This document shows, piece by piece, positions 1 to 64,000 of a stretch of DNA of 64,000 bases; position 1 is the stretch's first letter; each line of letters starts with the position of its first letter. Origin of the DNA: Owenweeksia sp. (GTDB lineage Bacteria; Bacteroidota; Bacteroidia; Flavobacteriales; Schleiferiaceae); assembly GCA_002695025.1 (NCBI GenBank), contig NZNV01000032.1, positions 1 through 64,000 on the forward strand, given 5' to 3'. Below the pieces are notes generated by a model. The model saw only the letters and a program-made list of their open reading frames with translations, ran no database searches and was not told where the DNA came from. A program made the translations under genes and the position numbers.

Positions 1-99
1 CCAAGCCGTGCGCTTTGCTTACTTCGGGACTTCTCCTGTGGACCAGCGGTCTTGTTTTATTACAGCCATGGAAGGAGGGCGGTACCTTCTATCCCGGTC

Positions 100-152
100 G
101 CACTTCGACTCCACTTCGTCAAGCTCAGCACAGGCTCAGTCAAAGGATGGAC
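100..152. repeat. Dispersed intergenic repeat, copy 1
   Basis: This stretch holds GCACTTCGACTCC followed by a block CTTCGTCAAGCTCAG..ACAGGCTCAG. Both blocks recur at 484-496 and 553-591 with a few mismatches. The second block contains self-complementary CTGAGC/GCTCAG words that can fold. It lies outside any plausible gene. Such hairpin-rich intergenic repeats are common in Bacteroidota genomes; their function is unknown. Positions 1-99 show no gene I can support. Confidence 0.7.
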
Positions 153-160
153 GATACTTT

Positions 161-409
161 TTAATCCTTCTTAACCCTGTCCAGTAGCTTTTCAAAACCG
201 TAAAAGGGCAAAGCCAGCAGGAGCAGAAGTAAGGGTAACCATAAAAGCTCTATCACTAAACCTGAAAGGTGATAAGGCAGGGCATAAATCAATAGCCGTA
301 TGATTACGCCACTGATGGCTAGTTTAGCTAAGAACTTCAACTTCTTTTTATCCGCAGTCTTTTTAGACTCAATATCTGTTTTGATTTCTTCTACCGATGG
401 CTCTCTCAT
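161..409 (-). CDS. Small two-helix membrane protein, unknown function
   Basis: This 82-residue protein has a charged, lysine-rich N-terminal part (about residues 1-26) followed by two hydrophobic segments, near residues 29-45 and 50-70, and a short basic tail. The layout predicts a small inner-membrane protein with a cytoplasmic N-terminus. It starts at an ATG. It is transcribed in the same direction as the Kiwa genes, but about 240 bases of repeat-containing DNA separate them, so it is probably not part of that unit. I do not recognise the family. The composition is coherent and the frame complete, so I think it is a real gene. Confidence 0.55.
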   Translation of the reverse strand: MREPSVEEIKTDIESKKTADKKKLKFLAKLAISGVIIRLLIYALPYHLSGLVIELLWLPLLLLLLALPFYGFEKLLDRVKKD

Positions 410-483
410 GATTTAAGCTGACAGGAAAATGCAATGTAGTTAAATAGTACAGCATCCTTATTTTTGGTACTCCGATGCAGGTT

Positions 484-591
484 GCACTTCGACTCCGCTC
501 AGTGTGACCTGACTAAGAAAGAAGCAATCATTCAGCATTGTCATCCTGAGCCCTTCGTCAAGCTCAGGACAGGCTCAGGCGAAGGATAGAC
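484..591. repeat. Dispersed intergenic repeat, copy 2 (split)
   Basis: Positions 484-496 repeat the GCACTTCGACTCC block, and 553-591 repeat the CTTCGTCAAGCTCAGGACAG block of copy 1. CCTGAGC at 545-551 is complementary to GCTCAGG at 562-568, so a stem-loop is possible. The element fills most of the gap (410-646) between the small membrane protein and kwaB. No coding potential was seen here. Confidence 0.7.
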
Positions 592-646
592 AATATGTGT
601 TAGTTATACCAAAGCGTAGTGGGACGCTACGCTTAGATGGGCAGTA

Positions 647-1597
647 TTATGCACTTGGGTTTACTGGTTTAGTACTCTCAACATCAAAATCTTCTTCTGT
701 CAATTCTGAATGAAGCCGTTTGTTTTGCAATAGAGTCAAAATATCTTCAAGTGTTTCATCAGTTATCACAATTCGTTCTTCTTCGAATTGAATGTTCCAT
801 CCCTTTGAGGTACTTAGATTTTGAAGTCGTTGCAAATACATCTGATTCCTGTAATGGCCTAAGTTTCTGATTGTCGCAATTTTTCGTAAGTATCTTTGAT
901 TATTTCCCACTCTATTGGTCAGAATTTCCATATTTATGAAAATATTCAGTTGGGTAACTTCCTCATACATTTCTTCTGCATTGTTTATCATTCCTTCGCG
1001 AAAGTTCAATCCTCTCTCAAAATCTTTTTTTGATAGAATGAAAAGAAAATCATTGAAGTAGAGCAGATCAACACTTCTAGAAATACTGAACACGTTTTCT
1101 TGCTCTAAATCTTCAAATCGGTTCTCATTAAAAAGTAAAGGAATTAATCCCTTACTTCGTTTCATTCGCCAATTTTCAGGCAGTGTTTTAAAGCCAACGA
1201 CCTGAATACCCTCTGAATTTCTGAGTATTATCATATAAGCCTTAGACTTGACCAATTCTTCTACATTTTCAATAATGTCTTCTTCAGGATTAAGATCTTC
1301 AAGCTGCTCAAAAATGCGGTAGAAGTCAGTTTCCTCATACCTTATTGCTCTTACTTGATCTGCTTCAGGTTCAGGACAATCATAGGTATATTCTTCAACC
1401 GTATTTGAGTGGTTAACATGATTGACCAGTATGTTTCTTAGTCTGTTTTCTAGCCTTTGATCAATTGGAACATATCTAACTGTATATTGTGAAATCCTAT
1501 TCCGCTTGTATTCTTTAACAACTGCTAAAGTTACATTAGCAGTTCTAAAATCAAGAGCTTTTAATTGTTGTAAGGTTTGTTTCTGTCTATTAGGCAT
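647..1597 (-). CDS. kwaB: Kiwa anti-phage protein KwaB (DUF4868)
   Basis: This 316-residue protein is close to the length of known KwaB. It is soluble, with no signal peptide or membrane segment. The central part reads like DUF4868: a core around YMIILRNSEGIQVVGFK (near 140), then a segment ending VDLLYFNDFLFILSKKDFE (about 195-213), then a helical stretch with RYLRKIATIRN, and a C-terminal LHSELTEEDFDVES ending like other KwaB proteins. In Kiwa, KwaB binds DNA and acts with the membrane sensor KwaA to stop phage. The gene follows kwaA with an 8-base overlap, the order of the described system. The assignment is from remembered family features, not a search; the pairing with a multi-helix membrane protein strengthens it. 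Confidence 0.8.
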   Translation of the reverse strand: MPNRQKQTLQQLKALDFRTANVTLAVVKEYKRNRISQYTVRYVPIDQRLENRLRNILVNHVNHSNTVEEYTYDCPEPEADQVRAIRYEETDFYRIFEQLEDLNPEEDIIENVEELVKSKAYMIILRNSEGIQVVGFKTLPENWRMKRSKGLIPLLFNENRFEDLEQENVFSISRSVDLLYFNDFLFILSKKDFERGLNFREGMINNAEEMYEEVTQLNIFINMEILTNRVGNNQRYLRKIATIRNLGHYRNQMYLQRLQNLSTSKGWNIQFEEERIVITDETLEDILTLLQNKRLHSELTEEDFDVESTKPVNPSA

Positions 1598-2147
1598 CTT
1601 TAGTCTCTTTGTCAGTTACGAAGTAGAGGAAGCGGGTTAGGCTCCTTATATAAAATCTTTCACCTGATTTCATTTCGTATTTGCTTATGACGATGGTAGA
1701 GTATGACTTTCCATCAAACTCATATTCTAAATCATAAAGGTTATATCCAGCCAAAAGCAAAATAGGGTTCATAAACACTGACTTACTTTTAATCGTGAGT
1801 AGAAGTAGTAACAACAGAAATATTGCAAGCGAAATGATATCTTCCACCTTAGAAAGGTCAAACCCAAAAAAAGACACGATGTATGGAATTGTATAATTGA
1901 TTAAATCAATCGAGCGATTTTTTACAGCTTGAACTGTAACAGGCATGTTACCTCTCCTTATAGAATTGATGGTTGTGAAAAGTAAAATAACACTTAATAT
2001 TGATAAACCAAGTAAAATTGAAATGCCTATCGGGTGACTAAAATCATAGTATTTATAAAAATCAAAATCTTTAACCGCTAGGATTAAAAATAGAGGAGAG
2101 TAAGCACTAATGAATAAAAGTATTGCTGTTAGCAGTTTTGGTTTCAT
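1590..2147 (-). CDS. kwaA: Kiwa membrane protein KwaA
   Basis: From the ATG at 2147 this is a 185-residue membrane protein; a GTG 42 bases further upstream (2189) would add 14 residues of non-membrane sequence. Hydrophobic segments lie near residues 4-24, 40-60, 82-100 and 108-125, giving four likely transmembrane helices. After them comes a C-terminal cytoplasmic part with NPILLLAGYNLYDLEYEF, resembling the NP..L..GY.LY pattern of KwaA. KwaA is the membrane component of Kiwa, proposed to sense phage at the envelope and to assemble with KwaB. The gene ends inside the start of kwaB, implying translational coupling. A -35/-10 promoter was not recognised upstream. Confidence 0.75.
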   Translation of the reverse strand: MKPKLLTAILLFISAYSPLFLILAVKDFDFYKYYDFSHPIGISILLGLSILSVILLFTTINSIRRGNMPVTVQAVKNRSIDLINYTIPYIVSFFGFDLSKVEDIISLAIFLLLLLLLTIKSKSVFMNPILLLAGYNLYDLEYEFDGKSYSTIVISKYEMKSGERFYIRSLTRFLYFVTDKETKDA

Positions 2148-2381
2148 GCCTGTGCTGTATTCATTTGTCTTGAGTTTTAAACATACCACATAAGTTAGTA
2201 GGTAAAGATAAATTTTGAACTACATAAGCTTAAAAATATGCTGTAGATGTTGTTTAACATTACTTATCTGAAAAGTATAAATGCATTATTATTTGGCAAA
2301 ATATCGCAAAAAATCTCATACCACCTACTCCATACTTTTCAAACCGTCATTTTCCTAAGATAAACGGCAACCTATACGCAT

Positions 2382-2412
2382 AAAAAGAGCCCCACCACAA
2401 TGGGCAGGGCCT
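2382..2412 (-). terminator. Rho-independent terminator of the seven-gene operon
   Basis: Read on the minus strand, GCCCTGCC and GGTGGGGC form an 8-bp stem (two G-T pairs) with a six-base loop, followed by CTTTTT. It lies 27 bases past the stop of the last porin gene. The remaining 2190-2381 stretch is AT-rich and shows nothing else. Confidence 0.8.
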
Positions 2413-2438
2413 TCCTCTCTTCTGACTTAATTGAAAAC

Positions 2439-3656
2439 CTAAAATATCACCTGGAACAGTAGCTGTCCCATTAAAGTGTTGTTGGGCAGGCTGGCGTTAT
2501 CATAAGAGGATACGGCTGCTTGTATCTTCAAGGCGTTTTGTTTGAAGTATTTGGAGAATCCGGCTGTCCAGCCTTTGGTGTCGGAGATCGCGGAATTGGC
2601 GTTGTTCTCAAATTCGGGCATCAGGGCGCTATAACGCACATCCAAAGCGTAACCGGAGCGGGTTACGTAACCTGCCTGTACATTGTAGGCGCTGCCCAGC
2701 GCTAAAAACTCACTGATCTGCGTAGGAATGAGGATCTCGGTAGCGGCTATATCGGTATAGGAGCCGTCCAGCGAAGTGGCTGTGGCCACCGTGTATTCGC
2801 CCAACAAAGAAAAGCCTTTGAACTTGAAGAGCAGGTCGGCATATACCTGGCGGTAGTCCGGCAACTGGGTTTCACCCAGGGCGTTGTACATCAGGAAATC
2901 ACCGTGCCCTTCGCCTACGGCATTGCTGGCGCCATCGTTATAGCTGGCCGCTGCACCGATCACGAATTTGGGTTTCTGCTCATGGCCGAGGTCCGCAATC
3001 TGCTTTTCGTTGCCTTCGTAAAACGTACCCAGGGGGTATACATCCAGGCGTGCTCCGTACTTCATACCGCCCAGGTCTATGTCGCGGGAATCGGCACCAA
3101 AGGAGTTTTTACCATCACCGGAGGTAACAGACAGCTGCGGCACCACGGCAAAGCGCTCCCCGCCAAAAGTGTTCTCCAGGTACAGTCCCAACTCACGACC
3201 GCTGTTGCTGTAAGCGGTGCTCAGGAGGCTGCGGTCCGGGAACTGCAGGTGATCTTCCATGATCAGCATCTCGCGGTTGTTGGTCACGTTCTGCTTTTGT
3301 CCGGCTGCGATCTTAAACTCCCCAAAAGGATTGTAACTGATCCAGGCATCCAAAAGGGGAGTGGGCTGACTGAAATCCGCCTGGAAGAAGAAGCTCACTT
3401 TTTCGTCCCTGGCCGTACCGGAAAAGTTGAGGTAGGTACGCCTGGCGTTAAAAAAGTAGTCGGCATCGTTCTCGCCTTGCTTTTCAAAGGCCAGCTGGGG
3501 TTGCAGCATACCGCTGATCTTAAAGGTATAGGCACCTTCATTGAGACCGAAATTCAGGCCGCTGCCCAATTCAAAATTGGCGGTATTGGGCTTTACCTGT
3601 GCGTTGCTTACAAGCACTCCAAGGCAAAAGGCGGATGATAGGATTATGTTTTTCAT
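2439..3656 (-). CDS. Outer-membrane porin (phosphate-selective porin O/P-like)
   Basis: The protein has 405 residues and a clean signal peptide (MKNIILSSAFCLGVLVSNAQ). The mature part is amphipathic beta-strand sequence with aromatic girdles and ends in phenylalanine (QVIF), as outer-membrane barrels do. An early segment about a dark FNARRTYLNFSGTARDEKVSFFFQADFSQPTPLLDAWI layout (around residues 67-105) is typical of OprO/OprP-like porins. It is the last gene of the operon, 4 bases after the M14 peptidase gene, and is a distant paralogue of the other porin (5208-6515), sharing the LLDAWI.YN motif. It probably lets small anionic substrates or cleavage products cross the outer membrane. Substrate is not known; the phosphate-porin name reflects only family similarity. 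Confidence 0.8.
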   Translation of the reverse strand: MKNIILSSAFCLGVLVSNAQVKPNTANFELGSGLNFGLNEGAYTFKISGMLQPQLAFEKQGENDADYFFNARRTYLNFSGTARDEKVSFFFQADFSQPTPLLDAWISYNPFGEFKIAAGQKQNVTNNREMLIMEDHLQFPDRSLLSTAYSNSGRELGLYLENTFGGERFAVVPQLSVTSGDGKNSFGADSRDIDLGGMKYGARLDVYPLGTFYEGNEKQIADLGHEQKPKFVIGAAASYNDGASNAVGEGHGDFLMYNALGETQLPDYRQVYADLLFKFKGFSLLGEYTVATATSLDGSYTDIAATEILIPTQISEFLALGSAYNVQAGYVTRSGYALDVRYSALMPEFENNANSAISDTKGWTAGFSKYFKQNALKIQAAVSSYDNASLPNNTLMGQLLFQVIF

Positions 3657-3660
3657 GGTA

Positions 3661-5205
3661 TTAGAGAGCTTCTTTATTTAGATATCGGTAAACGGGTAAT
3701 TCTGCACCCTCTTCGGTGTGCAGCACATCGTAATTCACAAAGCTGTTGGGCGCTTCAGGTTCCAGCGCTTCCACGGCCAGTCCGGCCCGGTCCTGATCCA
3801 TTCGGATCACGAAAGTTCCGGCCGGAAGGTCTTTCACAATGCGGGTTATAGAGGTGGAAACCCTTTGGCGGTGTACCCCTTCGTATTTTTCGGCCTCCTG
3901 TAAATAGTATTCCACGGTATAGCGTTCCACTTCTACAGATCTGCTTTGATTTAGCGTGTCTATTTTCAGTCCCAGGATCTTTAGCTTTTCGGCCAGCTTT
4001 GCCTGTTCCGGCATCAGGAGGTAAGCGCGGGGACGCGGACGACTCACCTGTGCTTTGGTCTGCCAGGCATCTTTCATGCGCACCTTAAAGTCTTTTTTCT
4101 CCACGCTTTCCAGATCTATCAGGGTCATGGAAACCTCGGTGACCGGGGTTTGATGTTTTACCACGGCCTCGGTCGGTTTGGCTTTGGCGCGGGCCAGCAC
4201 TTGTTTTACTTCTGCCGTTTCATCGTAAGCCGTTCTCAGGTACGAAAGACCCACCAGGAAGGTGGTGTATGCCCTGCGTTTGAAGGAAGTCCTACCGATG
4301 CCGATACCCCGCACTTCCACCAGGGTGGAAATGGTATTGGCCAGGGCGTAGGAGGTGGCGCTGGAGCGTGAGTTCAGGGAACCCTGGTGAAATTCCACCG
4401 CACCCAGCACATCCGAAGCGGAGAAGTAGGCATGGCTGGTGATCTCTTTGGACTCCAGCAGGCTGCCGGCTTCCTTCACAAAGGTCTCCTTCGTGTAGTT
4501 CCGGAGTTCTTCCGCTACGTTGAGGTTGCCGGAATAGAGGAACATCACGTCAAAGCCGTTGGTTACGCCCCATTCGCCAATGTGGGTAAAATCCCTGCGG
4601 TAGGGGCGGTATTCGTGAAAATCCAAGGCCACATGGGCCTGGTAATCACTGAAAGCCTGTTTGAGCGATACACTCTCCGGGGCCATGAGCTTGGTCTGAT
4701 CACGGTTCAGGTCCAGCCCGTTATGCGAATCCCGGGTCAGTTTTTCGCTGCCGTCAATATTGGCCATGGGAACTATGGCTATTTCCAGTCGATCGAGAAG
4801 ATAGGCGTGTTCGGGATTGTTCAGCAACTGATCGAGCAGATACAACAGACCTTCGGTGCTGGCGGGCTCGTTGCCGTGCAGGCCTCCCTGCAGCCAAACG
4901 CGTAACTTGTCAGAGCCTTTACCTCTTTTGAGTACGATCATGGGAATGTCTTTTCCCTTCTGGCTTTTCCCGATAAAGGAAAGGCTCATTACATCGGAGT
5001 GAGCGGCCAGGCGTTCGTTGATGAAGGCCATCATTTCCTCATAGTCGGTAAAGCCTCTTTTCTTTTGAAAGGCAGGGGTATTGATGTCCACCTCCGGATC
5101 AGGGAAGAACTTCTCGGTGATCTCCTTGCTTTGCGGGTTGGTGAGTTGTGCGGGGCAGTTAAAGGCCAGCAGCAGGGCGGATAGGATGAAAATAAACTGT
5201 CGCAT
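3661..5205 (-). CDS. Secreted M14-family zinc carboxypeptidase
   Basis: The start is placed at the ATG at 5205, which gives a proper signal peptide (MRQFIFILSALLLAFNCPAQ) and leaves 2 bases after the upstream porin; a longer frame to 5244 would overlap that gene. The 514-residue protein has a complete M14 site: HGNE zinc ligands (H110, E113), the substrate-binding NR pair in GLDLNRD (N167-R168), the third zinc ligand in LDFHEY (H197), and the catalytic Glu in the VEVRGIG motif (near residue 300). About 200 further residues after the catalytic domain match no domain I know. It should be periplasmic or outer-membrane associated, trimming peptides from the C-terminus. Operon context (porins, IadA-like amidohydrolase, dicarboxylate carrier) suggests feeding small acidic peptides or amides inward. 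The specificity is not readable. Confidence 0.88.
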   Translation of the reverse strand: MRQFIFILSALLLAFNCPAQLTNPQSKEITEKFFPDPEVDINTPAFQKKRGFTDYEEMMAFINERLAAHSDVMSLSFIGKSQKGKDIPMIVLKRGKGSDKLRVWLQGGLHGNEPASTEGLLYLLDQLLNNPEHAYLLDRLEIAIVPMANIDGSEKLTRDSHNGLDLNRDQTKLMAPESVSLKQAFSDYQAHVALDFHEYRPYRRDFTHIGEWGVTNGFDVMFLYSGNLNVAEELRNYTKETFVKEAGSLLESKEITSHAYFSASDVLGAVEFHQGSLNSRSSATSYALANTISTLVEVRGIGIGRTSFKRRAYTTFLVGLSYLRTAYDETAEVKQVLARAKAKPTEAVVKHQTPVTEVSMTLIDLESVEKKDFKVRMKDAWQTKAQVSRPRPRAYLLMPEQAKLAEKLKILGLKIDTLNQSRSVEVERYTVEYYLQEAEKYEGVHRQRVSTSITRIVKDLPAGTFVIRMDQDRAGLAVEALEPEAPNSFVNYDVLHTEEGAELPVYRYLNKEAL

Positions 5206-5207
5206 AC

Positions 5208-6515
5208 TTAAAAAGAAAAGGTGGTTATTACGCGGCCGATCCATTCGTTGTCGTTCATGGGATTGCCGGTATTGTCATTGGATCCGGGGGCACAATCCAC
5301 ATAAGTTAGTGCGCCCTGGATCTTAAAGCCGTAGCCGCGCATAAAGTATTTGGTGAGCCCCAGGGTGTAATAGTTGGGGCGGTTGTAAAAGGTGCCGTTG
5401 TTGAGAAAGGAGTGCCTGTCGGCATCCATGTGGCAATAGCGCGCATCTACCGAGATGAGGTTCTTGAAGACGTAGCCCATCTGCAGGTTATAGCCCTTGC
5501 CGAGCATCATACGGCCTTTCACGTAATTCTCCACATCCCGTTCACCGTCCACATCAAAACTGGTGGCCACGGTACCATCGTTACGTACGCGCTGGGTAAT
5601 GTCATCCGGTACGGTGGCAGCTGAGCCTACAAATTCACCCAGCATACTGAAGCCGTGGTATTTGAGCATAAAGTCTAGGCCGTATTTGGTGTAATTGGGA
5701 AGGGATTCCTCACCGGCATCGTTCAGGTAGATAATGTCGCCACTCCCGCGACCCCTGCGACTGCTCATGCCGCTGTTGTAACTGTAGGTGGCACCCACCA
5801 GCATTTTCAGTGAAAGTTCATGTACGATATCCCCCTGGCGGTATTGTCCGAACTTGGTAAACAGTCCGAAGGGAAGAAAATCCAGGCGACCACCCACTTT
5901 GAGGCCACCGTGATCCCTGCCGAATACGTTGGAGCCATCTCCGTTGGTAAGGGCAAAAGCGGGTTTAAAATAAGCGCCACCATCGGTACGGAAACGTCCG
6001 TCTACAAACAGACCGAACTCGCGGATACTGGCAAAGCTGGAGGTAACCCGGCTGCGCTCCACCAGTTGCAGGGTTTGTGAACCCTGCGACAGCTCCAGGT
6101 TGTCGGTAGGAGTTACTTTCTGTCCTACGGTGATCTGAATGTTGTCGGTAATGTTATAGCCGATCCAGGCGTCAAACAGTAAGCCGTCCGCTTCATCACC
6201 GGTCTCGGAGTTACCGCTGAAATCGGCCTGAAAGCGGTATTCAATTTTTTGCTGGACGGCATTACCGGAAAGCCTCAGTCGCAGCCTACGCATACGGAAC
6301 CTTTGCTGCAGCTGGTCCAGCTCCGGATCGGTATAGCTTTTAAACTCGTAGTAGGGCTGCATATACCCCCGCAGGTTAATGCGGTAATCCTCCTTGGCAT
6401 CGGAGAAGGTGAGGCCTTCTCCCATGGTGTAGTAGTGCAGCTTTTGTTCCTGAGCAAAAAACAGGGCCGGAGCCAGCAACAGGACCAGGAGTAACCCGAT
6501 GTAGTTCTTTTTCAT
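5208..6515 (-). CDS. Outer-membrane porin, OprO/OprP-like
   Basis: This 435-residue protein has a signal peptide (MKKNYIGLLLVLLLAPALFFAQ) and a long run of alternating amphipathic strands ending in TTFSF, the terminal phenylalanine expected of a barrel. The segment around residues 65-125 (FRMRRLRLRLSGNAVQQKIEY followed by RFQADFSG and LLFDAWIGYNI) follows the same plan as the porin at 2439-3656. It sits 10 bases after iadA and 2 before the peptidase gene, so all are co-transcribed. Two different porins in one operon suggest two substrates, or entry and exit of substrate and product. It is rich in arginine in the early strands, which would favour anionic solutes; that is inference. Confidence 0.8.
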   Translation of the reverse strand: MKKNYIGLLLVLLLAPALFFAQEQKLHYYTMGEGLTFSDAKEDYRINLRGYMQPYYEFKSYTDPELDQLQQRFRMRRLRLRLSGNAVQQKIEYRFQADFSGNSETGDEADGLLFDAWIGYNITDNIQITVGQKVTPTDNLELSQGSQTLQLVERSRVTSSFASIREFGLFVDGRFRTDGGAYFKPAFALTNGDGSNVFGRDHGGLKVGGRLDFLPFGLFTKFGQYRQGDIVHELSLKMLVGATYSYNSGMSSRRGRGSGDIIYLNDAGEESLPNYTKYGLDFMLKYHGFSMLGEFVGSAATVPDDITQRVRNDGTVATSFDVDGERDVENYVKGRMMLGKGYNLQMGYVFKNLISVDARYCHMDADRHSFLNNGTFYNRPNYYTLGLTKYFMRGYGFKIQGALTYVDCAPGSNDNTGNPMNDNEWIGRVITTFSF

Positions 6516-6525
6516 AAATTATTTT

Positions 6526-7665
6526 TTACTCAAAACTTTCTTTCAATATCACGGTACCGCTATCCATAGCTTTTTCACCACGCGCAAAAACCTCGGTGAG
6601 GTTCAGGTCGTCATCAAAGCAGCAGAGATCGGCATCCATGCCTACGCCAATGCGACCTTTGTTCTTGAGGCCGAGATTGGCAGCGGGATTGGTGGTAATG
6701 ATCTTAAAGGCTTCGGAAATATCCACCCCGCCTTTTTGCACCAGGTCTACTACTTCGGCCAGGTTCCGGTTTACCGGAGCTTTGCGGAAACCGATGAAGT
6801 TGCCGTCTTCATCCAGTTTGTCCAGCCCGGCATTGCCGTCACTGCTGAAGGTCATCTTTTCAATGGGCACGCCTTTCTCCAAAGCGTACAGTACGGATTT
6901 GTAGGGATCAGTGTATTTGGAGGCTCCGGTGGTGATATCGATCATACCTCCCAGTTGAGCAAACCTGATGGCCTCTTCAAAGAGCTCTTTGGTACGCCCT
7001 ACGTGGGTGGGTGAAATATTTTCAATGGGGAACTGGTGTTCTTCCACAATTTTGAAAAGCACATCCATTTTGGATTGGAGGTTCCCCAGGTGGAGGTGCA
7101 GTATGCCTTTTTTACCCCCTATCATGCCGCCTACGCGTACCTGACGCAAAAGACGGAGGAGATCCAGGTCGGTAGGATAGGAGGAGCGGATATCGGTTAT
7201 AGCGATCTTACAGCCGAGTACTTTATCGATGAAGATCATTTCATCCTGCACGTTTTCCATGATGTGAACGGGGTCCAGGCCGTAATAACCGGTGTACATA
7301 TAGGCGCTGATGCCTTCCGCTTCCAGGGCTTTTACCTTGGCGTAGAGGCTCTTGATACTGCGGGTGGAACCATCGGTACCCAACAGACCTACTGCGGTAG
7401 TGGTACCGCAGGCAATGAGCTCGGTTACCTTGATCTCGGGTGTCATGGAGGCAAAGCCGCGTTTGCCACCCGCACCTATCACGTGCACGTGCTGGTCGAT
7501 AAAACCAGGCGTTACGATCTTGCCCTGGGCATCCCAGGTATCACTGATACCGTTGTGTGAATCAATAGTATCCGAAATGGCGAGTATTTGACCACCACCC
7601 AGCAGCAGGTCTTTCTTACCCTGCTTTTCCGGGGCGTAAACGGTGGCGTTTTTAATGAGAAGCAT
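6526..7665 (-). CDS. iadA: IadA-like isoaspartyl dipeptidase, amidohydrolase superfamily
   Basis: The 379-residue cytoplasmic enzyme aligns with E. coli IadA (390 residues) at a constant offset of nine from the first metal ligand through the last catalytic residue. Visible equivalents: metal ligands H59 and H61 (FIDQHVH), carbamylated lysine K153, H192, H221, catalytic D276 (SSDGN), plus Y128, R160 and R224. IadA cleaves beta-aspartyl dipeptides and releases aspartate. One residue differs: E77 of E. coli, which I recall binds the substrate alpha-amino group, is K68 here (GGKRGF instead of GGGEAG). Substrate preference may therefore have shifted. The gene lies 1 base after dcuC, and its product may hand a dicarboxylate or amino acid to the carriers encoded nearby. 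Family assignment is secure; the exact substrate is not. Confidence 0.87.
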   Translation of the reverse strand: MLLIKNATVYAPEKQGKKDLLLGGGQILAISDTIDSHNGISDTWDAQGKIVTPGFIDQHVHVIGAGGKRGFASMTPEIKVTELIACGTTTAVGLLGTDGSTRSIKSLYAKVKALEAEGISAYMYTGYYGLDPVHIMENVQDEMIFIDKVLGCKIAITDIRSSYPTDLDLLRLLRQVRVGGMIGGKKGILHLHLGNLQSKMDVLFKIVEEHQFPIENISPTHVGRTKELFEEAIRFAQLGGMIDITTGASKYTDPYKSVLYALEKGVPIEKMTFSSDGNAGLDKLDEDGNFIGFRKAPVNRNLAEVVDLVQKGGVDISEAFKIITTNPAANLGLKNKGRIGVGMDADLCCFDDDLNLTEVFARGEKAMDSGTVILKESFE

Positions 7666-7666
7666 A

Positions 7667-9031
7667 TTAAATGTAATGATAGATTAGCATCACCACCAGG
7701 GCCACGCCCAGCGGGATTATGTTTCGTTTGACTATTTGCAGAGTGGTTACTTCAGCTATTTCAGCGGTGGCGATCAACACTCCGGCTACCGGTGAAACGG
7801 TACGCCCCATGGAGGCCGCCAGGTTCATCGGCAGGATGATGGAGGTGCTCTTTACACCCAGCTTGGTGGCGATATCCGGCACCAGGGGTGCAAAGGCAAA
7901 GAAGGCGGCATTGCCACTGCCCATCAGCATGGAGGCCAGGAAGATCATGATGGTCATTACCACCCCTATACCGATGGCTTCAAAGCCAAGGTGCTGGGAA
8001 ATATACACCAGTCCTTCAATGAACTCCAGGGCAATGAGCCCTTTGGCGAACATGTCGGCCGCAATGATGAGGGTTACCACGGTTTTAAAGATGTTGCCCA
8101 TCCCGTTCCAGAAGGTACTCAGCGACTGCATGGTGGCTTTGATGTTGCGCGTACGCACCAATTCAAAGATCAGCGCCACAAAGAGGCTGATGAACATAGC
8201 GGTAGTCGTGTCCAGCAAAACGGGTACATCCAAAACCTGGAAGAGGTTGGAGAAGATGATCAGCAGCACCAGCGGCAATACGGGAATGATGGCGTAGATC
8301 AGGGGTGCCTTCACTTCCTTTTTTTCTTTTTTCTCCACTTCTTCGGCTCCCCGGTCGTCCTTTTTATCAAAGTGGCGGTTCACAAAATAATAGCATACGG
8401 CCACCACTATGGACAATGGAATAACCAGGGGTATCTGGTGTTCCACAAAGTAATTGATGGAATTTTCCCCGGAAATGCTCACCGCACTGGCGGTAATGGC
8501 GGAAGCGGGACCAATCCCGAAAGCGGTACAGGCGGTGATCACAGATACTGCGGATAACCGGCTGACACCGATATTCAGAAGAATAGGGTAGACCGAAGCC
8601 ATTAACAGCAAGCCGAGACCCGCAGCAGAAGGGATGCACACAAAGAGCACCTGCCCGATGGGTATAACGGCTGCCGCGGTTATATGCGGATACTTCCGCA
8701 GCAGGCGCAGCGGTTTCATGGCGATGTGCACCAGGGCATCCGAAGCGCCTATCTTGTCAATATAAGCCACAAAACCACCGATGGCCATGATCATCAGACC
8801 TACCCCGGCATTGGTCTCGCTGAACGATTCCTTGATATAGCGGAAGAAGTCCAGGCCGGTAGCCCCGGTGGAGCGGTTCAGCGCAGGCAGTTCAAACTGA
8901 AATGCCCAGGCTAATACCAACATCACCAGGCCCGCAATAAGCAGTACCGCATGGGGGTAATATTTTTTCAATAGCAGCCTGGCTACTATCGCGATTACCA
9001 CAACGGCTATGATGGGGCCTGTAAAATCCAT
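7667..9031 (-). CDS. dcuC: DcuC-family C4-dicarboxylate transporter
   Basis: The protein has 454 residues and about 12 hydrophobic segments across its whole length. The region GLMIMAIGGFVAYIDKIG (near residue 75), then AMKPLRLLRKYPHI and IGQVLFVCIPSAAGLGLLLMA (110-145), and later MGSGNAAFFAFAPLVPDIA (about 365-385), are hallmark segments of the DcuC/DcuD family of inner-membrane C4-dicarboxylate carriers. A hydrophilic, lysine- and glutamate-rich loop around residues 222-245 separates two halves. DcuC proteins exchange or export succinate, fumarate, malate or aspartate. Being adjacent to an IadA-like enzyme resembles E. coli, where iadA neighbours membrane-protein genes. Direction of transport is not determinable here. 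Confidence 0.87.
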   Translation of the reverse strand: MDFTGPIIAVVVIAIVARLLLKKYYPHAVLLIAGLVMLVLAWAFQFELPALNRSTGATGLDFFRYIKESFSETNAGVGLMIMAIGGFVAYIDKIGASDALVHIAMKPLRLLRKYPHITAAAVIPIGQVLFVCIPSAAGLGLLLMASVYPILLNIGVSRLSAVSVITACTAFGIGPASAITASAVSISGENSINYFVEHQIPLVIPLSIVVAVCYYFVNRHFDKKDDRGAEEVEKKEKKEVKAPLIYAIIPVLPLVLLIIFSNLFQVLDVPVLLDTTTAMFISLFVALIFELVRTRNIKATMQSLSTFWNGMGNIFKTVVTLIIAADMFAKGLIALEFIEGLVYISQHLGFEAIGIGVVMTIMIFLASMLMGSGNAAFFAFAPLVPDIATKLGVKSTSIILPMNLAASMGRTVSPVAGVLIATAEIAEVTTLQIVKRNIIPLGVALVVMLIYHYI

Positions 9032-9053
9032 GGATCCTTGGTGCTTACGTTAC

Positions 9054-10001
9054 TTAAAAAGGTGAACCATCAATCCTGGTTCCGGGGGAGAACAGAAGGG
9101 CGGTATTTTCACCGTGCTGTTCAAACTCACCGGTAAGATCGGGATTACGGGTATAGGATTCATTGGGGTTGTTGGAAAGCGGCTCGATGTCAAAAGTGAG
9201 GATCACGTTGCCGTTGGCATCTTTCAGGGTCATGATGTCCCCGGCATTGTTGAGGTTCAGGTCGCCACTCGTTGAGGTTTGTACAAGGGCTCCGCCAAAA
9301 GTGCCATTAGGGTTACCACCACCAAATATCACCAGGGCTTTACCACCAGGTATGATGGTGCCGGTTGGGATCTTATGATTGGGCGTTCCGGTAGCCAGGT
9401 TTTCATCATCGTAAACCTCCCAGCCACTTACATCAAGGGGTTGGGTGGACAGGTTTACGAATTCCAGAAATTCATCTTCATTCTGGGCATAAGATCCGTT
9501 ACCGTTGGCATCACCTTCAAGACCACTGTTGGAAGGGTCGTACAATATTTCATTGAGAATGAGTTGGGGAGTTTGCACCACATCGTCATCCTCAATAAAA
9601 AGACTCACACTGGTGCCGGCATCAAAACGGCCTCCGCTGGCACTTTCAATACCAATCTGAATGGTTTCATTGCCTTCTTCCAGTTCATCCTGTACCGCAG
9701 TGATGGTTACCGTTTTGGTGATCTCACCAGCCGCAAAGGTCACAGCGGTGGTGCTGATGTTGTAGTCCACACCGTTGCCTTCCGCATTACCGGAGAGACT
9801 AAGGTTTACCGTTACTTCCTGTTCGGAACTGGCCGAAAGATTAATGGCAATATCCGTACTTCCGTTGTCTTCAGTTATAGCGGTAACGGGGGAGTTAAGC
9901 GTTATTTCAGGGCCGCCCAGCGAGTCGTCCACATCATCGGTCTCGCAGGACACCGCAGCTCCACACAGCAAGGCTGCGCCTAATATTTTGTTGAATTTCA
10001 T
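9054..10001 (-). CDS. Calx-beta/lamin-tail-domain surface lipoprotein
   Basis: The start at 10001 gives a lipoprotein signal, MKFNKILGAALLCGAAVSC, with Cys19 as likely lipidation site; an upstream in-frame start at 10124 would run into the preceding gene. The protein (315 residues) then has a Calx-beta domain (about residues 32-135, with SSEQEVTVNLSLSGNAEGNGVDY and the acidic FIEDDD end) and a lamin tail domain, LTD (about 145-315, from LILNEILYDPSNSG), with a DANGNG calcium-type loop. It probably sits on the outer membrane. Its LTD is a close paralogue of the one in the preceding gene, including the shared NNPNESYTRNPD motif. LTDs are found on many secreted bacterial nucleases and adhesins as binding domains. 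Ligand unknown. Confidence 0.78.
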   Translation of the reverse strand: MKFNKILGAALLCGAAVSCETDDVDDSLGGPEITLNSPVTAITEDNGSTDIAINLSASSEQEVTVNLSLSGNAEGNGVDYNISTTAVTFAAGEITKTVTITAVQDELEEGNETIQIGIESASGGRFDAGTSVSLFIEDDDVVQTPQLILNEILYDPSNSGLEGDANGNGSYAQNEDEFLEFVNLSTQPLDVSGWEVYDDENLATGTPNHKIPTGTIIPGGKALVIFGGGNPNGTFGGALVQTSTSGDLNLNNAGDIMTLKDANGNVILTFDIEPLSNNPNESYTRNPDLTGEFEQHGENTALLFSPGTRIDGSPF

Positions 10002-10029
10002 ACAATATATTTTTTGGGTAAAAACCGGC

Positions 10030-11127
10030 TTACAGCTTACTAAAGCGTGCCATGAAATCTTCCTGGCCGGAATCAGCTTTGAGGATGTAAATACCCTTTT
10101 GCAAGTTAGCCACAGAAATTCCATTCTGAAGGTCTTCGGTCTGCATCAACAGCTGTCCGGAAAGATTAAAGATCTTCACATGGCTCAGGTTGGCAGGCCC
10201 ATTTATAAAAAGTTTGTCGTTAGCCGGATTGGGATACACCGCAAGAGAGGTAGTTACCGGCTCATTTAAACCGATGTTCTGGTTGGTAATGGTTACCTCG
10301 GCTGAATCTGAAATACCGGTACCATCATTAGCGGTGGCAGTTACCCAGACCGTTCCATTACCGGTGGCCGTCAATAAGCCGCTGGCTGAAACGGTGGCTA
10401 CCACATTTCCGGCCGGCACCGACCAGCTTACGGTAGTGTCATCGGCAAAGGTGGGCATTACGATAGCTTCCATTTGCAGGGTGCCTCCGGGGGTGGAGAT
10501 GGTACTTGCACCTCCCTGACCCTGCACGGAAATATCCATTACCACAAACACGGTATCAAAGGGAGTTCCGTCAATTTTGGTTCCGGGGGAGAAAAGGATA
10601 GGTGTATTGTCCGCATGCTGCTCAAACAAACCGGTAATATCCGGATTACGGGTGTACGATTCATTGGGGTTATTGGAAAGGGCGTCTGAATCAAAGGTTA
10701 GGACGGTTTGTCCGTTGGGGTCCTTGATCAGGATCACTTCTCCGGAATTGTTGAGGTTCATACCTACTGCACTATCGGTTTTCAGCACTACAGCATTGCC
10801 AAAGGAGCCGGTAAGGGTGCCGCCACCAAAAACTACCAGGGCACCGCCCGGGGGAACCCAGGTGCCGGCAGGTATTACGTAGCGTAACTGTCCACCGTTG
10901 GCTACGGAGTCATCCCAGATCTCGTAACCACTGGCGTCAAAATTAGTGGTACTGGTGTTGTAGAATTCAATAAAGGAGTCTTCCTCCTGATCGTAAACGC
11001 CATCACCGTTGGCGTCACCTTCCAGCATGTCGTTGGAAGGATCGTAAAGTACCTCGTTAATAATCAGCTGGCCTGACATGGACAGGCAGGCGAATAAAAT
11101 ACAGCAAAGGGTGTAGTATTTTCTCAT
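10030..11127 (-). CDS. T9SS-secreted lamin-tail-domain protein with Ig-like domain
   Basis: First gene of the operon. The 365-residue product has a signal peptide (MRKYYTLCCILFACLSMSGQ), then an LTD (about residues 20-190, starting LIINEVLYDPSND, with the DANGDG loop), then a BIG2-like Ig domain (about 193-285, SWSVPAGNVVATVSASGLLT), and a C-terminal type IX sorting domain (about 295-365, with VYPNPANDKLFI and GIYILKADSG). It should be exported by Sec, cross the outer membrane by T9SS, and be attached to the cell surface. It is encoded 28 bases before its lipoprotein paralogue. Its promoter should lie in the 125-base divergent gap with the regulator, where two regulator-type repeats occur. 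Confidence 0.82.
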   Translation of the reverse strand: MRKYYTLCCILFACLSMSGQLIINEVLYDPSNDMLEGDANGDGVYDQEEDSFIEFYNTSTTNFDASGYEIWDDSVANGGQLRYVIPAGTWVPPGGALVVFGGGTLTGSFGNAVVLKTDSAVGMNLNNSGEVILIKDPNGQTVLTFDSDALSNNPNESYTRNPDITGLFEQHADNTPILFSPGTKIDGTPFDTVFVVMDISVQGQGGASTISTPGGTLQMEAIVMPTFADDTTVSWSVPAGNVVATVSASGLLTATGNGTVWVTATANDGTGISDSAEVTITNQNIGLNEPVTTSLAVYPNPANDKLFINGPANLSHVKIFNLSGQLLMQTEDLQNGISVANLQKGIYILKADSGQEDFMARFSKL

Positions 11128-11221
11128 AGTCGTTAAGTTTAAAAGAATAAAGGAGTGTTATGTGCTGAGAATAAATTCTCAAAGTCTCTACGAAGGAATT
11201 TTATTTGTGACTACCTTTAGC

Positions 11222-11253
11222 ATACCAATTATCTATTTTTAAGAATACCAATT
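11222..11253 (-). promoter_or_regulatory. Candidate MocR operator: two AATTGGTATG-type direct repeats, 23-bp pitch
   Basis: ATACCAATT occurs at 11222-11230 and 11245-11253, exactly 23 bases apart; read on the minus strand this is AATTGGTAT, the same orientation as the seven-gene operon it precedes. The second copy touches the TTG start codon of the regulator gene, allowing autoregulation. The same word with the same spacing recurs at 12757-12787. Paired direct repeats about two helical turns apart are the usual operator form of MocR/GabR regulators. Binding is inferred. Confidence 0.65.
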
Positions 11254-12755
11254 TGGAAACCGTATTAGAACGAATAGCCAAAAACTTTGAAGCGAAAACG
11301 CTCCGGCACAAATCCAGGAACAAGTCCTTACGCCTGTACCAGCGTCTGTACAACCTACTGAAAGACTCCATCATTAACAATGACATTCCGGGGGATACGG
11401 TGCTGCCGGCTACCCGTATTCTGGCCGATGCCCTGGAGCTTTCACGAAGCACGGTAAACCGGGCGTATGAGCTGCTTAGGCTGGAAGGGTACATTGATTC
11501 CTATAAAGGTTCCGGTCATGTAGTGCGCCAGATCCACCAGGATATTCTACCCCCCAAAAAAGAGGGCCGGGAAGAAGGCCGGTACCCGGAATTATCGGAA
11601 ACAGGGCAATCGTTCCTGAAGAACGTATCGCTGATCAACAGTACGGATGATAAGAGTATTGCCTTCCGGCCCGGGCTTCCACCGCTGGATATTTTCCCGG
11701 TGAAGGACTGGAAGAACCTATCCAATCTCTATTGGCGGTACATCAAATCCTCTGCGCTTTCCTATTCGCCTTCTTCGGGCATCGATCAGTTGAAGCGCAA
11801 CATTGCGAATTACATCAACCTGAGCCGCAACATCAAATGCGACCCACGGCAGATATTCATCGTTTCCGGTTCATTACAGTCCTTGTACCTGGTGGGTAAT
11901 ACGGTACTCAATCCCGGGGATTCCGTTATCATGGAAAATCCCACTTTCCCTAACGTGCACTCCATTTTCCGAAGCCTGCGCGCCAACATACAAGCGGTAG
12001 GCATTGATGAACAGGGACTGAGCCTGGAGCAGCTCCGCACGTTGAAACCAGATAGGACCAAGTTGCTGCATTGTACACCTTCCTGCCATTACCCCAGCGG
12101 GGTGCGGATGAGTGTGGAGCGCAGGAAGGCGTTGCTGGAATGGGCTTCTGAGAACGAAACTTTCATCATTGAGAACGATTACGAGCACGAGGTGCATAAC
12201 TACCGTGATCAGTCACCTTCGCTATTCAGCCTGGATAAAGAAGAGCGTGTCATTTACCTGAGCACTTTTAACCGGCTGTTACATCCTTCCATCCGGTTGG
12301 GGTATATGGTAGTGCCGCTGTACCTGCTGGATGCGGTGGAAGCCCTGCTCAAGCATTCACACCGTTTTGTTCCTCCATCGGTACAGGTGGTGATGAACCA
12401 GTTCATTGAAAAGCATCACCTGCATAATCATGTAAAAAAGGTTATTGAGGTGGCCGAGGAGCGGGAGCAGCTTTTTGTCAAGACCTTTGAGGAAGCTTTT
12501 CAGGGTAAGGTCAGGCTTCACCACAATACGATCAGGAGCCTGCATATACTGGCGGAGATCCCTCCCGGCCGGGACGACCGTGACGTAGTGAATGCCTTTG
12601 CCCGGCACAATATCATCGTACACTCCTACAGCAAGTGTTTTACTTCAGAGCCCAAGAAGCAGGGCTTTATTATGGGGTATTCCTCGGTACGGGCGCCTAT
12701 CATCCGCAAAAAAGTACAGCAGATGGCCCGATTATACCATTCTTCTTTTTCCTGA
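11253..12755 (+). CDS. MocR/PdxR-family regulator (GntR HTH fused to aminotransferase fold), PLP lysine replaced
   Basis: The 500-residue protein starts at a TTG; no ATG lies early enough to keep the HTH. Residues about 25-92 form a GntR winged helix (LPATRILADALELSRSTVNRAYELLRLEGYI). Residues about 135-500 are a fold-type I aminotransferase domain (TPSCHYPSG near 275, LSTFNRLLHPSIRLGYMV near 337-353). In GabR-type proteins the PLP Schiff-base lysine sits in the SFSK motif; here the position is R341 (STFNR). The EDDY motif that contacts PLP reads ENDY (N308). The domain may therefore bind no PLP or sense another ligand. It is divergent from the seven-gene operon and upstream of the hydrolase-DASS pair, with matching repeats before both. 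Regulation of both is inferred. Confidence 0.88.
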   Translation: METVLERIAKNFEAKTLRHKSRNKSLRLYQRLYNLLKDSIINNDIPGDTVLPATRILADALELSRSTVNRAYELLRLEGYIDSYKGSGHVVRQIHQDILPPKKEGREEGRYPELSETGQSFLKNVSLINSTDDKSIAFRPGLPPLDIFPVKDWKNLSNLYWRYIKSSALSYSPSSGIDQLKRNIANYINLSRNIKCDPRQIFIVSGSLQSLYLVGNTVLNPGDSVIMENPTFPNVHSIFRSLRANIQAVGIDEQGLSLEQLRTLKPDRTKLLHCTPSCHYPSGVRMSVERRKALLEWASENETFIIENDYEHEVHNYRDQSPSLFSLDKEERVIYLSTFNRLLHPSIRLGYMVVPLYLLDAVEALLKHSHRFVPPSVQVVMNQFIEKHHLHNHVKKVIEVAEEREQLFVKTFEEAFQGKVRLHHNTIRSLHILAEIPPGRDDRDVVNAFARHNIIVHSYSKCFTSEPKKQGFIMGYSSVRAPIIRKKVQQMARLYHSSFS

Positions 12756-12756
12756 T

Positions 12757-12787
12757 ATTGGTATGTTGAAATTAATAAGATTGGTAT
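12757..12787 (+). promoter_or_regulatory. Candidate MocR operator upstream of hydrolase-DASS pair
   Basis: ATTGGTATG begins at 12757 and again at 12780, a 23-base pitch identical to that of the pair at 11222-11253 but on the opposite strand, so again in the direction of the genes controlled. The pair begins one base after the regulator's stop codon and lies 53-83 bases before the hydrolase ATG. A near-match to the -7 box (GAAATTTG, 12828-12835) lies downstream, so the repeats would sit upstream of a promoter, as for an activator. Confidence 0.65.
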
Positions 12788-12839
12788 GTTTTTATAGTGC
12801 GGTTATCCTGATACTTTTACACATTCCGAAATTTGCAGA

Positions 12840-13763
12840 ATGATCCGATTGTACTCCATATTAGCTGCAGTGGTCTTGCTGTGGGCCTGTGACAACCCTA
12901 AAAAAATCGGGCAGGAACCCGATGAGCCGGATACTACGGAACTCAGCCTTACGGGTACGGGGGACTTTAACTTCAATTCCTATTCACCTCTGAGCGACAT
13001 GCCGGTGCGTATCTTTTACCATATACCGGAAAAAGCTATGAGTCATTCAGCTGCCCTGATGGTATTCCACGGGGCCGGGAGGGATGCGAAAGAAAGCCGT
13101 GATGCTTTGATCGCCAAATCCAATCAGTTCCAGGTGGTAATCATCGTGCCGGAATTTTCCAATGAATACTATCGCGGCAGTGATGCCTACAACCTGGGAA
13201 ATATATTTACGGATGGTGATCGCCCCTCTGCAGAAACCCTGAACCCGGAAGAGGAATGGACCTTTTCCATCATTGATCCGCTTTTTGATTTTTTCCGCGA
13301 AAAAACCGGGCTTGTAAGCGATGAGTATGATGTGTTTGGTCATTCTGCCGGTGCCCAGTTTGCGCATCGCTTCCTGTTCTTTAAGCCCGATGCCCGGCAT
13401 AAGCGCGTGGTTTCAGCCTCAGCCGGCTGGTATACCATGCCAGACCCGAGTGTTAACTTTCCTTACGGCTTAAAGAAAAGTCCTTTGGAAAGTAGCAGCC
13501 TCCAAACCGTTTTTGCCGCTCCGCTTACGGTTATCGTAGGCTTAAAGGATAACGACCCGAATGCATCCAGCCTGCGGCACAACAGCCAGGCCGATGCCCA
13601 GGGTGATGACCGCCTGGAACGTGCCCAGTATTTTTACTATCAAAGCCTGCAACTGGCGCAAACGGCTAATCTTGATTTTGGCTGGAAGTACCAGTCGCTA
13701 CCCAATGTGGATCACGATTTCAACGCCACTTCCACCGCTGCGGCTAACATTTTATACAAATAA
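12840..13763 (+). CDS. Lipoprotein alpha/beta hydrolase
   Basis: The 307-residue product has a lipoprotein signal, MIRLYSILAAVVLLWAC, with Cys17 as the likely lipid attachment site, then an acidic linker. The alpha/beta-hydrolase core shows an oxyanion region MVFHGAGRDA (about 78-87), the nucleophile elbow GHSAG (near 168-172), a candidate acid in GLKDND (near 237) and a candidate histidine in VDHDF (near 288). It is likely an esterase or peptidase tethered in the envelope. It shares an operon with the DASS carrier 6 bases downstream and follows candidate MocR sites, so it may release the carrier's substrate from an ester or amide. Substrate not known. Confidence 0.8.
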   Translation: MIRLYSILAAVVLLWACDNPKKIGQEPDEPDTTELSLTGTGDFNFNSYSPLSDMPVRIFYHIPEKAMSHSAALMVFHGAGRDAKESRDALIAKSNQFQVVIIVPEFSNEYYRGSDAYNLGNIFTDGDRPSAETLNPEEEWTFSIIDPLFDFFREKTGLVSDEYDVFGHSAGAQFAHRFLFFKPDARHKRVVSASAGWYTMPDPSVNFPYGLKKSPLESSSLQTVFAAPLTVIVGLKDNDPNASSLRHNSQADAQGDDRLERAQYFYYQSLQLAQTANLDFGWKYQSLPNVDHDFNATSTAAANILYK

Positions 13764-13769
13764 CTGATC

Positions 13770-15221
13770 TTGAGATTTACGCTGAATAAAAAGACGATAG
13801 GCCTTTTTCTGGGTCCGCTTGTTTTCCTGCTCATTATGTTTGGTTTTCAACCGGAAAATATGAGTGAAGCGGCTCACGCGGTATTGGCGAGCACGGCCTG
13901 GATCGCCATCTGGTGGATCACGGAGGCCCTGCCCATGGCCGTTACCGCTTTATTGCCCATTGTGCTGTTTCCTCTCACGGGAGGCAGCGATATCAAAGCC
14001 GCTGTAAGTGGTTACAGCCATCCCTTCATATTCCTTTTTATTGGTGGGTTTATCCTGGCCATAGCCCTGGAAAAATGGTGGCTGCACAAACGCATTGCCC
14101 TGGTGATCATCAACTGGGTAGGTACCAGTAAGCGAATGATCATCCTGGGTTTTATGCTGGCTACGGCATTCCTGTCCATGTGGATCTCCAATACCGCCAC
14201 AGCGGTGATGATGTTACCCATTGGGATGGCCATCATTGAAAAGCTGCGCTCCGATACCGAAGGAAAGGAGGAGAACCGTTTTGGTACGGTGCTGATGCTG
14301 GGCATTGCCTACAGCGCTTCCATTGGCGGTATAGCCACCCTCATCGGAACCCCGCCCAATCTGATCCTGGTGGGGATCATCCAGGAAACCTACAATGTAG
14401 ACCTTTCCTTTTTCGACTGGTTCAAACTGGCCTTGCCCTTTGCCATGGTGATGCTTTTTATCTGCTGGTTTTACCTTACCCGTTTCTCTTTTGACATTGG
14501 TACGCCTTCCATTCCCGGGGGGCGTGAGGAAATACGAAAACAACTGAAAGGGTTGGGTAAAATGTCCTTTGAAGAGAAATCGGTAGCCGTGGTATTTACC
14601 CTTACCGCACTGGCGTGGATCAGTCGTTCCTACTTGCTGGAGCCGATATTACCGGCTATTGACGATACGATTATTGCCATTGCCTCGGCCGTATTGCTCT
14701 TTCTCTTACCGGCTTCTCAAAAAGGTGAAAATCTTTTGCAGTGGGACGATGCGAAGAAAATCCCGTGGGGTATTCTCCTGCTTTTTGGCGGAGGTATTTC
14801 ACTGGCGGTGGCATTCGATAAAAGCGGACTGGCGGAATGGATCGGTAATCAATTTACCCTCTTTGAAGGTATGTACCTGCTGATCATCATTCTGTGCCTG
14901 GTAGCGGCCGTGAACTTCCTTACCGAGATCACCTCCAATACCGCCACTACGGCTGTGATATTGCCTTTGCTGGCGCCACTGGCGGTAGCGGTGGATACGC
15001 ATCCTTTCCTGCTGATGTCGGCAGCGGCTATTGCTGCTTCCTGTGCCTTTATGCTGCCGGTAGCTACACCACCTAATGCCCTGGTATTCGGCTCGGGGCA
15101 AATAAAAATGGAGGAGATGATGCGGGCGGGCTTCTTGCTGAACCTGATCTCTATACTGTTGATCTCGCTGCTGATCTACTTTGTGATGCCGCTGGTTTGG
15201 GATTTGCCGGTGTTGTATTGA
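13770..15221 (+). CDS. DASS (SLC13) sodium:dicarboxylate symporter
   Basis: This 483-residue membrane protein, starting at TTG six bases after the hydrolase stop, has the two signature SNT motifs of the divalent anion:sodium symporter family: SNTATAVMMLPIGMAII (near residues 149-165) and ITSNTATTAVILPLLAP (near 388-405). Other family segments include WWITEALPMAVTALLP near 50, IGTPPNLIL near 190 and LPVATPPNALVF near 430. Family members import succinate, malate, fumarate, citrate or sulfate with sodium. Together with DcuC this locus encodes two dicarboxylate carriers of unrelated folds, possibly uptake and export. No terminator is obvious after it. Confidence 0.9.
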   Translation: MRFTLNKKTIGLFLGPLVFLLIMFGFQPENMSEAAHAVLASTAWIAIWWITEALPMAVTALLPIVLFPLTGGSDIKAAVSGYSHPFIFLFIGGFILAIALEKWWLHKRIALVIINWVGTSKRMIILGFMLATAFLSMWISNTATAVMMLPIGMAIIEKLRSDTEGKEENRFGTVLMLGIAYSASIGGIATLIGTPPNLILVGIIQETYNVDLSFFDWFKLALPFAMVMLFICWFYLTRFSFDIGTPSIPGGREEIRKQLKGLGKMSFEEKSVAVVFTLTALAWISRSYLLEPILPAIDDTIIAIASAVLLFLLPASQKGENLLQWDDAKKIPWGILLLFGGGISLAVAFDKSGLAEWIGNQFTLFEGMYLLIIILCLVAAVNFLTEITSNTATTAVILPLLAPLAVAVDTHPFLLMSAAAIAASCAFMLPVATPPNALVFGSGQIKMEEMMRAGFLLNLISILLISLLIYFVMPLVWDLPVLY

Positions 15222-15299
15222 GAGTTTTCCCGAATTTACCGAAGGAAGCGTATCTCTTGGGTATTTAGCAAAACGGAACTACCTCAGATAAGACCAAAT

Positions 15300-16088
15300 T
15301 TAATCTGTAATCAAAGTTTCGCACTCGCTGATTTTTACAAATTTTCCGTCTTGAAATTGCATGGTTCCCTCCGTGTGATAACGGTATTCACCGTGCATCG
15401 CCTCGTCACCGTACAATAAATCTTCGGGAAAGGGGGAATCGTACCAGTAGGTAAAGGTTTTAGTGTTGGCATTATAATAAAAGTCGCTCATTTTCCGCCC
15501 GTTGAAATGGTAAATATCATCAAAGCTGGGTTCACCGTTCTCAAAATCCAGAACTGAAACGGCTTCGGTAATACAAGTCATGCAGCCGTAAAGCTGGCTG
15601 GCAATTAAGTATTTCGGTACACTGCTATCCGGTATGCCCATAACCTGGAAGTAGGGTTCTCCCATTTCGCTATATCCCTGAATAGTGTCGTTTATATGGT
15701 AATACATAAGTGAATAATAGGGACGATACGTACCCCCGGTTTTTTCATCTACTATCAGGAAGAACACCTTATTATCGGCAGAAGCGTTGATGATAATTCC
15801 CTCGTCATTGATGAGATCATGGAGCATATATTTTTTCATCTCCGGATTTGCCAATACCATAGTTAAGTATTTGCGGAGAGCTATAAAGATGTCTTCCTTT
15901 TTCTCGTACTCACCACCGTTTTTTAAAGGCAAAGTCACGCTGGCGTATTGGCGAGAATAATAGTTAAGGGAATCCACAGTCTGAAAAAAAAACTCTGTGG
16001 TTGAAAAGCTGGTCTGCTGAGCCGATATTTTTGGGCTTGGAGCCATTAGTAAAGCAACCAGGAGGGGTAAGTAAAGTGGTAATTTCAT
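15300..16088 (-). CDS. Secreted protein of unknown function
   Basis: The 262-residue protein has a signal peptide (MKLPLYLPLLVALLMAPSPKISAQ). The mature part has no membrane segments and mixed alpha/beta composition. Cysteines occur in YGCMTCIT (near 165-170) and in ECETLI at the end, so a disulfide is possible in the periplasm. It converges on the DASS gene from the other side (78-base gap) and is divergent from the outer-membrane barrel gene. I do not recognise the family. It may respond to the same locus, but nothing in the sequence ties it there. The 16089-16441 gap to the next gene holds no gene I can support. Confidence 0.7.
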   Translation of the reverse strand: MKLPLYLPLLVALLMAPSPKISAQQTSFSTTEFFFQTVDSLNYYSRQYASVTLPLKNGGEYEKKEDIFIALRKYLTMVLANPEMKKYMLHDLINDEGIIINASADNKVFFLIVDEKTGGTYRPYYSLMYYHINDTIQGYSEMGEPYFQVMGIPDSSVPKYLIASQLYGCMTCITEAVSVLDFENGEPSFDDIYHFNGRKMSDFYYNANTKTFTYWYDSPFPEDLLYGDEAMHGEYRYHTEGTMQFQDGKFVKISECETLITD

Positions 16089-16426
16089 CAGTTTTTCTTT
16101 TGTTTGAGGAGGTGCAATTTCACCGGCCCGGTTTCCATTTCATCCTGGATGATGAGGTGGATGTGCATAAAAGAATCGAGGTGGGTAGATTCCATTTGCC
16201 TGGTGATTTGTGTGGTATATTGTTCATTAAGTATGCGATATAAACAGGCTGCCCAGGAAGCCGGGAGGGAATGTCTTCCGGTCGGATTCTCTGATTAGCG
16301 CCAGCTCGTTATATTACTCATTGAAGTTAACTAATGTATAGATTTTTTGACATCGTGTGCGGTTTTATGCCTGTGGGTAATGAAACTTAAGGAGTGAACT
16401 GAGCGGGAGAAGCTTTTGTTGTAATG

Positions 16427-16434
16427 TATATTTG
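16427..16434 (+). promoter_or_regulatory. Candidate -7 promoter box TATATTTG
   Basis: TATATTTG matches the Bacteroidota -7 consensus TAnnTTTG and ends 7 bases before the ATG at 16442. If real, transcription starts almost at the ATG, which argues against the alternative start at 16424. A good -33 element was not found. Confidence 0.4.
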
Positions 16435-16441
16435 GACTTCA

Positions 16442-17533
16442 ATGCGAAAATGGATCCTTCTGCTCTTTCTTTTACCCCTCCGGGCACTTGCGCAGGCAGA
16501 CACTTCAGAAGCCGATAGCATTGACCCATATAAGCTGAATTATTCCATACTGCCACTGGTATATTATTTACCCGAGACAAGCGTGGGTTTTGGAGTAGGG
16601 GGGATAGTAACTTTTCGTTTTCGTACGGAAGAGCCGGACAGCCGTCCGAGCCAGTTCCAGCTAGGGGCTTCTTACACCTTGATGGATCAGTTCCTGCTTT
16701 ATTTTCCGTACCGTCTTTTCTGGAATAAGAGTAAGTACCTTACCTATGGAGAGCTGGGGTATTATAAATATGTATATTTCTATTACGGCATAGGAGGGGG
16801 AGCACCTAATAGTAATGAAGAAGTGTACAGTGTTAGCTTTCCCCGCATCCGCAACAGTTTTCTCTACCAGTTTTTTCCAGACACTTATATTGGTGGGCGG
16901 TACTGGTTTGATGATTTCAAAATTACCAAAGTGGATAGTGCAGGGCTTCTGGTAGAGCAGGATGTGACGGGAAGTAGAGGAGGAGCGGCAGGAGGTCTGG
17001 GGTTGGTGGTAAATCATGATTCCAGAGATGATCAATTCTATCCGTCCCGAGGTACTTTTATAGAAGGTGTGGTATTGCCGCACACCCATTTCTTCGGTAG
17101 TGATTTTTCCTTTCTGAAAATATCCCTGGATGCATCGCGCTATTATAGCTTAACCGGGACGCAGATCCTGGCACTTAACTTTTATGGAGAATCCAACCTG
17201 GGTAAGGTGCCCTTTTATCAGATGGCCTTGTTGGGGGGCAATAAGCGTTTGAGGGGTTTGTACGAAGGAAGGTATCGGGACAACAACAGTCTTATCGTAC
17301 AGGCAGAATACCGTTGGCGTTTTTACAGACGCTTCGGGCTTGCTTTTTTTGCCGGTGCCGGCAATGTTTTTTCAGAACCAGCTACGGCAAAAGCCGGGCT
17401 TACCCAATATACGTATGGGGGAGGTTTGCGTTTTCGCTTGAGCAAACGCGAAAAGGGGAATTTACGTTTGGATGTAGGGTTTTCCTCTCACGGATCAGTC
17501 AATTATTACCTCACTTTCGGAGAGGCTTTTTGA
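16442..17533 (+). CDS. Omp85-superfamily outer-membrane barrel (surface antigen D15 type)
   Basis: Starting at the ATG at 16442 gives a signal peptide (MRKWILLLFLLPLRALAQ) and a 363-residue protein; an in-frame ATG at 16424 adds six residues that overlap a promoter-like box. The sequence is a C-terminal Omp85 barrel with no POTRA domains: alternating strands, GYSYTLMDQ-like outer strands, a GLGLVVNHDSRDDQFYPSRG segment (about 185-204) typical of the D15 family, and the conserved inward loop motif LRGLYEGRY (near 275). It ends in a hydrophobic strand. Proteins of this short class are described as D15-like or patatin-barrel-like; BamA itself is more than twice as long. Function in transport or lipid export is open. 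Confidence 0.78.
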   Translation: MRKWILLLFLLPLRALAQADTSEADSIDPYKLNYSILPLVYYLPETSVGFGVGGIVTFRFRTEEPDSRPSQFQLGASYTLMDQFLLYFPYRLFWNKSKYLTYGELGYYKYVYFYYGIGGGAPNSNEEVYSVSFPRIRNSFLYQFFPDTYIGGRYWFDDFKITKVDSAGLLVEQDVTGSRGGAAGGLGLVVNHDSRDDQFYPSRGTFIEGVVLPHTHFFGSDFSFLKISLDASRYYSLTGTQILALNFYGESNLGKVPFYQMALLGGNKRLRGLYEGRYRDNNSLIVQAEYRWRFYRRFGLAFFAGAGNVFSEPATAKAGLTQYTYGGGLRFRLSKREKGNLRLDVGFSSHGSVNYYLTFGEAF

Positions 17534-17686
17534 ATATAGATGTCCTTTTTTAACACTGCCAAAGTCTAGAATCCGGATTTTAAAGGGCTACAGCACCAAT
17601 TAAAATTGTTGTCCTAAGGTTTGGATTTAAGCGGTTTATTAGCTAACATTGATTCCTATTTCTTTGATAAACGAATCATTTAAGCT

Positions 17687-20600
17687 ATGAAGAGACTATT
17701 ACTGTTATTTTCAACGGTATTATTAGTCGGTACACATGTTTTTGCTCAGGCTCCCTTTACCTTATCTACGGCTACAGGGACTAATTACACTGCTGCAAAC
17801 GGAGTAACCGGCAATGCCGCTATCACTTTTGCGATAGAAAACACCAATTCTACCCCCTATGTTTTAACGGATGTGACAGTGCATTTCAGCACCCACAGTA
17901 ATCCCACAAACGTAGACCTGTGGTATACTTCCACATCCTTATCAGGGCCGGCCAGTATTGCTACACCTGCCTGGAATAAGATTAATGCAGCGCCAGTAGT
18001 GGTGTCCGTTACGGCCAATGACTACGTCCCTGTATTTACGAACATGAATTTTACAATCCCAGGTAACACTACCTACCGTTTTGCTATTCAATCCTCAAAG
18101 GATATTGACTATAGCGGAGCAAGTCCTGTGCCAAGCCCGAATACTTTTTCGGCCAACGGGATCAATTTCCACGTGGGAGGTGCCCAGATTTCAGGAAGCA
18201 ATGTGGGCTATGGAGGTTCATTTACCAGCCCTACCAATAATCCACGTTGGTTTACCGGGGCAGTAACCTTAAAGCCCGGCATATCCGGGACCTGTACCCC
18301 TTTTACTAATTTCAGCCTGGATAGTACGAATACTACCGGTGTTGAAGTGAACTGGACTCCGGGTACCGGGAATTCCTCCTTTTTTATGGAGTACGGCCCG
18401 GCCGGTTTTACACCGGGTACCGGTACGCCTATCACAGGAACGTATCCCGGTTCTCAGCCTCCTGTATATATAGGAAGTCTTACTCCGGACACCGATTATG
18501 ATATTTATTTCGGAGAGATATGTAATTCCGGTGCGGATTCAGTGGCATTTCCCGGCCCTCAAACCGTGCGTACAGAGCCTACATGTCCGCCACTTCCGAT
18601 GTCAACCGTATTCACGGTATCAGCTATAACTCCTACCAGTGCCCAAATTGACTTTACCACTACAGAAACAAATTTTGACTACGAGTATGGCCCCACGGGC
18701 TTTACTCCAGGCAATGGTACGGTCGGATCTTCGGGTTACCCGGTAGTGGTTACGGGGCTTACCGGCTCTACCAACTATGATGTATATGTACGGGTTAACT
18801 GTACCGGATCGGGTAACGGAGTTTCCCAATGGTCAGGACCGGTTAACTTTACTTCGGGCTGTGTGGCCATTCCCGCGCCCTACAGTTATGATTTTGAAAT
18901 TGCCACAGTAGGTCATTGGGATGGTCTGGACAATTGTTGGGAAGTTATTTCCAATAATCCCGGAACTACTGCCAGTGGAGGATATTCCTGGGAATTCAGG
19001 AATACACCTCAAACCACCTCAGGAACTGCAACCGGTCCTGATCGTGACCATACCCTGGCTCCGGCTACGGGCGGTGTTTTTGTTACGGCAGACGTTTCCG
19101 GTTCAGCAGTCGGTGATTCCACAATATTGCTATCCCCCGTTGTGGACGTAAGTACGTTGACCACGCCAGAATTGCGTTTTTGGTATCATAAATGGGGAAC
19201 CACGGCCCTAATGCCTGACATTCATGTGGATATCAAAGATGGAAGTTCCTGGACCAGGAATTTTATAGTCATTCCAGGTGTAACCCAAACTTCTCCTGCC
19301 GATCCTTATATAGAAGCTAAAGCCATTTTAACCGGTTTCACGACTACTGCACAGGTACGTTTCCGTATTGTCAGCCTGGGCTGTTGTGCCGGTGATATCG
19401 GTTTTGACGATTTTTCCATTGCTGAAGCTCCGGCTTGTCCTGAGCCTGGTTTCCTCAGCACAGGTGTTATAACCAACTCCTCTGCAGAAATCACCTTCAA
19501 TGGCCTGGGTTCTAATTTTAATTTTGAGTGGGGCCCAACCGGCTTTATGCAGGGAACCGGATCTACCGGCAGCGGAGGTAATCCTTACGTGATTACCGGT
19601 TTAAGTGCTTCCACAACTTACGATGTTTACGTTCAGGCCGACTGCTCTGGCAGCGGTAATGGTACTTCTATATGGGTAGGACCACTTACTTTTACTACAG
19701 CGGCATGTGACACCTCGGATGCGTGTAACTACTTCGTAGATATGTTCGATAGCTTCGGTGACGGATGGAACGGTAACGTTTTTGGTATCATACAGAATGG
19801 TGTTCTGGTGGACGAATTCGGAGCCGGCTTTACCAACGGAACCACCTTTGGACCGGCCAACCCATTATTGTGTGACAGTGTTACTACCTATATAGTGGTA
19901 ACTACGGACGGAGGGTTCAATGATGAATGTAGTTTTGATGTTATCACGCCTTACGGAAGCCCGGCTGCCTCTTTTGCCGGGGGTATTCAATTCAATTTAG
20001 GAGATACCCTGTTAACGTTTACCACACAGTGTACGCCTCCTCCATGTCCGGATCCCTTTAATGTGAATATAAGTGCGGTAAATTCCAATACCGTGTTCTT
20101 CAACTTCTCAGTTGGTTCCGGTTCTACCTTTAATTATGAAGTAGGGCCTACCGGCTTTATGCAAGGTACGGGTACTGTAAGTTCAGGAGGAAATCCCCAT
20201 TCCATTGGTGGGTTGCTTCCTAATACTACCTATGACCTGTATATTCAGAATAACTGTAATGCATCCGGAGATGGTACTTCAGCCTGGGTAGGTCCCATTA
20301 CCTTTACCACAGCCTGTGTGCCCTTTACCGCTCCCTGGAGCGAAAGTTTTGATGGCTCTACCTGGATATCCAGTAACACTTTTAACGGTTTAGGTGATAC
20401 CATTGATAACTGCTGGGACCGCAATCCTGTACCTGGTGCGTACAGCTGGACGGTACGAGGCCCCGGAACAGTAAGCTTTACCACTGGCCCTATTGGCGAT
20501 AACAGTGGTACCGGAAAATATATGATGCTGGAAGCAAGTAATGGTGCAGCTGGAAACGTTGCTGAATTATATACCCCTATCATTGATATCACTGCTCTGG

Positions 20601-23600
20601 TACGTCCTGAACTTAAGTTCTACTTCCATACCAACGCTAACAATGGCGACAGCATTCTGGTGGATGTGATGGATAGCAGCGGAACATGGAATAACCACGT
20701 GCTCTCTATCGGTAAATTCCAAACAGCTCAATCCGATCCGTACGAATATGCTACGGTTGATCTCGATCCTTACGGAGATACCGTTCAGGTACGTTTCCGT
20801 TCTGTGAAATCAACCTTGTTTAACGGTGATATGGCCATTGATGATGTCTCCATCGATAATGCGCCTTTATGTGCGGAACCTACTTTCCTTGTACTTCAAG
20901 CGCTTACCAATAGTTCCGCCACCATCGGCTTTAATTCCACCGGAGTCAGTTTCAACTATGAATACGGCCCAACCGGCTTTATGCAGGGAACAGGAGCTGT
21001 TGGTTCAGGAGGAAACCCCATTACAGTAAACGGTTTGTCGCCTAATACCACTTACGATGTATACATTCAGACCGACTGCTCCGGCAGCGGCAATGGTACC
21101 TCCACCTGGGTGGGACCAGTTACCTTTACCACGCTTTGCGATCCCTCTATAGCCCCCTATATTGAAGACTTTGAAGACTTCACGGTTGGCTTCTTTGACG
21201 GAATTGAGAATTGTGTAACCATTGAGTCCGATAATCCGGGTACCACACCTAGTGGTAATTACTCCTGGGAAATACGGAATACAGCGCAGACCACTTCCGG
21301 AACCGGAACCGGTCCTGATCGTGATAATACGTTGGCTCCCGCCATTGGTGGTAAGTTTGTAACGGCTGACGTTTCAGGGTCTAACGTGGGTGACGAATCC
21401 CGTTTGTATACACCCTTAGTGGATATTACCTCTTTAGTAGCTCCGGAGTTGGAATATTATTACCACATGCACGGTACTATAATGGCAGATCTTCACGTGG
21501 ATATCTTTGACGGTGCCACCTGGCACAATGATGCCCACCTGATTACGGGTACTCAGAACACGTCTCAGGCTGACCCGTATAATGATACCATTCTGGATCT
21601 TACTTCGTATAATGCAGATACTATTCAGGTACGTTTCAGGGTTACTTCCAACGGCTGCTGTGCCGGTGACGTGGCCATTGATGATATTCGTATCTCAGAT
21701 CCTCCCACCTGTCCCGCCCCATCAGACCTGGGTGTTACCAACGAAAACAACACCAGTGCGGATATTTACTGGACAAGTGGTGGAGCTGCCTGGGCCAATG
21801 TTGAATATGGTCCCATAGGCTTCGCACCCGGTAGTGGTACTTCTGTGTCGGTAATGAATGACACTTTGAGCTTAACAGGTTTAACGGCTGCCACACAGTA
21901 TGAATTCTACGTTCGTGACAGTTGTGGTCCCGGAGATTATTCCTTCTGGAGAGGACCGTTTGTATTCAATACCCTGGTGTGCGATGCCAATGATCGTTGT
22001 GATTATATAGTGGACTTGTTCGACACCTTTGGTGACGGATGGAACGGTGCTGAAATTACCTTCTACCAAAATGGTATTGAAGTAGCTACAATCGGTAGCG
22101 GATTTACCACAGGAACTTCTTTTGGACCTGTACTGGTGCCGCTTTGTGATAGCCTGCCTACCGTGGTAAGGGTAACCAACCTGGGAGGATTTCCTACGGA
22201 AATAGGTTTTGATATTTACGATCCCTTCGGAACTATCCTGGTTGGAAGTCATACGGCCAGAGTTATTGCCCTCAATGACAGCCTTACCGGGTTTATGACT
22301 AATTGTACGCCTCCGACCTGTCCTCCGCCTTCAAATCTTACGTTTATTGCTTCCACCGCTACTACAGCTGATATCAGCTGGACCGGTGGTGGTGTAGGAA
22401 CAAACTACAATATCGAATATGGTCCTGTAGGTTTCAGCCCTGGTAATGGTACTGTTGTTAATGCAATGGCTTCTCCTTTCACGATCACTTCATTATCTCC
22501 ATCGTCCGCTTACGATGTGTATGTCCGCGATAGTTGCGGAGCTGGTGACGTGAGTGTATGGATCGGACCTATTTCATTCAATACAGCCTGTGTTACAGTA
22601 ACCGCACCGTATGTATGGGATTTTGAAGGATCTACCGTTGGTCACTGGGATGGGACGGATGTTTGCTGGGATTATATTTCCAACAACCCCGGAACTACTT
22701 CCAGTGGTGGTTACTCCTGGGAAGTACGCAATACTCCTCAGACCACTTCCGGAACCGGAACCGGCCCTGACCGGGATCATACACTTGCACCGGCTACCGG
22801 TGGTAAGTTTGTAACAGCTGACGTTTCTGGCTCTACCTCGGGTGTAGACTCTACCATTATTGTTTCGCCCATGGTGGACATCTCAGCACTGACCGTACCG
22901 GAGCTTAGTTTCTGGTATCATAAGTGGGGTACCAACATGCCGGACCTGAATGTAGACGTTTACGATGGAGTGATGTGGCACAGGAATTTTGTAGTGATCT
23001 CCGGTGTTACTCAAACTTCACCTTCAGATCCTTACCTGGAGTCAAAAACTGACCTTAGCGGTCTTATGGCCGATAGTGTACAGGTGCGTTTCAGGATCTT
23101 AAGCCTGGGCTGTTGCCAGGGTGATATTGCCATTGACGACTTCAGTGTTGCAGAAGGACCCACCTGTCCTACGCCAACCGGTTTTGCTTTGGCCAGTAGT
23201 ACCAGCACTTCCGCTACTTTAGGATGGAATGCATCAGGTAACGCCCTATCGTATATTATCGAATATGGAGCTCCCGGGTTTACTCAAGGACAGGGAACTA
23301 TTGTTACATCTACTACCAATAGTGCTGTTATCAATGGTTTACCCCAGAATAATACCGCTCAGGAAGCTTACCTGAGAGCCTTCTGTGGTGTGGGTGACAG
23401 CAGTGCCTGGGTAGGTCCTATCACCTTCTTCCCAACGCCTGTGCCATGTGATAACCTGGAAGCCTATAATACCGGTCTTATCCAGGGACAATCGGCCTTA
23501 TTCCTCGGATGGGGTGGTGCCGGTGGCGATGCTGAAGTAAGTACTGCACAGTCAGTAAGTGGTTCTCAGTCGCTGCACATATTTGACTCGGGTACCAATG

Positions 23601-24850
23601 GCTTCTCAGATATTGTAGCCTACTTCGATACAATCGATAATGGTGCATGGGAAATAGGATTCAACATGTATGTTCCAACTGGTAAAGCGGGATACTTCAA
23701 TGTTCAGCAAAACCATAATCTCACGAACCCTGTAGCTCCTCTTAACCTGTGGGGTGGTGAAGTGTACTTTAAAGCTGATGGTACCGGTGAGGTACAGTAC
23801 AGTACTGGTAGTATTGTGGCAGGTACCTTTACGTATACCCAAGGTCAGTGGAATGCAGTAAGTATGGTTGTTGACCTGGCCAATGACACGATCTGGCTTA
23901 AACTGAATGGAACCAGCACCGGTGTAGGTTATCAGTACTCACTGGCTAATGCCGGAGGACCGTTGCAGTTTAATGGAGTTAACTTCTTTTCGGGAGTTCT
24001 CGGAACAGATCAGGCAGATTACTTCGTAGATGATTTCTGTGTTACTCCTTACTCTGCCAACGGTTGTGCTTCGCCCACCCTGTTGTCTGCTGTGAACATT
24101 ACTTGTACCAGTGCTGATCTGACCTGGACCAGCGCGGCCGGTAAACAATCCCTGGTGGAATACGGCCTGGCCGGATATGCAAGAGGTACAGGTACGAAAG
24201 TTAATTATGTTACCAGCCCTCAGAGCATAACGGGTCTCACTGCTAATACCAATTATGATTTTTACGTAGCTGATACCTGTGGTAATGATACCAGCGCCTG
24301 GGTAAAATCCAGCTTCAAAACGGCAAATGGACCGATCACCGCAGCCTTTACAGCTGTGCCTGGCTTGCCAACCGCAATTGACCTTACAGTTGCTTTTGAT
24401 GCGAGCGCTTCGGTGGGTGCCACCAGTTACAGCTGGGATTTTGGAGACGGAAATACCGGTACGGGTGTAACTACCAATCACACCTATACGGCTAATAGTT
24501 CCTATACGGTTAAACTTACTATTACCGGCCCATGCGGAACTAATACACTCTCCAAGATTGTGGATGTTCAAGGCATCAATATCGAAGAGAATATTATCAG
24601 CAGATCGCTTTCGGTATATCCAAACCCCACTGCCGGACAGATACGGGTAACTTTTGAAACAGCATCTTCAGAAGATGTAAGTTTAAGTATCCAGGATCTT
24701 AGTGGAAAAAATGTATTGCGATTTGAAGAATCCAATACTAATGGCAGATTTGATAATTACGTGGATATAAGCAAGCTGGCACGCGGAGTTTATATGCTGA
24801 AAATTGAAAGTGGTTCAATGAAAGCTTTTAAGCGAATAGTTAAGCAGTAA
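17687..24850 (+). CDS. Giant T9SS surface protein A: Fn3/MAM-like modules, PKD, sorting domain
   Basis: 2387 residues. Order: signal peptide (to about 21), an N-terminal domain shared with protein B (about 22-200, PFTLSTATG...NSTPYVL...VDLWYT), then nine Fn3 domains carrying the EYGPTGF-type motif. Between them are four MAM-like modules (e.g. near 400-580, with EDFE...GDVAIDDI ends), two DSFGDGWNG modules (near 685 and 1440, calcium-site-like aspartates), and one lectin/laminin-G-like jelly-roll candidate (about 1922-2125). A PKD domain begins near 2215 and the T9SS sorting domain (YPNPT at 2311) ends the protein. It should be exported and anchored on the surface, as adhesin or binding scaffold. 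No catalytic site seen. Single gene with its own terminator; no enzyme is encoded alongside. Confidence 0.88.
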   Translation: MKRLLLLFSTVLLVGTHVFAQAPFTLSTATGTNYTAANGVTGNAAITFAIENTNSTPYVLTDVTVHFSTHSNPTNVDLWYTSTSLSGPASIATPAWNKINAAPVVVSVTANDYVPVFTNMNFTIPGNTTYRFAIQSSKDIDYSGASPVPSPNTFSANGINFHVGGAQISGSNVGYGGSFTSPTNNPRWFTGAVTLKPGISGTCTPFTNFSLDSTNTTGVEVNWTPGTGNSSFFMEYGPAGFTPGTGTPITGTYPGSQPPVYIGSLTPDTDYDIYFGEICNSGADSVAFPGPQTVRTEPTCPPLPMSTVFTVSAITPTSAQIDFTTTETNFDYEYGPTGFTPGNGTVGSSGYPVVVTGLTGSTNYDVYVRVNCTGSGNGVSQWSGPVNFTSGCVAIPAPYSYDFEIATVGHWDGLDNCWEVISNNPGTTASGGYSWEFRNTPQTTSGTATGPDRDHTLAPATGGVFVTADVSGSAVGDSTILLSPVVDVSTLTTPELRFWYHKWGTTALMPDIHVDIKDGSSWTRNFIVIPGVTQTSPADPYIEAKAILTGFTTTAQVRFRIVSLGCCAGDIGFDDFSIAEAPACPEPGFLSTGVITNSSAEITFNGLGSNFNFEWGPTGFMQGTGSTGSGGNPYVITGLSASTTYDVYVQADCSGSGNGTSIWVGPLTFTTAACDTSDACNYFVDMFDSFGDGWNGNVFGIIQNGVLVDEFGAGFTNGTTFGPANPLLCDSVTTYIVVTTDGGFNDECSFDVITPYGSPAASFAGGIQFNLGDTLLTFTTQCTPPPCPDPFNVNISAVNSNTVFFNFSVGSGSTFNYEVGPTGFMQGTGTVSSGGNPHSIGGLLPNTTYDLYIQNNCNASGDGTSAWVGPITFTTACVPFTAPWSESFDGSTWISSNTFNGLGDTIDNCWDRNPVPGAYSWTVRGPGTVSFTTGPIGDNSGTGKYMMLEASNGAAGNVAELYTPIIDITALVRPELKFYFHTNANNGDSILVDVMDSSGTWNNHVLSIGKFQTAQSDPYEYATVDLDPYGDTVQVRFRSVKSTLFNGDMAIDDVSIDNAPLCAEPTFLVLQALTNSSATIGFNSTGVSFNYEYGPTGFMQGTGAVGSGGNPITVNGLSPNTTYDVYIQTDCSGSGNGTSTWVGPVTFTTLCDPSIAPYIEDFEDFTVGFFDGIENCVTIESDNPGTTPSGNYSWEIRNTAQTTSGTGTGPDRDNTLAPAIGGKFVTADVSGSNVGDESRLYTPLVDITSLVAPELEYYYHMHGTIMADLHVDIFDGATWHNDAHLITGTQNTSQADPYNDTILDLTSYNADTIQVRFRVTSNGCCAGDVAIDDIRISDPPTCPAPSDLGVTNENNTSADIYWTSGGAAWANVEYGPIGFAPGSGTSVSVMNDTLSLTGLTAATQYEFYVRDSCGPGDYSFWRGPFVFNTLVCDANDRCDYIVDLFDTFGDGWNGAEITFYQNGIEVATIGSGFTTGTSFGPVLVPLCDSLPTVVRVTNLGGFPTEIGFDIYDPFGTILVGSHTARVIALNDSLTGFMTNCTPPTCPPPSNLTFIASTATTADISWTGGGVGTNYNIEYGPVGFSPGNGTVVNAMASPFTITSLSPSSAYDVYVRDSCGAGDVSVWIGPISFNTACVTVTAPYVWDFEGSTVGHWDGTDVCWDYISNNPGTTSSGGYSWEVRNTPQTTSGTGTGPDRDHTLAPATGGKFVTADVSGSTSGVDSTIIVSPMVDISALTVPELSFWYHKWGTNMPDLNVDVYDGVMWHRNFVVISGVTQTSPSDPYLESKTDLSGLMADSVQVRFRILSLGCCQGDIAIDDFSVAEGPTCPTPTGFALASSTSTSATLGWNASGNALSYIIEYGAPGFTQGQGTIVTSTTNSAVINGLPQNNTAQEAYLRAFCGVGDSSAWVGPITFFPTPVPCDNLEAYNTGLIQGQSALFLGWGGAGGDAEVSTAQSVSGSQSLHIFDSGTNGFSDIVAYFDTIDNGAWEIGFNMYVPTGKAGYFNVQQNHNLTNPVAPLNLWGGEVYFKADGTGEVQYSTGSIVAGTFTYTQGQWNAVSMVVDLANDTIWLKLNGTSTGVGYQYSLANAGGPLQFNGVNFFSGVLGTDQADYFVDDFCVTPYSANGCASPTLLSAVNITCTSADLTWTSAAGKQSLVEYGLAGYARGTGTKVNYVTSPQSITGLTANTNYDFYVADTCGNDTSAWVKSSFKTANGPITAAFTAVPGLPTAIDLTVAFDASASVGATSYSWDFGDGNTGTGVTTNHTYTANSSYTVKLTITGPCGTNTLSKIVDVQGINIEENIISRSLSVYPNPTAGQIRVTFETASSEDVSLSIQDLSGKNVLRFEESNTNGRFDNYVDISKLARGVYMLKIESGSMKAFKRIVKQ

Positions 24851-24880
24851 AATTTGTCAATAATTTTTTAGAATTTTTGA

Positions 24881-24907
24881 AGCCCCGGTTCTGCCGGGGC
24901 TTTTTTA
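24881..24907 (+). terminator. Terminator of giant gene A
   Basis: AGCCCCGG and CCGGGGCT form a strong stem around a short loop, followed by a T-run. It lies 31 bases past the stop codon, ending gene A as a separate unit. Confidence 0.9.
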
Positions 24908-24985
24908 TTGGATATCAGTTCCTTGGGGGGAAGTGTGTTGACTTTCAATACTATGCATGCATACTTTTTAATTTGGGTTTAGGTA

Positions 24986-24993
24986 TATGTTTG
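24986..24993 (+). promoter_or_regulatory. Candidate -7 box TATGTTTG for giant gene B
   Basis: TATGTTTG matches TAnnTTTG and lies 49 bases before the ATG of gene B, downstream of gene A's terminator. A -33 element at the right distance is not convincing. Confidence 0.35.
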
Positions 24994-25042
24994 CTTACTT
25001 TTAAGCTCTATTTTCCTAATGTTTTATTAATCAACACATAGA

Positions 25043-28000
25043 ATGAGAAGAATTTTACTTTTATTTGGAATTATTGCATGCTGGATTACGGGTTATGGAC
25101 AGGGTTCCTTTACCCTTAGTACAGCATCAGGTGTTAACTATGATGCCACCAACGGAGTAACCGGTAATTCTGCGATTACTTTTGTAATTGAGAATACCAA
25201 TTCCACACCCTATATACTGGAGGGTGTAGATTACCATTTCAGTACCCATAGTAGTGGTACAAACGTAGACCTATGGTATACGGATTCTGACCTTTCTGGC
25301 ACACCCAGTATTGCCAGTCCGGCCTGGACAAAGATTACCGCCTCCCCGGTGAATCTTACCATAACGTCCAATGGTTATATGCCGGTATTTACGGGTCTGA
25401 ACTTTACTATTCCCGGAAATACGGTTTATCGTTTTGCGATACAATCTTCCAAGGACATTGATTACAGCGATAACAGTCCCCTGGCATCCCCCAATAATTT
25501 TTCAGCTAATGGGGTTACCCTTTATGTAGGAGATCATACAATAGCCTCAAGCAACGTGGGGTATGGAGGCTCGTTTACCAGTCCTACTAATACTCCCCGC
25601 TTTTTTACCGGTGCCGTTACCTTGAAACAAGGCATAAGGGGTAATTGTACACCATTTACCAATTTTAGTACGGACAGTACCAGTGCTGTTGGAATAGAGG
25701 TAGATTGGACCCCAGGCAGCGGAAATACTTCCTTTTTTATGGAGTACGGACCGGCAGGATTTACTCCTGGTTCAGGTACTCCCATCACAGGAACCTATCC
25801 GGGCTCTCAACCACCCGTCTATATTGGTGGGTTAAGCCCTGAAACGGATTACGATATTTATTTTGGGGAGATATGTAACTCTGGGGCGGATTCTGTGTTT
25901 TTCCCAGATCCTCAAACTGTTACAACGGATCCCGTCTGTTTCCCGGTTAACTCCATCGCTTTAAATGGTGTTACCAGTTCAGGGGCTACGTTTACGGTAA
26001 ATTCACCCGAAACCAACTTTGACTATGAGTATGGTCCCACTGGCTTTATGCAGGGAACCGGTTCAACCGGAACCAGTGGTAACCCTGTTAGTATTACTGG
26101 CTTATCTGGCCAAACCACGTACGATATATACGTAAGGTCCAATTGTACGGGTTCCGGTAACGGTGTTTCGGCAGTGTGGGTAGGCCCTTATACTTTTATT
26201 ACGGCTTGTGCCCCACAAACAGGACCTTATTACAATGGATTTGAAAATGATACTTTGGATGGTCCTCCTCTTTGCTGGGAGTCCTATGTTACCGGAACCA
26301 GTGCTTTTGTAGAAGTGGAGGATTTTACCGGTACTGCGGCACCTTACGCGGGTACCCAGGCTCTGTACCTGTACAGCGGTAGTTCAAGTACTACTCCAGG
26401 GCAGGATACACTGGTGGCCATATCCCCTCAGTTTACAGATCTTACTGCTGGTGATAAGCGTATTCGTTTCTGGGCCAATTCAGATAATCCTTCCTCACAG
26501 CTTATTGTGGGAACGTTGTCCAGCTCAGGTCCGGGTGCGGTGTTTACCCCGGTGGATACCATCACTTTTACTTCACAGGATACTTACCAGCAGGCAAACG
26601 TATACTTTACGGCAGCCAATGGTTATAATGGTACTGATGAGTTTATAGCCCTGGCCCACAGCCTGGGAGCTACTTTTGAGTATATCCGGATTGATGAATT
26701 CAATTACGAAACCATTCCACCATGTCCGGACCCTACCAATATCGTCATTGACTATGTAACCGGCACATCGGCTGGTTTCAGTTTTGATGCTTACGGTACC
26801 AGCTCTTTTGAATACGAAGTAGGACCTACCGGTTTTGTGCAGGGCATGGGTACTATGGGAAGCGGAGGAAATCCTTTGATTATTAATGGTCTTAGCCCGG
26901 CTACATCCTATGATGTGTACATCCGGGCTGACTGCTCCGGTTCCGGTAACGGATCATCCAACTGGGTAGGTCCCGTTAACTTCAGTACAGGTTGTGCTGC
27001 GCCTACGGCTGTTACTCTGCCATTCCTGGAAGATTTTGAGGGAGCTTCCGATACCATTGTTGGAAATAAAGCTGATGCTTATTGCCGTGCTGAAGTAGCC
27101 TGGAGTTTTGAAACGTCTTCTCAAACTGATGGCCGTTTGCAATTCAGTACCTATGCCAATGGAGGTAACCGTGGCGCTTCAATGGATGAAGTGGCAAATA
27201 ATTTACCTGCCAATTACCTGATCGGTACCCTGGATATGTCCAATTATGACACCTCATCAACCAGTTTTTACTTGTTGAGTTTTTATCACAACAGTCATGG
27301 TGATGAAGTACATGCCGGGGATAGTGTATGGATCAGAGGAAGTGTCAATGATCCCTGGATCGGGGTATATGATCTGTATGCCAATCAAACCAATGGTACT
27401 TTTGTGCATGCTGCCGATATTGACCTGAAAACGTCTCTAATCAGGGCTGGTCAGAATTTCTCCAGCACTTTCCAGATGAGGTTTGGGCAGCAGGATGATT
27501 CTCCTATTACATCCATGACGGCAACGGACGGCAGGACTTTTGACGATATCATGATCGAAGAGATAAACTGCCTTGATCCACTTGGTTTTGAGGCTTTGAA
27601 TGTTACGTCTTCAAGTGCCTCCCTGGTGTTTGACCAGATTGGTGATAATTACGAAGTGGAATACGGACCTTGTGGTTTCACACAGGGAACAGGAACAGCA
27701 CTATCCGGTTCAGAGCCCTTTGCTGCAACCGGGCTTAACCCCAGTACATGTTATGAGGTATACGTGAGAAGAAATTGCGGAACGTCCTTTTCAAACTGGG
27801 TAGGCCCCTTTTCATTCACCACGGCTTGTACAGCCTTTACCGCTACTTATTACAACGGCTTTGAAAATGATTCATTGGATCTGCCACCGGTATGCTGGGA
27901 GGGCTACGTCACCGGTACCAGTGCCTTTGTAGAAGTGGAGGATTTTACTGGTACTGCCGCACCTTACGCGGGTGCCCAGGCTCTGTACCTATACAGTGGT

Positions 28001-31000
28001 AGTTCAAGCACTACCCCCGGTCAGGATACGCTTGTGGCCATAAGCCCACAGTTTTCAGATATGACGGCCGGAGATAAGCGCCTGGTTTTCCAAGCCAACT
28101 CTGACGGGCCTTCCAGTAAGCTTATAATTGGTACTCTTCCCAACACCAATCCATCGGCTACTTTTACACCTTTGGATACGGTTACCTTTGGTGCCGCAGA
28201 TACCTATGAGGAGGTAATAGTTTACCTGACAGCCAGTAATGGCTACAACGGTACCGATGAGTACATTGGTTTGGTCCATAGCCTGGGAAGTACCTTCCAG
28301 TATGTAAGGATCGATGAGTTTACCTATGAAACTATTCCTCCTTGCCCGGATCCATCTAAGTTGAGTATTACGGCCCTTACGGATGGTTCTGTGTCTTTTT
28401 CTTTTGATGCGTATGGCACCAGTTCCTTTGACTATGAGGTCGGCCCGTCTGGCTTTGTTCAGGGAACGGGAACAGTTTCCAGTGGTGGTAACCCCGGTAC
28501 TATAACAGGCCTAACACCCAATACAACTTATGACCTGTACATCAGGGCTAATTGTTCGGGTTCAGGAAACGGAACTTCCGGCTGGATAGGGCCCATCACG
28601 TTCACTACGCTATGTAACGCATTGATGGCTCCTTATTTTGAGAATTTTGAAACTTTCCCAATAGGTTTTTATGATGGTATAGACCAATGCTGGAGCGTTG
28701 AATCCAACAACCCGGGAACCACCCCCAGTGGAGGCTTCTCCTGGGAAGTGCGTAATACTCCGCAAACTACATCTACTAATACCGGTCCTAACGTAGACCA
28801 TACTTTATATCCTTCATCAGGAGGTTCGTGGTTTCACTCGGATAACTCCGGTGGTACCTCAGGAGATTCCACTATGCTGTTATCTCCATTAGTGGATATA
28901 TCGTCCCTAACCACTCCGGAACTGGAATATCATTTCCACAACTTCGCTGCTCCTACATCCGCCTTCAGGCAACCCCTGTACGTGGATATTTTTGACGGAG
29001 TAATGTGGCATACTAAAGTACATGACATTGATTCTGTATTCCAGAGTTCAGGAACGGACCCCTGGAAGGATACGATCATAGACCTTGCGCCTTATAGTGC
29101 CAACGGAATAGTTCAGGTGCGTTTCCGTACCAAGATCACCCGTTCGTCAGGAGGTGCAGGAGATGTAGCCATTGATGATGTGCGCATCAGTGATCCTCCC
29201 ACATGTCTGGATCCTACTAATCTGGGAGCCTTTAATATCCTTCCTTCTTCAGTAGACATCTACTGGGAAGAAACGGGCAGTGCTGCCAATTGGAATATAG
29301 AGTATGGCCCAGCTGGCTTTACACCTGGATCAGGTACCTCAATGATGGTTAGTAATGACACGGTTAATCTTCCCGGTCTCATGCCTAATACTAGCTATGA
29401 GTTTTATGTACAGGCTGATTGCGGTTCAGACGGACCATCTTTCTGGATAGGACCTTATTCCTTTACCACGGCATGTACCGCTTTCACCGCGCCTTACTTC
29501 AATGATTTTGAAAGTGATGCGCTGGATGTGCCACCTTCCTGTTGGGATGCCTATGTAACCGCAACCACTGCCTTTGTTGAGGTTGAGGATTTCACCGGTA
29601 CAGCCGCTCCTTATGCAGGTGCTCAGGCACTTTACCTGTACAGCGGTAATTCCAGTACCACACCCGGTCAGGATACACTTTTGGCGATCAGTCCTCAGTT
29701 CTCGGATATGCCGGCCGGTGATAAAAGGTTGGTATTCCAGGCTAACTCTGATGATCCTGTATCTAAACTGATCGTAGGAACGCTTCCAAATACCAATCCA
29801 GGAGCTACTTTCAGTCCATTGGATACCATTCTGTTCCCCACACCGGATACCTACCAACAAGTAGTGGTGTATTTGACCACAGCTAATGGTTACAATGGAA
29901 CTGATGAGTACATCGGTCTTATGCATAACCTGGGTGCTACGGTAGATTATGTGCGAATTGATGACTTCTCCTATGAGGTGATCCCCGCATGTCCCGATCC
30001 GGTTAATGTAGTATTGAACAGTGTGACCAATAGCTCTGCTACCTTTGGTTTTGATGCGTTTGGAACCAGTAGCTTTGATTATGAAGTGGGACCAACTGGT
30101 TTTACCCAGGGTGGTGGAACTATCAGTTCCGGAGGTAACCCCGGAACGGTTACCGGGCTGAGTTCCAATACTACTTATGATGTATACATCCGTGCCAATT
30201 GTACTGGTTCCGGTAATGGAACTTCCAATTGGGTAGGTCCAATTACCTTCACTACGGTATGTGATCCTGTCATAGCGCCTTATCTTGAAGATTTCGAATC
30301 TTTTACAGTAGGTCAATACGATGGGGTGGAGAATTGCTGGAATTTTGTGTCCAATAACCCGGGAACCACCCCCAGTGGAGGCTTCTCCTGGGAAGTTCGC
30401 AATACTCCCCAAACTACCTCTACTAATACCGGTCCTAACGTAGATAATACTTTGTACCCGAATTCAGGTGGTAAGTGGATCCATTCGGATAACTCCGGTG
30501 GTTCATCAGGAGATTCTACCATGTTGATTTCTCCGTTGGTAGATGTATCAGGTCTTACCAATCCTGAACTGGAGTACAACTTCCACAACTTCGCTGCCCC
30601 TACATCCACTTACAGGCAACCCCTTTACGTGGATATTTTTGACGGAGTAATGTGGCATACTAAAGTGCATGATATTGATTCCGTATTCCAGAGTTCTGGA
30701 ACAGACCCCTGGAAGGATACGATCATAGACCTTACACCTTATAGTGCCAACGGAATAATTCAGGTACGTTTCCGTACCAAGATCACCCGTTCGTCAGGAG
30801 GTGCAGGAGATGTGGCTATTGATGATGTACGCATCAGTAATCCTCCTACCTGTCCTGATCCATCTGATCTTGGAGTTGGGAATATTACCACTACCTCCGC
30901 AGAAATTTTCTGGAAAGAAAATGGTTCGGCTATGATGTGGAATGTTCAGTACGGTCCTGCAGGATTCAGCCTGGGTGGAGGAAATCAGGTATCTGTAAGT

Positions 31001-32503
31001 AATGATACTACCACTCTTTCTCCCCTGAATGCTTCCTCTCCTTACGAGTTTTATGTTCAGGCAGATTGTGGTGGTAATGATACTTCCTTCTGGATAGGGC
31101 CTTTCAGTTTTGCAACCTTGTGTGCTACAGTGCCTGCGCCATATCTGGAAAATTTCGAAAGTCATACCGTAGGTCACTATGACGGAACGGATATATGCTG
31201 GGATTTTATTTCCAATAATCCAGGTACTACTCCCAGCGGAGGTTTCTCCTGGGAGGTTAGGAATACTCCTCAGACCACCTCTACAAATACAGGCCCTGCC
31301 GGTGACCATACCCTGTATCCGAATACGGGTGGAAACTGGATCCATTCGGATAATTCAGGAGGTAGCTCCAATGATTCTACTCTTCTGGTATCTCCAATGA
31401 TTGACATTTCGACTCTGTCTACTCCGGAATTGAAATACTATTTCCACAACTTCGCTGCTCCTACATCCGCTTACAGACAACCTCTGTACGTAGATATTTT
31501 TGACGGGGTAATGTGGCATTATAAGGTGCATGATATTGATTCCGTATTCCAGAGTGCCGCAACGGATCCCTGGAAGGATACGATCATAGACCTTACGCCC
31601 TACAGTGCCAGTGGTATAGTTCAGGTGCGTTTCCGTTCTCAGATCACCCGCTCATCAGGAGGTGCAGGAGATGTGGCTATTGATGATGTGAGTATTACCA
31701 ATGCTGGAGGTTCGTTCTGCCCCGCACCAACCGGTGTAGGTGTTGTTGGTGTGGCCTGTGATACGGCCAATTTAGGCTGGACCAGTGCTGCCGGAAAACA
31801 ATCACTCATCGAATACGGGCCTACCGGCTTTACACTCGGCTCAGGAACCAAGGTTAATTATGTTATAAGTCCTTATTCCTTAACCGGACTTATGCCTAAT
31901 ACAACCTATGATTTCTATGTGGCTGATACTTGTGGTAACGATACCAGTGCCTGGGTTATGAGTAGCTTTACTACCGCCAATGGACCTATTTCCGCTGCAT
32001 TTACGGCAACCAATGGAGCTCCAACCGCAACTTTGCTTACCGTGAGCTTTGATGCCAGTGCTTCGGTGGGAGCTACTGCTTACAGCTGGGATTTTGGTGA
32101 TGGTGCCAGTGGTACCGGTGTAAATACCACTCATGACTATACGGCTAATGGAGCTTATCAGGTAACACTCACCGTTACCGGGCCTTGCGGCACAGCTACC
32201 CTTAGTGATAGTGTAACTATTGCTGGTGTAAGCCTGGAAGAGAACCTGCTGAGTCGTAGTCTGGAGATCTATCCCAACCCTACCAGTGGTAAGGTAAATG
32301 TGAGTTTTGAAACAGAAGGATCAGAGCCCGCAGTTCTTACTATAATGGATCTTACCGGTAAAATAGTCCATAAGGTTAAATTCACGGATATCAACGGTCG
32401 CTATGACGGTGAAGTGGACATTACCAAACTTGCACTCGGAACGTATATGTTGCGTGTGGAGAGTGGAAGTTTGAATGCTGTAAACAGGATTGTGAAACAG
32501 TAA
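25043..32503 (+). CDS. Giant T9SS surface protein B: Fn3 with three X and three MAM-like modules
   Basis: 2486 residues. After the signal peptide (MRRILLLFGIIACWITGYGQ) comes the N-terminal domain shared with protein A, then nine Fn3 domains. They alternate with three copies of a roughly 165-residue module X (FVEVEDFTGTAAPYAG motif; DNA 26218-26717, 27836-28337, 29483-29990), one VTLPF module (near 655-845, shared with protein D), and three MAM-like modules (DNA about 28617-29196, 30261-30840, 31132-31697) with FHNFAAPTS and DVAIDDV. PKD starts near 2314, and YPNPT of the sorting domain lies at 2410. Repeated modules are nearly identical in DNA, implying recent duplication or gene conversion. 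Role: surface adhesion or binding by inference; no enzyme motif. Confidence 0.88.
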   Translation: MRRILLLFGIIACWITGYGQGSFTLSTASGVNYDATNGVTGNSAITFVIENTNSTPYILEGVDYHFSTHSSGTNVDLWYTDSDLSGTPSIASPAWTKITASPVNLTITSNGYMPVFTGLNFTIPGNTVYRFAIQSSKDIDYSDNSPLASPNNFSANGVTLYVGDHTIASSNVGYGGSFTSPTNTPRFFTGAVTLKQGIRGNCTPFTNFSTDSTSAVGIEVDWTPGSGNTSFFMEYGPAGFTPGSGTPITGTYPGSQPPVYIGGLSPETDYDIYFGEICNSGADSVFFPDPQTVTTDPVCFPVNSIALNGVTSSGATFTVNSPETNFDYEYGPTGFMQGTGSTGTSGNPVSITGLSGQTTYDIYVRSNCTGSGNGVSAVWVGPYTFITACAPQTGPYYNGFENDTLDGPPLCWESYVTGTSAFVEVEDFTGTAAPYAGTQALYLYSGSSSTTPGQDTLVAISPQFTDLTAGDKRIRFWANSDNPSSQLIVGTLSSSGPGAVFTPVDTITFTSQDTYQQANVYFTAANGYNGTDEFIALAHSLGATFEYIRIDEFNYETIPPCPDPTNIVIDYVTGTSAGFSFDAYGTSSFEYEVGPTGFVQGMGTMGSGGNPLIINGLSPATSYDVYIRADCSGSGNGSSNWVGPVNFSTGCAAPTAVTLPFLEDFEGASDTIVGNKADAYCRAEVAWSFETSSQTDGRLQFSTYANGGNRGASMDEVANNLPANYLIGTLDMSNYDTSSTSFYLLSFYHNSHGDEVHAGDSVWIRGSVNDPWIGVYDLYANQTNGTFVHAADIDLKTSLIRAGQNFSSTFQMRFGQQDDSPITSMTATDGRTFDDIMIEEINCLDPLGFEALNVTSSSASLVFDQIGDNYEVEYGPCGFTQGTGTALSGSEPFAATGLNPSTCYEVYVRRNCGTSFSNWVGPFSFTTACTAFTATYYNGFENDSLDLPPVCWEGYVTGTSAFVEVEDFTGTAAPYAGAQALYLYSGSSSTTPGQDTLVAISPQFSDMTAGDKRLVFQANSDGPSSKLIIGTLPNTNPSATFTPLDTVTFGAADTYEEVIVYLTASNGYNGTDEYIGLVHSLGSTFQYVRIDEFTYETIPPCPDPSKLSITALTDGSVSFSFDAYGTSSFDYEVGPSGFVQGTGTVSSGGNPGTITGLTPNTTYDLYIRANCSGSGNGTSGWIGPITFTTLCNALMAPYFENFETFPIGFYDGIDQCWSVESNNPGTTPSGGFSWEVRNTPQTTSTNTGPNVDHTLYPSSGGSWFHSDNSGGTSGDSTMLLSPLVDISSLTTPELEYHFHNFAAPTSAFRQPLYVDIFDGVMWHTKVHDIDSVFQSSGTDPWKDTIIDLAPYSANGIVQVRFRTKITRSSGGAGDVAIDDVRISDPPTCLDPTNLGAFNILPSSVDIYWEETGSAANWNIEYGPAGFTPGSGTSMMVSNDTVNLPGLMPNTSYEFYVQADCGSDGPSFWIGPYSFTTACTAFTAPYFNDFESDALDVPPSCWDAYVTATTAFVEVEDFTGTAAPYAGAQALYLYSGNSSTTPGQDTLLAISPQFSDMPAGDKRLVFQANSDDPVSKLIVGTLPNTNPGATFSPLDTILFPTPDTYQQVVVYLTTANGYNGTDEYIGLMHNLGATVDYVRIDDFSYEVIPACPDPVNVVLNSVTNSSATFGFDAFGTSSFDYEVGPTGFTQGGGTISSGGNPGTVTGLSSNTTYDVYIRANCTGSGNGTSNWVGPITFTTVCDPVIAPYLEDFESFTVGQYDGVENCWNFVSNNPGTTPSGGFSWEVRNTPQTTSTNTGPNVDNTLYPNSGGKWIHSDNSGGSSGDSTMLISPLVDVSGLTNPELEYNFHNFAAPTSTYRQPLYVDIFDGVMWHTKVHDIDSVFQSSGTDPWKDTIIDLTPYSANGIIQVRFRTKITRSSGGAGDVAIDDVRISNPPTCPDPSDLGVGNITTTSAEIFWKENGSAMMWNVQYGPAGFSLGGGNQVSVSNDTTTLSPLNASSPYEFYVQADCGGNDTSFWIGPFSFATLCATVPAPYLENFESHTVGHYDGTDICWDFISNNPGTTPSGGFSWEVRNTPQTTSTNTGPAGDHTLYPNTGGNWIHSDNSGGSSNDSTLLVSPMIDISTLSTPELKYYFHNFAAPTSAYRQPLYVDIFDGVMWHYKVHDIDSVFQSAATDPWKDTIIDLTPYSASGIVQVRFRSQITRSSGGAGDVAIDDVSITNAGGSFCPAPTGVGVVGVACDTANLGWTSAAGKQSLIEYGPTGFTLGSGTKVNYVISPYSLTGLMPNTTYDFYVADTCGNDTSAWVMSSFTTANGPISAAFTATNGAPTATLLTVSFDASASVGATAYSWDFGDGASGTGVNTTHDYTANGAYQVTLTVTGPCGTATLSDSVTIAGVSLEENLLSRSLEIYPNPTSGKVNVSFETEGSEPAVLTIMDLTGKIVHKVKFTDINGRYDGEVDITKLALGTYMLRVESGSLNAVNRIVKQ
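26218..29990 (+). repeat. Three dispersed copies of module X within gene B
   Basis: Copies lie at about 26218-26717, 27836-28337 and 29483-29990. Long stretches, for example the DNA for FVEVEDFTGTAAPYAG and SSTTPGQDTL, differ only at scattered, mostly silent sites. They are interleaved with Fn3 and other modules rather than directly tandem. Confidence 0.85.
28617..31697 (+). repeat. Three copies of a MAM-like module within gene B
   Basis: Copies at about 28617-29196, 30261-30840 and 31132-31697. Segments encoding YVDIFDGVMWHTKVHDIDSV and RTKITRSSGGAGDVAIDDV are almost base-for-base the same in copies 1 and 2; copy 3 is slightly more diverged. The second and third copies are separated by one Fn3 domain. 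Confidence 0.87.
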
Positions 32504-32550
32504 GGTTGAATTAAGGGAGCGTGTAACTTAACACGTCACTATCAATAAAG

Positions 32551-32580
32551 GAGCCCCCCGAATTTCGGGGGGCTTTTTAT
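32551..32580 (+). terminator. Terminator of giant gene B
   Basis: AGCCCCCCGAA and TTCGGGGGGCT pair perfectly and are followed by TTTTTAT, 47 bases past the stop codon. Confidence 0.92.
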
Positions 32581-32990
32581 TTTACCATAGGAAGGAACGC
32601 ACCCAATACAGAAGCATTATTCCATATTCTACAAGTCGTTAATATTTTAAAATGTCTCTTTAACTCATTAAAAGATATCTTTTAAACAGTAAGTCGTGTA
32701 ATATGTGTCTCGCCATCAGAAAATTACATCTGTTCTGAAAGTTTGTTATTTACCTTGCGCAGGAGAATAATCAAGCCGTGGATCAGATAAATGAACTATA
32801 AATATTTCTGTAAGAAATTATGGGTTTTTTTGGTGGAGCTGACCCTTTTACATCTTTTCCTTCGTACTAAGTAGTAACAAGAATGATTAGCTATTCTAAC
32901 CCAAAAACTGTTTTCAATCCCGCCATTGGAAGAAATTTCAATAGGATGGGATCGTGCTGTTTACCCAAAAATTAAATTAAATACATCAAA
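32581..32990 (+). other. Long AT-rich leader region before giant gene C
   Basis: About 410 bases without a supported gene precede gene C, much longer than the upstream regions of its neighbours. It holds an 18-base perfect palindrome, TTAAAAGATATCTTTTAA, at 32668-32685 and an AGTCGT word at 32633-32638 and 32693-32698 flanking it. No promoter was recognised with confidence. It may be a long untranslated leader or a regulatory region. Confidence 0.45.
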
Positions 32991-35900
32991 ATGAGGAGAC
33001 TATTATTAGCAGTAAGCCTGTTGATCTCGTGGGTGTCGTTGGCTCAAACGTACACTTTCACGAATGCGGGCGCAAACGGGGCAACCGGCCCCAATCAGGC
33101 TCAAATTGATGCCGCGTATACCGGCACAGATTTACAAGGAAACGTAATTTCCGCAGGGGGTATCCAGGAATGGACTGTCCCTTTTTCCGGGGTGTACCAC
33201 ATAGATGCCACCGGAGCTTCGGGTGGTGGTGAAGGTAGATCTTCTAATGCAGGAGGTCTTGGTGCCAGCATGAGTGGTGATTTTTTACTCAATCAAGGCG
33301 ATGTGATTCGGATCCTGGTTGGCCAGAAAGGTGAGGATGGTTGTGGAGCCGGAGGTGGCGGAGGAGGTACTTACGTAGTGCGAAATGGTACCCTTTTGTT
33401 AGCTGCAGGTGGCGGTGGCGGTGCCACCAGCGATAATAATGGCGGACCTGCTCTAACTGGTTTTGATGGAGGAAATGATTTCCCCGGAGGAACAACACCC
33501 GGAGGAATTGGAGGTGGCGGAGGAGATGTTTGTACCGGAGGATCCAGTGTTAGTCATGGTGGTGCTGGTGCAGGCTATTTAGGAGATGGAGCTACTGCCC
33601 CAGTAGGACTAAGCGGTTTTTCAAATGGAGAAGGAGGTAAAGCTTTTGTCAATGGCGGAACTGGAGGCGCGCAATCACCTTTAGTTGCAGGTGAGCCCGT
33701 AGGCGGTTTTGGCGGTGGCGGTGGTGTTACCAGTTGTACCGTTGGTGGTGGCGGTGGTGGTGGTTATTCCGGTGGAGCCGGAGGCCAACAGATAAATAGT
33801 TGTACGCCAGGTATCGGCCGCTCCGGTGGTGGCGGTGGCGGCTCGTATAACGCTGGATTTAACCCGGTTAATGTTGCCGGTACTCACAACGGTAACGGTA
33901 GTGTATCAATCGCAGTACCTCTTTCCGGAGGCCATAACGATGCCGGAGTAGCATTCCTTAATTCACCCATTGAATTCTGTCCCGGAAGCCAAACGGTTTC
34001 TGTAACTATTAACAACTATGGTGAAAATATCGTAAACGGTGTTAACGTTAACTGGAGTGTTGATGGTGCTACTCAAGCACCAGTTGCTGTTTCTACCCCT
34101 CTTGATATATATGGAGGAACCGGAAGTTCTACTCTTCAGGTAACCTTGGGTAACTATACATTTGCCAGTGGTGTGGCTTATGATGTTCGTGTCTGGACTT
34201 CTAGTCCAAACGGTGTGACCGACACCGTACCTTCCAATGACACATTGAAAATAACCCTAATGTCGGGTCTTTCTGCACCCATCGGGTTCACTTCATCTAA
34301 TGTGAACTCGTTCAGTGTTGATTTGAGCTGGTCGTTTACGGCCCCTGGTTATGAGATTATCTATGGGCCTACAGGTTTTAATCCGGCTACGGGGGGTACT
34401 GTTACTACTGCTTCTGCGTCTCCTTATACATTAAATACTCTATCCAGTACTACAGATTACGATATTTACCTTTACGCAACCTGCGGTGGCGGTGTAACCA
34501 GTGATACGGTAGGACCCATCAGTATTACTACCTTATGTGCTCCTGTTGATATATTATCTGGAACGTATACCATTGATGGTTCTCAACCTACCGGAGGAAC
34601 AAACTTTAATTCGTTTACTGATCTTACCAATAAACTGAATACCTGTGGTATCTCCGGGCCGGTAACTTTTAATATTCAGCCGGGAACCTATACGGATAAG
34701 CTGCATTTATTCAGTATTTCCGGGGTGTCATCTGTCAACACTATAACTTTTAATGGTACCGGACAGGATACACTTATCTGGGATCAGACCGGTGAACAGG
34801 CAGCCGTATTATTGGATAATACCCAATTTGTGACCCTTAACAATATGGTTATAGTTAATGAAAAGGGTTCTGAAGCCTGGGGGGTTTTATTAATTAATAA
34901 TTCAGACGGATGTACTATTAGTAATACTACCATACTGATGGATTCTACTTCTACCTCTTCAGATAATACTGCTATTCTTGTGTCCAGCGATTATGATGAT
35001 GACCTGACTGAAGGTGGGGATGTAGATAACCTCACCATAACAGGTTGTACTATTGTAGGGGGGTACTATGCCTTGAATTTGGAAGGAAAAGCAACCGATG
35101 ACCCTTCCTTTGATTACATCATTACGGATAATGAGATCCGTCAGTTTTACATAGCCGCTATTTATGCTGATGAATTGGAAAATATTGAGATCAGCAGAAA
35201 CACCATTTTCACGGATCGCGGAACCTCTACTGGTGATGGCTTATACCTTTTGGATATCAATAACTATCATATTGAAGGTAACAACATCAGCGTAGGTGAC
35301 TACGGACTCTATATTTCCAACGGAAACGAAAACTATACAGTAACCACTAACTCTACCATTATTAATAACATGGTGCTGAGTACCAGTGATTACGCAATGT
35401 ATCTAAACGATTTTGATAATACCGATATCTTCCATAATACTTCATTAGGAGAGCCGGGAATACGTATCAATGAGCAGGAAGCTGCTGATATCCGGAATAA
35501 CATTTTTGCCTCTACCGGTGATTATGCCTTTGAATCAGATGGTGCACTGGGTAGCGGAGATGTGGTAAATTACAACCTGTATTACAGCCCGGTAGCTTTG
35601 CCTTTGCATGTAGGACTAAATGATTTCGCTAACCTTCGTGACTGGAAAGTGGCTGATCCTTCCAATAACGTTAACTCTTTGGAGGGAGACCCCATTTTTG
35701 CAAGTGCTTCAGACCTTCATATTGAAGGAGCACTGGCTAACGAATCAGGCGATAATAGCGTAGGTGTTACCATAGATGTTGATGGAGATACACGCCCTTC
35801 AGGCGGAGCCACTATTGTAGATATAGGAGCGGATGAGTATGTACCTCCGGTGTGCCCTCAAGTGGCTGGGTTTACGGTTGACGTCCTTGGCTTTAATGAC

Positions 35901-38900
35901 GTTACCTTCTCTTTTGAAAATATCGGAGATTCGTACGAGGTGGAAGTAGGTACCTGCGGTTTTGCCCAGGGAACAGGAGCCGGTACTATTTATACCGGAG
36001 TAGATCCTTTCACTATAAGCAGCCTTATTCCTAATACTTGCTATGAAGTTTATGCACGCAGGAGTTGTGGAACCAATGGTTTTTCACCTTGGGCTGGTCC
36101 GTTTACTTTTACTACGGATTGCTCTCCTGCTCAAAAACTATCCGGCTCCTATACCATTGATCCCGGTCAGCCTACTGCCGGAACCAATTTTACTTCTTTT
36201 GCAGACGCAATGGTCGTATTATACGATTGTGGTATCAGCGGCCCGGTAGTATTCAATATAGCAGCCGGAACGTACAGTGGTAGTCTTCAATTCACTGAAG
36301 TGAACGGAGCCAGCGCTACCAACACCATAACTTTCAGGAGCAATAATGTTTCCTCGGTTATTCTTACACACTCATCTACAACCGATGAGCCTACTGTATA
36401 CCTTGACGGAGGTGATTACTTCATCTTCAAGAAACTGACCATCCAAAACACGAGTACATCAGATGGTTGGGGTGTTCTGTTACAGCATGGGGCTGATTAC
36501 AATACCATTGATAGCTGTTTGATCAATATGCCTATAACCACCACAACAGATATCATGGGTATTACTGCTTCCAACAGTTTATCTTCAGGAACCGCAAGAG
36601 CCAATAACGCAAACTACCTCACAGTTTCCAACTGTGAGATCCGTGGAGGTGAAATTGGTATTAACCTGCAGGGAGGACTTACTGCTCCGGTATTCAACTT
36701 AGGACATACCATTGTCAATAATACTTTCAGGAAACAGGATGATCATGCTATAGAAACCTTCGGTATCGGGGAGTTGACCATCATCAAGAATGATGTGGAT
36801 AGTTTGGTGAATAGCAGTGCTTACGCTGTATACCTGAACCGTACCAATGATTTTATAATTGAAGAAAACCGCATAGTGGGCCCGGATTGGGCATTATATA
36901 TGCTGGATGCCAACGATGGTTATATGCCAACTACCCGTTCCAGGATAGTAAATAACATGATAACATCCTACGGTGATTATGGTCTGTACCTCAATAACTT
37001 TGAAGCTACTGACGTATTCCACAACTCAGTGTTGGCAGAACCGGCATTTCGTATCAATGATCAGGTGGACGTAGACGTTCGCAACAACATTTTCGCTTCA
37101 ACCGGTGACTTTGCCTTTGAATCGGATGATGATCTTACAGCTACCGATGTGGTGGATTATAACCAGTATTACAGCACCGGAACCAATGCTTTTGATATTG
37201 GTACCAACGTATACGCGGACCTGGCTGCCTGGCAAACCGGAGATGTTACCCGCAATGCTAATTCTGTGGAGGGTAATCCATTGTTTACCGAAACCTATGA
37301 TCTGCACGTAAACGGAACATTGAGTAATGAAGCTGGTGACAACAGCGTGGGCGTAACCGTGGATATTGATGGTGATGTGCGTCCGTCAGCCGGTGCTACC
37401 ATTGTGGATATCGGTGCCGATGAATACACCCCCCCGGCATGCCCTGACCTGGCTTCAGGGGTTATCGATTTCGTAACCTTTGAGGGTGGCCAGTTTACTT
37501 TTGACGATCCCAGCAGCACTTACAACATGGAGTTCGGGCCTTGTGGATTTAACCAGGGAACCGGTACTACCTTTAATAACCTGAGTAATAATCCAACTAT
37601 AACCACTCTTGCTTCCAACACCTGCTTTGATGCTTATGTACAGAGAGACTGTGGAGGTTCAGGTAAGTCAGGCTGGTTTGGACCTATAACGTTCACTACC
37701 CTGTGTTCTCCATCACAAAAGTTATCCGGGACGTATACTATCAATAATAGTTTACCTCCTTCGGCTACTAACTTCACCTCTTTCGGAGCCGTGGAGTCCA
37801 TACTCAATGCATGCGGTATTTTGGGACCTGTAACGTTCAATGTAGGATCCGGAACTTATAATGAGCAAATGGAGCTTATAAACGTGCCGGGGATAAGTGC
37901 AACAAACACCATTACATTCCAGGCCGATCCGGCTAATACAAGCCCGGCTGAGGTGGTTTTTGCGGCCTCAGCTTCAGCAGAGAACTTTGTGTTCAGGTTT
38001 ACGGATATGTCCTATGTAACGGTAAGGGGTCTTACCCTGACTGCCACGGGCACATCCTATTCCAAGGTTATTGATATGGATGGAAGAGGGGAGTATATTA
38101 CCATAGAGGAAAATACTCTGAACGGAAGTTTTTCTCCTTCTTCTGTTTCTTCACACAATTATGATATCATTTCCAACAATACAGGAGCGGCCAATATATA
38201 CAACCATTGTATCATCCGTAAAAATGAGATACACGGTGGAACCTACTGTATCTACCTGTACGGTATCTCTTCTGAGCTGGAAACAGGAAACGTTGTGGAT
38301 AGTAACGTCATTATTGATCATGTGTACAGCGCTATTTCTATGAACTACCAGGAAAATCTCCAGGTAAGAGGAAATACCATTAATTCTCCCGGAACAAGTG
38401 CTACTACATACGGTATCTACAGTCAGTATGGCCAGCATATTAATATTGTTGGTAATAACCTTGATATTAAAGCTGTCACCACCGGTTATGGTATCTACCT
38501 GGACAATGATGATGGTTCAGCAGCTGATCCTAACCTGGTGGCCAATAATATGGTTAGTGTATTGGATAACTCCGGTACTACCTATGGTATTTACGCATAC
38601 CGTCAGGATACTACCTGGATTTACCACAACTCTGTATTGGTAAATTCAACTTCAGCTACCGGAGGTCGTGCCCTGTATATCAATAAAACCAGCACCGAAG
38701 GCAGTGATCTTCAGGTTGTAAATAACAGTTTTGTGAATAGCGGAGCAGGCTTTGCGGTAGAAGTTGCTTCCAATGCCAGCTCCAATTATATTACCCAAAT
38801 GGATTATAACAACCTGTATAGTTTGGGAACTGACCTGGGTAAATTCGGGGCTACCAGTACTACAGATCTTACTGCATGGAAGGTGGCCAGTACCTTTGAT

Positions 38901-41900
38901 GCTAATTCTTTAAGCGGTAATCCATTGGTGCTTGCTAATAATGATCTGCATGTGGTGGGTCCATTGCTGGATAACATGGGTACACCGCTGGCCCAGGTCA
39001 CTATTGATATTGATGGTGATGTAAGATCTGCAACTACCCCGGATATCGGAGCCGATGAGTATGCGGCAGCAAGTTGTTTGCCATCCACGCTGCTTACAGC
39101 TGCCAATATCACAGCTACTTCAGCGGAACTGAGCTGGACACCCGGATCCGGAACCGATTTCAACATTGAATACGGACCGGTAGGATTTACTCCCGGAACA
39201 GGTGCAGGTATAGTGAAGGCCAACGTAGGAAATCCTCCCTATACACTTACTGGATTATCCGAACAAACGGATTACGATTTCTACGTTCAGGATATTTGCG
39301 GAGGTACTGGTACTTCTCCTTGGTCTGCCGTTCAAACTTTCAAAACACGCTGCCTGAATACCCTCAATGGTACGTATACCATTGATCTTAGTCAGGCTAC
39401 CGGTACGGGCAATTTTGCTTCATTTGCGGAAGCGGCCGATGAGCTTAATAACTGTGGTATTTCCGGACCTGTAACCTTCAATATACAGGCTGGAAATTAT
39501 ACGGATCACCTGCATCTGTTTGAAGTTGAAGGTATCTCACCCGTAAATACCATTACCTTCAATGGTACAGGCCAGGATACCTTGATCTGGGATCAGACAG
39601 GACCACAGGCAGCTGTACTGCTGGATGGAACTAAGTTCGTTACCCTGAACAATATGAACATTGTGAACGAGCTTACCTCCGAAGCATGGGGTGTACTTCT
39701 CACCAATAACTCTGATTCCTGTAATATCTTGAATACCACAATTTTGATGGATTCAACCACTACTTCTTCAGATAAGAGCGCCATATTGGTGTCAAATAAT
39801 TATGTCAATGACCTGGGTGAAGGAGGAGATGTGGATTACCTTACGGTGAACGCATGTACCCTTGTAGGAGGTTATTATACCATGAACTTTGAGGGTAACG
39901 CTACCGGCAACCCATCCTACAATTACTACATTACGGATAACATTATTCGGAATTTCTATCTCACCGGTATCTATGTGGACGAAATACAGAACCTGTATAT
40001 TACCGGAAATACGATTACTACTGATCGTGGTGCGGGTAATGGTGACGGAATGTATATCTACGATGCCAATAATTATTTCATTGAAGGTAATACGATCATT
40101 GTAGGAGACTATGGTATTTATATCAGCGATGGTAATGACGGTTTTACAGCTACTGTAAACTCTACCATTGTAAACAATATGATAGTAAGTTCGGATGATT
40201 ATGGTCTGTACCTCAATGATTTTGAGAGTACGGATGTTTTCCATAACTCGGTAGTGGCTAAGCCCGCCATCCGCATCAATGATCAGGATGGTCTGGATGT
40301 ACGGAATAACATATTCTATTCAGATGGTGATTTTGCCTTTGAATCAGATGATGCCCTGGCCACTGGTGATGTTATAGATTACAACATGTACTTCAGCAAC
40401 AACACCAATGCGTTTGATATTGGCACCAGTGTATATGCTGACCTGGCTGCATGGCAGGCAGGTGATGCTACCCGTAACCTGAATTCTCGCGAAGGGAATC
40501 CTGGTTTTGCCGGTCCTGATGATCTTCATGCTTCCAGCTATCAGGTTGATAATGCCGGTGATAATACCGTGGGTGTTACTGTGGATATTGATGGTGATGT
40601 AAGACCTGCCGCAGGTTCAACTACGGTAGATATAGGTGCGGACGAGTTTGATGGTACACAAGATGATATTGCTATCCTTGAGATCATTGCTCCCAATAAT
40701 AATGATTGTGGCGACAGCAACACCGTAGTGGGTGTAGTATTCCAAAACCAGGCTGCATTAACGGCTACAGGCTTTACCATTGAGGCCAATATTTCAGGAG
40801 CAGGAACTGCAAACCTCAGTGATATATATACAGGCAACCTGTTAAGTAATGAAATAGATACAATGTTCATATCTTCCTTCAATAGCGTTGCAGGAGGTAC
40901 CTATACCATTCAGGCGGTTGCCTTGTATACGGCTGATGCGAATACTTCCAATGATACGCTTGAAGTGAGTATTGATATCGGTAATGTTTTAGCACCGGAA
41001 CCTACCGCTGAGAATGATACGCTGTGTGTGGGTCAAACTACTCAGTTGTACTTCCCGGTCAATACAGATGATGATTATTTCTGGGTAACGGCCAGTGGTG
41101 ATACCATTGGAACTCAGGATAGCATTACTGTAGGTCCCATCGGAGTTAATGACACGACCTTTAACCTCCTTGTAAAATCGCAGGCAAGTTATCAGGTAGG
41201 GCCGGTGGATAATACCTTCGGAGGAGGAAGTAACAGCACACTATTTACCTCTTACCAAATGTTGTTCACTACTTATGACAATATCACTTTAGACAGTGTG
41301 GCGGTCTACACATCTGCAGCTACCGGTACCGTTGTGGTAAGTGTTAATGACGCAACAGGAACCATGTTGCAAACAACCAGTGTAACCGTTACGGCATCCG
41401 GAAAAATGATGGTTCCACTTGATTTTGATCTGGCACCTGGCTCTTATGAACTGGATGCTTCAGGAACTTCCGGAGTAAGCCTGTTCCGTAATACCGGAGG
41501 GGCTGTATACCCATACTCTGTGCCCGGTATAATTGATATTACAGGTCAGAATTTCAGTTCAGGACCAGATTATCTTTACTGGTTTTATGACTGGCACTTA
41601 ACTGCCTCTGGTTGTCCCAGACCTGCCGGAGAAATTACTATCTATACCCAGGATGAGCCTGTGGCTGCGTTCAGCAAGACCATTAATGCTGCTACACCTA
41701 CAGACCGTAGTGTAGACTTTGATGCCGGAACTTCAACGGGTGCTGATAGCTACGAGTGGGATTTTGGTGATGGATCTGCCAAAGTAAATGGTGAAACCAC
41801 CAATCATGCATATACTGCCAACGGAAACTATACGGTTACCTTAGTGGTAAGTAATGCGTGCGGTAGCGATACGATCACGGATACTTTTGATATTGAAGGT

Positions 41901-42176
41901 ATCAGTGTTGAGGAGAACCCTATCAGCCGTAGCCTTGCATTGTATCCTAACCCAACGGCCGGTTCGGTACGGGTAAGTTTTGATACCGAAGGTTCCGAGG
42001 ATGTAAGCCTTACAGTGCTTGATCTGAGCGGTAAGCGCATCATGAACTGGAACTTCACCCATGCCAATGGCCGGGTAGATGAGGAGCTTGACCTTACTGA
42101 TCTTGCTACCGGAACCTATGTGTTGCAGATAGAAAGTGGTAACATGAGAGCTATTCGCAGAGTGATCAAGAATTAA
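32991..42176 (+). CDS. Giant T9SS surface protein C: glycine-rich ALK/LTK-like domain and four beta-helices
   Basis: 3061 residues. Signal peptide (MRRLLLAVSLLISWVSLAQ); then a Gly-rich domain (about 30-310) opening with EWTVPFSGVYHIDATGASGG and containing runs such as GGGGGGGYSGGAGG, like the ALK/LTK glycine-rich family; a CARDB-like domain (about 325-425); then Fn3 domains alternating with four parallel beta-helix regions (about 520-953, 1047-1483, 1576-2028, 2124-2557). Each helix starts (L)SG(T/S)YTI and ends DIGADE(Y/F). A second CARDB-like domain, an uncharacterised stretch, PKD (from about 2891) and the sorting domain (YPNPT at 2985) follow. Beta-helices often bind or cut polysaccharides, but no catalytic residues are identifiable. 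Likely surface exposed. Confidence 0.87.
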   Translation: MRRLLLAVSLLISWVSLAQTYTFTNAGANGATGPNQAQIDAAYTGTDLQGNVISAGGIQEWTVPFSGVYHIDATGASGGGEGRSSNAGGLGASMSGDFLLNQGDVIRILVGQKGEDGCGAGGGGGGTYVVRNGTLLLAAGGGGGATSDNNGGPALTGFDGGNDFPGGTTPGGIGGGGGDVCTGGSSVSHGGAGAGYLGDGATAPVGLSGFSNGEGGKAFVNGGTGGAQSPLVAGEPVGGFGGGGGVTSCTVGGGGGGGYSGGAGGQQINSCTPGIGRSGGGGGGSYNAGFNPVNVAGTHNGNGSVSIAVPLSGGHNDAGVAFLNSPIEFCPGSQTVSVTINNYGENIVNGVNVNWSVDGATQAPVAVSTPLDIYGGTGSSTLQVTLGNYTFASGVAYDVRVWTSSPNGVTDTVPSNDTLKITLMSGLSAPIGFTSSNVNSFSVDLSWSFTAPGYEIIYGPTGFNPATGGTVTTASASPYTLNTLSSTTDYDIYLYATCGGGVTSDTVGPISITTLCAPVDILSGTYTIDGSQPTGGTNFNSFTDLTNKLNTCGISGPVTFNIQPGTYTDKLHLFSISGVSSVNTITFNGTGQDTLIWDQTGEQAAVLLDNTQFVTLNNMVIVNEKGSEAWGVLLINNSDGCTISNTTILMDSTSTSSDNTAILVSSDYDDDLTEGGDVDNLTITGCTIVGGYYALNLEGKATDDPSFDYIITDNEIRQFYIAAIYADELENIEISRNTIFTDRGTSTGDGLYLLDINNYHIEGNNISVGDYGLYISNGNENYTVTTNSTIINNMVLSTSDYAMYLNDFDNTDIFHNTSLGEPGIRINEQEAADIRNNIFASTGDYAFESDGALGSGDVVNYNLYYSPVALPLHVGLNDFANLRDWKVADPSNNVNSLEGDPIFASASDLHIEGALANESGDNSVGVTIDVDGDTRPSGGATIVDIGADEYVPPVCPQVAGFTVDVLGFNDVTFSFENIGDSYEVEVGTCGFAQGTGAGTIYTGVDPFTISSLIPNTCYEVYARRSCGTNGFSPWAGPFTFTTDCSPAQKLSGSYTIDPGQPTAGTNFTSFADAMVVLYDCGISGPVVFNIAAGTYSGSLQFTEVNGASATNTITFRSNNVSSVILTHSSTTDEPTVYLDGGDYFIFKKLTIQNTSTSDGWGVLLQHGADYNTIDSCLINMPITTTTDIMGITASNSLSSGTARANNANYLTVSNCEIRGGEIGINLQGGLTAPVFNLGHTIVNNTFRKQDDHAIETFGIGELTIIKNDVDSLVNSSAYAVYLNRTNDFIIEENRIVGPDWALYMLDANDGYMPTTRSRIVNNMITSYGDYGLYLNNFEATDVFHNSVLAEPAFRINDQVDVDVRNNIFASTGDFAFESDDDLTATDVVDYNQYYSTGTNAFDIGTNVYADLAAWQTGDVTRNANSVEGNPLFTETYDLHVNGTLSNEAGDNSVGVTVDIDGDVRPSAGATIVDIGADEYTPPACPDLASGVIDFVTFEGGQFTFDDPSSTYNMEFGPCGFNQGTGTTFNNLSNNPTITTLASNTCFDAYVQRDCGGSGKSGWFGPITFTTLCSPSQKLSGTYTINNSLPPSATNFTSFGAVESILNACGILGPVTFNVGSGTYNEQMELINVPGISATNTITFQADPANTSPAEVVFAASASAENFVFRFTDMSYVTVRGLTLTATGTSYSKVIDMDGRGEYITIEENTLNGSFSPSSVSSHNYDIISNNTGAANIYNHCIIRKNEIHGGTYCIYLYGISSELETGNVVDSNVIIDHVYSAISMNYQENLQVRGNTINSPGTSATTYGIYSQYGQHINIVGNNLDIKAVTTGYGIYLDNDDGSAADPNLVANNMVSVLDNSGTTYGIYAYRQDTTWIYHNSVLVNSTSATGGRALYINKTSTEGSDLQVVNNSFVNSGAGFAVEVASNASSNYITQMDYNNLYSLGTDLGKFGATSTTDLTAWKVASTFDANSLSGNPLVLANNDLHVVGPLLDNMGTPLAQVTIDIDGDVRSATTPDIGADEYAAASCLPSTLLTAANITATSAELSWTPGSGTDFNIEYGPVGFTPGTGAGIVKANVGNPPYTLTGLSEQTDYDFYVQDICGGTGTSPWSAVQTFKTRCLNTLNGTYTIDLSQATGTGNFASFAEAADELNNCGISGPVTFNIQAGNYTDHLHLFEVEGISPVNTITFNGTGQDTLIWDQTGPQAAVLLDGTKFVTLNNMNIVNELTSEAWGVLLTNNSDSCNILNTTILMDSTTTSSDKSAILVSNNYVNDLGEGGDVDYLTVNACTLVGGYYTMNFEGNATGNPSYNYYITDNIIRNFYLTGIYVDEIQNLYITGNTITTDRGAGNGDGMYIYDANNYFIEGNTIIVGDYGIYISDGNDGFTATVNSTIVNNMIVSSDDYGLYLNDFESTDVFHNSVVAKPAIRINDQDGLDVRNNIFYSDGDFAFESDDALATGDVIDYNMYFSNNTNAFDIGTSVYADLAAWQAGDATRNLNSREGNPGFAGPDDLHASSYQVDNAGDNTVGVTVDIDGDVRPAAGSTTVDIGADEFDGTQDDIAILEIIAPNNNDCGDSNTVVGVVFQNQAALTATGFTIEANISGAGTANLSDIYTGNLLSNEIDTMFISSFNSVAGGTYTIQAVALYTADANTSNDTLEVSIDIGNVLAPEPTAENDTLCVGQTTQLYFPVNTDDDYFWVTASGDTIGTQDSITVGPIGVNDTTFNLLVKSQASYQVGPVDNTFGGGSNSTLFTSYQMLFTTYDNITLDSVAVYTSAATGTVVVSVNDATGTMLQTTSVTVTASGKMMVPLDFDLAPGSYELDASGTSGVSLFRNTGGAVYPYSVPGIIDITGQNFSSGPDYLYWFYDWHLTASGCPRPAGEITIYTQDEPVAAFSKTINAATPTDRSVDFDAGTSTGADSYEWDFGDGSAKVNGETTNHAYTANGNYTVTLVVSNACGSDTITDTFDIEGISVEENPISRSLALYPNPTAGSVRVSFDTEGSEDVSLTVLDLSGKRIMNWNFTHANGRVDEELDLTDLATGTYVLQIESGNMRAIRRVIKN

Positions 42177-42198
42177 CGAATAGTTGATATATAAAGGA

Positions 42199-42228
42199 AG
42201 CCCCGCCATTTGGCGGGGCTTTTTATTT
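42199..42228 (+). terminator. Terminator of giant gene C
   Basis: AGCCCCGCCA and TGGCGGGGCT pair as a perfect 10-bp stem, followed by TTTTATTT, 22 bases past the stop codon. Confidence 0.92.
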
Positions 42229-42351
42229 AAAACCAGTTAGTTAGTTTAAGTTTCACCATCCTGAAAGGCCTGTAAATTTTAGGCTTTAACAGGTTTTTTC
42301 TGTAACTTTACGCGCTCCATGTAACTGAAAACCAATAATTAACCCGTTGAA

Positions 42352-45300
42352 ATGAAGCAAATTTTAGTAATACTTGGAATTGTAGCTTGTTGGACATCGG
42401 CCCAATCAGGAGGCCCGGAAACAATTTCTTACAAACTTCACAGCGGGATAAGCCCAACGAAGCTGGCTAATGGCAGCGGTCCGGAGGAAAATAACAGGCT
42501 TAGCATATCGGGTGAATCAGGTTTAAGCCGCAGTCATAATGGTTTTCAAGCCTTTGAGGAGTTCCTGAGCGGAGCAGTTAGCTGTGCAGATCCCATCGGC
42601 TTTACAGCGAGTAATGTTACGGCTGGAGGTGTAAGCCTTACGTTTGACAATACCGGTGATGACTATGAAGTAGAATATGGCCTTTGTGGTTTTACACAGG
42701 GAAGCGGTATGACTGCTTCGGGTACGGAACCTATCTCCTTGAGTGGTTTGAATCCCGCTAGCTGCTACGATGTATATGTACGCAGAGATTGTGGTACCGG
42801 GGGGTTTTCCAACTGGGCAGGACCTTTTCAATTTTCAACACTCTGTAACCCTCCCAGTGCTGTAACCCTTCCCTTTACAGAAGATTTTGAAGTAGCCACC
42901 GGAACCTTCATTGGCAGTGAACCTGCTGCGTATTGCCGTTCTGAGGTAAGCTGGAGTTTTGAAACCAACCGTCCGCTTAACGGCCGTCTGCGTTTTGATT
43001 ACTACCCTCACAACGGAACCAAAGCGGCTACCCTGGATGTGGATTCAGCGGATAACGGCAAGGCGGTGAACTACTTGGTCGGCACCATCAATATGTCCAA
43101 TTACGATACTTCATCCACCAATTTTTTCCTCCTGAGCTTTTTCCATCGAAGTCATGGTGATTTTGAGGACCCAAGGGATAGTGTTTGGGTGAGGGGAAGT
43201 AATACTGATCCCTGGATCGGCATTTATGATCTGTATGCCAACCAGGTGAATGGTGCTTTTGTACAAGCTCAGAATATTGAACTGAAGGACATTCTGAAGA
43301 ATGCTAACCAAAACTTTTCCAGCACCTTCCAGCTGCGCTTTGGGCAAGAGGGTTATAGGGCCACTACGTCAATCGGTGGGGGTCATGGCCGAACGTTTGA
43401 TGATATCCTGATTGAGGAAGTAAACTGTCCGGATCCCACGGGCTTTGCTGTGAATACCCTTACTTCCAGTAGTGTTACCCTTGCATTTGATAATACCGGT
43501 AATGACTTCGAAGTAGAAGTGGGGCCCTGTGGTTTTACGCAGGGTATGGGCGCCCTCTCCTCCGGTACAGAGCCTTTAATGGTTACCGGATTAATGTCCA
43601 ATACTTGTTACGATGTATACGTAAGAAGAGATTGTGGTTCCGGATCCTTTTCCAACTGGGTAGGACCTTTTCAATTTCATACACTTTGCGGGGCTCCCAG
43701 TCCTGTGACCCTTCCCTTTACAGAAGATTTTGAAGGAGCCACTGGAGCCTTTATTGGAAGTGAGCTCAACTTATACTGCCGTTCTGAGGTGAGCTGGAGT
43801 TTCGAAACCGATCAGCCTGCTTTTGGGCGTATTCGTTTTACTAGTTTCTCCGGTTCCCAAGGAGCTACTCTGGATCGGACTAAAGGAGGTAATCCTTTTC
43901 CGGTAAACTACCTGATCGGTACCATCAACATGTCCAATTACGATACCTCTTCGGCTAATTTCATCGTGCTGAGTTTTTTACATAATAGTCACAGTGACGG
44001 GTCTCATCCAGCGGATAGTGTTTGGATAAGAGGAAACGATACCGACCCCTGGATAGGTATTTATGACCTGGCTGCAAACCAGGTGAGTGGAACTTTTGTA
44101 CATGCTCAGAATATCGAACTGAATAGTATATTGAAGAGTGCCAATCAAAACTTCTCCAATACCTTCCAATTGCGCTTTGGGCAAGAGGATTATAGTTTTG
44201 CTGGCGGAATGGTTGGAAATAGTGGCCGTACCTTTGACGATATCTTGATCGAGGAAGTAAGCTGTTTATACCCCACTGACTTTGCAGCCATTACAACCAG
44301 TAACATTACAGCCACCAGTGCAAGCCTTACATTTGATAATACCGGTGATGACTATGAAGTAGAATATGGGCCCTGCGGTTTTGTACAAGGAGGTGGTATG
44401 GCTGCTTCAGGTACGGAACCTATCTCCTTGAGTGGTTTGAATGCTACCAGCTGCTACGAGGTGTATGTGCGTAGGGATTGTGGCTCCGGAAACTTTTCCG
44501 ACTGGGTGGGCCCTTTCCAATTTAGTACACCCTGTACCGGTCCCAGTGCCGTGACTCTTCCCTTTACGGAAGATTTTGAAGGGGCCACTGGAACATTCAT
44601 TGGTAGTGACCCTGCTGCGTATTGCCGTTCTGAAGTGAACTGGAGTTTTGAAACAAATAAATCTCTTTATGGTCGCCTGCGTTTTGACCCCTACTCCAAT
44701 AACGGGTCTAAAGGAGCTACGCTGGATGCGAATGACGAATTTAGTCCTTACACCAGGAACTATCTGATCGGTACCATCAACATGTCCAACTACGATACGT
44801 CCTCCGTCAATTTTTTCCTCTTGAGCTTCTTTCATCGGAGTCATTATGACGATCCTAACCCAGGGGACAGTGTATGGGTTAGAGGAAGTGATACTGATCC
44901 CTGGATAGGTATTTACGATCTGTATGCCAACCAGGTGAATGGTACTTTTGTACAGGCCCAGAACATTGGTTTAAAGGAGATACTGAAGTCAGCTGATCAA
45001 AACTTCTCCAGCACCTTTCAGCTTCGCTTTGGACAGGAAGGTACTCGCCCCACTGTAGCTCCCGGTGGATCTCATGGCCGTACGTTTGATGATATCCTGA
45101 TCGAAGAAGTAGGCTGTTTGGAGCCCACGGGCTTTACGGTGGATACCCTTACTTCCAATAGTGCCACCCTTTCCTTTGATACCATGGGTTATGACTATGA
45201 AGTAGAGGTAGGGCCTTGTGGTTTTACACAAGGTATGGGTACCTTGTCTTCCGGTACAGATCCTTTAATGGTTACCGGATTAATGTCCAATACTTGTTAC

Positions 45301-48300
45301 GATGTATACGTAAGAAGAGATTGTGGTTCCGGAAGTCTTTCCGGCTGGGTGGGTCCCTTTCAATTTCATACACTTTGTGGGATTCCCAGTGCTGTGACCC
45401 TTCCCCTTGCAGAAGATTTTGAAGGAGCCAGCGGAACCTTCATTGGAAGCGAGCTCAATTTGTACTGCCGTTCGGAGGTGAGCTGGAGCTTCGAAACCAA
45501 TGAGCCTGCTCATGGCCGGGTGCGTTTTGATCAATACTCCAACAACGGAACCAAAGGAGCTACCCTGGATCGGAATGCTGCAGGTAATCCTCAGCCGGCA
45601 AACTACCTGATCGGTACCATAAATATGTCCAATTACGATACCTCTTCGGCTAATTTCATTGTTCTGAGCTTTTTCCATAACAGCCATAATGACGAAGCGG
45701 ATCCGGGAGATAGTTTATGGATACGGGGAAGTGATACCGATCCCTGGGTTGGGGCGTATGATCTGTTCGCGAACCAGGTGAGTGGTACTTTTGTACACGC
45801 CCAGAATATCGAACTGAATAATATACTGAAAAGTGCCCATCAAAACTTTTCCAGCACCTTCCAGTTGCGCTTTGGCCAGGAAGGTCAATATCCAGCTGTA
45901 GTAATGGGTGGAAACGATGGCCGTACCTTTGACGATATCCTGATCGAGGAAATAAGCTGTTTGAAACCGACTGGCTTTACCGCCAGTAACGTTACGGCCA
46001 CGGGTGCAATCCTCACGTTTGACAATACCGGTGATGACTACGAAGTAGAATATGGGCTTTGTGGTTTTACACCGGGACATAGTATGGCTGCTTCGGGTCC
46101 GGAGCCTATTTCTTTAAGTGGTTTGAATCCCGCCAGCTGTTACGATGTATACGTGCGTAGGGATTGTGGAGCAGGAGATTTCTCCGACTGGGCCGGCCCT
46201 TTTCAATTTCATACACCTTGTACCGCTCCCGTTCCGGCAACCCTGCCTTTTATTGAAGATTTTGAAGGAGCCAGCGGAACTATAGTTGGTGATATGCCTG
46301 CTGTATATTGCCGCTCTGATGTAAGCTGGAGTTTCGAAACCAACAGGCCTGCTGATGGCCGTCTTAGTTTTGGCCCCTTCCCCTATATTGGGTCTAAAGC
46401 AGCTACCCTGGACTCGAAATCAGAAGGTAGTGATATAGAATGGGTGGAGAACTACCTTACCGGTACCATCAATATGTCCAATTACGATACTTCATCCACC
46501 AATTATTTCTTTTTGAGTTTCTATCAACGTGGTCACGATAATGAAAAAAAGGATAGTATATGGATTCGGGGAAGCAATACCGATCCATGGGTTGGGATTT
46601 ACGAACTGGGTACCAATAATGGTCCTATATATGCCCAGTATATTGATCTGAAGCCAATACTGAAAAATGCTAACCAAAACTTCTCCAGCACCTTCCAGAT
46701 ACGTTTTGAGCAAAAGGGCTATCTCCCCCATTCAACCCTTGGTTTAACACATGGTCGTACGTTTGACGATATTGCAATTGAGGAGGTAAATTGCATGGAT
46801 ACCATCGGCTATTCTGCCGGTAACATTACGGCCGATGGGGTAACCATTACCTTCAATAATACCGTTGATAATTTTGAAGTAGAAGCGGGTACTTGTGGTT
46901 TTACACCCGGAACAGGAACCACCTTTGCGGGTACAGGAACCATTAGTGTTACCGGGCTCACAGAGAACACCTGCTATGATGTATATGTACGAAGGGATTG
47001 TGGTACACAGGGATTTTCCGATTGGGTAGGTCCTTATACCTTTACTACTCTCTGTAATGTAGTAACGGCTCCTTACAGGGAAGACTTTGAAAACTTCACC
47101 ACCAGATTCTTTGATGGAGCTCAGAACTGTGTGTTTATCAGTTCCGATAAACCTGGTATTAGTAAAGGCTATTCCTGGGAAGTACGGAATACGGCTTCTG
47201 CCACTTCGGGCACTGGTCCGGATAGGGATAATACCCTGGCCCCCAACACCGGTGGAAAATTTGTAGCGGCAGACGTAAACGGATCAGTAGCAGGAGACGA
47301 ATCCCGCTTATTAACTCCGGTAGTGGATATTTCAGGATTGAGTAATCCTGAACTGGGGTATTTCTACCACATGTATGGAACGCAGATGGCCGACCTGCAT
47401 GTGGATATATGGGATGGAACGCAATGGTTACTGGATCAGCAACTGATCACGGGTGCACAAAATACCGGTCGGTCTGATCCTTATAACGAAACTACCTTGG
47501 ATCTGAGTACTTATAGCGCGGATACCGTCCAGGTGCGTTTCCGCGTAAGCTCCAACGGATGTTGCGCTGGTGACGTTGCGATCGATGATATTCGTATTAG
47601 CGAACCCATCACTTGTCCATATCCTTCTAATCTTAGCGCTACCAATTTGTCTGCGAGCAGCGCAGATCTTCACTGGACGGGTGGCGGAGCCACAAACTGG
47701 AATGTGGAATACGGGCCGGCCGGCTTCAATTTAGGGTCCGGTACCTATCTTTCTACCACCAATCCTACTTCAAAAATAACCGGATTATCTCCATTCACGG
47801 AGTATGAATTTTATGTTCGTGATAGTTGCGGTGCAGGCAATGTATCCTTCTGGACAGGTCCTTTCCAATTTCGCACACGTTGTACGGTTCCACCTCCGGT
47901 TACTCTTCCGTTTGCAGAAGATTTTGAAGGAGCCAGCGGAACCTACATTGGCGGTACACCCGGGGTGTATTGCAGTTCTGAAGTGAGCTGGAGTTTTGAA
48001 ACCGATGAGCCTGCTTATGGCCGTATCCGTTTTGATAGCTATTCTAATAGTGGATCCAAAGGAGCTACTCTGGACCGCAGTAGTCTGGGTTTGGGCAGTC
48101 CTCAACCGGGAAATTACCTTACTGGTACCATCAATATGTCCAATTACGATACTTCCTCGGCCAATTCCATTATGCTGAGTTTTTTCCACAACAGCCATGA
48201 TAATAACTCAGGCCCATTTGAAAAAGTATGGGTCCGGGGGAGTCATACCAACGGCTGGATCCAGGTTTATGATCTTTATGCCAACCAGGTGAACGGTACT

Positions 48301-51300
48301 TTTATACATGCCGAACAAATTGACATTAAGGAGAAACTGAAGAATGCCAATCAGAACTTCTCCAGTACCTTCCAGCTGCGCTTCGGACAGCATGGTAATG
48401 ATGCTGCTACATCTCTATCTGGAAGCAGTGGCCGCACCTTTGACGATATCCTGATCGAAGAGATAAGCTGCTGGAAACCCACTGGTTTTGCAGCCAGTAA
48501 TATAACATCATCCGCTGCTACCCTTACCTTTGATAATACCAGTGATAATTACGAAGTAGAGGTAGGCCCCTGTGGTTTTACCCAGGGTGCCGGCAGCCTG
48601 TCTTCCGGAGCGGAGCCTTTAAACATTACAGGCTTAATTGCGGATACATGCTATGAAGTGTATGTTAGAAGGGATTGTGGAGGAGGAGACTTTTCCTATT
48701 GGGAGGGCCCCTTCCAATTTAGTACACAATGCCCGGCTCCCAGTGCTGTAACCCTTCCCTTTACCGAAGGTTTTGAAGGCGCCAGCGGAACCTACATTGG
48801 TAGTAAGCCCAATGCGTACTGCCGCCCTGAAGTAAGCTGGAGTTTCGAAACCGATCAGCCAGATCATGGGCGCCTGCGTTTCAATAGCTTCTCACGCAAC
48901 GGCACCAATGGAGCTACCCTGGATAGGAATACAACGGGTACTCTCCGGCCGCAAAACTACCTGATCGGAACTATTGATATGTCCAATTACGATACTTCCG
49001 CAGCAACCTTCTATGTATTGAGTTTTTACTACAATAGTCATGGGGGTGGGACGCACTCAGGAGATGGGGTTTGGATCAGAGGAAGTAATACCGATACATG
49101 GATCAAGGCACATAGCCTTAGTGCCAATCAGGTGATCGGTACGTTTATAGAGGTAAAGGATATAGATCTGAAGAATATACTGAAGAGTGCCAACCAAAAC
49201 TTCTCTAGCACTTTTCAGTTGCGTTTTGGTCAGAGCGATGCCAGCGCGGCTACCGCACTGAACGCAGTGACTGGTTTTACTTTTGACGATGTCCTGATCG
49301 AGGAGGTGAGCTGTCTGGATGCTGCCAGTCTTTCAGTGGTTAGCACATCCACCACCGGTGCCACCTTTGCTTTTGACAATACGGGTGACAACTACCAGGT
49401 AGAGGTGGGGCCCTGTGGGTTTACGCAGGGAACGGGAATGCTCTTTTCGGGTTCAGACCCATTAACTGTTAGTGGCTTGAATAATGCCACCTGCTATGAA
49501 GTGTACGCACGCAGAGATTGTGGTGCCGGGGGCTTTTCCCCCAACTGGATAGGCCCTTTCCAGTTTCGTACACGATGCCCGGCTCCCAGTCCTGTAACCC
49601 TTCCCTTTACGGAAGATTTTGAAGGAGCCAGTGGAACTTTTATTAACAGTACTTATGCCGTGCATTGCCGTCCCGAGGTGAGCTGGAGTTTTGAAACGGA
49701 TATGAATGGTTCTGGGCGTCTGCGTTTTGATAGCTTCTCCCACAACGGGACCCAGGGTGCTACCCTGGATCATATTGGTGCAACTTATGGAGGGCAGTCG
49801 GAGAACTACCTGATCGGTGTCATCAATATGTCCAATTACGATACTTCTTCCGCTAATCCCATTGTGCTGGATTTTTTCCATAATAGTCACGGTGATGATC
49901 CCAGCACACTTGATAAAGTATATATCCGGGGAAGCCATACCAACAGCTGGATCCAGGTTTATGACTTATATGCCAACCAGGTGAACGGTACTTTTGTACA
50001 CGCGCAGGAGATTGATCTTACACAGCGCCTGAAGGCTGCCAACCAAAATTTCTCCAGCACCTTCCAGCTGCGCTTCGGGCAATATGGCAATGATGCTGCT
50101 ATATCTCTCATTAAGGAAGAAGGCCGTACCATTGACGATATCCTGATCAGGGAAATAAACTGTTTGAAGCCTGTCGCCTTTACCGCCAGTAATATAAGAT
50201 CAACCGCTGTTACCCTTACGTTTGACAATACCGGGGATAACTACGAAATAGAGATAGGCCCCTGTGGTTTTACCCAGGGTATGGGCACCCTTTCTTCTGG
50301 TGTGGAGCCTCTAAATATTACCGGCTTAATGGCGGATACCTGCTATGAAGTATATGTACGCAGAGATTGTGGCGGGGGAGACTTTTCCTATTGGGAAGGC
50401 CCTTTCCAGTTTAGTACGCAATGCCCGGCTCCCAGTGCGGTGACCCTTCCCCTTACCGAAGATTTTGAAGGAGCCAGTGGAACTTTTATTGGAAGCAAGC
50501 CTGCTGCGTATTGCCGTTCGGAGATAAGCTGGAGCTTTGAAACCAATCAGCCTGATCACGGTCGTCTGCGTTTTGATAGTTATTCCAACACGGGAACCAA
50601 AGGTGCTACCCTGGACGGGGCATACAGCGGACATCCGGTGAATTACCTGGTCGGTACCATCAATATGTCCAATTACGATACATCCGCAACCAATTTTTAT
50701 CCGTTGAGCTTTTATTACAATAGTCATTCAGACGGTGGTGACCCAGCGGATAGCGTATGGATACGCGGAAGCGTAGATGATCCTTGGATTGGGGTGTATG
50801 ATCTGTTTGCCAATAAGATCAACGGTACTTTTGTACATGTTCAGAATATCGAACTGAAGAGTATCCTGAAGGCTGCCAATCAAAACTTCTCCAACACCTT
50901 CCAGGTGCGCTTTGGACAAGAGGGGGTTTATGCCGCTACCTCGCTGACAGGAGTGGATGGCTATACCTTTGACGATATTATGGTTGAGGAAGTGAACTGT
51001 TTGAGACCTGCTGATTTTTCGACCAGTAATTTAACCCTGACCAGTGCTACCCTTACGTTTGATAATACTGGTGAAAACTACGAAGTAGAAGTTGGCCCCT
51101 GTGGTTTTACGCAAGGCACGGGTAACCTGTCTTCCGGCTCAGAGCCATTAACGGTGACCGGATTAAGTGCAGGTAGCTGTTACGAGGTATATGTACGGAG
51201 AGATTGTGGTACACCAGGCTTTTCTAGTTGGGCAGGTCCCTTCCAGTTTTCTACACCCGGCACCACTCCCGGGCCTGTGACCCTTCCCTTTACGGAAGGT

Positions 51301-54300
51301 TTTGAAGCGGCCAGTGGAACCTACATTGGAAATACACCTAATGCGTATGGCCGCTCTGAAGTGATCTGGAACTTTGAAACAGACCAGCCTTCAGATGGTC
51401 GTTTGACCTTTGACGATTTTGCCCACAACGGATCCAAAGGAGCTACCCTGGACAGGTTAAATAATGGTCAACCGGTGAACTACCTGATCGGTACCATCAA
51501 TATGTCCAATTATGATACCTCTGCTATCAGTTACTTTCAACTGAGCTTCTTCCACAACAGCCATGGAGACAACCCTCACCCGGGGGATAGTGTTTGGATC
51601 AGAGGAAGTAATACCGATCCCTGGATCGGTGTTTACGATCTCTATGCCAACCAGGTGGGCGGTACTTTTGTACAAACGCGGGAGATTGATCTTAAACATA
51701 CACTCAAGAATGCCAATCAAAATTTCTCCAGTACTTTCCAGCTGCGCTTTGGCCAGGAAGACAACGGCTCGGCTACCTCACTAAATGGCGCAGGAGGTCG
51801 TACGTTTGACGATATCCTCATCAAGAAAAGTTGCCCGGATCCGAGCGGTTTTAGCGCCACCAGAACATCTTCCGGTACTACTATTATCTTTGATGATGTT
51901 GGGGATGAATATGAGCTGCAGCTAGGACCTTGCGGATTTACACTGGGTGATGGAGTTATATATTACGTTAAAGAGCCAGTAAATTCTAGCGCTCATTACA
52001 ATAACTGTACAGAAGCGTATGTGCGAAGGGATTGTAGTTCAGGAGGATTTTCCAATTGGGTAGGCCCGTTTAGTTTAGATTCCCTTTGTAGTGGAATAAC
52101 TGCTCCTTACCGGGAAGATTTTGAAAACTTTACGGTAGGATTCTTTGATGGAGCCCAGAATTGCGTGGCTATCAATTCCGATGATCCTGGTAGTACCTAT
52201 CATGGTTACTCTTGGGAAGTAAGGGATGTGGCCCAGACCACCACCGGTGCTGCTACCGGTCCGGATAGGGATAATACCCTGGCCCCGGCCATAGGCGGCA
52301 AATTCGTAACGGCAGACGTAAACGGTTCAGGCGCAGGAGATGAAACCAATTTAATTACTCCCATGGTGGATATTTCAGGTTTGAGTAATCCCGAACTGGG
52401 GTACTATTACCACATGTACGGATCGCAAATGGCCGACCTGCACGTGGATATATGGGATGGATCACAGTGGTTGCTGGATCAGCACCTGATCACCGGTGCA
52501 CAGAATACCAGTCCTTCAGATCCTTATAACGATACCATCCTGGATCTGAGTCACTACAATGTTACTATTATCCGGGTACGTTTCCGGGTAAGTTCCAACG
52601 GATGTTGCAACGGTGATGTGGCGATTGATGATATCCGTATCAGTGATCCTGTCACTTGTCCCGATCCATCCAATTTGGGAGCTGCCAACGTTACATCTTC
52701 TTCAGCGGATATGTTCTGGACAGGCGGTGGAGCCATGGACTGGAATGTGGAATATGGACCGGACGGTTTCAATACAGGTTCAGGTACCTATCTGTCTTCC
52801 ACCAATGATACATTGGCGGTAACCGGACTTTCTCCAGGTACGCAGTATGACTTCTATGTTCGTGATAGTTGCGGGGCTGGTGATGTATCTTTCTGGGCAG
52901 GTCCATTTTCATTCACCACCCTGGTTTGTCCGGATCCTTCCGGTTTAGGCATTACCAATTTGTCTGCGAGTGGTGCAGACCTCTATTGGACAGGCGGGGG
53001 AGCTACGGATTGGAATGTAGAATACGGAACAGCCGGTTTCACTTTAGGCTCCGGTACTTACACCTCTTCCACCAACGATACCTTAGCGGTAAACAGCTTG
53101 TCTCCGGGTACGCAGTATGACTTCTATGTTCGTGATAGTTGTGGCATGGGTGATGTATCAGCCTGGGTGGGCCCATTTTCATTCAGTACCCTCACTTGTC
53201 CGGATCCTTCCAATTTGGGTGTTACCAATGTATCTGCGAGCAATGCCGATCTGTATTGGACAGGCGGAGGAGCCACGGATTGGAATGTGGAATATGGAAC
53301 AGCCGGCTTCACTTTAGGCTTCGGTACCTATGTGTCTTCCACCAACGATACCTTAGCGGTAAACAGCTTGTCTCCTGGCACACAGTATGAGTTTTATGTT
53401 CGTGATAGTTGCGATATGGGTGATGTGTCTTTCTGGGTAGGTCCGTTTTCATTCAATACCCTTTCTGCTCCAGGTCCCGTAACCCTTCCTTTTACGGCAG
53501 GTTTTCAAGGAGCCAACGGAACCTACATTGGAAATACACCCGGTGTATATAGCAATTCTGCAGTGATGTGGAGCTTTGAAACAAGCCAGCCTGCGTATGG
53601 TCGTGTAACCTTTGGTGCTTTCGGTAACAACGGAACTACCGGAGTTACTCTTGATGCGGTGTCTGATGGTATGCCTGAAGGAGCCTCAAATGATCCTGTA
53701 AACTACCTGATCGGAACTATTGATATGTCTAATTATGACACTTCCGCAGCCAGTTTCTACGTGTTGAGTTTTTATCACAATAGTCATGGAGACGATCCCC
53801 ACCCAACGGATAGTGTTTGGATCAGGGGAAGTAATACCGATCCCTGGATCGGTGTGTACGATCTTTTTGCCAATCAGGTAAACGGAACCTTCGTTCATGC
53901 TCAGAATATAGACCTGAAGAATATACTGAAGGCCGCTAATCAAAACTTTTCCAGCACCTTCCAGCTGCGCTTTGGCCAGGAAGACAACAGCTCAGCTACC
54001 TCCATGAGTGGAGTGGATGGCCGAACCTTTGACGATATCACGATCGAGCAGGTCAGCTGTTTGGATCCTACCGGTTTTACAGCCAGCAATGTAACGGCTA
54101 CTGGTGCAAGTCTTACATTTGATAATACCGGTAACAACTACGAAGTAGAGGTTGGACCTTGTGGTTTTACGCAAGGGATGGGCATGCTGTCTTCGGGTAT
54201 AGAGCCATTAAATATTACCGGTTTATTGCCGGATACCTGCTACGATGTGTATGTCCGTAAGGGTTGTGGCGGAGGAGACTTTTCCAATTGGGTAGGTCCA

Positions 54301-55377
54301 TTTTCGTTCAATACCCTGGTTTGTCCGGATCCTTCCAGTTTGGGCGTTACCAATGTGTCTTCGAGCGGTGCGGACCTTTACTGGACCGGTGGCGGAGCCG
54401 CGGACTGGAATGTGGAATACGGCCCTGCCGGTTTCAACATAGGTTCAGGCACCTATTTGTCTTCCACCAACGATACCCTGGTGGTAACCGATTTGTCACC
54501 AGGCACGCAGTATGATTTCTATGTTCGTGATAGTTGTGGTGTCGGTAATGTATCTTTATGGACAGGCCCATTTTCATTCAGCACCCTGGTTTGCGCAGTA
54601 CCAACAGGACTGGATACGGCCAATGTGAGCTGTACTACCGCTGATCTTATCTGGACCAGCCCGGCAGGTCATCAATCCCTGGTTGAATACGGCCCTGCCG
54701 GCTTCACCCCTGGTACCGGAATCAAAGCAAATTATGTAGCCAGTCCTTATACGCTTAGCAGTCTTTCTCCCAATGTATCCTACGATTTTTATGTGGCAGA
54801 TACTTGTGGAAATGATACCAGTGCCTGGGTAATGAGTAGTTTTACTACTGCCAGCGGACCTATAGCGGCCGGTTTTACTTTCAACCCCGGAAATCCTACG
54901 CCAACTGACCTTACGATTACTTTCGATGCCAGCTCTTCGGTAGGCGCCACTGATTACAGTTGGGATTTTGGTGATGGAAACAGCGGTACAGGCATGAATA
55001 CAACCCATACTTATACAGCTAATGGTACATACTATGTAACATTAACGGTTACAGGTCCTTGTGATACGGCTACCTTTTCAGACAGTGTTACAGTTGCGGG
55101 TATTAATCTTGAGGAAAATATTATTTCCAGCAGTCTCAGCATATACCCTAACCCAACCAGCGGCATGCTGGATGTATCCTTTGATACCCAGGGATCAGGA
55201 GATGCTATCCTTAGTATCACTGATTTAAGTGGCAGGCTGGTAGAGCAAATCGATGCTACTGATCTGAATGGTCATTTCAAAGATCAATTGGATCTGTCTA
55301 AACTGGCCAGGGGGACTTACCTGCTACGTGTGGAAAGCGGTGGAATGACCGCTGTAGTAAGAATTGTGAAAGAATAG
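42352..55377 (+). CDS. Giant T9SS surface protein D: 281-residue tandem Fn3-VTLPF units
   Basis: 4341 residues. Signal peptide (MKQILVILGIVACWTSAQ) and a short unique N-terminal segment (19-77), lacking the N-domain of A and B. From Cys78 to Cys3903 the protein is mostly Fn3 plus a roughly 195-residue VTLPF module. I count 11 VTLPF modules and 2 MAM-like (APYREDFENF) modules, with 18 Fn3 domains in all, three of them directly tandem at about 3436-3705. PKD begins near 4169, and the T9SS sorting domain (YPNPT near 4265) ends the chain. VTLPF modules repeat NYDTSS, SFFHNSH, DPWIG(I/V)YDL and RTFDDILIEE motifs. No enzyme motif seen. Role as long surface fibre or adhesin is inferred. It is the largest gene in the window, and its frame is unbroken. 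Confidence 0.88.
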   Translation: MKQILVILGIVACWTSAQSGGPETISYKLHSGISPTKLANGSGPEENNRLSISGESGLSRSHNGFQAFEEFLSGAVSCADPIGFTASNVTAGGVSLTFDNTGDDYEVEYGLCGFTQGSGMTASGTEPISLSGLNPASCYDVYVRRDCGTGGFSNWAGPFQFSTLCNPPSAVTLPFTEDFEVATGTFIGSEPAAYCRSEVSWSFETNRPLNGRLRFDYYPHNGTKAATLDVDSADNGKAVNYLVGTINMSNYDTSSTNFFLLSFFHRSHGDFEDPRDSVWVRGSNTDPWIGIYDLYANQVNGAFVQAQNIELKDILKNANQNFSSTFQLRFGQEGYRATTSIGGGHGRTFDDILIEEVNCPDPTGFAVNTLTSSSVTLAFDNTGNDFEVEVGPCGFTQGMGALSSGTEPLMVTGLMSNTCYDVYVRRDCGSGSFSNWVGPFQFHTLCGAPSPVTLPFTEDFEGATGAFIGSELNLYCRSEVSWSFETDQPAFGRIRFTSFSGSQGATLDRTKGGNPFPVNYLIGTINMSNYDTSSANFIVLSFLHNSHSDGSHPADSVWIRGNDTDPWIGIYDLAANQVSGTFVHAQNIELNSILKSANQNFSNTFQLRFGQEDYSFAGGMVGNSGRTFDDILIEEVSCLYPTDFAAITTSNITATSASLTFDNTGDDYEVEYGPCGFVQGGGMAASGTEPISLSGLNATSCYEVYVRRDCGSGNFSDWVGPFQFSTPCTGPSAVTLPFTEDFEGATGTFIGSDPAAYCRSEVNWSFETNKSLYGRLRFDPYSNNGSKGATLDANDEFSPYTRNYLIGTINMSNYDTSSVNFFLLSFFHRSHYDDPNPGDSVWVRGSDTDPWIGIYDLYANQVNGTFVQAQNIGLKEILKSADQNFSSTFQLRFGQEGTRPTVAPGGSHGRTFDDILIEEVGCLEPTGFTVDTLTSNSATLSFDTMGYDYEVEVGPCGFTQGMGTLSSGTDPLMVTGLMSNTCYDVYVRRDCGSGSLSGWVGPFQFHTLCGIPSAVTLPLAEDFEGASGTFIGSELNLYCRSEVSWSFETNEPAHGRVRFDQYSNNGTKGATLDRNAAGNPQPANYLIGTINMSNYDTSSANFIVLSFFHNSHNDEADPGDSLWIRGSDTDPWVGAYDLFANQVSGTFVHAQNIELNNILKSAHQNFSSTFQLRFGQEGQYPAVVMGGNDGRTFDDILIEEISCLKPTGFTASNVTATGAILTFDNTGDDYEVEYGLCGFTPGHSMAASGPEPISLSGLNPASCYDVYVRRDCGAGDFSDWAGPFQFHTPCTAPVPATLPFIEDFEGASGTIVGDMPAVYCRSDVSWSFETNRPADGRLSFGPFPYIGSKAATLDSKSEGSDIEWVENYLTGTINMSNYDTSSTNYFFLSFYQRGHDNEKKDSIWIRGSNTDPWVGIYELGTNNGPIYAQYIDLKPILKNANQNFSSTFQIRFEQKGYLPHSTLGLTHGRTFDDIAIEEVNCMDTIGYSAGNITADGVTITFNNTVDNFEVEAGTCGFTPGTGTTFAGTGTISVTGLTENTCYDVYVRRDCGTQGFSDWVGPYTFTTLCNVVTAPYREDFENFTTRFFDGAQNCVFISSDKPGISKGYSWEVRNTASATSGTGPDRDNTLAPNTGGKFVAADVNGSVAGDESRLLTPVVDISGLSNPELGYFYHMYGTQMADLHVDIWDGTQWLLDQQLITGAQNTGRSDPYNETTLDLSTYSADTVQVRFRVSSNGCCAGDVAIDDIRISEPITCPYPSNLSATNLSASSADLHWTGGGATNWNVEYGPAGFNLGSGTYLSTTNPTSKITGLSPFTEYEFYVRDSCGAGNVSFWTGPFQFRTRCTVPPPVTLPFAEDFEGASGTYIGGTPGVYCSSEVSWSFETDEPAYGRIRFDSYSNSGSKGATLDRSSLGLGSPQPGNYLTGTINMSNYDTSSANSIMLSFFHNSHDNNSGPFEKVWVRGSHTNGWIQVYDLYANQVNGTFIHAEQIDIKEKLKNANQNFSSTFQLRFGQHGNDAATSLSGSSGRTFDDILIEEISCWKPTGFAASNITSSAATLTFDNTSDNYEVEVGPCGFTQGAGSLSSGAEPLNITGLIADTCYEVYVRRDCGGGDFSYWEGPFQFSTQCPAPSAVTLPFTEGFEGASGTYIGSKPNAYCRPEVSWSFETDQPDHGRLRFNSFSRNGTNGATLDRNTTGTLRPQNYLIGTIDMSNYDTSAATFYVLSFYYNSHGGGTHSGDGVWIRGSNTDTWIKAHSLSANQVIGTFIEVKDIDLKNILKSANQNFSSTFQLRFGQSDASAATALNAVTGFTFDDVLIEEVSCLDAASLSVVSTSTTGATFAFDNTGDNYQVEVGPCGFTQGTGMLFSGSDPLTVSGLNNATCYEVYARRDCGAGGFSPNWIGPFQFRTRCPAPSPVTLPFTEDFEGASGTFINSTYAVHCRPEVSWSFETDMNGSGRLRFDSFSHNGTQGATLDHIGATYGGQSENYLIGVINMSNYDTSSANPIVLDFFHNSHGDDPSTLDKVYIRGSHTNSWIQVYDLYANQVNGTFVHAQEIDLTQRLKAANQNFSSTFQLRFGQYGNDAAISLIKEEGRTIDDILIREINCLKPVAFTASNIRSTAVTLTFDNTGDNYEIEIGPCGFTQGMGTLSSGVEPLNITGLMADTCYEVYVRRDCGGGDFSYWEGPFQFSTQCPAPSAVTLPLTEDFEGASGTFIGSKPAAYCRSEISWSFETNQPDHGRLRFDSYSNTGTKGATLDGAYSGHPVNYLVGTINMSNYDTSATNFYPLSFYYNSHSDGGDPADSVWIRGSVDDPWIGVYDLFANKINGTFVHVQNIELKSILKAANQNFSNTFQVRFGQEGVYAATSLTGVDGYTFDDIMVEEVNCLRPADFSTSNLTLTSATLTFDNTGENYEVEVGPCGFTQGTGNLSSGSEPLTVTGLSAGSCYEVYVRRDCGTPGFSSWAGPFQFSTPGTTPGPVTLPFTEGFEAASGTYIGNTPNAYGRSEVIWNFETDQPSDGRLTFDDFAHNGSKGATLDRLNNGQPVNYLIGTINMSNYDTSAISYFQLSFFHNSHGDNPHPGDSVWIRGSNTDPWIGVYDLYANQVGGTFVQTREIDLKHTLKNANQNFSSTFQLRFGQEDNGSATSLNGAGGRTFDDILIKKSCPDPSGFSATRTSSGTTIIFDDVGDEYELQLGPCGFTLGDGVIYYVKEPVNSSAHYNNCTEAYVRRDCSSGGFSNWVGPFSLDSLCSGITAPYREDFENFTVGFFDGAQNCVAINSDDPGSTYHGYSWEVRDVAQTTTGAATGPDRDNTLAPAIGGKFVTADVNGSGAGDETNLITPMVDISGLSNPELGYYYHMYGSQMADLHVDIWDGSQWLLDQHLITGAQNTSPSDPYNDTILDLSHYNVTIIRVRFRVSSNGCCNGDVAIDDIRISDPVTCPDPSNLGAANVTSSSADMFWTGGGAMDWNVEYGPDGFNTGSGTYLSSTNDTLAVTGLSPGTQYDFYVRDSCGAGDVSFWAGPFSFTTLVCPDPSGLGITNLSASGADLYWTGGGATDWNVEYGTAGFTLGSGTYTSSTNDTLAVNSLSPGTQYDFYVRDSCGMGDVSAWVGPFSFSTLTCPDPSNLGVTNVSASNADLYWTGGGATDWNVEYGTAGFTLGFGTYVSSTNDTLAVNSLSPGTQYEFYVRDSCDMGDVSFWVGPFSFNTLSAPGPVTLPFTAGFQGANGTYIGNTPGVYSNSAVMWSFETSQPAYGRVTFGAFGNNGTTGVTLDAVSDGMPEGASNDPVNYLIGTIDMSNYDTSAASFYVLSFYHNSHGDDPHPTDSVWIRGSNTDPWIGVYDLFANQVNGTFVHAQNIDLKNILKAANQNFSSTFQLRFGQEDNSSATSMSGVDGRTFDDITIEQVSCLDPTGFTASNVTATGASLTFDNTGNNYEVEVGPCGFTQGMGMLSSGIEPLNITGLLPDTCYDVYVRKGCGGGDFSNWVGPFSFNTLVCPDPSSLGVTNVSSSGADLYWTGGGAADWNVEYGPAGFNIGSGTYLSSTNDTLVVTDLSPGTQYDFYVRDSCGVGNVSLWTGPFSFSTLVCAVPTGLDTANVSCTTADLIWTSPAGHQSLVEYGPAGFTPGTGIKANYVASPYTLSSLSPNVSYDFYVADTCGNDTSAWVMSSFTTASGPIAAGFTFNPGNPTPTDLTITFDASSSVGATDYSWDFGDGNSGTGMNTTHTYTANGTYYVTLTVTGPCDTATFSDSVTVAGINLEENIISSSLSIYPNPTSGMLDVSFDTQGSGDAILSITDLSGRLVEQIDATDLNGHFKDQLDLSKLARGTYLLRVESGGMTAVVRIVKE
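42583..54060 (+). repeat. Tandem array of roughly 843-849-base Fn3-VTLPF units in gene D
   Basis: The codon for V or A of (V/A)TLP recurs at 42862, 43705, 44551, 45394, 46237, 47899, 48748, 49594, 50440, 51277 and 53480. Adjacent steps are 843, 846, 843, 843, (1662 across a MAM-type unit), 849, 846, 846 and 837 bases, then a larger step over a MAM unit and three Fn3 domains. Unit length is thus tightly kept at about 281 residues. Confidence 0.92.
52657..53466 (+). repeat. Three direct 270-base Fn3 repeats in gene D
   Basis: Units 52657-52926, 52927-53196 and 53197-53466 are exactly 270 bases (90 codons), each opening with the codons for CPDPS and sharing long DNA stretches, e.g. the TTCTATGTTCGTGATAGTTG region. 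A fourth, close copy starts at 54322 after an intervening module. This looks like a recent local expansion. Confidence 0.9.
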
Positions 55378-55410
55378 GGAGGTTAAACTCCTAATATTAA
55401 ATAGCTAAAA

Positions 55411-55440
55411 TGCCCCGCAACTGTCGCGGGGCTTTTTAGT
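55411..55440 (+). terminator. Terminator of giant gene D
   Basis: GCCCCGC and GCGGGGC form the stem around AACTGTC, followed by TTTTTAG, 34 bases past the stop. The T-run merges with the promoter-like box of the next gene. Confidence 0.9.
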
Positions 55441-55444
55441 TTTG
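55437..55444 (+). promoter_or_regulatory. Candidate -7 box TAGTTTTG before the Smr gene
   Basis: TAGTTTTG matches TAnnTTTG and ends 4 bases before the ATG at 55449, implying a nearly leaderless transcript if used. No clear -33 element is seen. Confidence 0.4.
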
Positions 55445-55448
55445 CAGT

Positions 55449-55952
55449 ATGAATTTCCAAATCGGAGATAGAGTGTCTTATATTGATGAACCGGTCAATG
55501 CCAGGGTGAGGTCCGTAAAAGGGAACCAGGTATTGGTGGAACGCGAAGACGGTTTTGAAGAGTGGATGGAAAGTTCCCAATTGGTGAAAAGGGGAGACTT
55601 AAAAGTAAGAGAAGTAGATCATAAAGACCATAAACCCAAACGGAAGCACTCGGTCCTTAAGCGTGAAAAAACGGATTTCCTGGAAGTAGACCTGCATATT
55701 CATGAACTCGTGGAGAACTCCAGGGGTATGACCAATTACCAAATGCTGCAAAAACAGTTGGATACAGCCAGGCTGGCCATTGAAAAAGCCCGTAGGAGTT
55801 TTGTGAAGAAAGTAATCCTGATCCACGGAGTAGGAGAAGGGCGGCTACGCTCGGAGCTGCATCAAATGCTGATGGATATGGATAGACTCAACTTTTACGA
55901 TGCTGATTTTAATCGTTACGGAGCCGGTGCCACGGAAGTGGAATTATTCTAA
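55449..55952 (+). CDS. Small Smr-domain protein
   Basis: The 167-residue protein has two parts. Residues 1-47 (FQIGDRVSYIDEPVNARVRSVKGNQVLVEREDGFEEW) form a small beta domain of the KOW/Tudor kind. After a basic linker (about 50-73), residues about 78-167 are an Smr (MutS2 C-terminal-like) domain with the VDLHIHEL motif and the KVILIHGVGEGRLRSEL motif; the DLH and HG(V/K)G signatures are the expected nuclease core. Smr domains nick or cleave nucleic acids, in MutS2 also with roles in ribosome rescue. The larger Bacteroidota relatives (DUF2027 plus Smr) are about twice as long, so this is a compact form. It precedes rnpB in the same direction. Confidence 0.85.
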   Translation: MNFQIGDRVSYIDEPVNARVRSVKGNQVLVEREDGFEEWMESSQLVKRGDLKVREVDHKDHKPKRKHSVLKREKTDFLEVDLHIHELVENSRGMTNYQMLQKQLDTARLAIEKARRSFVKKVILIHGVGEGRLRSELHQMLMDMDRLNFYDADFNRYGAGATEVELF

Positions 55953-55971
55953 ATAACTCGTTTTTTACCCT

Positions 55972-55979
55972 TAATTTTG
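55972..55979 (+). promoter_or_regulatory. -7 promoter box of rnpB
   Basis: TAATTTTG matches the Bacteroidota -7 consensus and ends 5 bases before the inferred 5' end of RNase P RNA, exactly where a start should be. The -33 element is not evident. Confidence 0.65.
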
Positions 55980-55984
55980 CAGTA

Positions 55985-56338
55985 GAAACAGGCCGCCTTA
56001 TCGCTCCGGATTTACTCCGGGGAGGAAAGTCCGGACAACACAGAGCACCGTGCTCCGTGAAAACGGAGGAGGTTCCGGTTAAACCGGAATTGCCAGATAG
56101 TGCCACAGAAAACAAACCGCCCCGGGCTCGTTTCGGGGTAAGGGTGAAAAGGTGGGGTAAGAGCCCACCGTTTGTTCGGGTAACCGGGCAAGCAAGGTAA
56201 ACCTCGCGGGTTGAAATGCCATGTATACCGGGGCTTAAGGGTTGCTCGCCCGATCCCGGAGGGTAGGCAGAATAGATAAATGATAAGGCCCTGAACTTGT
56301 TTTGGGGACAGAATCCGGCTTACAGGCCTGTTTTTTTT
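55985..56338 (+). ncRNA. rnpB: RNase P RNA, bacterial type A
   Basis: The ends GAAACAGGCC and GGCCTGTTT (56325-56333) pair as helix P1. The universal core is visible: GAGGAAAGTCCGG (near 56021-56033), the CAGATAGTGCCACAGAAA stretch, the GGTAAGGGTGAAAAGGTG segment, CAAGCAAGGTAAACC, and the 3' ACAGAATCCGGCTTAC near 56308-56323. A T-run after P1 acts as terminator. This is the catalytic RNA that matures tRNA 5' ends. End coordinates are good to a few bases. Confidence 0.95.
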
Positions 56339-56349
56339 AAAGAATCGAG

Positions 56350-56511
56350 ATGCTGAAGAAATATAGGACCATAGTAAAAGAGGAAGGGTGGAAAGGGCTC
56401 ATCCGTAAGGAAGGGTGGAAGGTAGGCGTCTTGCTGTTTATGTTCTTCCTGGTAAAAGGATTGATATGGCTGGCCGTATTTTACGGACTCTTTGAGTTGA
56501 TAGCCGAATAA
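56350..56511 (+). CDS. 53-residue single-pass membrane protein, unknown function
   Basis: An ATG 12 bases past rnpB opens a 53-codon frame. The first 25 residues are basic with a repeated KEEGWKGLI / RKEGWKVGV pattern, followed by one hydrophobic stretch, LLFMFFLVKGLIWLAVFYGLF, and an acidic end. This is a typical small inner-membrane protein topology with positive-inside N-terminus. It ends at the base where a bidirectional terminator begins, which supports it being a genuine transcript end. Small proteins of this shape next to rnpB are seen in other Flavobacteria in my recollection, but I cannot confirm the family. Function unknown. Confidence 0.65.
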   Translation: MLKKYRTIVKEEGWKGLIRKEGWKVGVLLFMFFLVKGLIWLAVFYGLFELIAE

Positions 56512-56545
56512 AAAAAGAAACCCCGCGAAAGCGGGGTTTTGTTTT
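56511..56545. terminator. Bidirectional terminator between the 53-residue gene and trxB
   Basis: CCCCGC-GAAA-GCGGGG (56521-56536) has a T-run on its right and an A-rich run on its left, so it can end transcription from both sides: the rnpB-proximal gene and trxB. Confidence 0.9.
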
Positions 56546-56563
56546 AGTAGGAATAAAGCAGCT

Positions 56564-57529
56564 TTAGCCTTCTATTTGGGCTACTTCCACCTCTTCTTCA
56601 AATTCCTGTAAGTAGCGTTCGGCTTCCAGAGCTCCCTTACAACCGGAACCGGCTGCGGTAATCGCCTGGCGGTACACTTTGTCCTGGGCGTCACCGGTGG
56701 CAAATACACCGGGTTTGTTCGTGGTGGCGGTACCAGGTTTAGTGAGGATATATCCAACCTCGTCCATATCCAGCTGGCCTTTAAAAATATCGGTATTAGG
56801 TTTATGGCCGATGGCCACAAAAAAGCCCTGGGCCGGGATGATGGATTCTTCACCGGTTTCGTTGTTTTTTACCCGAACACCGTCTACCGTTTTTTCTCCT
56901 AAAACCTCCAGGGTTTCGGTATTGAAAAGAACGTTAATATTAGGCGTGTTCATCACCCGATCAGCCATGATCTTGGAAGCCTTAAAGTGGTCTTTACGCA
57001 CCACCACGGTTACCTTGGGGCACAGTTTGGCCAGGTAGGTAGCTTCTTCGGCTGCTGAGTCACCACCGCCTACTACCACAACTTCCTGTCCCTTAAAAAA
57101 GAAACCGTCACATATAGCGCAGGCCGATACTCCGTGGCCCATCATTTTTTTCTCGGATTCAAGCCCCAGGTATTTGGCAGAAGCCCCGGTAGCAATAATT
57201 ACCGTTTGAGCCTGTATCTTAACGGACTCATCAATAGTCAGGGTATGGTACTCTCCGGGAATATCGCTGAGTTCAGCTTTGGTTACCAACCCGAAACGTA
57301 TGTCCGTGCCAAAACGTTCGGCCTGCTTTTTCAGGTCTTCCATCATTTCAGGCCCCATAATTCCATCAGGGTAGCCCGGAAAATTCTCTACATCTGTAGT
57401 AGTGGTAAGCTGCCCGCCAGGCTCCAGTCCTGTATAGATTATAGGATTAAGATTAGCCCTGGAAGCGTAAATAGCAGCGGTGTATCCTGCAGGTCCGGTA
57501 CCGATAATTACACACTTATGTTTTTCCAT
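56564..57529 (-). CDS. trxB: Thioredoxin reductase
   Basis: The 321-residue flavoprotein has the FAD-binding GTGPAGYTAAIYA near residues 10-22, the redox-active CAIC (C137, C140), the NADPH-binding GGGDSAAEEATYLAK (near 154-168), and the C-terminal FAD contact GVFATGDAQDKVYRQAITAAGSG (near 280-302). It passes electrons from NADPH to thioredoxin in the cytoplasm. Length and motifs are standard for low-molecular-weight TrxB. It ends opposite the shared terminator and has its own promoter-like box at 57561-57568. Confidence 0.96.
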   Translation of the reverse strand: MEKHKCVIIGTGPAGYTAAIYASRANLNPIIYTGLEPGGQLTTTTDVENFPGYPDGIMGPEMMEDLKKQAERFGTDIRFGLVTKAELSDIPGEYHTLTIDESVKIQAQTVIIATGASAKYLGLESEKKMMGHGVSACAICDGFFFKGQEVVVVGGGDSAAEEATYLAKLCPKVTVVVRKDHFKASKIMADRVMNTPNINVLFNTETLEVLGEKTVDGVRVKNNETGEESIIPAQGFFVAIGHKPNTDIFKGQLDMDEVGYILTKPGTATTNKPGVFATGDAQDKVYRQAITAAGSGCKGALEAERYLQEFEEEVEVAQIEG

Positions 57530-57560
57530 AATTTAAATATGCATCCGTATTTGAAAGGTA

Positions 57561-57568
57561 CAAAGGTA
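57561..57568 (-). promoter_or_regulatory. Candidate -7 box of trxB
   Basis: On the minus strand, TACCTTTG matches TAnnTTTG and lies 31 bases before the trxB ATG. The -33 element is not clear. Confidence 0.5.
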
Positions 57569-57651
57569 AAAGTTTAAGAGGGAACCCCACGGGTTGTAAA
57601 GACAAAGCAAATGAGGGTATTGTTATTTTTTAATTCTTAAGATTTAATGTT

Positions 57652-57659
57652 TACATTTG
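57652..57659 (+). promoter_or_regulatory. -7 promoter box of tRNA-Pro
   Basis: TACATTTG matches TAnnTTTG and ends 12 bases before the tRNA 5' end, as expected for a stable-RNA promoter. A TTG 29 bases upstream is at a poor distance for a -33 box. Confidence 0.6.
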
Positions 57660-57671
57660 CAGCCCTCAAAA

Positions 57672-57744
57672 CGGGATGTAGCTCAGTTGGTAGAGTACAC
57701 GTCTGGGGGGCGTGTGGTCGCTGGTTCAAGTCCAGTCATCCCGA
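57672..57744 (+). tRNA. tRNA-Pro, anticodon GGG
   Basis: Cloverleaf arms pair fully: acceptor CGGGATG with CATCCCG, D stem GCTC/GAGT, anticodon stem CACGT/GCGTG, T stem GCTGG/CCAGT. The seven-base loop CTGGGGG carries anticodon GGG. C1-G72 and A73 are proline identity elements. CCA is not encoded. The 3' half lies next to the integrase gene and is the likely attachment core of the element. Confidence 0.95.
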
Positions 57745-57770
57745 CTTTTTACCAATCAAATGGTATCAAA

Positions 57771-57807
57771 AGCCTGGTAATCGTATGATTATCAGGCTTT
57801 TTTTGTT
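57771..57807 (+). terminator. Terminator after tRNA-Pro
   Basis: AGCCTGGTAATC and GATTATCAGGCT pair over 12 positions (one G-T) around GTAT, followed by a long T-run. It ends the tRNA transcript 26 bases past the gene and isolates the integrase. Confidence 0.88.
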
Positions 57808-57858
57808 TTTGCCATATTAAGGTAAATCAATCCAAATCAAGGTATCTGTGAACTATTG

Positions 57859-57956
57859 GGTGAACTGATCTTTCACCTACTTTAGTGCCAACAGGTTCAG
57901 TCCCTGACACCTGTCCCCGCACGGAATTGATCCAGGTCCCCACTTTAGGTGAACTG
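57859..57956. repeat. GGTGAACTG direct repeats in the tRNA-integrase gap
   Basis: GGTGAACTG occurs at 57859-57867 and 57948-57956, and the inverted AGGTGAA word lies at 57872-57878. Short repeats between an attachment site and an integrase gene can be arm-type integrase sites. The rest of the 57808-57979 gap shows no gene. Confidence 0.35.
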
Positions 57957-58000
57957 CTGCTGCCGCAAAAGGATCAATCATGCGCAGAGGCATATCATCC

Positions 58001-59236
58001 ATGAAAATTTCCTTCGTGGCCCGTAATAGTAAGCGGGTAAACGGAAGGATCCCACTCTATGTAAGAATCAAAGGCCTTGGCCGGCCGGCAGAGATATCCC
58101 TTAAGAAATATGTCCGTGCGGCCTTATGGGACTCCCGAAATGGCCGCGTCACAGGGCGGGGGGCGGAGGTGGAAGACCTCAACGATTTCCTGGACTCAGT
58201 CCGCTATGACCTCGGACAGGCCTACCGGGAGTTATATCGGGAGGGAAATGACCTAAGCGCGGCTGCAGTTAAAAACCGCTACCTGGCCATTGATACGGAT
58301 GAGGTCATGGGCCTGCTGGGTATGTTCGACTATCATATGACCAGGGAAACCGGCCGGCTGGCCGACAGTACCCTGAAGAACTACAAGACCACCCGGGATT
58401 ATGTCAAAAAATATCTCAAAGCTTCCTTCCGCGCCAATGAGCTCTCGCTGGATCGTCTCAACTTTGCCTTTATAGATGGTTTCGAAGTCTTTCTTCGCAG
58501 GTTCCCTACTCCCAAAGGTCAGCGTCCCCTGCGAAATAATGGCATCATGAAACACATTGAGCGCCTGCAGAAAGTGGTGAACCTTGCTGTAAAATTGGAT
58601 CATATATCAAAAGACCCTTTCAAGATGTACCAAAGGCACATGGAGAAACCAAAGCAGGTGTACTTAACTGCTGAGGAATTGCAGGCCATCGCTGCAATAG
58701 AACTGAATAATGAAGGTCACCAGTTGGTGCGCGATCTTTTCGTGTTCGGTTGTTATACTGGTCTGGCTTACGTAGATCTCCAGGCATTACATCCTGAAGA
58801 TATTGTCATTGGATTGGACCGGATGTTATGGATCAGCAATGTCCGGAGGAAATCTGGTCAACCGTTTAAGGTACCATTGCTGCCGGTGGCACATGAAATA
58901 TTTTTCAAGTACCAGAACGACCCAAGAAGCCTGAAACGTAACGCCTGCTTTCCCAAATTCTCGGCACAGAAGATCAATTCCTATTTAAAGGACATTGCCA
59001 CCGAAGCCGGAATCCCGAAGAACCTGACCTACTATGCTGCCCGGCACACCTTTGCCACTACTGTCACGCTTTCCAATGGAGTCCCTATTGAGTCGGTTTC
59101 CAAGATGCTTGGTCACAGCAAGCTCACCACAACCCAAATTTATGCGAAGGTGGTGGATGTAAAGCTGAGTTCTGATATGATGCTTTTGAAGAACAAACTA
59201 TCCGGCTCCGCAGAAGAAGCTAAGAAGAGCATCTAA
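58001..59236 (+). CDS. int: Tyrosine integrase of CTnDOT type
   Basis: With the ATG at 58001 the protein has 411 residues and starts MKISFVARNSKRVNG, the arm-binding domain start usual for these integrases; an ATG at 57980 would add seven residues. Parts: arm-binding (about 1-85), SAM-like core-binding (about 95-200) and catalytic domain (about 210-390). Catalytic residues seen: the beta-hairpin lysine in KSGQPFK, R348 (AARHTF), H372 (MLGH) and nucleophile Y381 (QIYAKV). The first arginine position reads CYTGLAYVDL, so Arg I is absent, as in IntDOT-type enzymes, and the box II His reads Tyr (YAAR). It drives site-specific insertion and excision, here at tRNA-Pro. Confidence 0.92.
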   Translation: MKISFVARNSKRVNGRIPLYVRIKGLGRPAEISLKKYVRAALWDSRNGRVTGRGAEVEDLNDFLDSVRYDLGQAYRELYREGNDLSAAAVKNRYLAIDTDEVMGLLGMFDYHMTRETGRLADSTLKNYKTTRDYVKKYLKASFRANELSLDRLNFAFIDGFEVFLRRFPTPKGQRPLRNNGIMKHIERLQKVVNLAVKLDHISKDPFKMYQRHMEKPKQVYLTAEELQAIAAIELNNEGHQLVRDLFVFGCYTGLAYVDLQALHPEDIVIGLDRMLWISNVRRKSGQPFKVPLLPVAHEIFFKYQNDPRSLKRNACFPKFSAQKINSYLKDIATEAGIPKNLTYYAARHTFATTVTLSNGVPIESVSKMLGHSKLTTTQIYAKVVDVKLSSDMMLLKNKLSGSAEEAKKSI

Positions 59237-59237
59237 C

Positions 59238-59366
59238 ATGGCTTTTGATCAAATTGACCGGGCTCAAAAGTCTTTTCAGGAAAAAAATGGCACCCATGCC
59301 TATATTTTGCAAGGAAAATCTGTCAGAATGGACTTTAAGCTGATACTAACATTTTCTTCACAGTAA
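59238..59366 (+). CDS. Possible 42-residue protein after int
   Basis: An ATG two bases past the integrase stop opens a 42-codon frame (MAFDQIDRAQKSFQEKNG...). It is soluble, with no known motif. Its position suggests coupling to int, but its length makes chance likely. The rest of the gap to 59535 is AT-rich, holds a TTTTACGA word near 59435-59442 and no other gene. Confidence 0.3.
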   Translation: MAFDQIDRAQKSFQEKNGTHAYILQGKSVRMDFKLILTFSSQ

Positions 59367-59535
59367 GCAGATTTTTCATAACCGTACGCATAAATGTGTA
59401 GGATCCTTCACATTAATGAGCAAAATATTCCACATTTTACGAATTAACTCGTATAATACTACAAAATGTTGCTTGGTGTAACTGCTTCGGAAAAATCTCA
59501 TTTTATTTATATAAATTTATGTAAGCATAGTATTC

Positions 59536-60756
59536 TTGGATCAACTAAAATTACTAACTAAACCAGCAAGAGTGACTTCTAAGCTGATATGGTTTGAGCG
59601 GTTTATTGCTCACGAACTTAGAGTTATTTCCGGGGCAAAATGTTCCCCGGAGTTGCTTGCCTACCATCGAAACAGGATACTCGATGAACTTGAATTGTGC
59701 AAAAAGGAGATTTTTCATATTGCTACAGCAGGTGCAACGGCTAATTCAGACATCCAGTACAATGTTCTGAGCTGCCAGAAGGTGATCCTTCGCCTTAAGG
59801 ATATGGTTTACAACCTGGCTCCTGAATTCTGGAAGGAGTTTGAAGTGGCTAAAACACAGCACGTTTTATATCTCACGTTTCAGGCTTTGGAAGGACTCCG
59901 CGCCTTTCTCGAAGAATACTTTCAGCCACACTATGATTTTTCCGAAAAAATATCCTCCATTGAGATGGCCCTGTTGTCCAATGAAATTGAATCAGCTTTA
60001 GAGGAAATCCGGAGGAGGTTTTTACCCTATCAACATGAGCCCTTTTTTCAAGCATTGACTTCACCGTTTCAAGGCTTTCTGATAAAGTGCTCCCAGAGGA
60101 TAAGCGTTACTCAGGCTAATTACTTACGCAGATATTTAACTCACATCAACACCATTGAAGTGGGCGTTAACCGCTCTGACGTGTACTTGTGCTGTGTGCG
60201 TAGCATGTTCCGCTACAACCTGAACTCCCCCAGGATATTTGAATTCCTCACCTCGGAAATTCAGCAGGATCTTGACTCCCTGGCCACGCATGCTACAAAG
60301 ATCCGGTTGCTCCATGCTGAGGCAAAAAAGATCAGTCAGTATTACTCGAAGCCTGATCTCTGCTATCGGGATAATATGTCCGGCCTAAAGGATCAGCTCA
60401 CGGACTGGATTTTTGCTGAAATGGAGTATCTCAGGCAGGAAGCTGAAATCCAACAAGCCATTGGCACCACTCTGGAGAATACTATCGGGCAGGAAAACCT
60501 CATCAAGCTGCGCACAAATTTGTCTGTAAACGAAATGGCCCTGTTGATGCGCCTGTCTATAGAAGCAGGCATGATCCCTCCGGATAATATTGCCGGAACC
60601 TTGAAATGGGCCGCCTCAACTCTACAGTCAAAAAAGGCCACTGAAATTTCACATGAAAGTCTAAGATCAAAGTATTATGAACCTACCACCACAAGCTTGG
60701 TCCGGGTAGATAAATATCTCCAGGTGATGAGGACTATCCTGAAGCAACTGGACTAA
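59536..60756 (+). CDS. RteC-family regulator-like protein
   Basis: The 406-residue protein starts at TTG (MDQLKLLTKPARV). It is helical and soluble. The C-terminal part reads LSVNEMALLMRLSIEAGMIPPDN and then ISHESLRSKYYEPTTTSLVRVDKYL, the pattern that marks RteC proteins. In CTnDOT, RteC activates the excision genes. Here the gene lies between int and the excisionase-like HTH gene, the place expected of a control gene. The first 250 residues show no motif I know. It overlaps the end of the opposite-strand gene by 4 bases. Confidence 0.8.
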   Translation: MDQLKLLTKPARVTSKLIWFERFIAHELRVISGAKCSPELLAYHRNRILDELELCKKEIFHIATAGATANSDIQYNVLSCQKVILRLKDMVYNLAPEFWKEFEVAKTQHVLYLTFQALEGLRAFLEEYFQPHYDFSEKISSIEMALLSNEIESALEEIRRRFLPYQHEPFFQALTSPFQGFLIKCSQRISVTQANYLRRYLTHINTIEVGVNRSDVYLCCVRSMFRYNLNSPRIFEFLTSEIQQDLDSLATHATKIRLLHAEAKKISQYYSKPDLCYRDNMSGLKDQLTDWIFAEMEYLRQEAEIQQAIGTTLENTIGQENLIKLRTNLSVNEMALLMRLSIEAGMIPPDNIAGTLKWAASTLQSKKATEISHESLRSKYYEPTTTSLVRVDKYLQVMRTILKQLD

Positions 60757-60998
60757 TAGTAGTCTTCAAAGTAGCTTCCGTAATGATACTTCGAAATGAG
60801 TCCAAGCAGTTCTTTATAAAACCTCGGATTGAAGCCCTCCCGTTCGTGTAGGGAGGCCAGACTGTTTCCGAAATAATCCCCAAGGGTGTCAAAGCCGTTT
60901 TCTTCGCTCCAGAACACGAAATCCTGATTTTCGCTGAGTTCCCTCAATCTCGTGTTTTTTGGATCTGTAGAAGTATTGTGGCCCATACCTCTATGCAT
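60753..60998 (-). CDS. Small protein of unknown function
   Basis: The 81-residue protein is acidic and tyrosine- and phenylalanine-rich toward the end (FYKELLGLISKYHYGSYFEDYY). It lies on the opposite strand, sharing 4 bases with the RteC-like gene. No family recognised. Its length and codon use look coding, and the frame is complete. Confidence 0.5.
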   Translation of the reverse strand: MHRGMGHNTSTDPKNTRLRELSENQDFVFWSEENGFDTLGDYFGNSLASLHEREGFNPRFYKELLGLISKYHYGSYFEDYY

Positions 60999-61057
60999 CT
61001 TTTTGGTGTGTGATTGTCTAATTCTCAGGTAACCTATTAGTTAAACCCGCATGAAAG

Positions 61058-61120
61058 TACGACATAATACGTCCTATATGCCGCATTTTACGACAATTTA
61101 TGTCTACTTTTTTACGACAA
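61058..61120 (+). promoter_or_regulatory. TACGACA repeats upstream of the excisionase-like gene
   Basis: TACGACA occurs at 61058-61064, 61089-61095 and 61113-61119; the last two sit in the longer word TTTTACGACAA (61086-61096, 61110-61120), 24 bases apart. They lie 140-205 bases before the HTH gene, in a gap (60999-61262) with no supported gene. They may be operator or iteron-like sites for an element-encoded regulator such as the RteC-like or HTH protein. Confidence 0.5.
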
Positions 61121-61262
61121 AAGGTTGCACCCACCACTTTTACCACTTTCAATAAGTGCCGCACCCTCTTTGTTTATGGGGAGTTCATAGGTACTGCCAC
61201 CCCGTTGCCACTGTTTTCGTTTTGTCTATATGCTTCCATTTGTTGCCATATAACTTTCAAAC

Positions 61263-61538
61263 ATGGCAGCACTGATTATCACTAAAGAAGACCTGGATCA
61301 GTTCAAACTGGAACTGATAAGTGAGTTCAAGGAAATTCTTTCTGTAAACTCCAATCCTGCTCCAAAAAAGTGGCTGAAATCCTATGAGGTACGGGAAATG
61401 TTGGGCATTTCACCGGGAACGCTTCAAAACATGCGCATCAACGGCACCTTGCCCTACACCAAGGTGGGTGGCCTGATCTTTTATGATAATGACGACATCC
61501 AGAAAATGCTAGTGGCAAACCGTTCAGGGAATCAATAA
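61263..61538 (+). CDS. Excisionase-like helix-turn-helix protein
   Basis: The 91-residue protein has an N-terminal helix (about 6-27) and a winged HTH of the MerR/excisionase (HTH_17) kind from about residue 37: KKWLKSYEVREMLGISPGTLQNMRINGTLPYTKVGGLIFYDNDDI. Such proteins in Bacteroidota elements act as recombination directionality factors or regulators of the excision operon. It is the first gene of a plus-strand unit with the next three (gaps 3, overlap 14, 15 bases). Confidence 0.85.
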   Translation: MAALIITKEDLDQFKLELISEFKEILSVNSNPAPKKWLKSYEVREMLGISPGTLQNMRINGTLPYTKVGGLIFYDNDDIQKMLVANRSGNQ

Positions 61539-61541
61539 TCC

Positions 61542-62228
61542 ATGGCAGCTGAAGTAAACTACATCAAGCACCTGAATGCTGTTTACACCAGGATGGCAGA
61601 AGACCAGCGTCTTTCACCTCATCACATCAGTCTTTACCTGGCCCTATTTCAGATGTGGAACCTCAACCACTTTAGGTCACCGGTATCCGTATCGCGCTCT
61701 GAACTGAAGCTACTTTCCAAGATTGGATCCAATAACACTTACTCCAAATGCCTCCGTAACCTTGATGAGTTCGGGTATATCCGCTATAGCCCTTCCACCA
61801 ATCCCATGCTCGGCAGTACTGTGAGCTGTATCAGATTTGATACGGCTGCGAGTATCGCTAATGATACACCTGATGAACAAGTGAAAATACCTAAGAAGGG
61901 CGCTTCTTATAAACCTAAAGAAACCGGTAAAACCAAAAAACCTTCTAAACAGATCCCGCCCGAGTTTTCAGATGTGGAAAAGTATTTTAATGAAAACTCC
62001 GGTTTCAATGCATCAGCAGGAATTGACTGTAACCGGGAGGCCCAGAAGTTCTTTAATCATTTCACCTCGAATGGATGGAAAGTGGGCGGAAAATCCCCGA
62101 TGAAGGACTGGTATGCCGCAGCCAGGAACTGGATATTGAACGCCAGCAACTTTTCAAACTCCGGAAAAAGCCTCCAGCCTAAACAACTACAAACTTTTGA
62201 AAACAAGAATTACCATGAGCCACTCTGA
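61542..62228 (+). CDS. Replication-type HTH protein
   Basis: The 228-residue protein begins MAAEVNYIKHLNAVYTRMAEDQRLSPHHISLYLALFQMWN, a conserved start for a family in Flavobacteria elements with a winged HTH (about 15-100). A basic linker (about 120-140) leads to a C-terminal helical region (about 142-210) with GWKVGGKSPMKDWYAAARNWI, the layout of DnaD/phage replication-organiser proteins. With the ATPase gene overlapping its end by 14 bases, it may form a helicase-loading pair for the circular excised form. Could instead be a regulator. Confidence 0.72.
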   Translation: MAAEVNYIKHLNAVYTRMAEDQRLSPHHISLYLALFQMWNLNHFRSPVSVSRSELKLLSKIGSNNTYSKCLRNLDEFGYIRYSPSTNPMLGSTVSCIRFDTAASIANDTPDEQVKIPKKGASYKPKETGKTKKPSKQIPPEFSDVEKYFNENSGFNASAGIDCNREAQKFFNHFTSNGWKVGGKSPMKDWYAAARNWILNASNFSNSGKSLQPKQLQTFENKNYHEPL

Positions 62229-62880
62229 GGATATATTGCAGCAGGGTGAGCTGTTCCCTGGAGGGCCTGAGAAACCCTTCCGGATTCAGGGCCATTTGAG
62301 AAACTACTCTTGGCCACTTTGCCTACAGTGGCTCGAGTTTGAAGGAAAGACCAGGTTTGGCAAGCATTTCCGTCTTTACAACTCTGACCATTCGTTAATT
62401 TACAAGCTTACCATCTATTTTATCCAGGACAAGCAGGAGGCGCAACGTCTGAACCTGGACCTGAAAAAGGGTATCCTGCTCACCGGCCCGATAGGATCTG
62501 GCAAGACCTCCCTGATGAAGCTATTCAGCAATTTTCCAGGAACACCTGGGTACCAGTTCCGGTCTTGCCGACAGCTGGCCACTGCATTTATGAAGCTGGG
62601 TTTCGAGTTAATCGAATCCTACAGCAACAGCAATTCGGCCATCTGTTTTGATGATCTGGGTACCGAGCAATCCCTGAAATACTATGGAAACGACACAAAC
62701 GTATTGGGCGAAATCCTTCTTTCCCGCTACGAAAAGTTTGCCGATCACCACATCAAAACCCATTGCACCACCAATCTCAATGCTTCAGAATTGGAGGCTG
62801 CTTATGGGAATCGATTGAGATCCCGTCTTCGGGAATCATTCAATCTGCTTACCCTGGAAAGCAACGACAAAAGAGTTTAA
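62215..62880 (+). CDS. DnaC-like AAA+ ATPase
   Basis: Starting at the ATG at 62215 (MSHSEDILQQG) gives 221 residues; an in-frame ATG at 62197 would add six residues inside the previous gene. A Walker A motif GPIGSGKTS (near residue 94) and Walker B motif ICFDDLGTE (near 144-152), then TTNLNASELEAAYGNRLRSRL (sensor and arginine finger region, about 186-206), match DnaC/IstB-type helicase loaders. The protein probably recruits the replicative helicase to the element's origin with the upstream HTH protein. Confidence 0.82.
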   Translation: MSHSEDILQQGELFPGGPEKPFRIQGHLRNYSWPLCLQWLEFEGKTRFGKHFRLYNSDHSLIYKLTIYFIQDKQEAQRLNLDLKKGILLTGPIGSGKTSLMKLFSNFPGTPGYQFRSCRQLATAFMKLGFELIESYSNSNSAICFDDLGTEQSLKYYGNDTNVLGEILLSRYEKFADHHIKTHCTTNLNASELEAAYGNRLRSRLRESFNLLTLESNDKRV

Positions 62881-62895
62881 CCAAATCTAAATATC

Positions 62896-63159
62896 ATGAA
62901 GTACAAAACCTTGTATGCCGTAAACCGCCACGGAGATGCCGTTTATAAACTGGAGCACAATGGCAGAACATCCGGTACCGTTGCCGGCCTGCTGTTTACC
63001 ACGGCCCATGGTGAAGAAAACTACGATATAGATGCAGCCGAGTACAAGAGTTTTCAGGAAGTTTTTGCCAAAGGCAGCAGTTGTGAAATTTCACACCAGC
63101 AATATCATTTGAAGCGAACGGAACTCCGAAACAAGCAAAATGTTACAGAATCGACTTGA
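62896..63159 (+). CDS. Small protein of unknown function
   Basis: The 87-residue soluble protein (MKYKTLYAVNRHGDAVYKLEHNG...) lies 15 bases after the ATPase gene, so is probably co-transcribed. It contains no known motif; its C-terminus is basic. Beta-rich start and helical middle are plausible. It is likely an element-specific accessory gene. Confidence 0.55.
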   Translation: MKYKTLYAVNRHGDAVYKLEHNGRTSGTVAGLLFTTAHGEENYDIDAAEYKSFQEVFAKGSSCEISHQQYHLKRTELRNKQNVTEST

Positions 63160-63413
63160 ACTCCGAGCCTTTGGCAAAAATGATGGAGATGTTTAAGATG
63201 GCGCCAAATTCTCCATTGCCGATTTCATTTCTTCCTGCGTTTTGTGCGGCTGGTTAAGCAAGTGTGGCAACTGAACGGAATGGAGCTTTAGCGGAATGAA
63301 GAGAAGGTGCTACTCTTGCTGCGCGGTGACGGAAGCTGGTGACTGCAAGAAGGGAGGAACGACCGACTGGAAGGAACCTGCTGGAGGCATATTGCTTTAT
63401 TAAATGTGTACTT
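63160..63413. other. Junction between mobility module and cargo, no complete gene
   Basis: About 254 bases. On the minus strand a frame from about 63300 down to a TAA at 63193-63195 reads like a protein end (QLPHLLNQPHKTQEEM) but has no start and is cut by a TAG upstream, so it may be a gene remnant. The 63260-63380 part is purine-rich and non-coding. A promoter for neither flank is clear. Confidence 0.4.
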
Positions 63414-63629
63414 TCAATTGCAACAAGATTTGTCCTGCTGAATCGGTGGACAATTTACCGTACCATAACTGCAATAGACGCAGCAGTCACCTTTTTTGGG
63501 TTTTAATACTTTGGAGCAGTTCTCGCATTCATAGAAGTATTGACAGGCATCCGTAGGCATGGTTTCTTCTTTCTGAAAACCGCATTTTGGACAAGTAATG
63601 ATTGACGTTGATATAATTTTCATATTCAC
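63414..63629 (-). CDS. GDCCVxC-domain small cysteine protein
   Basis: The 71-residue protein has two Cys pairs (CPKCG near 13, CENC near 35) and the hallmark GDCCVYCSYGTVNCPPIQ (about 47-64). This family travels with mercury-resistance genes in many bacteria and is presumed to bind metal; some relatives are selenoproteins at the CxxC or neighbouring position. Ten cysteines in 71 residues fit metal binding. It follows the flavoprotein gene by 14 bases, implying one operon. The exact chemistry is unknown. Confidence 0.88.
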   Translation of the reverse strand: MNMKIISTSIITCPKCGFQKEETMPTDACQYFYECENCSKVLKPKKGDCCVYCSYGTVNCPPIQQDKSCCN

Positions 63630-63643
63630 TCTTTTCGTAATTC

Positions 63644-64000
63644 TTAAACCATGTATGAGAGATCTGAACCGAAGGTTGGATAGGCATAGATCATCTTTTT
63701 TAAATCCTTTGATTTCAATCCGGCTGTAATGGCTATCGCAAAAAGATTAATGGTTTCGGCTGCCTCTGGGCCAATCAGATGTGCTCCCAGCAACTGACCA
63801 CTATTTTTATCAGTGATGGTTTTAAAAGCGTACTGATTTTCATTTAGCCGTTTTGCATTGAACCAGGAACTGGCTTCCTGGTAATTTACAGACACATCGA
63901 TATTCTTTGCCTTAGCAGTCTGCTCCGTTAGACCCACAGCAGCAATGGAAGGAAGGGTGAAAACCACCGAGGGAATTGCACCATAATTAACAGATTTTTT
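63644..64000 (-). CDS. MerA/Lpd-family pyridine nucleotide-disulfide oxidoreductase, C-terminal part (partial)
   Basis: The frame stays open to the window edge: the last codons read KSVNYGAIPSVVFTLPSIAAVGLTE, the conserved entry to the dimerisation domain, so a full-length flavoprotein of some 450 residues starts beyond 64000. An internal GTG at 63967 is not the real start. The C-terminus ends AYPTFGSDLSYMV and lacks the vicinal Cys pair that canonical mercuric reductase has near its end. It is thus better called a MerA-like or dihydrolipoyl-dehydrogenase-like enzyme. With the GDCCVxC gene it suggests metal stress cargo. Confidence 0.85.
   Translation of the reverse strand, partial: KKSVNYGAIPSVVFTLPSIAAVGLTEQTAKAKNIDVSVNYQEASSWFNAKRLNENQYAFKTITDKNSGQLLGAHLIGPEAAETINLFAIAITAGLKSKDLKKMIYAYPTFGSDLSYMV

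Follow-up and report, generated by a model that had tools for sequence, protein, structure and literature searches.

In the 64,000-nucleotide stretch of Owenweeksia sp. DNA analysed here (the window), the gene of a MocR/GabR-type regulator lies between two pairs of direct repeats. We consider it likely, from the placing of these repeats, that both ATTGGTAT-N15-ATTGGTAT pairs are operators of the regulator encoded between them, through which it would activate the operons on its two sides and repress its own gene. The pairs themselves are very probably genuine operators and belong to a known type, the direct repeats of MocR proteins, and in this a previous sequence-only reading of the DNA was right in essence; the beta-aspartyl theme of the regulon and the placing of the regulator in a clade without the PLP anchor are new here.

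Two direct-repeat pairs flank a MocR-type regulator gene

The exact word common to both flanks of the regulator gene is the 8-mer ATTGGTAT, present in four copies. These form one pair on the - strand (11222-11252) and another on the + strand (12757-12787), and the pitch is exactly 23 bp in each. Each pair is oriented in the direction of transcription of the genes that it precedes, a seven-gene block on the - strand and a hydrolase-DASS pair on the + strand. The sequence-only reading had described the two direct-repeat pairs, their pitch and their orientation as we find them, but its shared word, the 10-mer AATTGGTATG, occurs exactly only once (11221-11230), the remaining three copies each differing at one flanking base. 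The regulator gene and the boxes are as follows.

11253-12755, + strand: MocR/GabR-type regulator, 500 aa, with the PLP lysine replaced by Arg341 (codon 12273-12275) and the PLP-ring aspartate by Asn308 (codon 12174-12176)
11245-11252, - strand: operator box 1, divergent side, exact ATTGGTAT, abutting the TTG start codon of the regulator at 11253
11222-11229, - strand: operator box 2, divergent side, exact ATTGGTAT, pitch 23
12757-12764, + strand: operator box 1, downstream side, exact ATTGGTAT
12780-12787, + strand: operator box 2, downstream side, exact ATTGGTAT, pitch 23

At the point matching the TTG start codon of the window, the orthologue at locus L004 has an ATG.

The paired word is not common genome-wide, the concern that had been attached to the sequence-only reading: in the 4.46-Mb genome the exact pair was found at the two regulator-flanking places and nowhere else, against about 0.004 exact pairs expected from base composition and none for a reversed control pattern. 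With up to 3 mismatches, the genome gave 81 matches to the pair and 55 to the control pattern, so that outside the two regulator-flanking places it resembled background and held no convincing further operator. The further paired sites that had been predicted elsewhere were thus not found by either the exact or the 3-mismatch search, and the regulon is local to its regulator, with no wider one in this genome. Since the single word with one mismatch was no commoner in the window than in shuffles, the evidence lies in pairing and position and not in the word itself.

The regulator joins an N-terminal GntR-type winged helix (PF00392, residues 28-91, 37.4 bits; cut-off 27) to a C-terminal fold type I aminotransferase domain (PF00155). 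By sequence and fold, the closest solved regulators are GabR and PdxR, both MocR proteins, with GabR the best match (mean pLDDT of the model, 86). MocR proteins are head-to-tail dimers whose binding sites are often direct repeats with a spacing of whole helical turns, and most of their motifs contain a TGG or TGT core (PMC5320631). The operator here, two direct repeats at a conserved pitch of 23, about two turns, fits this description.

Genes under the sites suggest use of beta-aspartyl peptides

The genes preceded by the two pairs are listed in the order in which they would be transcribed, first the seven-gene operon and then the downstream pair.

10030-11127, - strand: LTD1, lamin-tail-domain protein with a type IX secretion tail, first gene of the seven-gene operon
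9054-10124, - strand: LTD2, Calx-beta and lamin-tail-domain protein, listed start probably too early
7667-9031, - strand: DcuC-family C4-dicarboxylate carrier (NF037994, 383 bits; cut-off 100)
6526-7665, - strand: IadA, isoaspartyl dipeptidase (TIGR01975, 375.7 bits; cut-off 331), with solved relatives
5208-6515, - strand: porinB, outer-membrane porin-like, no Pfam match itself, partial likeness to porinA in relatives
3661-5244, - strand: M14 zinc carboxypeptidase (PF00246)
2439-3656, - strand: porinA, Porin_O_P family (PF07396)
12840-13763, + strand: relative of poly(aspartic acid) hydrolase-1, predicted lipoprotein (PDB 6ve6, E 1.8e-59; 9o7u, E 4.5e-56)
13770-15221, + strand: DASS sodium-coupled dicarboxylate/anion symporter (TIGR00785, 339 bits)

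As listed, the LTD2 frame shares 95 bases with LTD1, and its true start is probably an internal MKFNKILGAALLCGAAVSC with a lipoprotein-type signal. Further along the window (17687-24850) lies a gene for a 2387-aa secreted-looking protein with many fibronectin-like repeats and a type IX sorting-like C terminus.

What had earlier been called a hydrolase is more precisely a relative of poly(aspartic acid) hydrolase-1, the homology covering the whole catalytic domain (residues 39-304 against 6ve6), and this gives the regulon a clearer theme, that of beta-aspartyl peptides. The bonds cleaved by PahZ1 of Pedobacter sp. KP-2 are beta-Asp amides (PMC4456602), and by homology both the hydrolase and IadA would act on beta-aspartyl bonds. 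Taken as a set, the genes probably form a regulon for the utilisation of beta-aspartyl peptides, comprising breakdown and uptake. Cyanophycin is a possible natural substrate, to which gene linkage lends no support. Cyanophycinase scored over cut-off in 9 of 15 orthologue-bearing genomes, and in the genome of the window it lies on a different contig (G000:C7:16416-17210; TIGR02069, 220.9 bits); beta-Asp-Arg, the product of cyanophycinase, would be a substrate of IadA. A literature search yielded no paper that places isoaspartyl or polyaspartate genes under a MocR regulator, and the main text of PMC5320631 names no Bacteroidetes MocR regulog with these genes.

The pairs are conserved across Bacteroidota loci and move with their genes

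A scan of 84,980 species genomes with the search peptides ENDYEHE and E[NED]PTFPNV gave 70 loci, from Bacteroidota wherever the record title names a group; 67 of these, together with the window's own locus, made up a footprint set of 68. Each of the regulon genes recurs around the regulator in 45-57 of the 68 loci, apart from DASS (30), several loci being cut by contig ends. A degenerate pair (pitch 23, at least 13 of 16 matches) was present on the divergent side in 60/68 loci and on the downstream side in 36/68, with almost none on the opposite strand in either place; at this threshold the downstream count reflects words that have drifted and, in some loci, a hydrolase gene that is missing from that position.

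The pitch itself is conserved. In 1.18 Mb of these loci, 98 pairs with at least 14 of 16 matches were found at pitch 23, compared with 6.5 on average and 14 at most for the other pitches from 12 to 60. Most of them (81/98) lay on the right strand within 1.2 kb upstream of LTD1 (31), the hydrolase gene (29), LTD2 (13) or dcuC (8). Where genes have moved, the pairs have moved with them: at L033 the hydrolase gene is 4.3 kb away and has its pair there too, and at L065, L076 and L089 a pair was likewise found with the relocated gene. Several Flavobacteriaceae have the two gene sets in exchanged positions around the regulator, with pairs still standing in front of both, and in loci with a reduced set the pair stands in front of dcuC-iadA. 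The earlier proposal of one regulon bracketing its regulator is therefore strongly supported by phylogenetic footprinting, in that the pairs are conserved, precede the same genes and travel with them.

Drifted words were seen at the retained 23-bp pitch, ATTGGACTGC twice downstream of the regulator at L004 (about 3000-3040) and ATTGGTCT in the upstream region of L005 and at L042, which suggests co-evolution of word and regulator. Within the family the regulon is patchy (7 carriers among 37 members searched, the window's genome counted), and two genomes of the window's own genus (G001 and G002) have neither a regulator orthologue nor operator pairs.

The PLP site of the regulator is rewritten throughout its clade

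The cofactor site of GabR includes Lys312, which forms the PLP aldimine, Asp279, which holds the pyridine nitrogen, and Tyr205, which stacks, while Arg207 and Arg430 hold the carboxylate of GABA (Table 2, PMC6917764). The equivalents of Lys312, Asp279, Tyr205 and Arg207 were Arg, Asn, Phe and Asn in all 68 orthologues, counts that are biased at positions 279, 205 and 207, where the scan peptides favour these residues, and free of that bias at position 312. The equivalent of Arg430 was Lys in 60/68. In an unselected sample of 395 genomes of the class, searched with the whole protein, all eight orthologues had the same residues, including Arg at 312 and Asn at 279. A wide gap in score separated these orthologues (about 500 bits) from the next MocRs (171 bits), and among the latter, those inspected in that sample had Asp279 in all cases and Lys312 in all but four. 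In a quick tree, the regulator clade forms one side of a fully supported branch. The earlier reading of the regulator could not see this rewriting of the PLP site, Arg for Lys and Asn for Asp.

A survey of the family states that every MocR cluster conserves Lys312 and Asp279 (PMC6677901), and EnuR in which the PLP lysine is replaced becomes uninducible (PMC8739950). For the regulator clade as a whole, the simplest reading of these residues is that the ligand is probably sensed without a PLP Schiff base. We tentatively propose that this is a Bacteroidota-wide MocR clade, with Lys to Arg and Asp to Asn fixed, which has given up PLP Schiff-base chemistry, in whose former cofactor pocket the signal may be sensed directly, be it a beta-aspartyl peptide or a product that is aspartate or a dicarboxylate, and which may control a dedicated beta-aspartyl polymer regulon through GabR-style operators. 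It is also possible, though doubtful, that PLP is still used, held non-covalently by the phosphate arginine or as a preformed adduct with an amino acid, only the Schiff base to the protein having been lost. Retention of the equivalents of the phosphate ligand Arg319 (68/68) and of Tyr281 (65/68) is in keeping with such a use, and replacement of the equivalents of Lys312, Asp279, Tyr205 and Arg207, all four together, argues against it. As this alternative touches the sensing step alone, the operator reading is unaffected by it.

A second set of proteins with Arg at the PLP lysine position was seen among other Bacteroidota MocRs (L013, L136, L143 and L147). Asp279 is kept in all four, and L013, L143 and L147 also have no phosphate arginine (FGRSLPSGFSYGF type). 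By their residues, these four represent an independent loss of the PLP anchor.

Promoter geometry suggests activation of the targets and autorepression

Bacteroidota promoters carry a -7 element TAnnTTTG, with its T at -12 and its G at -5 (PMC6847099). With offsets counted from the first base of box 1, across 49 divergent and 35 downstream dereplicated sites, same-strand -7 boxes were concentrated at offset 54-55 on both sides. A box matching at least 5 of 6 positions was found there at 24/49 divergent and 26/35 downstream sites (control positions, 0 to 6), and one matching at least 4 of 6 at 43/49 and 32/35. On the opposite strand, TAnnTTTG occurred at offset 33 in 40/49 divergent sites and in 0/35 downstream sites. 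The corresponding elements in the window are these.

11212-11219, + strand: predicted -7 box of the regulator promoter, TACCTTTA, offset conserved; predicted start site 11224, inside box 2
11191-11198, - strand: predicted -7 box of the seven-gene operon, TTCCTTCG, weak (4 of 6), offset 54; predicted start site 11186
12812-12819, + strand: predicted -7 box of the hydrolase-DASS operon, TACTTTTA, offset 55; predicted start site about 12824

A third operator box on the divergent side was considered and rejected, extra word-like matches at offsets 34 and 57 being explained by the -7 box at offset 54-61. A sigma-70 promoter and terminator scan of the sequence was uninformative, as expected for Bacteroidota.

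Relative to the predicted starts of the target promoters, the boxes lie at about -66 to -59 and -43 to -36 (centres near -62 and -39), which is an activator position. Relative to the predicted start of the regulator, box 2 lies at -2 to +6 and box 1 at +22 to +29, over the start region of the gene itself, which is a position for autorepression. From this site geometry alone we infer the sign of both effects. The self-control that had been drawn from a box touching the start codon is probable: the box does abut the codon, and the pair also covers the predicted start site. The -7 box of the regulator is better conserved than those of the targets, as would be expected if a strong promoter under repression stood next to weak ones that are activated.

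A pure repressor of all three promoters, released by ligand in the way that EnuR acts on the ectoine genes, is an unlikely account of these sites. Many MocR/GntR proteins repress, EnuR operators overlap the core promoter (PMC8739950), and the regulator's own promoter is covered here; at the targets, however, dozens of loci have the boxes at a fixed distance upstream on either side, with the nearer box ending some 36 bases short of the start site, the usual position of an activator, and the target -7 boxes are weaker than that of the regulator. It is far less probable still that the word pairs belong to another regulator, or are Bacteroidota promoter or leader elements that have nothing to do with the MocR protein. 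The promoters of this phylum are rich in AT, as is part of the pair spacer, but the words fall outside the TTTG/TAnnTTTG consensus, and the pair adjoins the regulator in most orthologous loci and travels with its neighbours. Moreover, among 60 related genomes the degenerate pair was found in four, every one a regulator carrier; three other carriers had drifted words, and the pair was missing from all 53 genomes without the regulator.

For the reading that we prefer, activation of both operons with autorepression, a head-to-tail dimer of the regulator would be expected on each direct-repeat pair. Bound upstream at centres near -62 and -39, it would activate the LTD-dcuC-iadA-porin-M14 operon and the hydrolase-DASS operon, the trigger being a beta-aspartyl peptide or a product of one. 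The divergent pair would also cover the transcription start of the regulator, so that binding there would repress it, as in GabR. With this regulon the cell would be able to cleave isoaspartyl peptides or beta-linked aspartyl polymers, take up the fragments and break these down to aspartate. Two observations count against this explanation, the weak -7 box of the seven-gene operon and the presence of the downstream pair in only 36/68 loci.

Relation to known regulators and enzymes

GabR of Bacillus subtilis, of the MocR subfamily of GntR regulators, has the same domain architecture and the closest full-length fold. Its direct-repeat operator likewise lies in a divergent region, overlaps the regulator promoter and serves activation of the neighbouring operon (PMC9452892), and the geometry here appears to follow the same logic of a shared divergent operator for autorepression and activation. 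The two proteins are 27 percent identical and have other target genes, the GabR residues Lys312, Asp279, Tyr205 and Arg207 having given way to those described above. Whereas the GabR repeats are wider-spaced and accompanied by an inverted box, those here have a pitch of 23 with no inverted box seen, and unlike in GabR a second operator copy lies downstream of the regulator gene. The GabR half-site ATACCA is contained in ATACCAAT, the reverse complement of the operator word.

EnuR, the ectoine regulator, is likewise a MocR protein over a catabolic gene set, and one in which the lysine position has been functionally tested (PMC8739950); it acts as a repressor and depends on its PLP Lys302, a residue kept in all 278 proteins inspected, whereas the whole clade here has Arg. 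The hydrolase at 12840-13763 is a clear homologue of PahZ1 of Sphingomonas sp. KT-1 and Pedobacter sp. KP-2, and differs in belonging to a conserved, regulated set that also includes carriers, porins and an isoaspartyl dipeptidase; in the literature no regulon was found described for PahZ1.

It is most improbable that the regulator is the vitamin-B6 regulator PdxR, although it passes the NCBIfam equivalog model of that name (NF052282; 352.5 bits, cut-off 320) and shares a similar fold with B. clausii PdxR (structures 7pq9 and 7zla): the site pairs precede LTD, hydrolase or dcuC genes, the conserved neighbours include no B6 gene, and the whole clade has other residues in place of the PLP lysine and aspartate. 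It is a warning that this protein would receive the name PdxR from the current family model, against its gene context and lost PLP residues.

Implications

Metabolism of beta-aspartyl peptides and polyaspartate is known from isolated enzymes, with no described regulon found in the literature, and the operators reported here offer a precise, testable regulon for the use of these compounds in Bacteroidota. The mechanism described for the MocR family is PLP aldimine chemistry, and the regulator clade also provides a natural series of MocRs that have no PLP lysine. PLP-free sensing, if true, would illustrate the way in which an aminotransferase fold can turn into a sensor that needs no cofactor.
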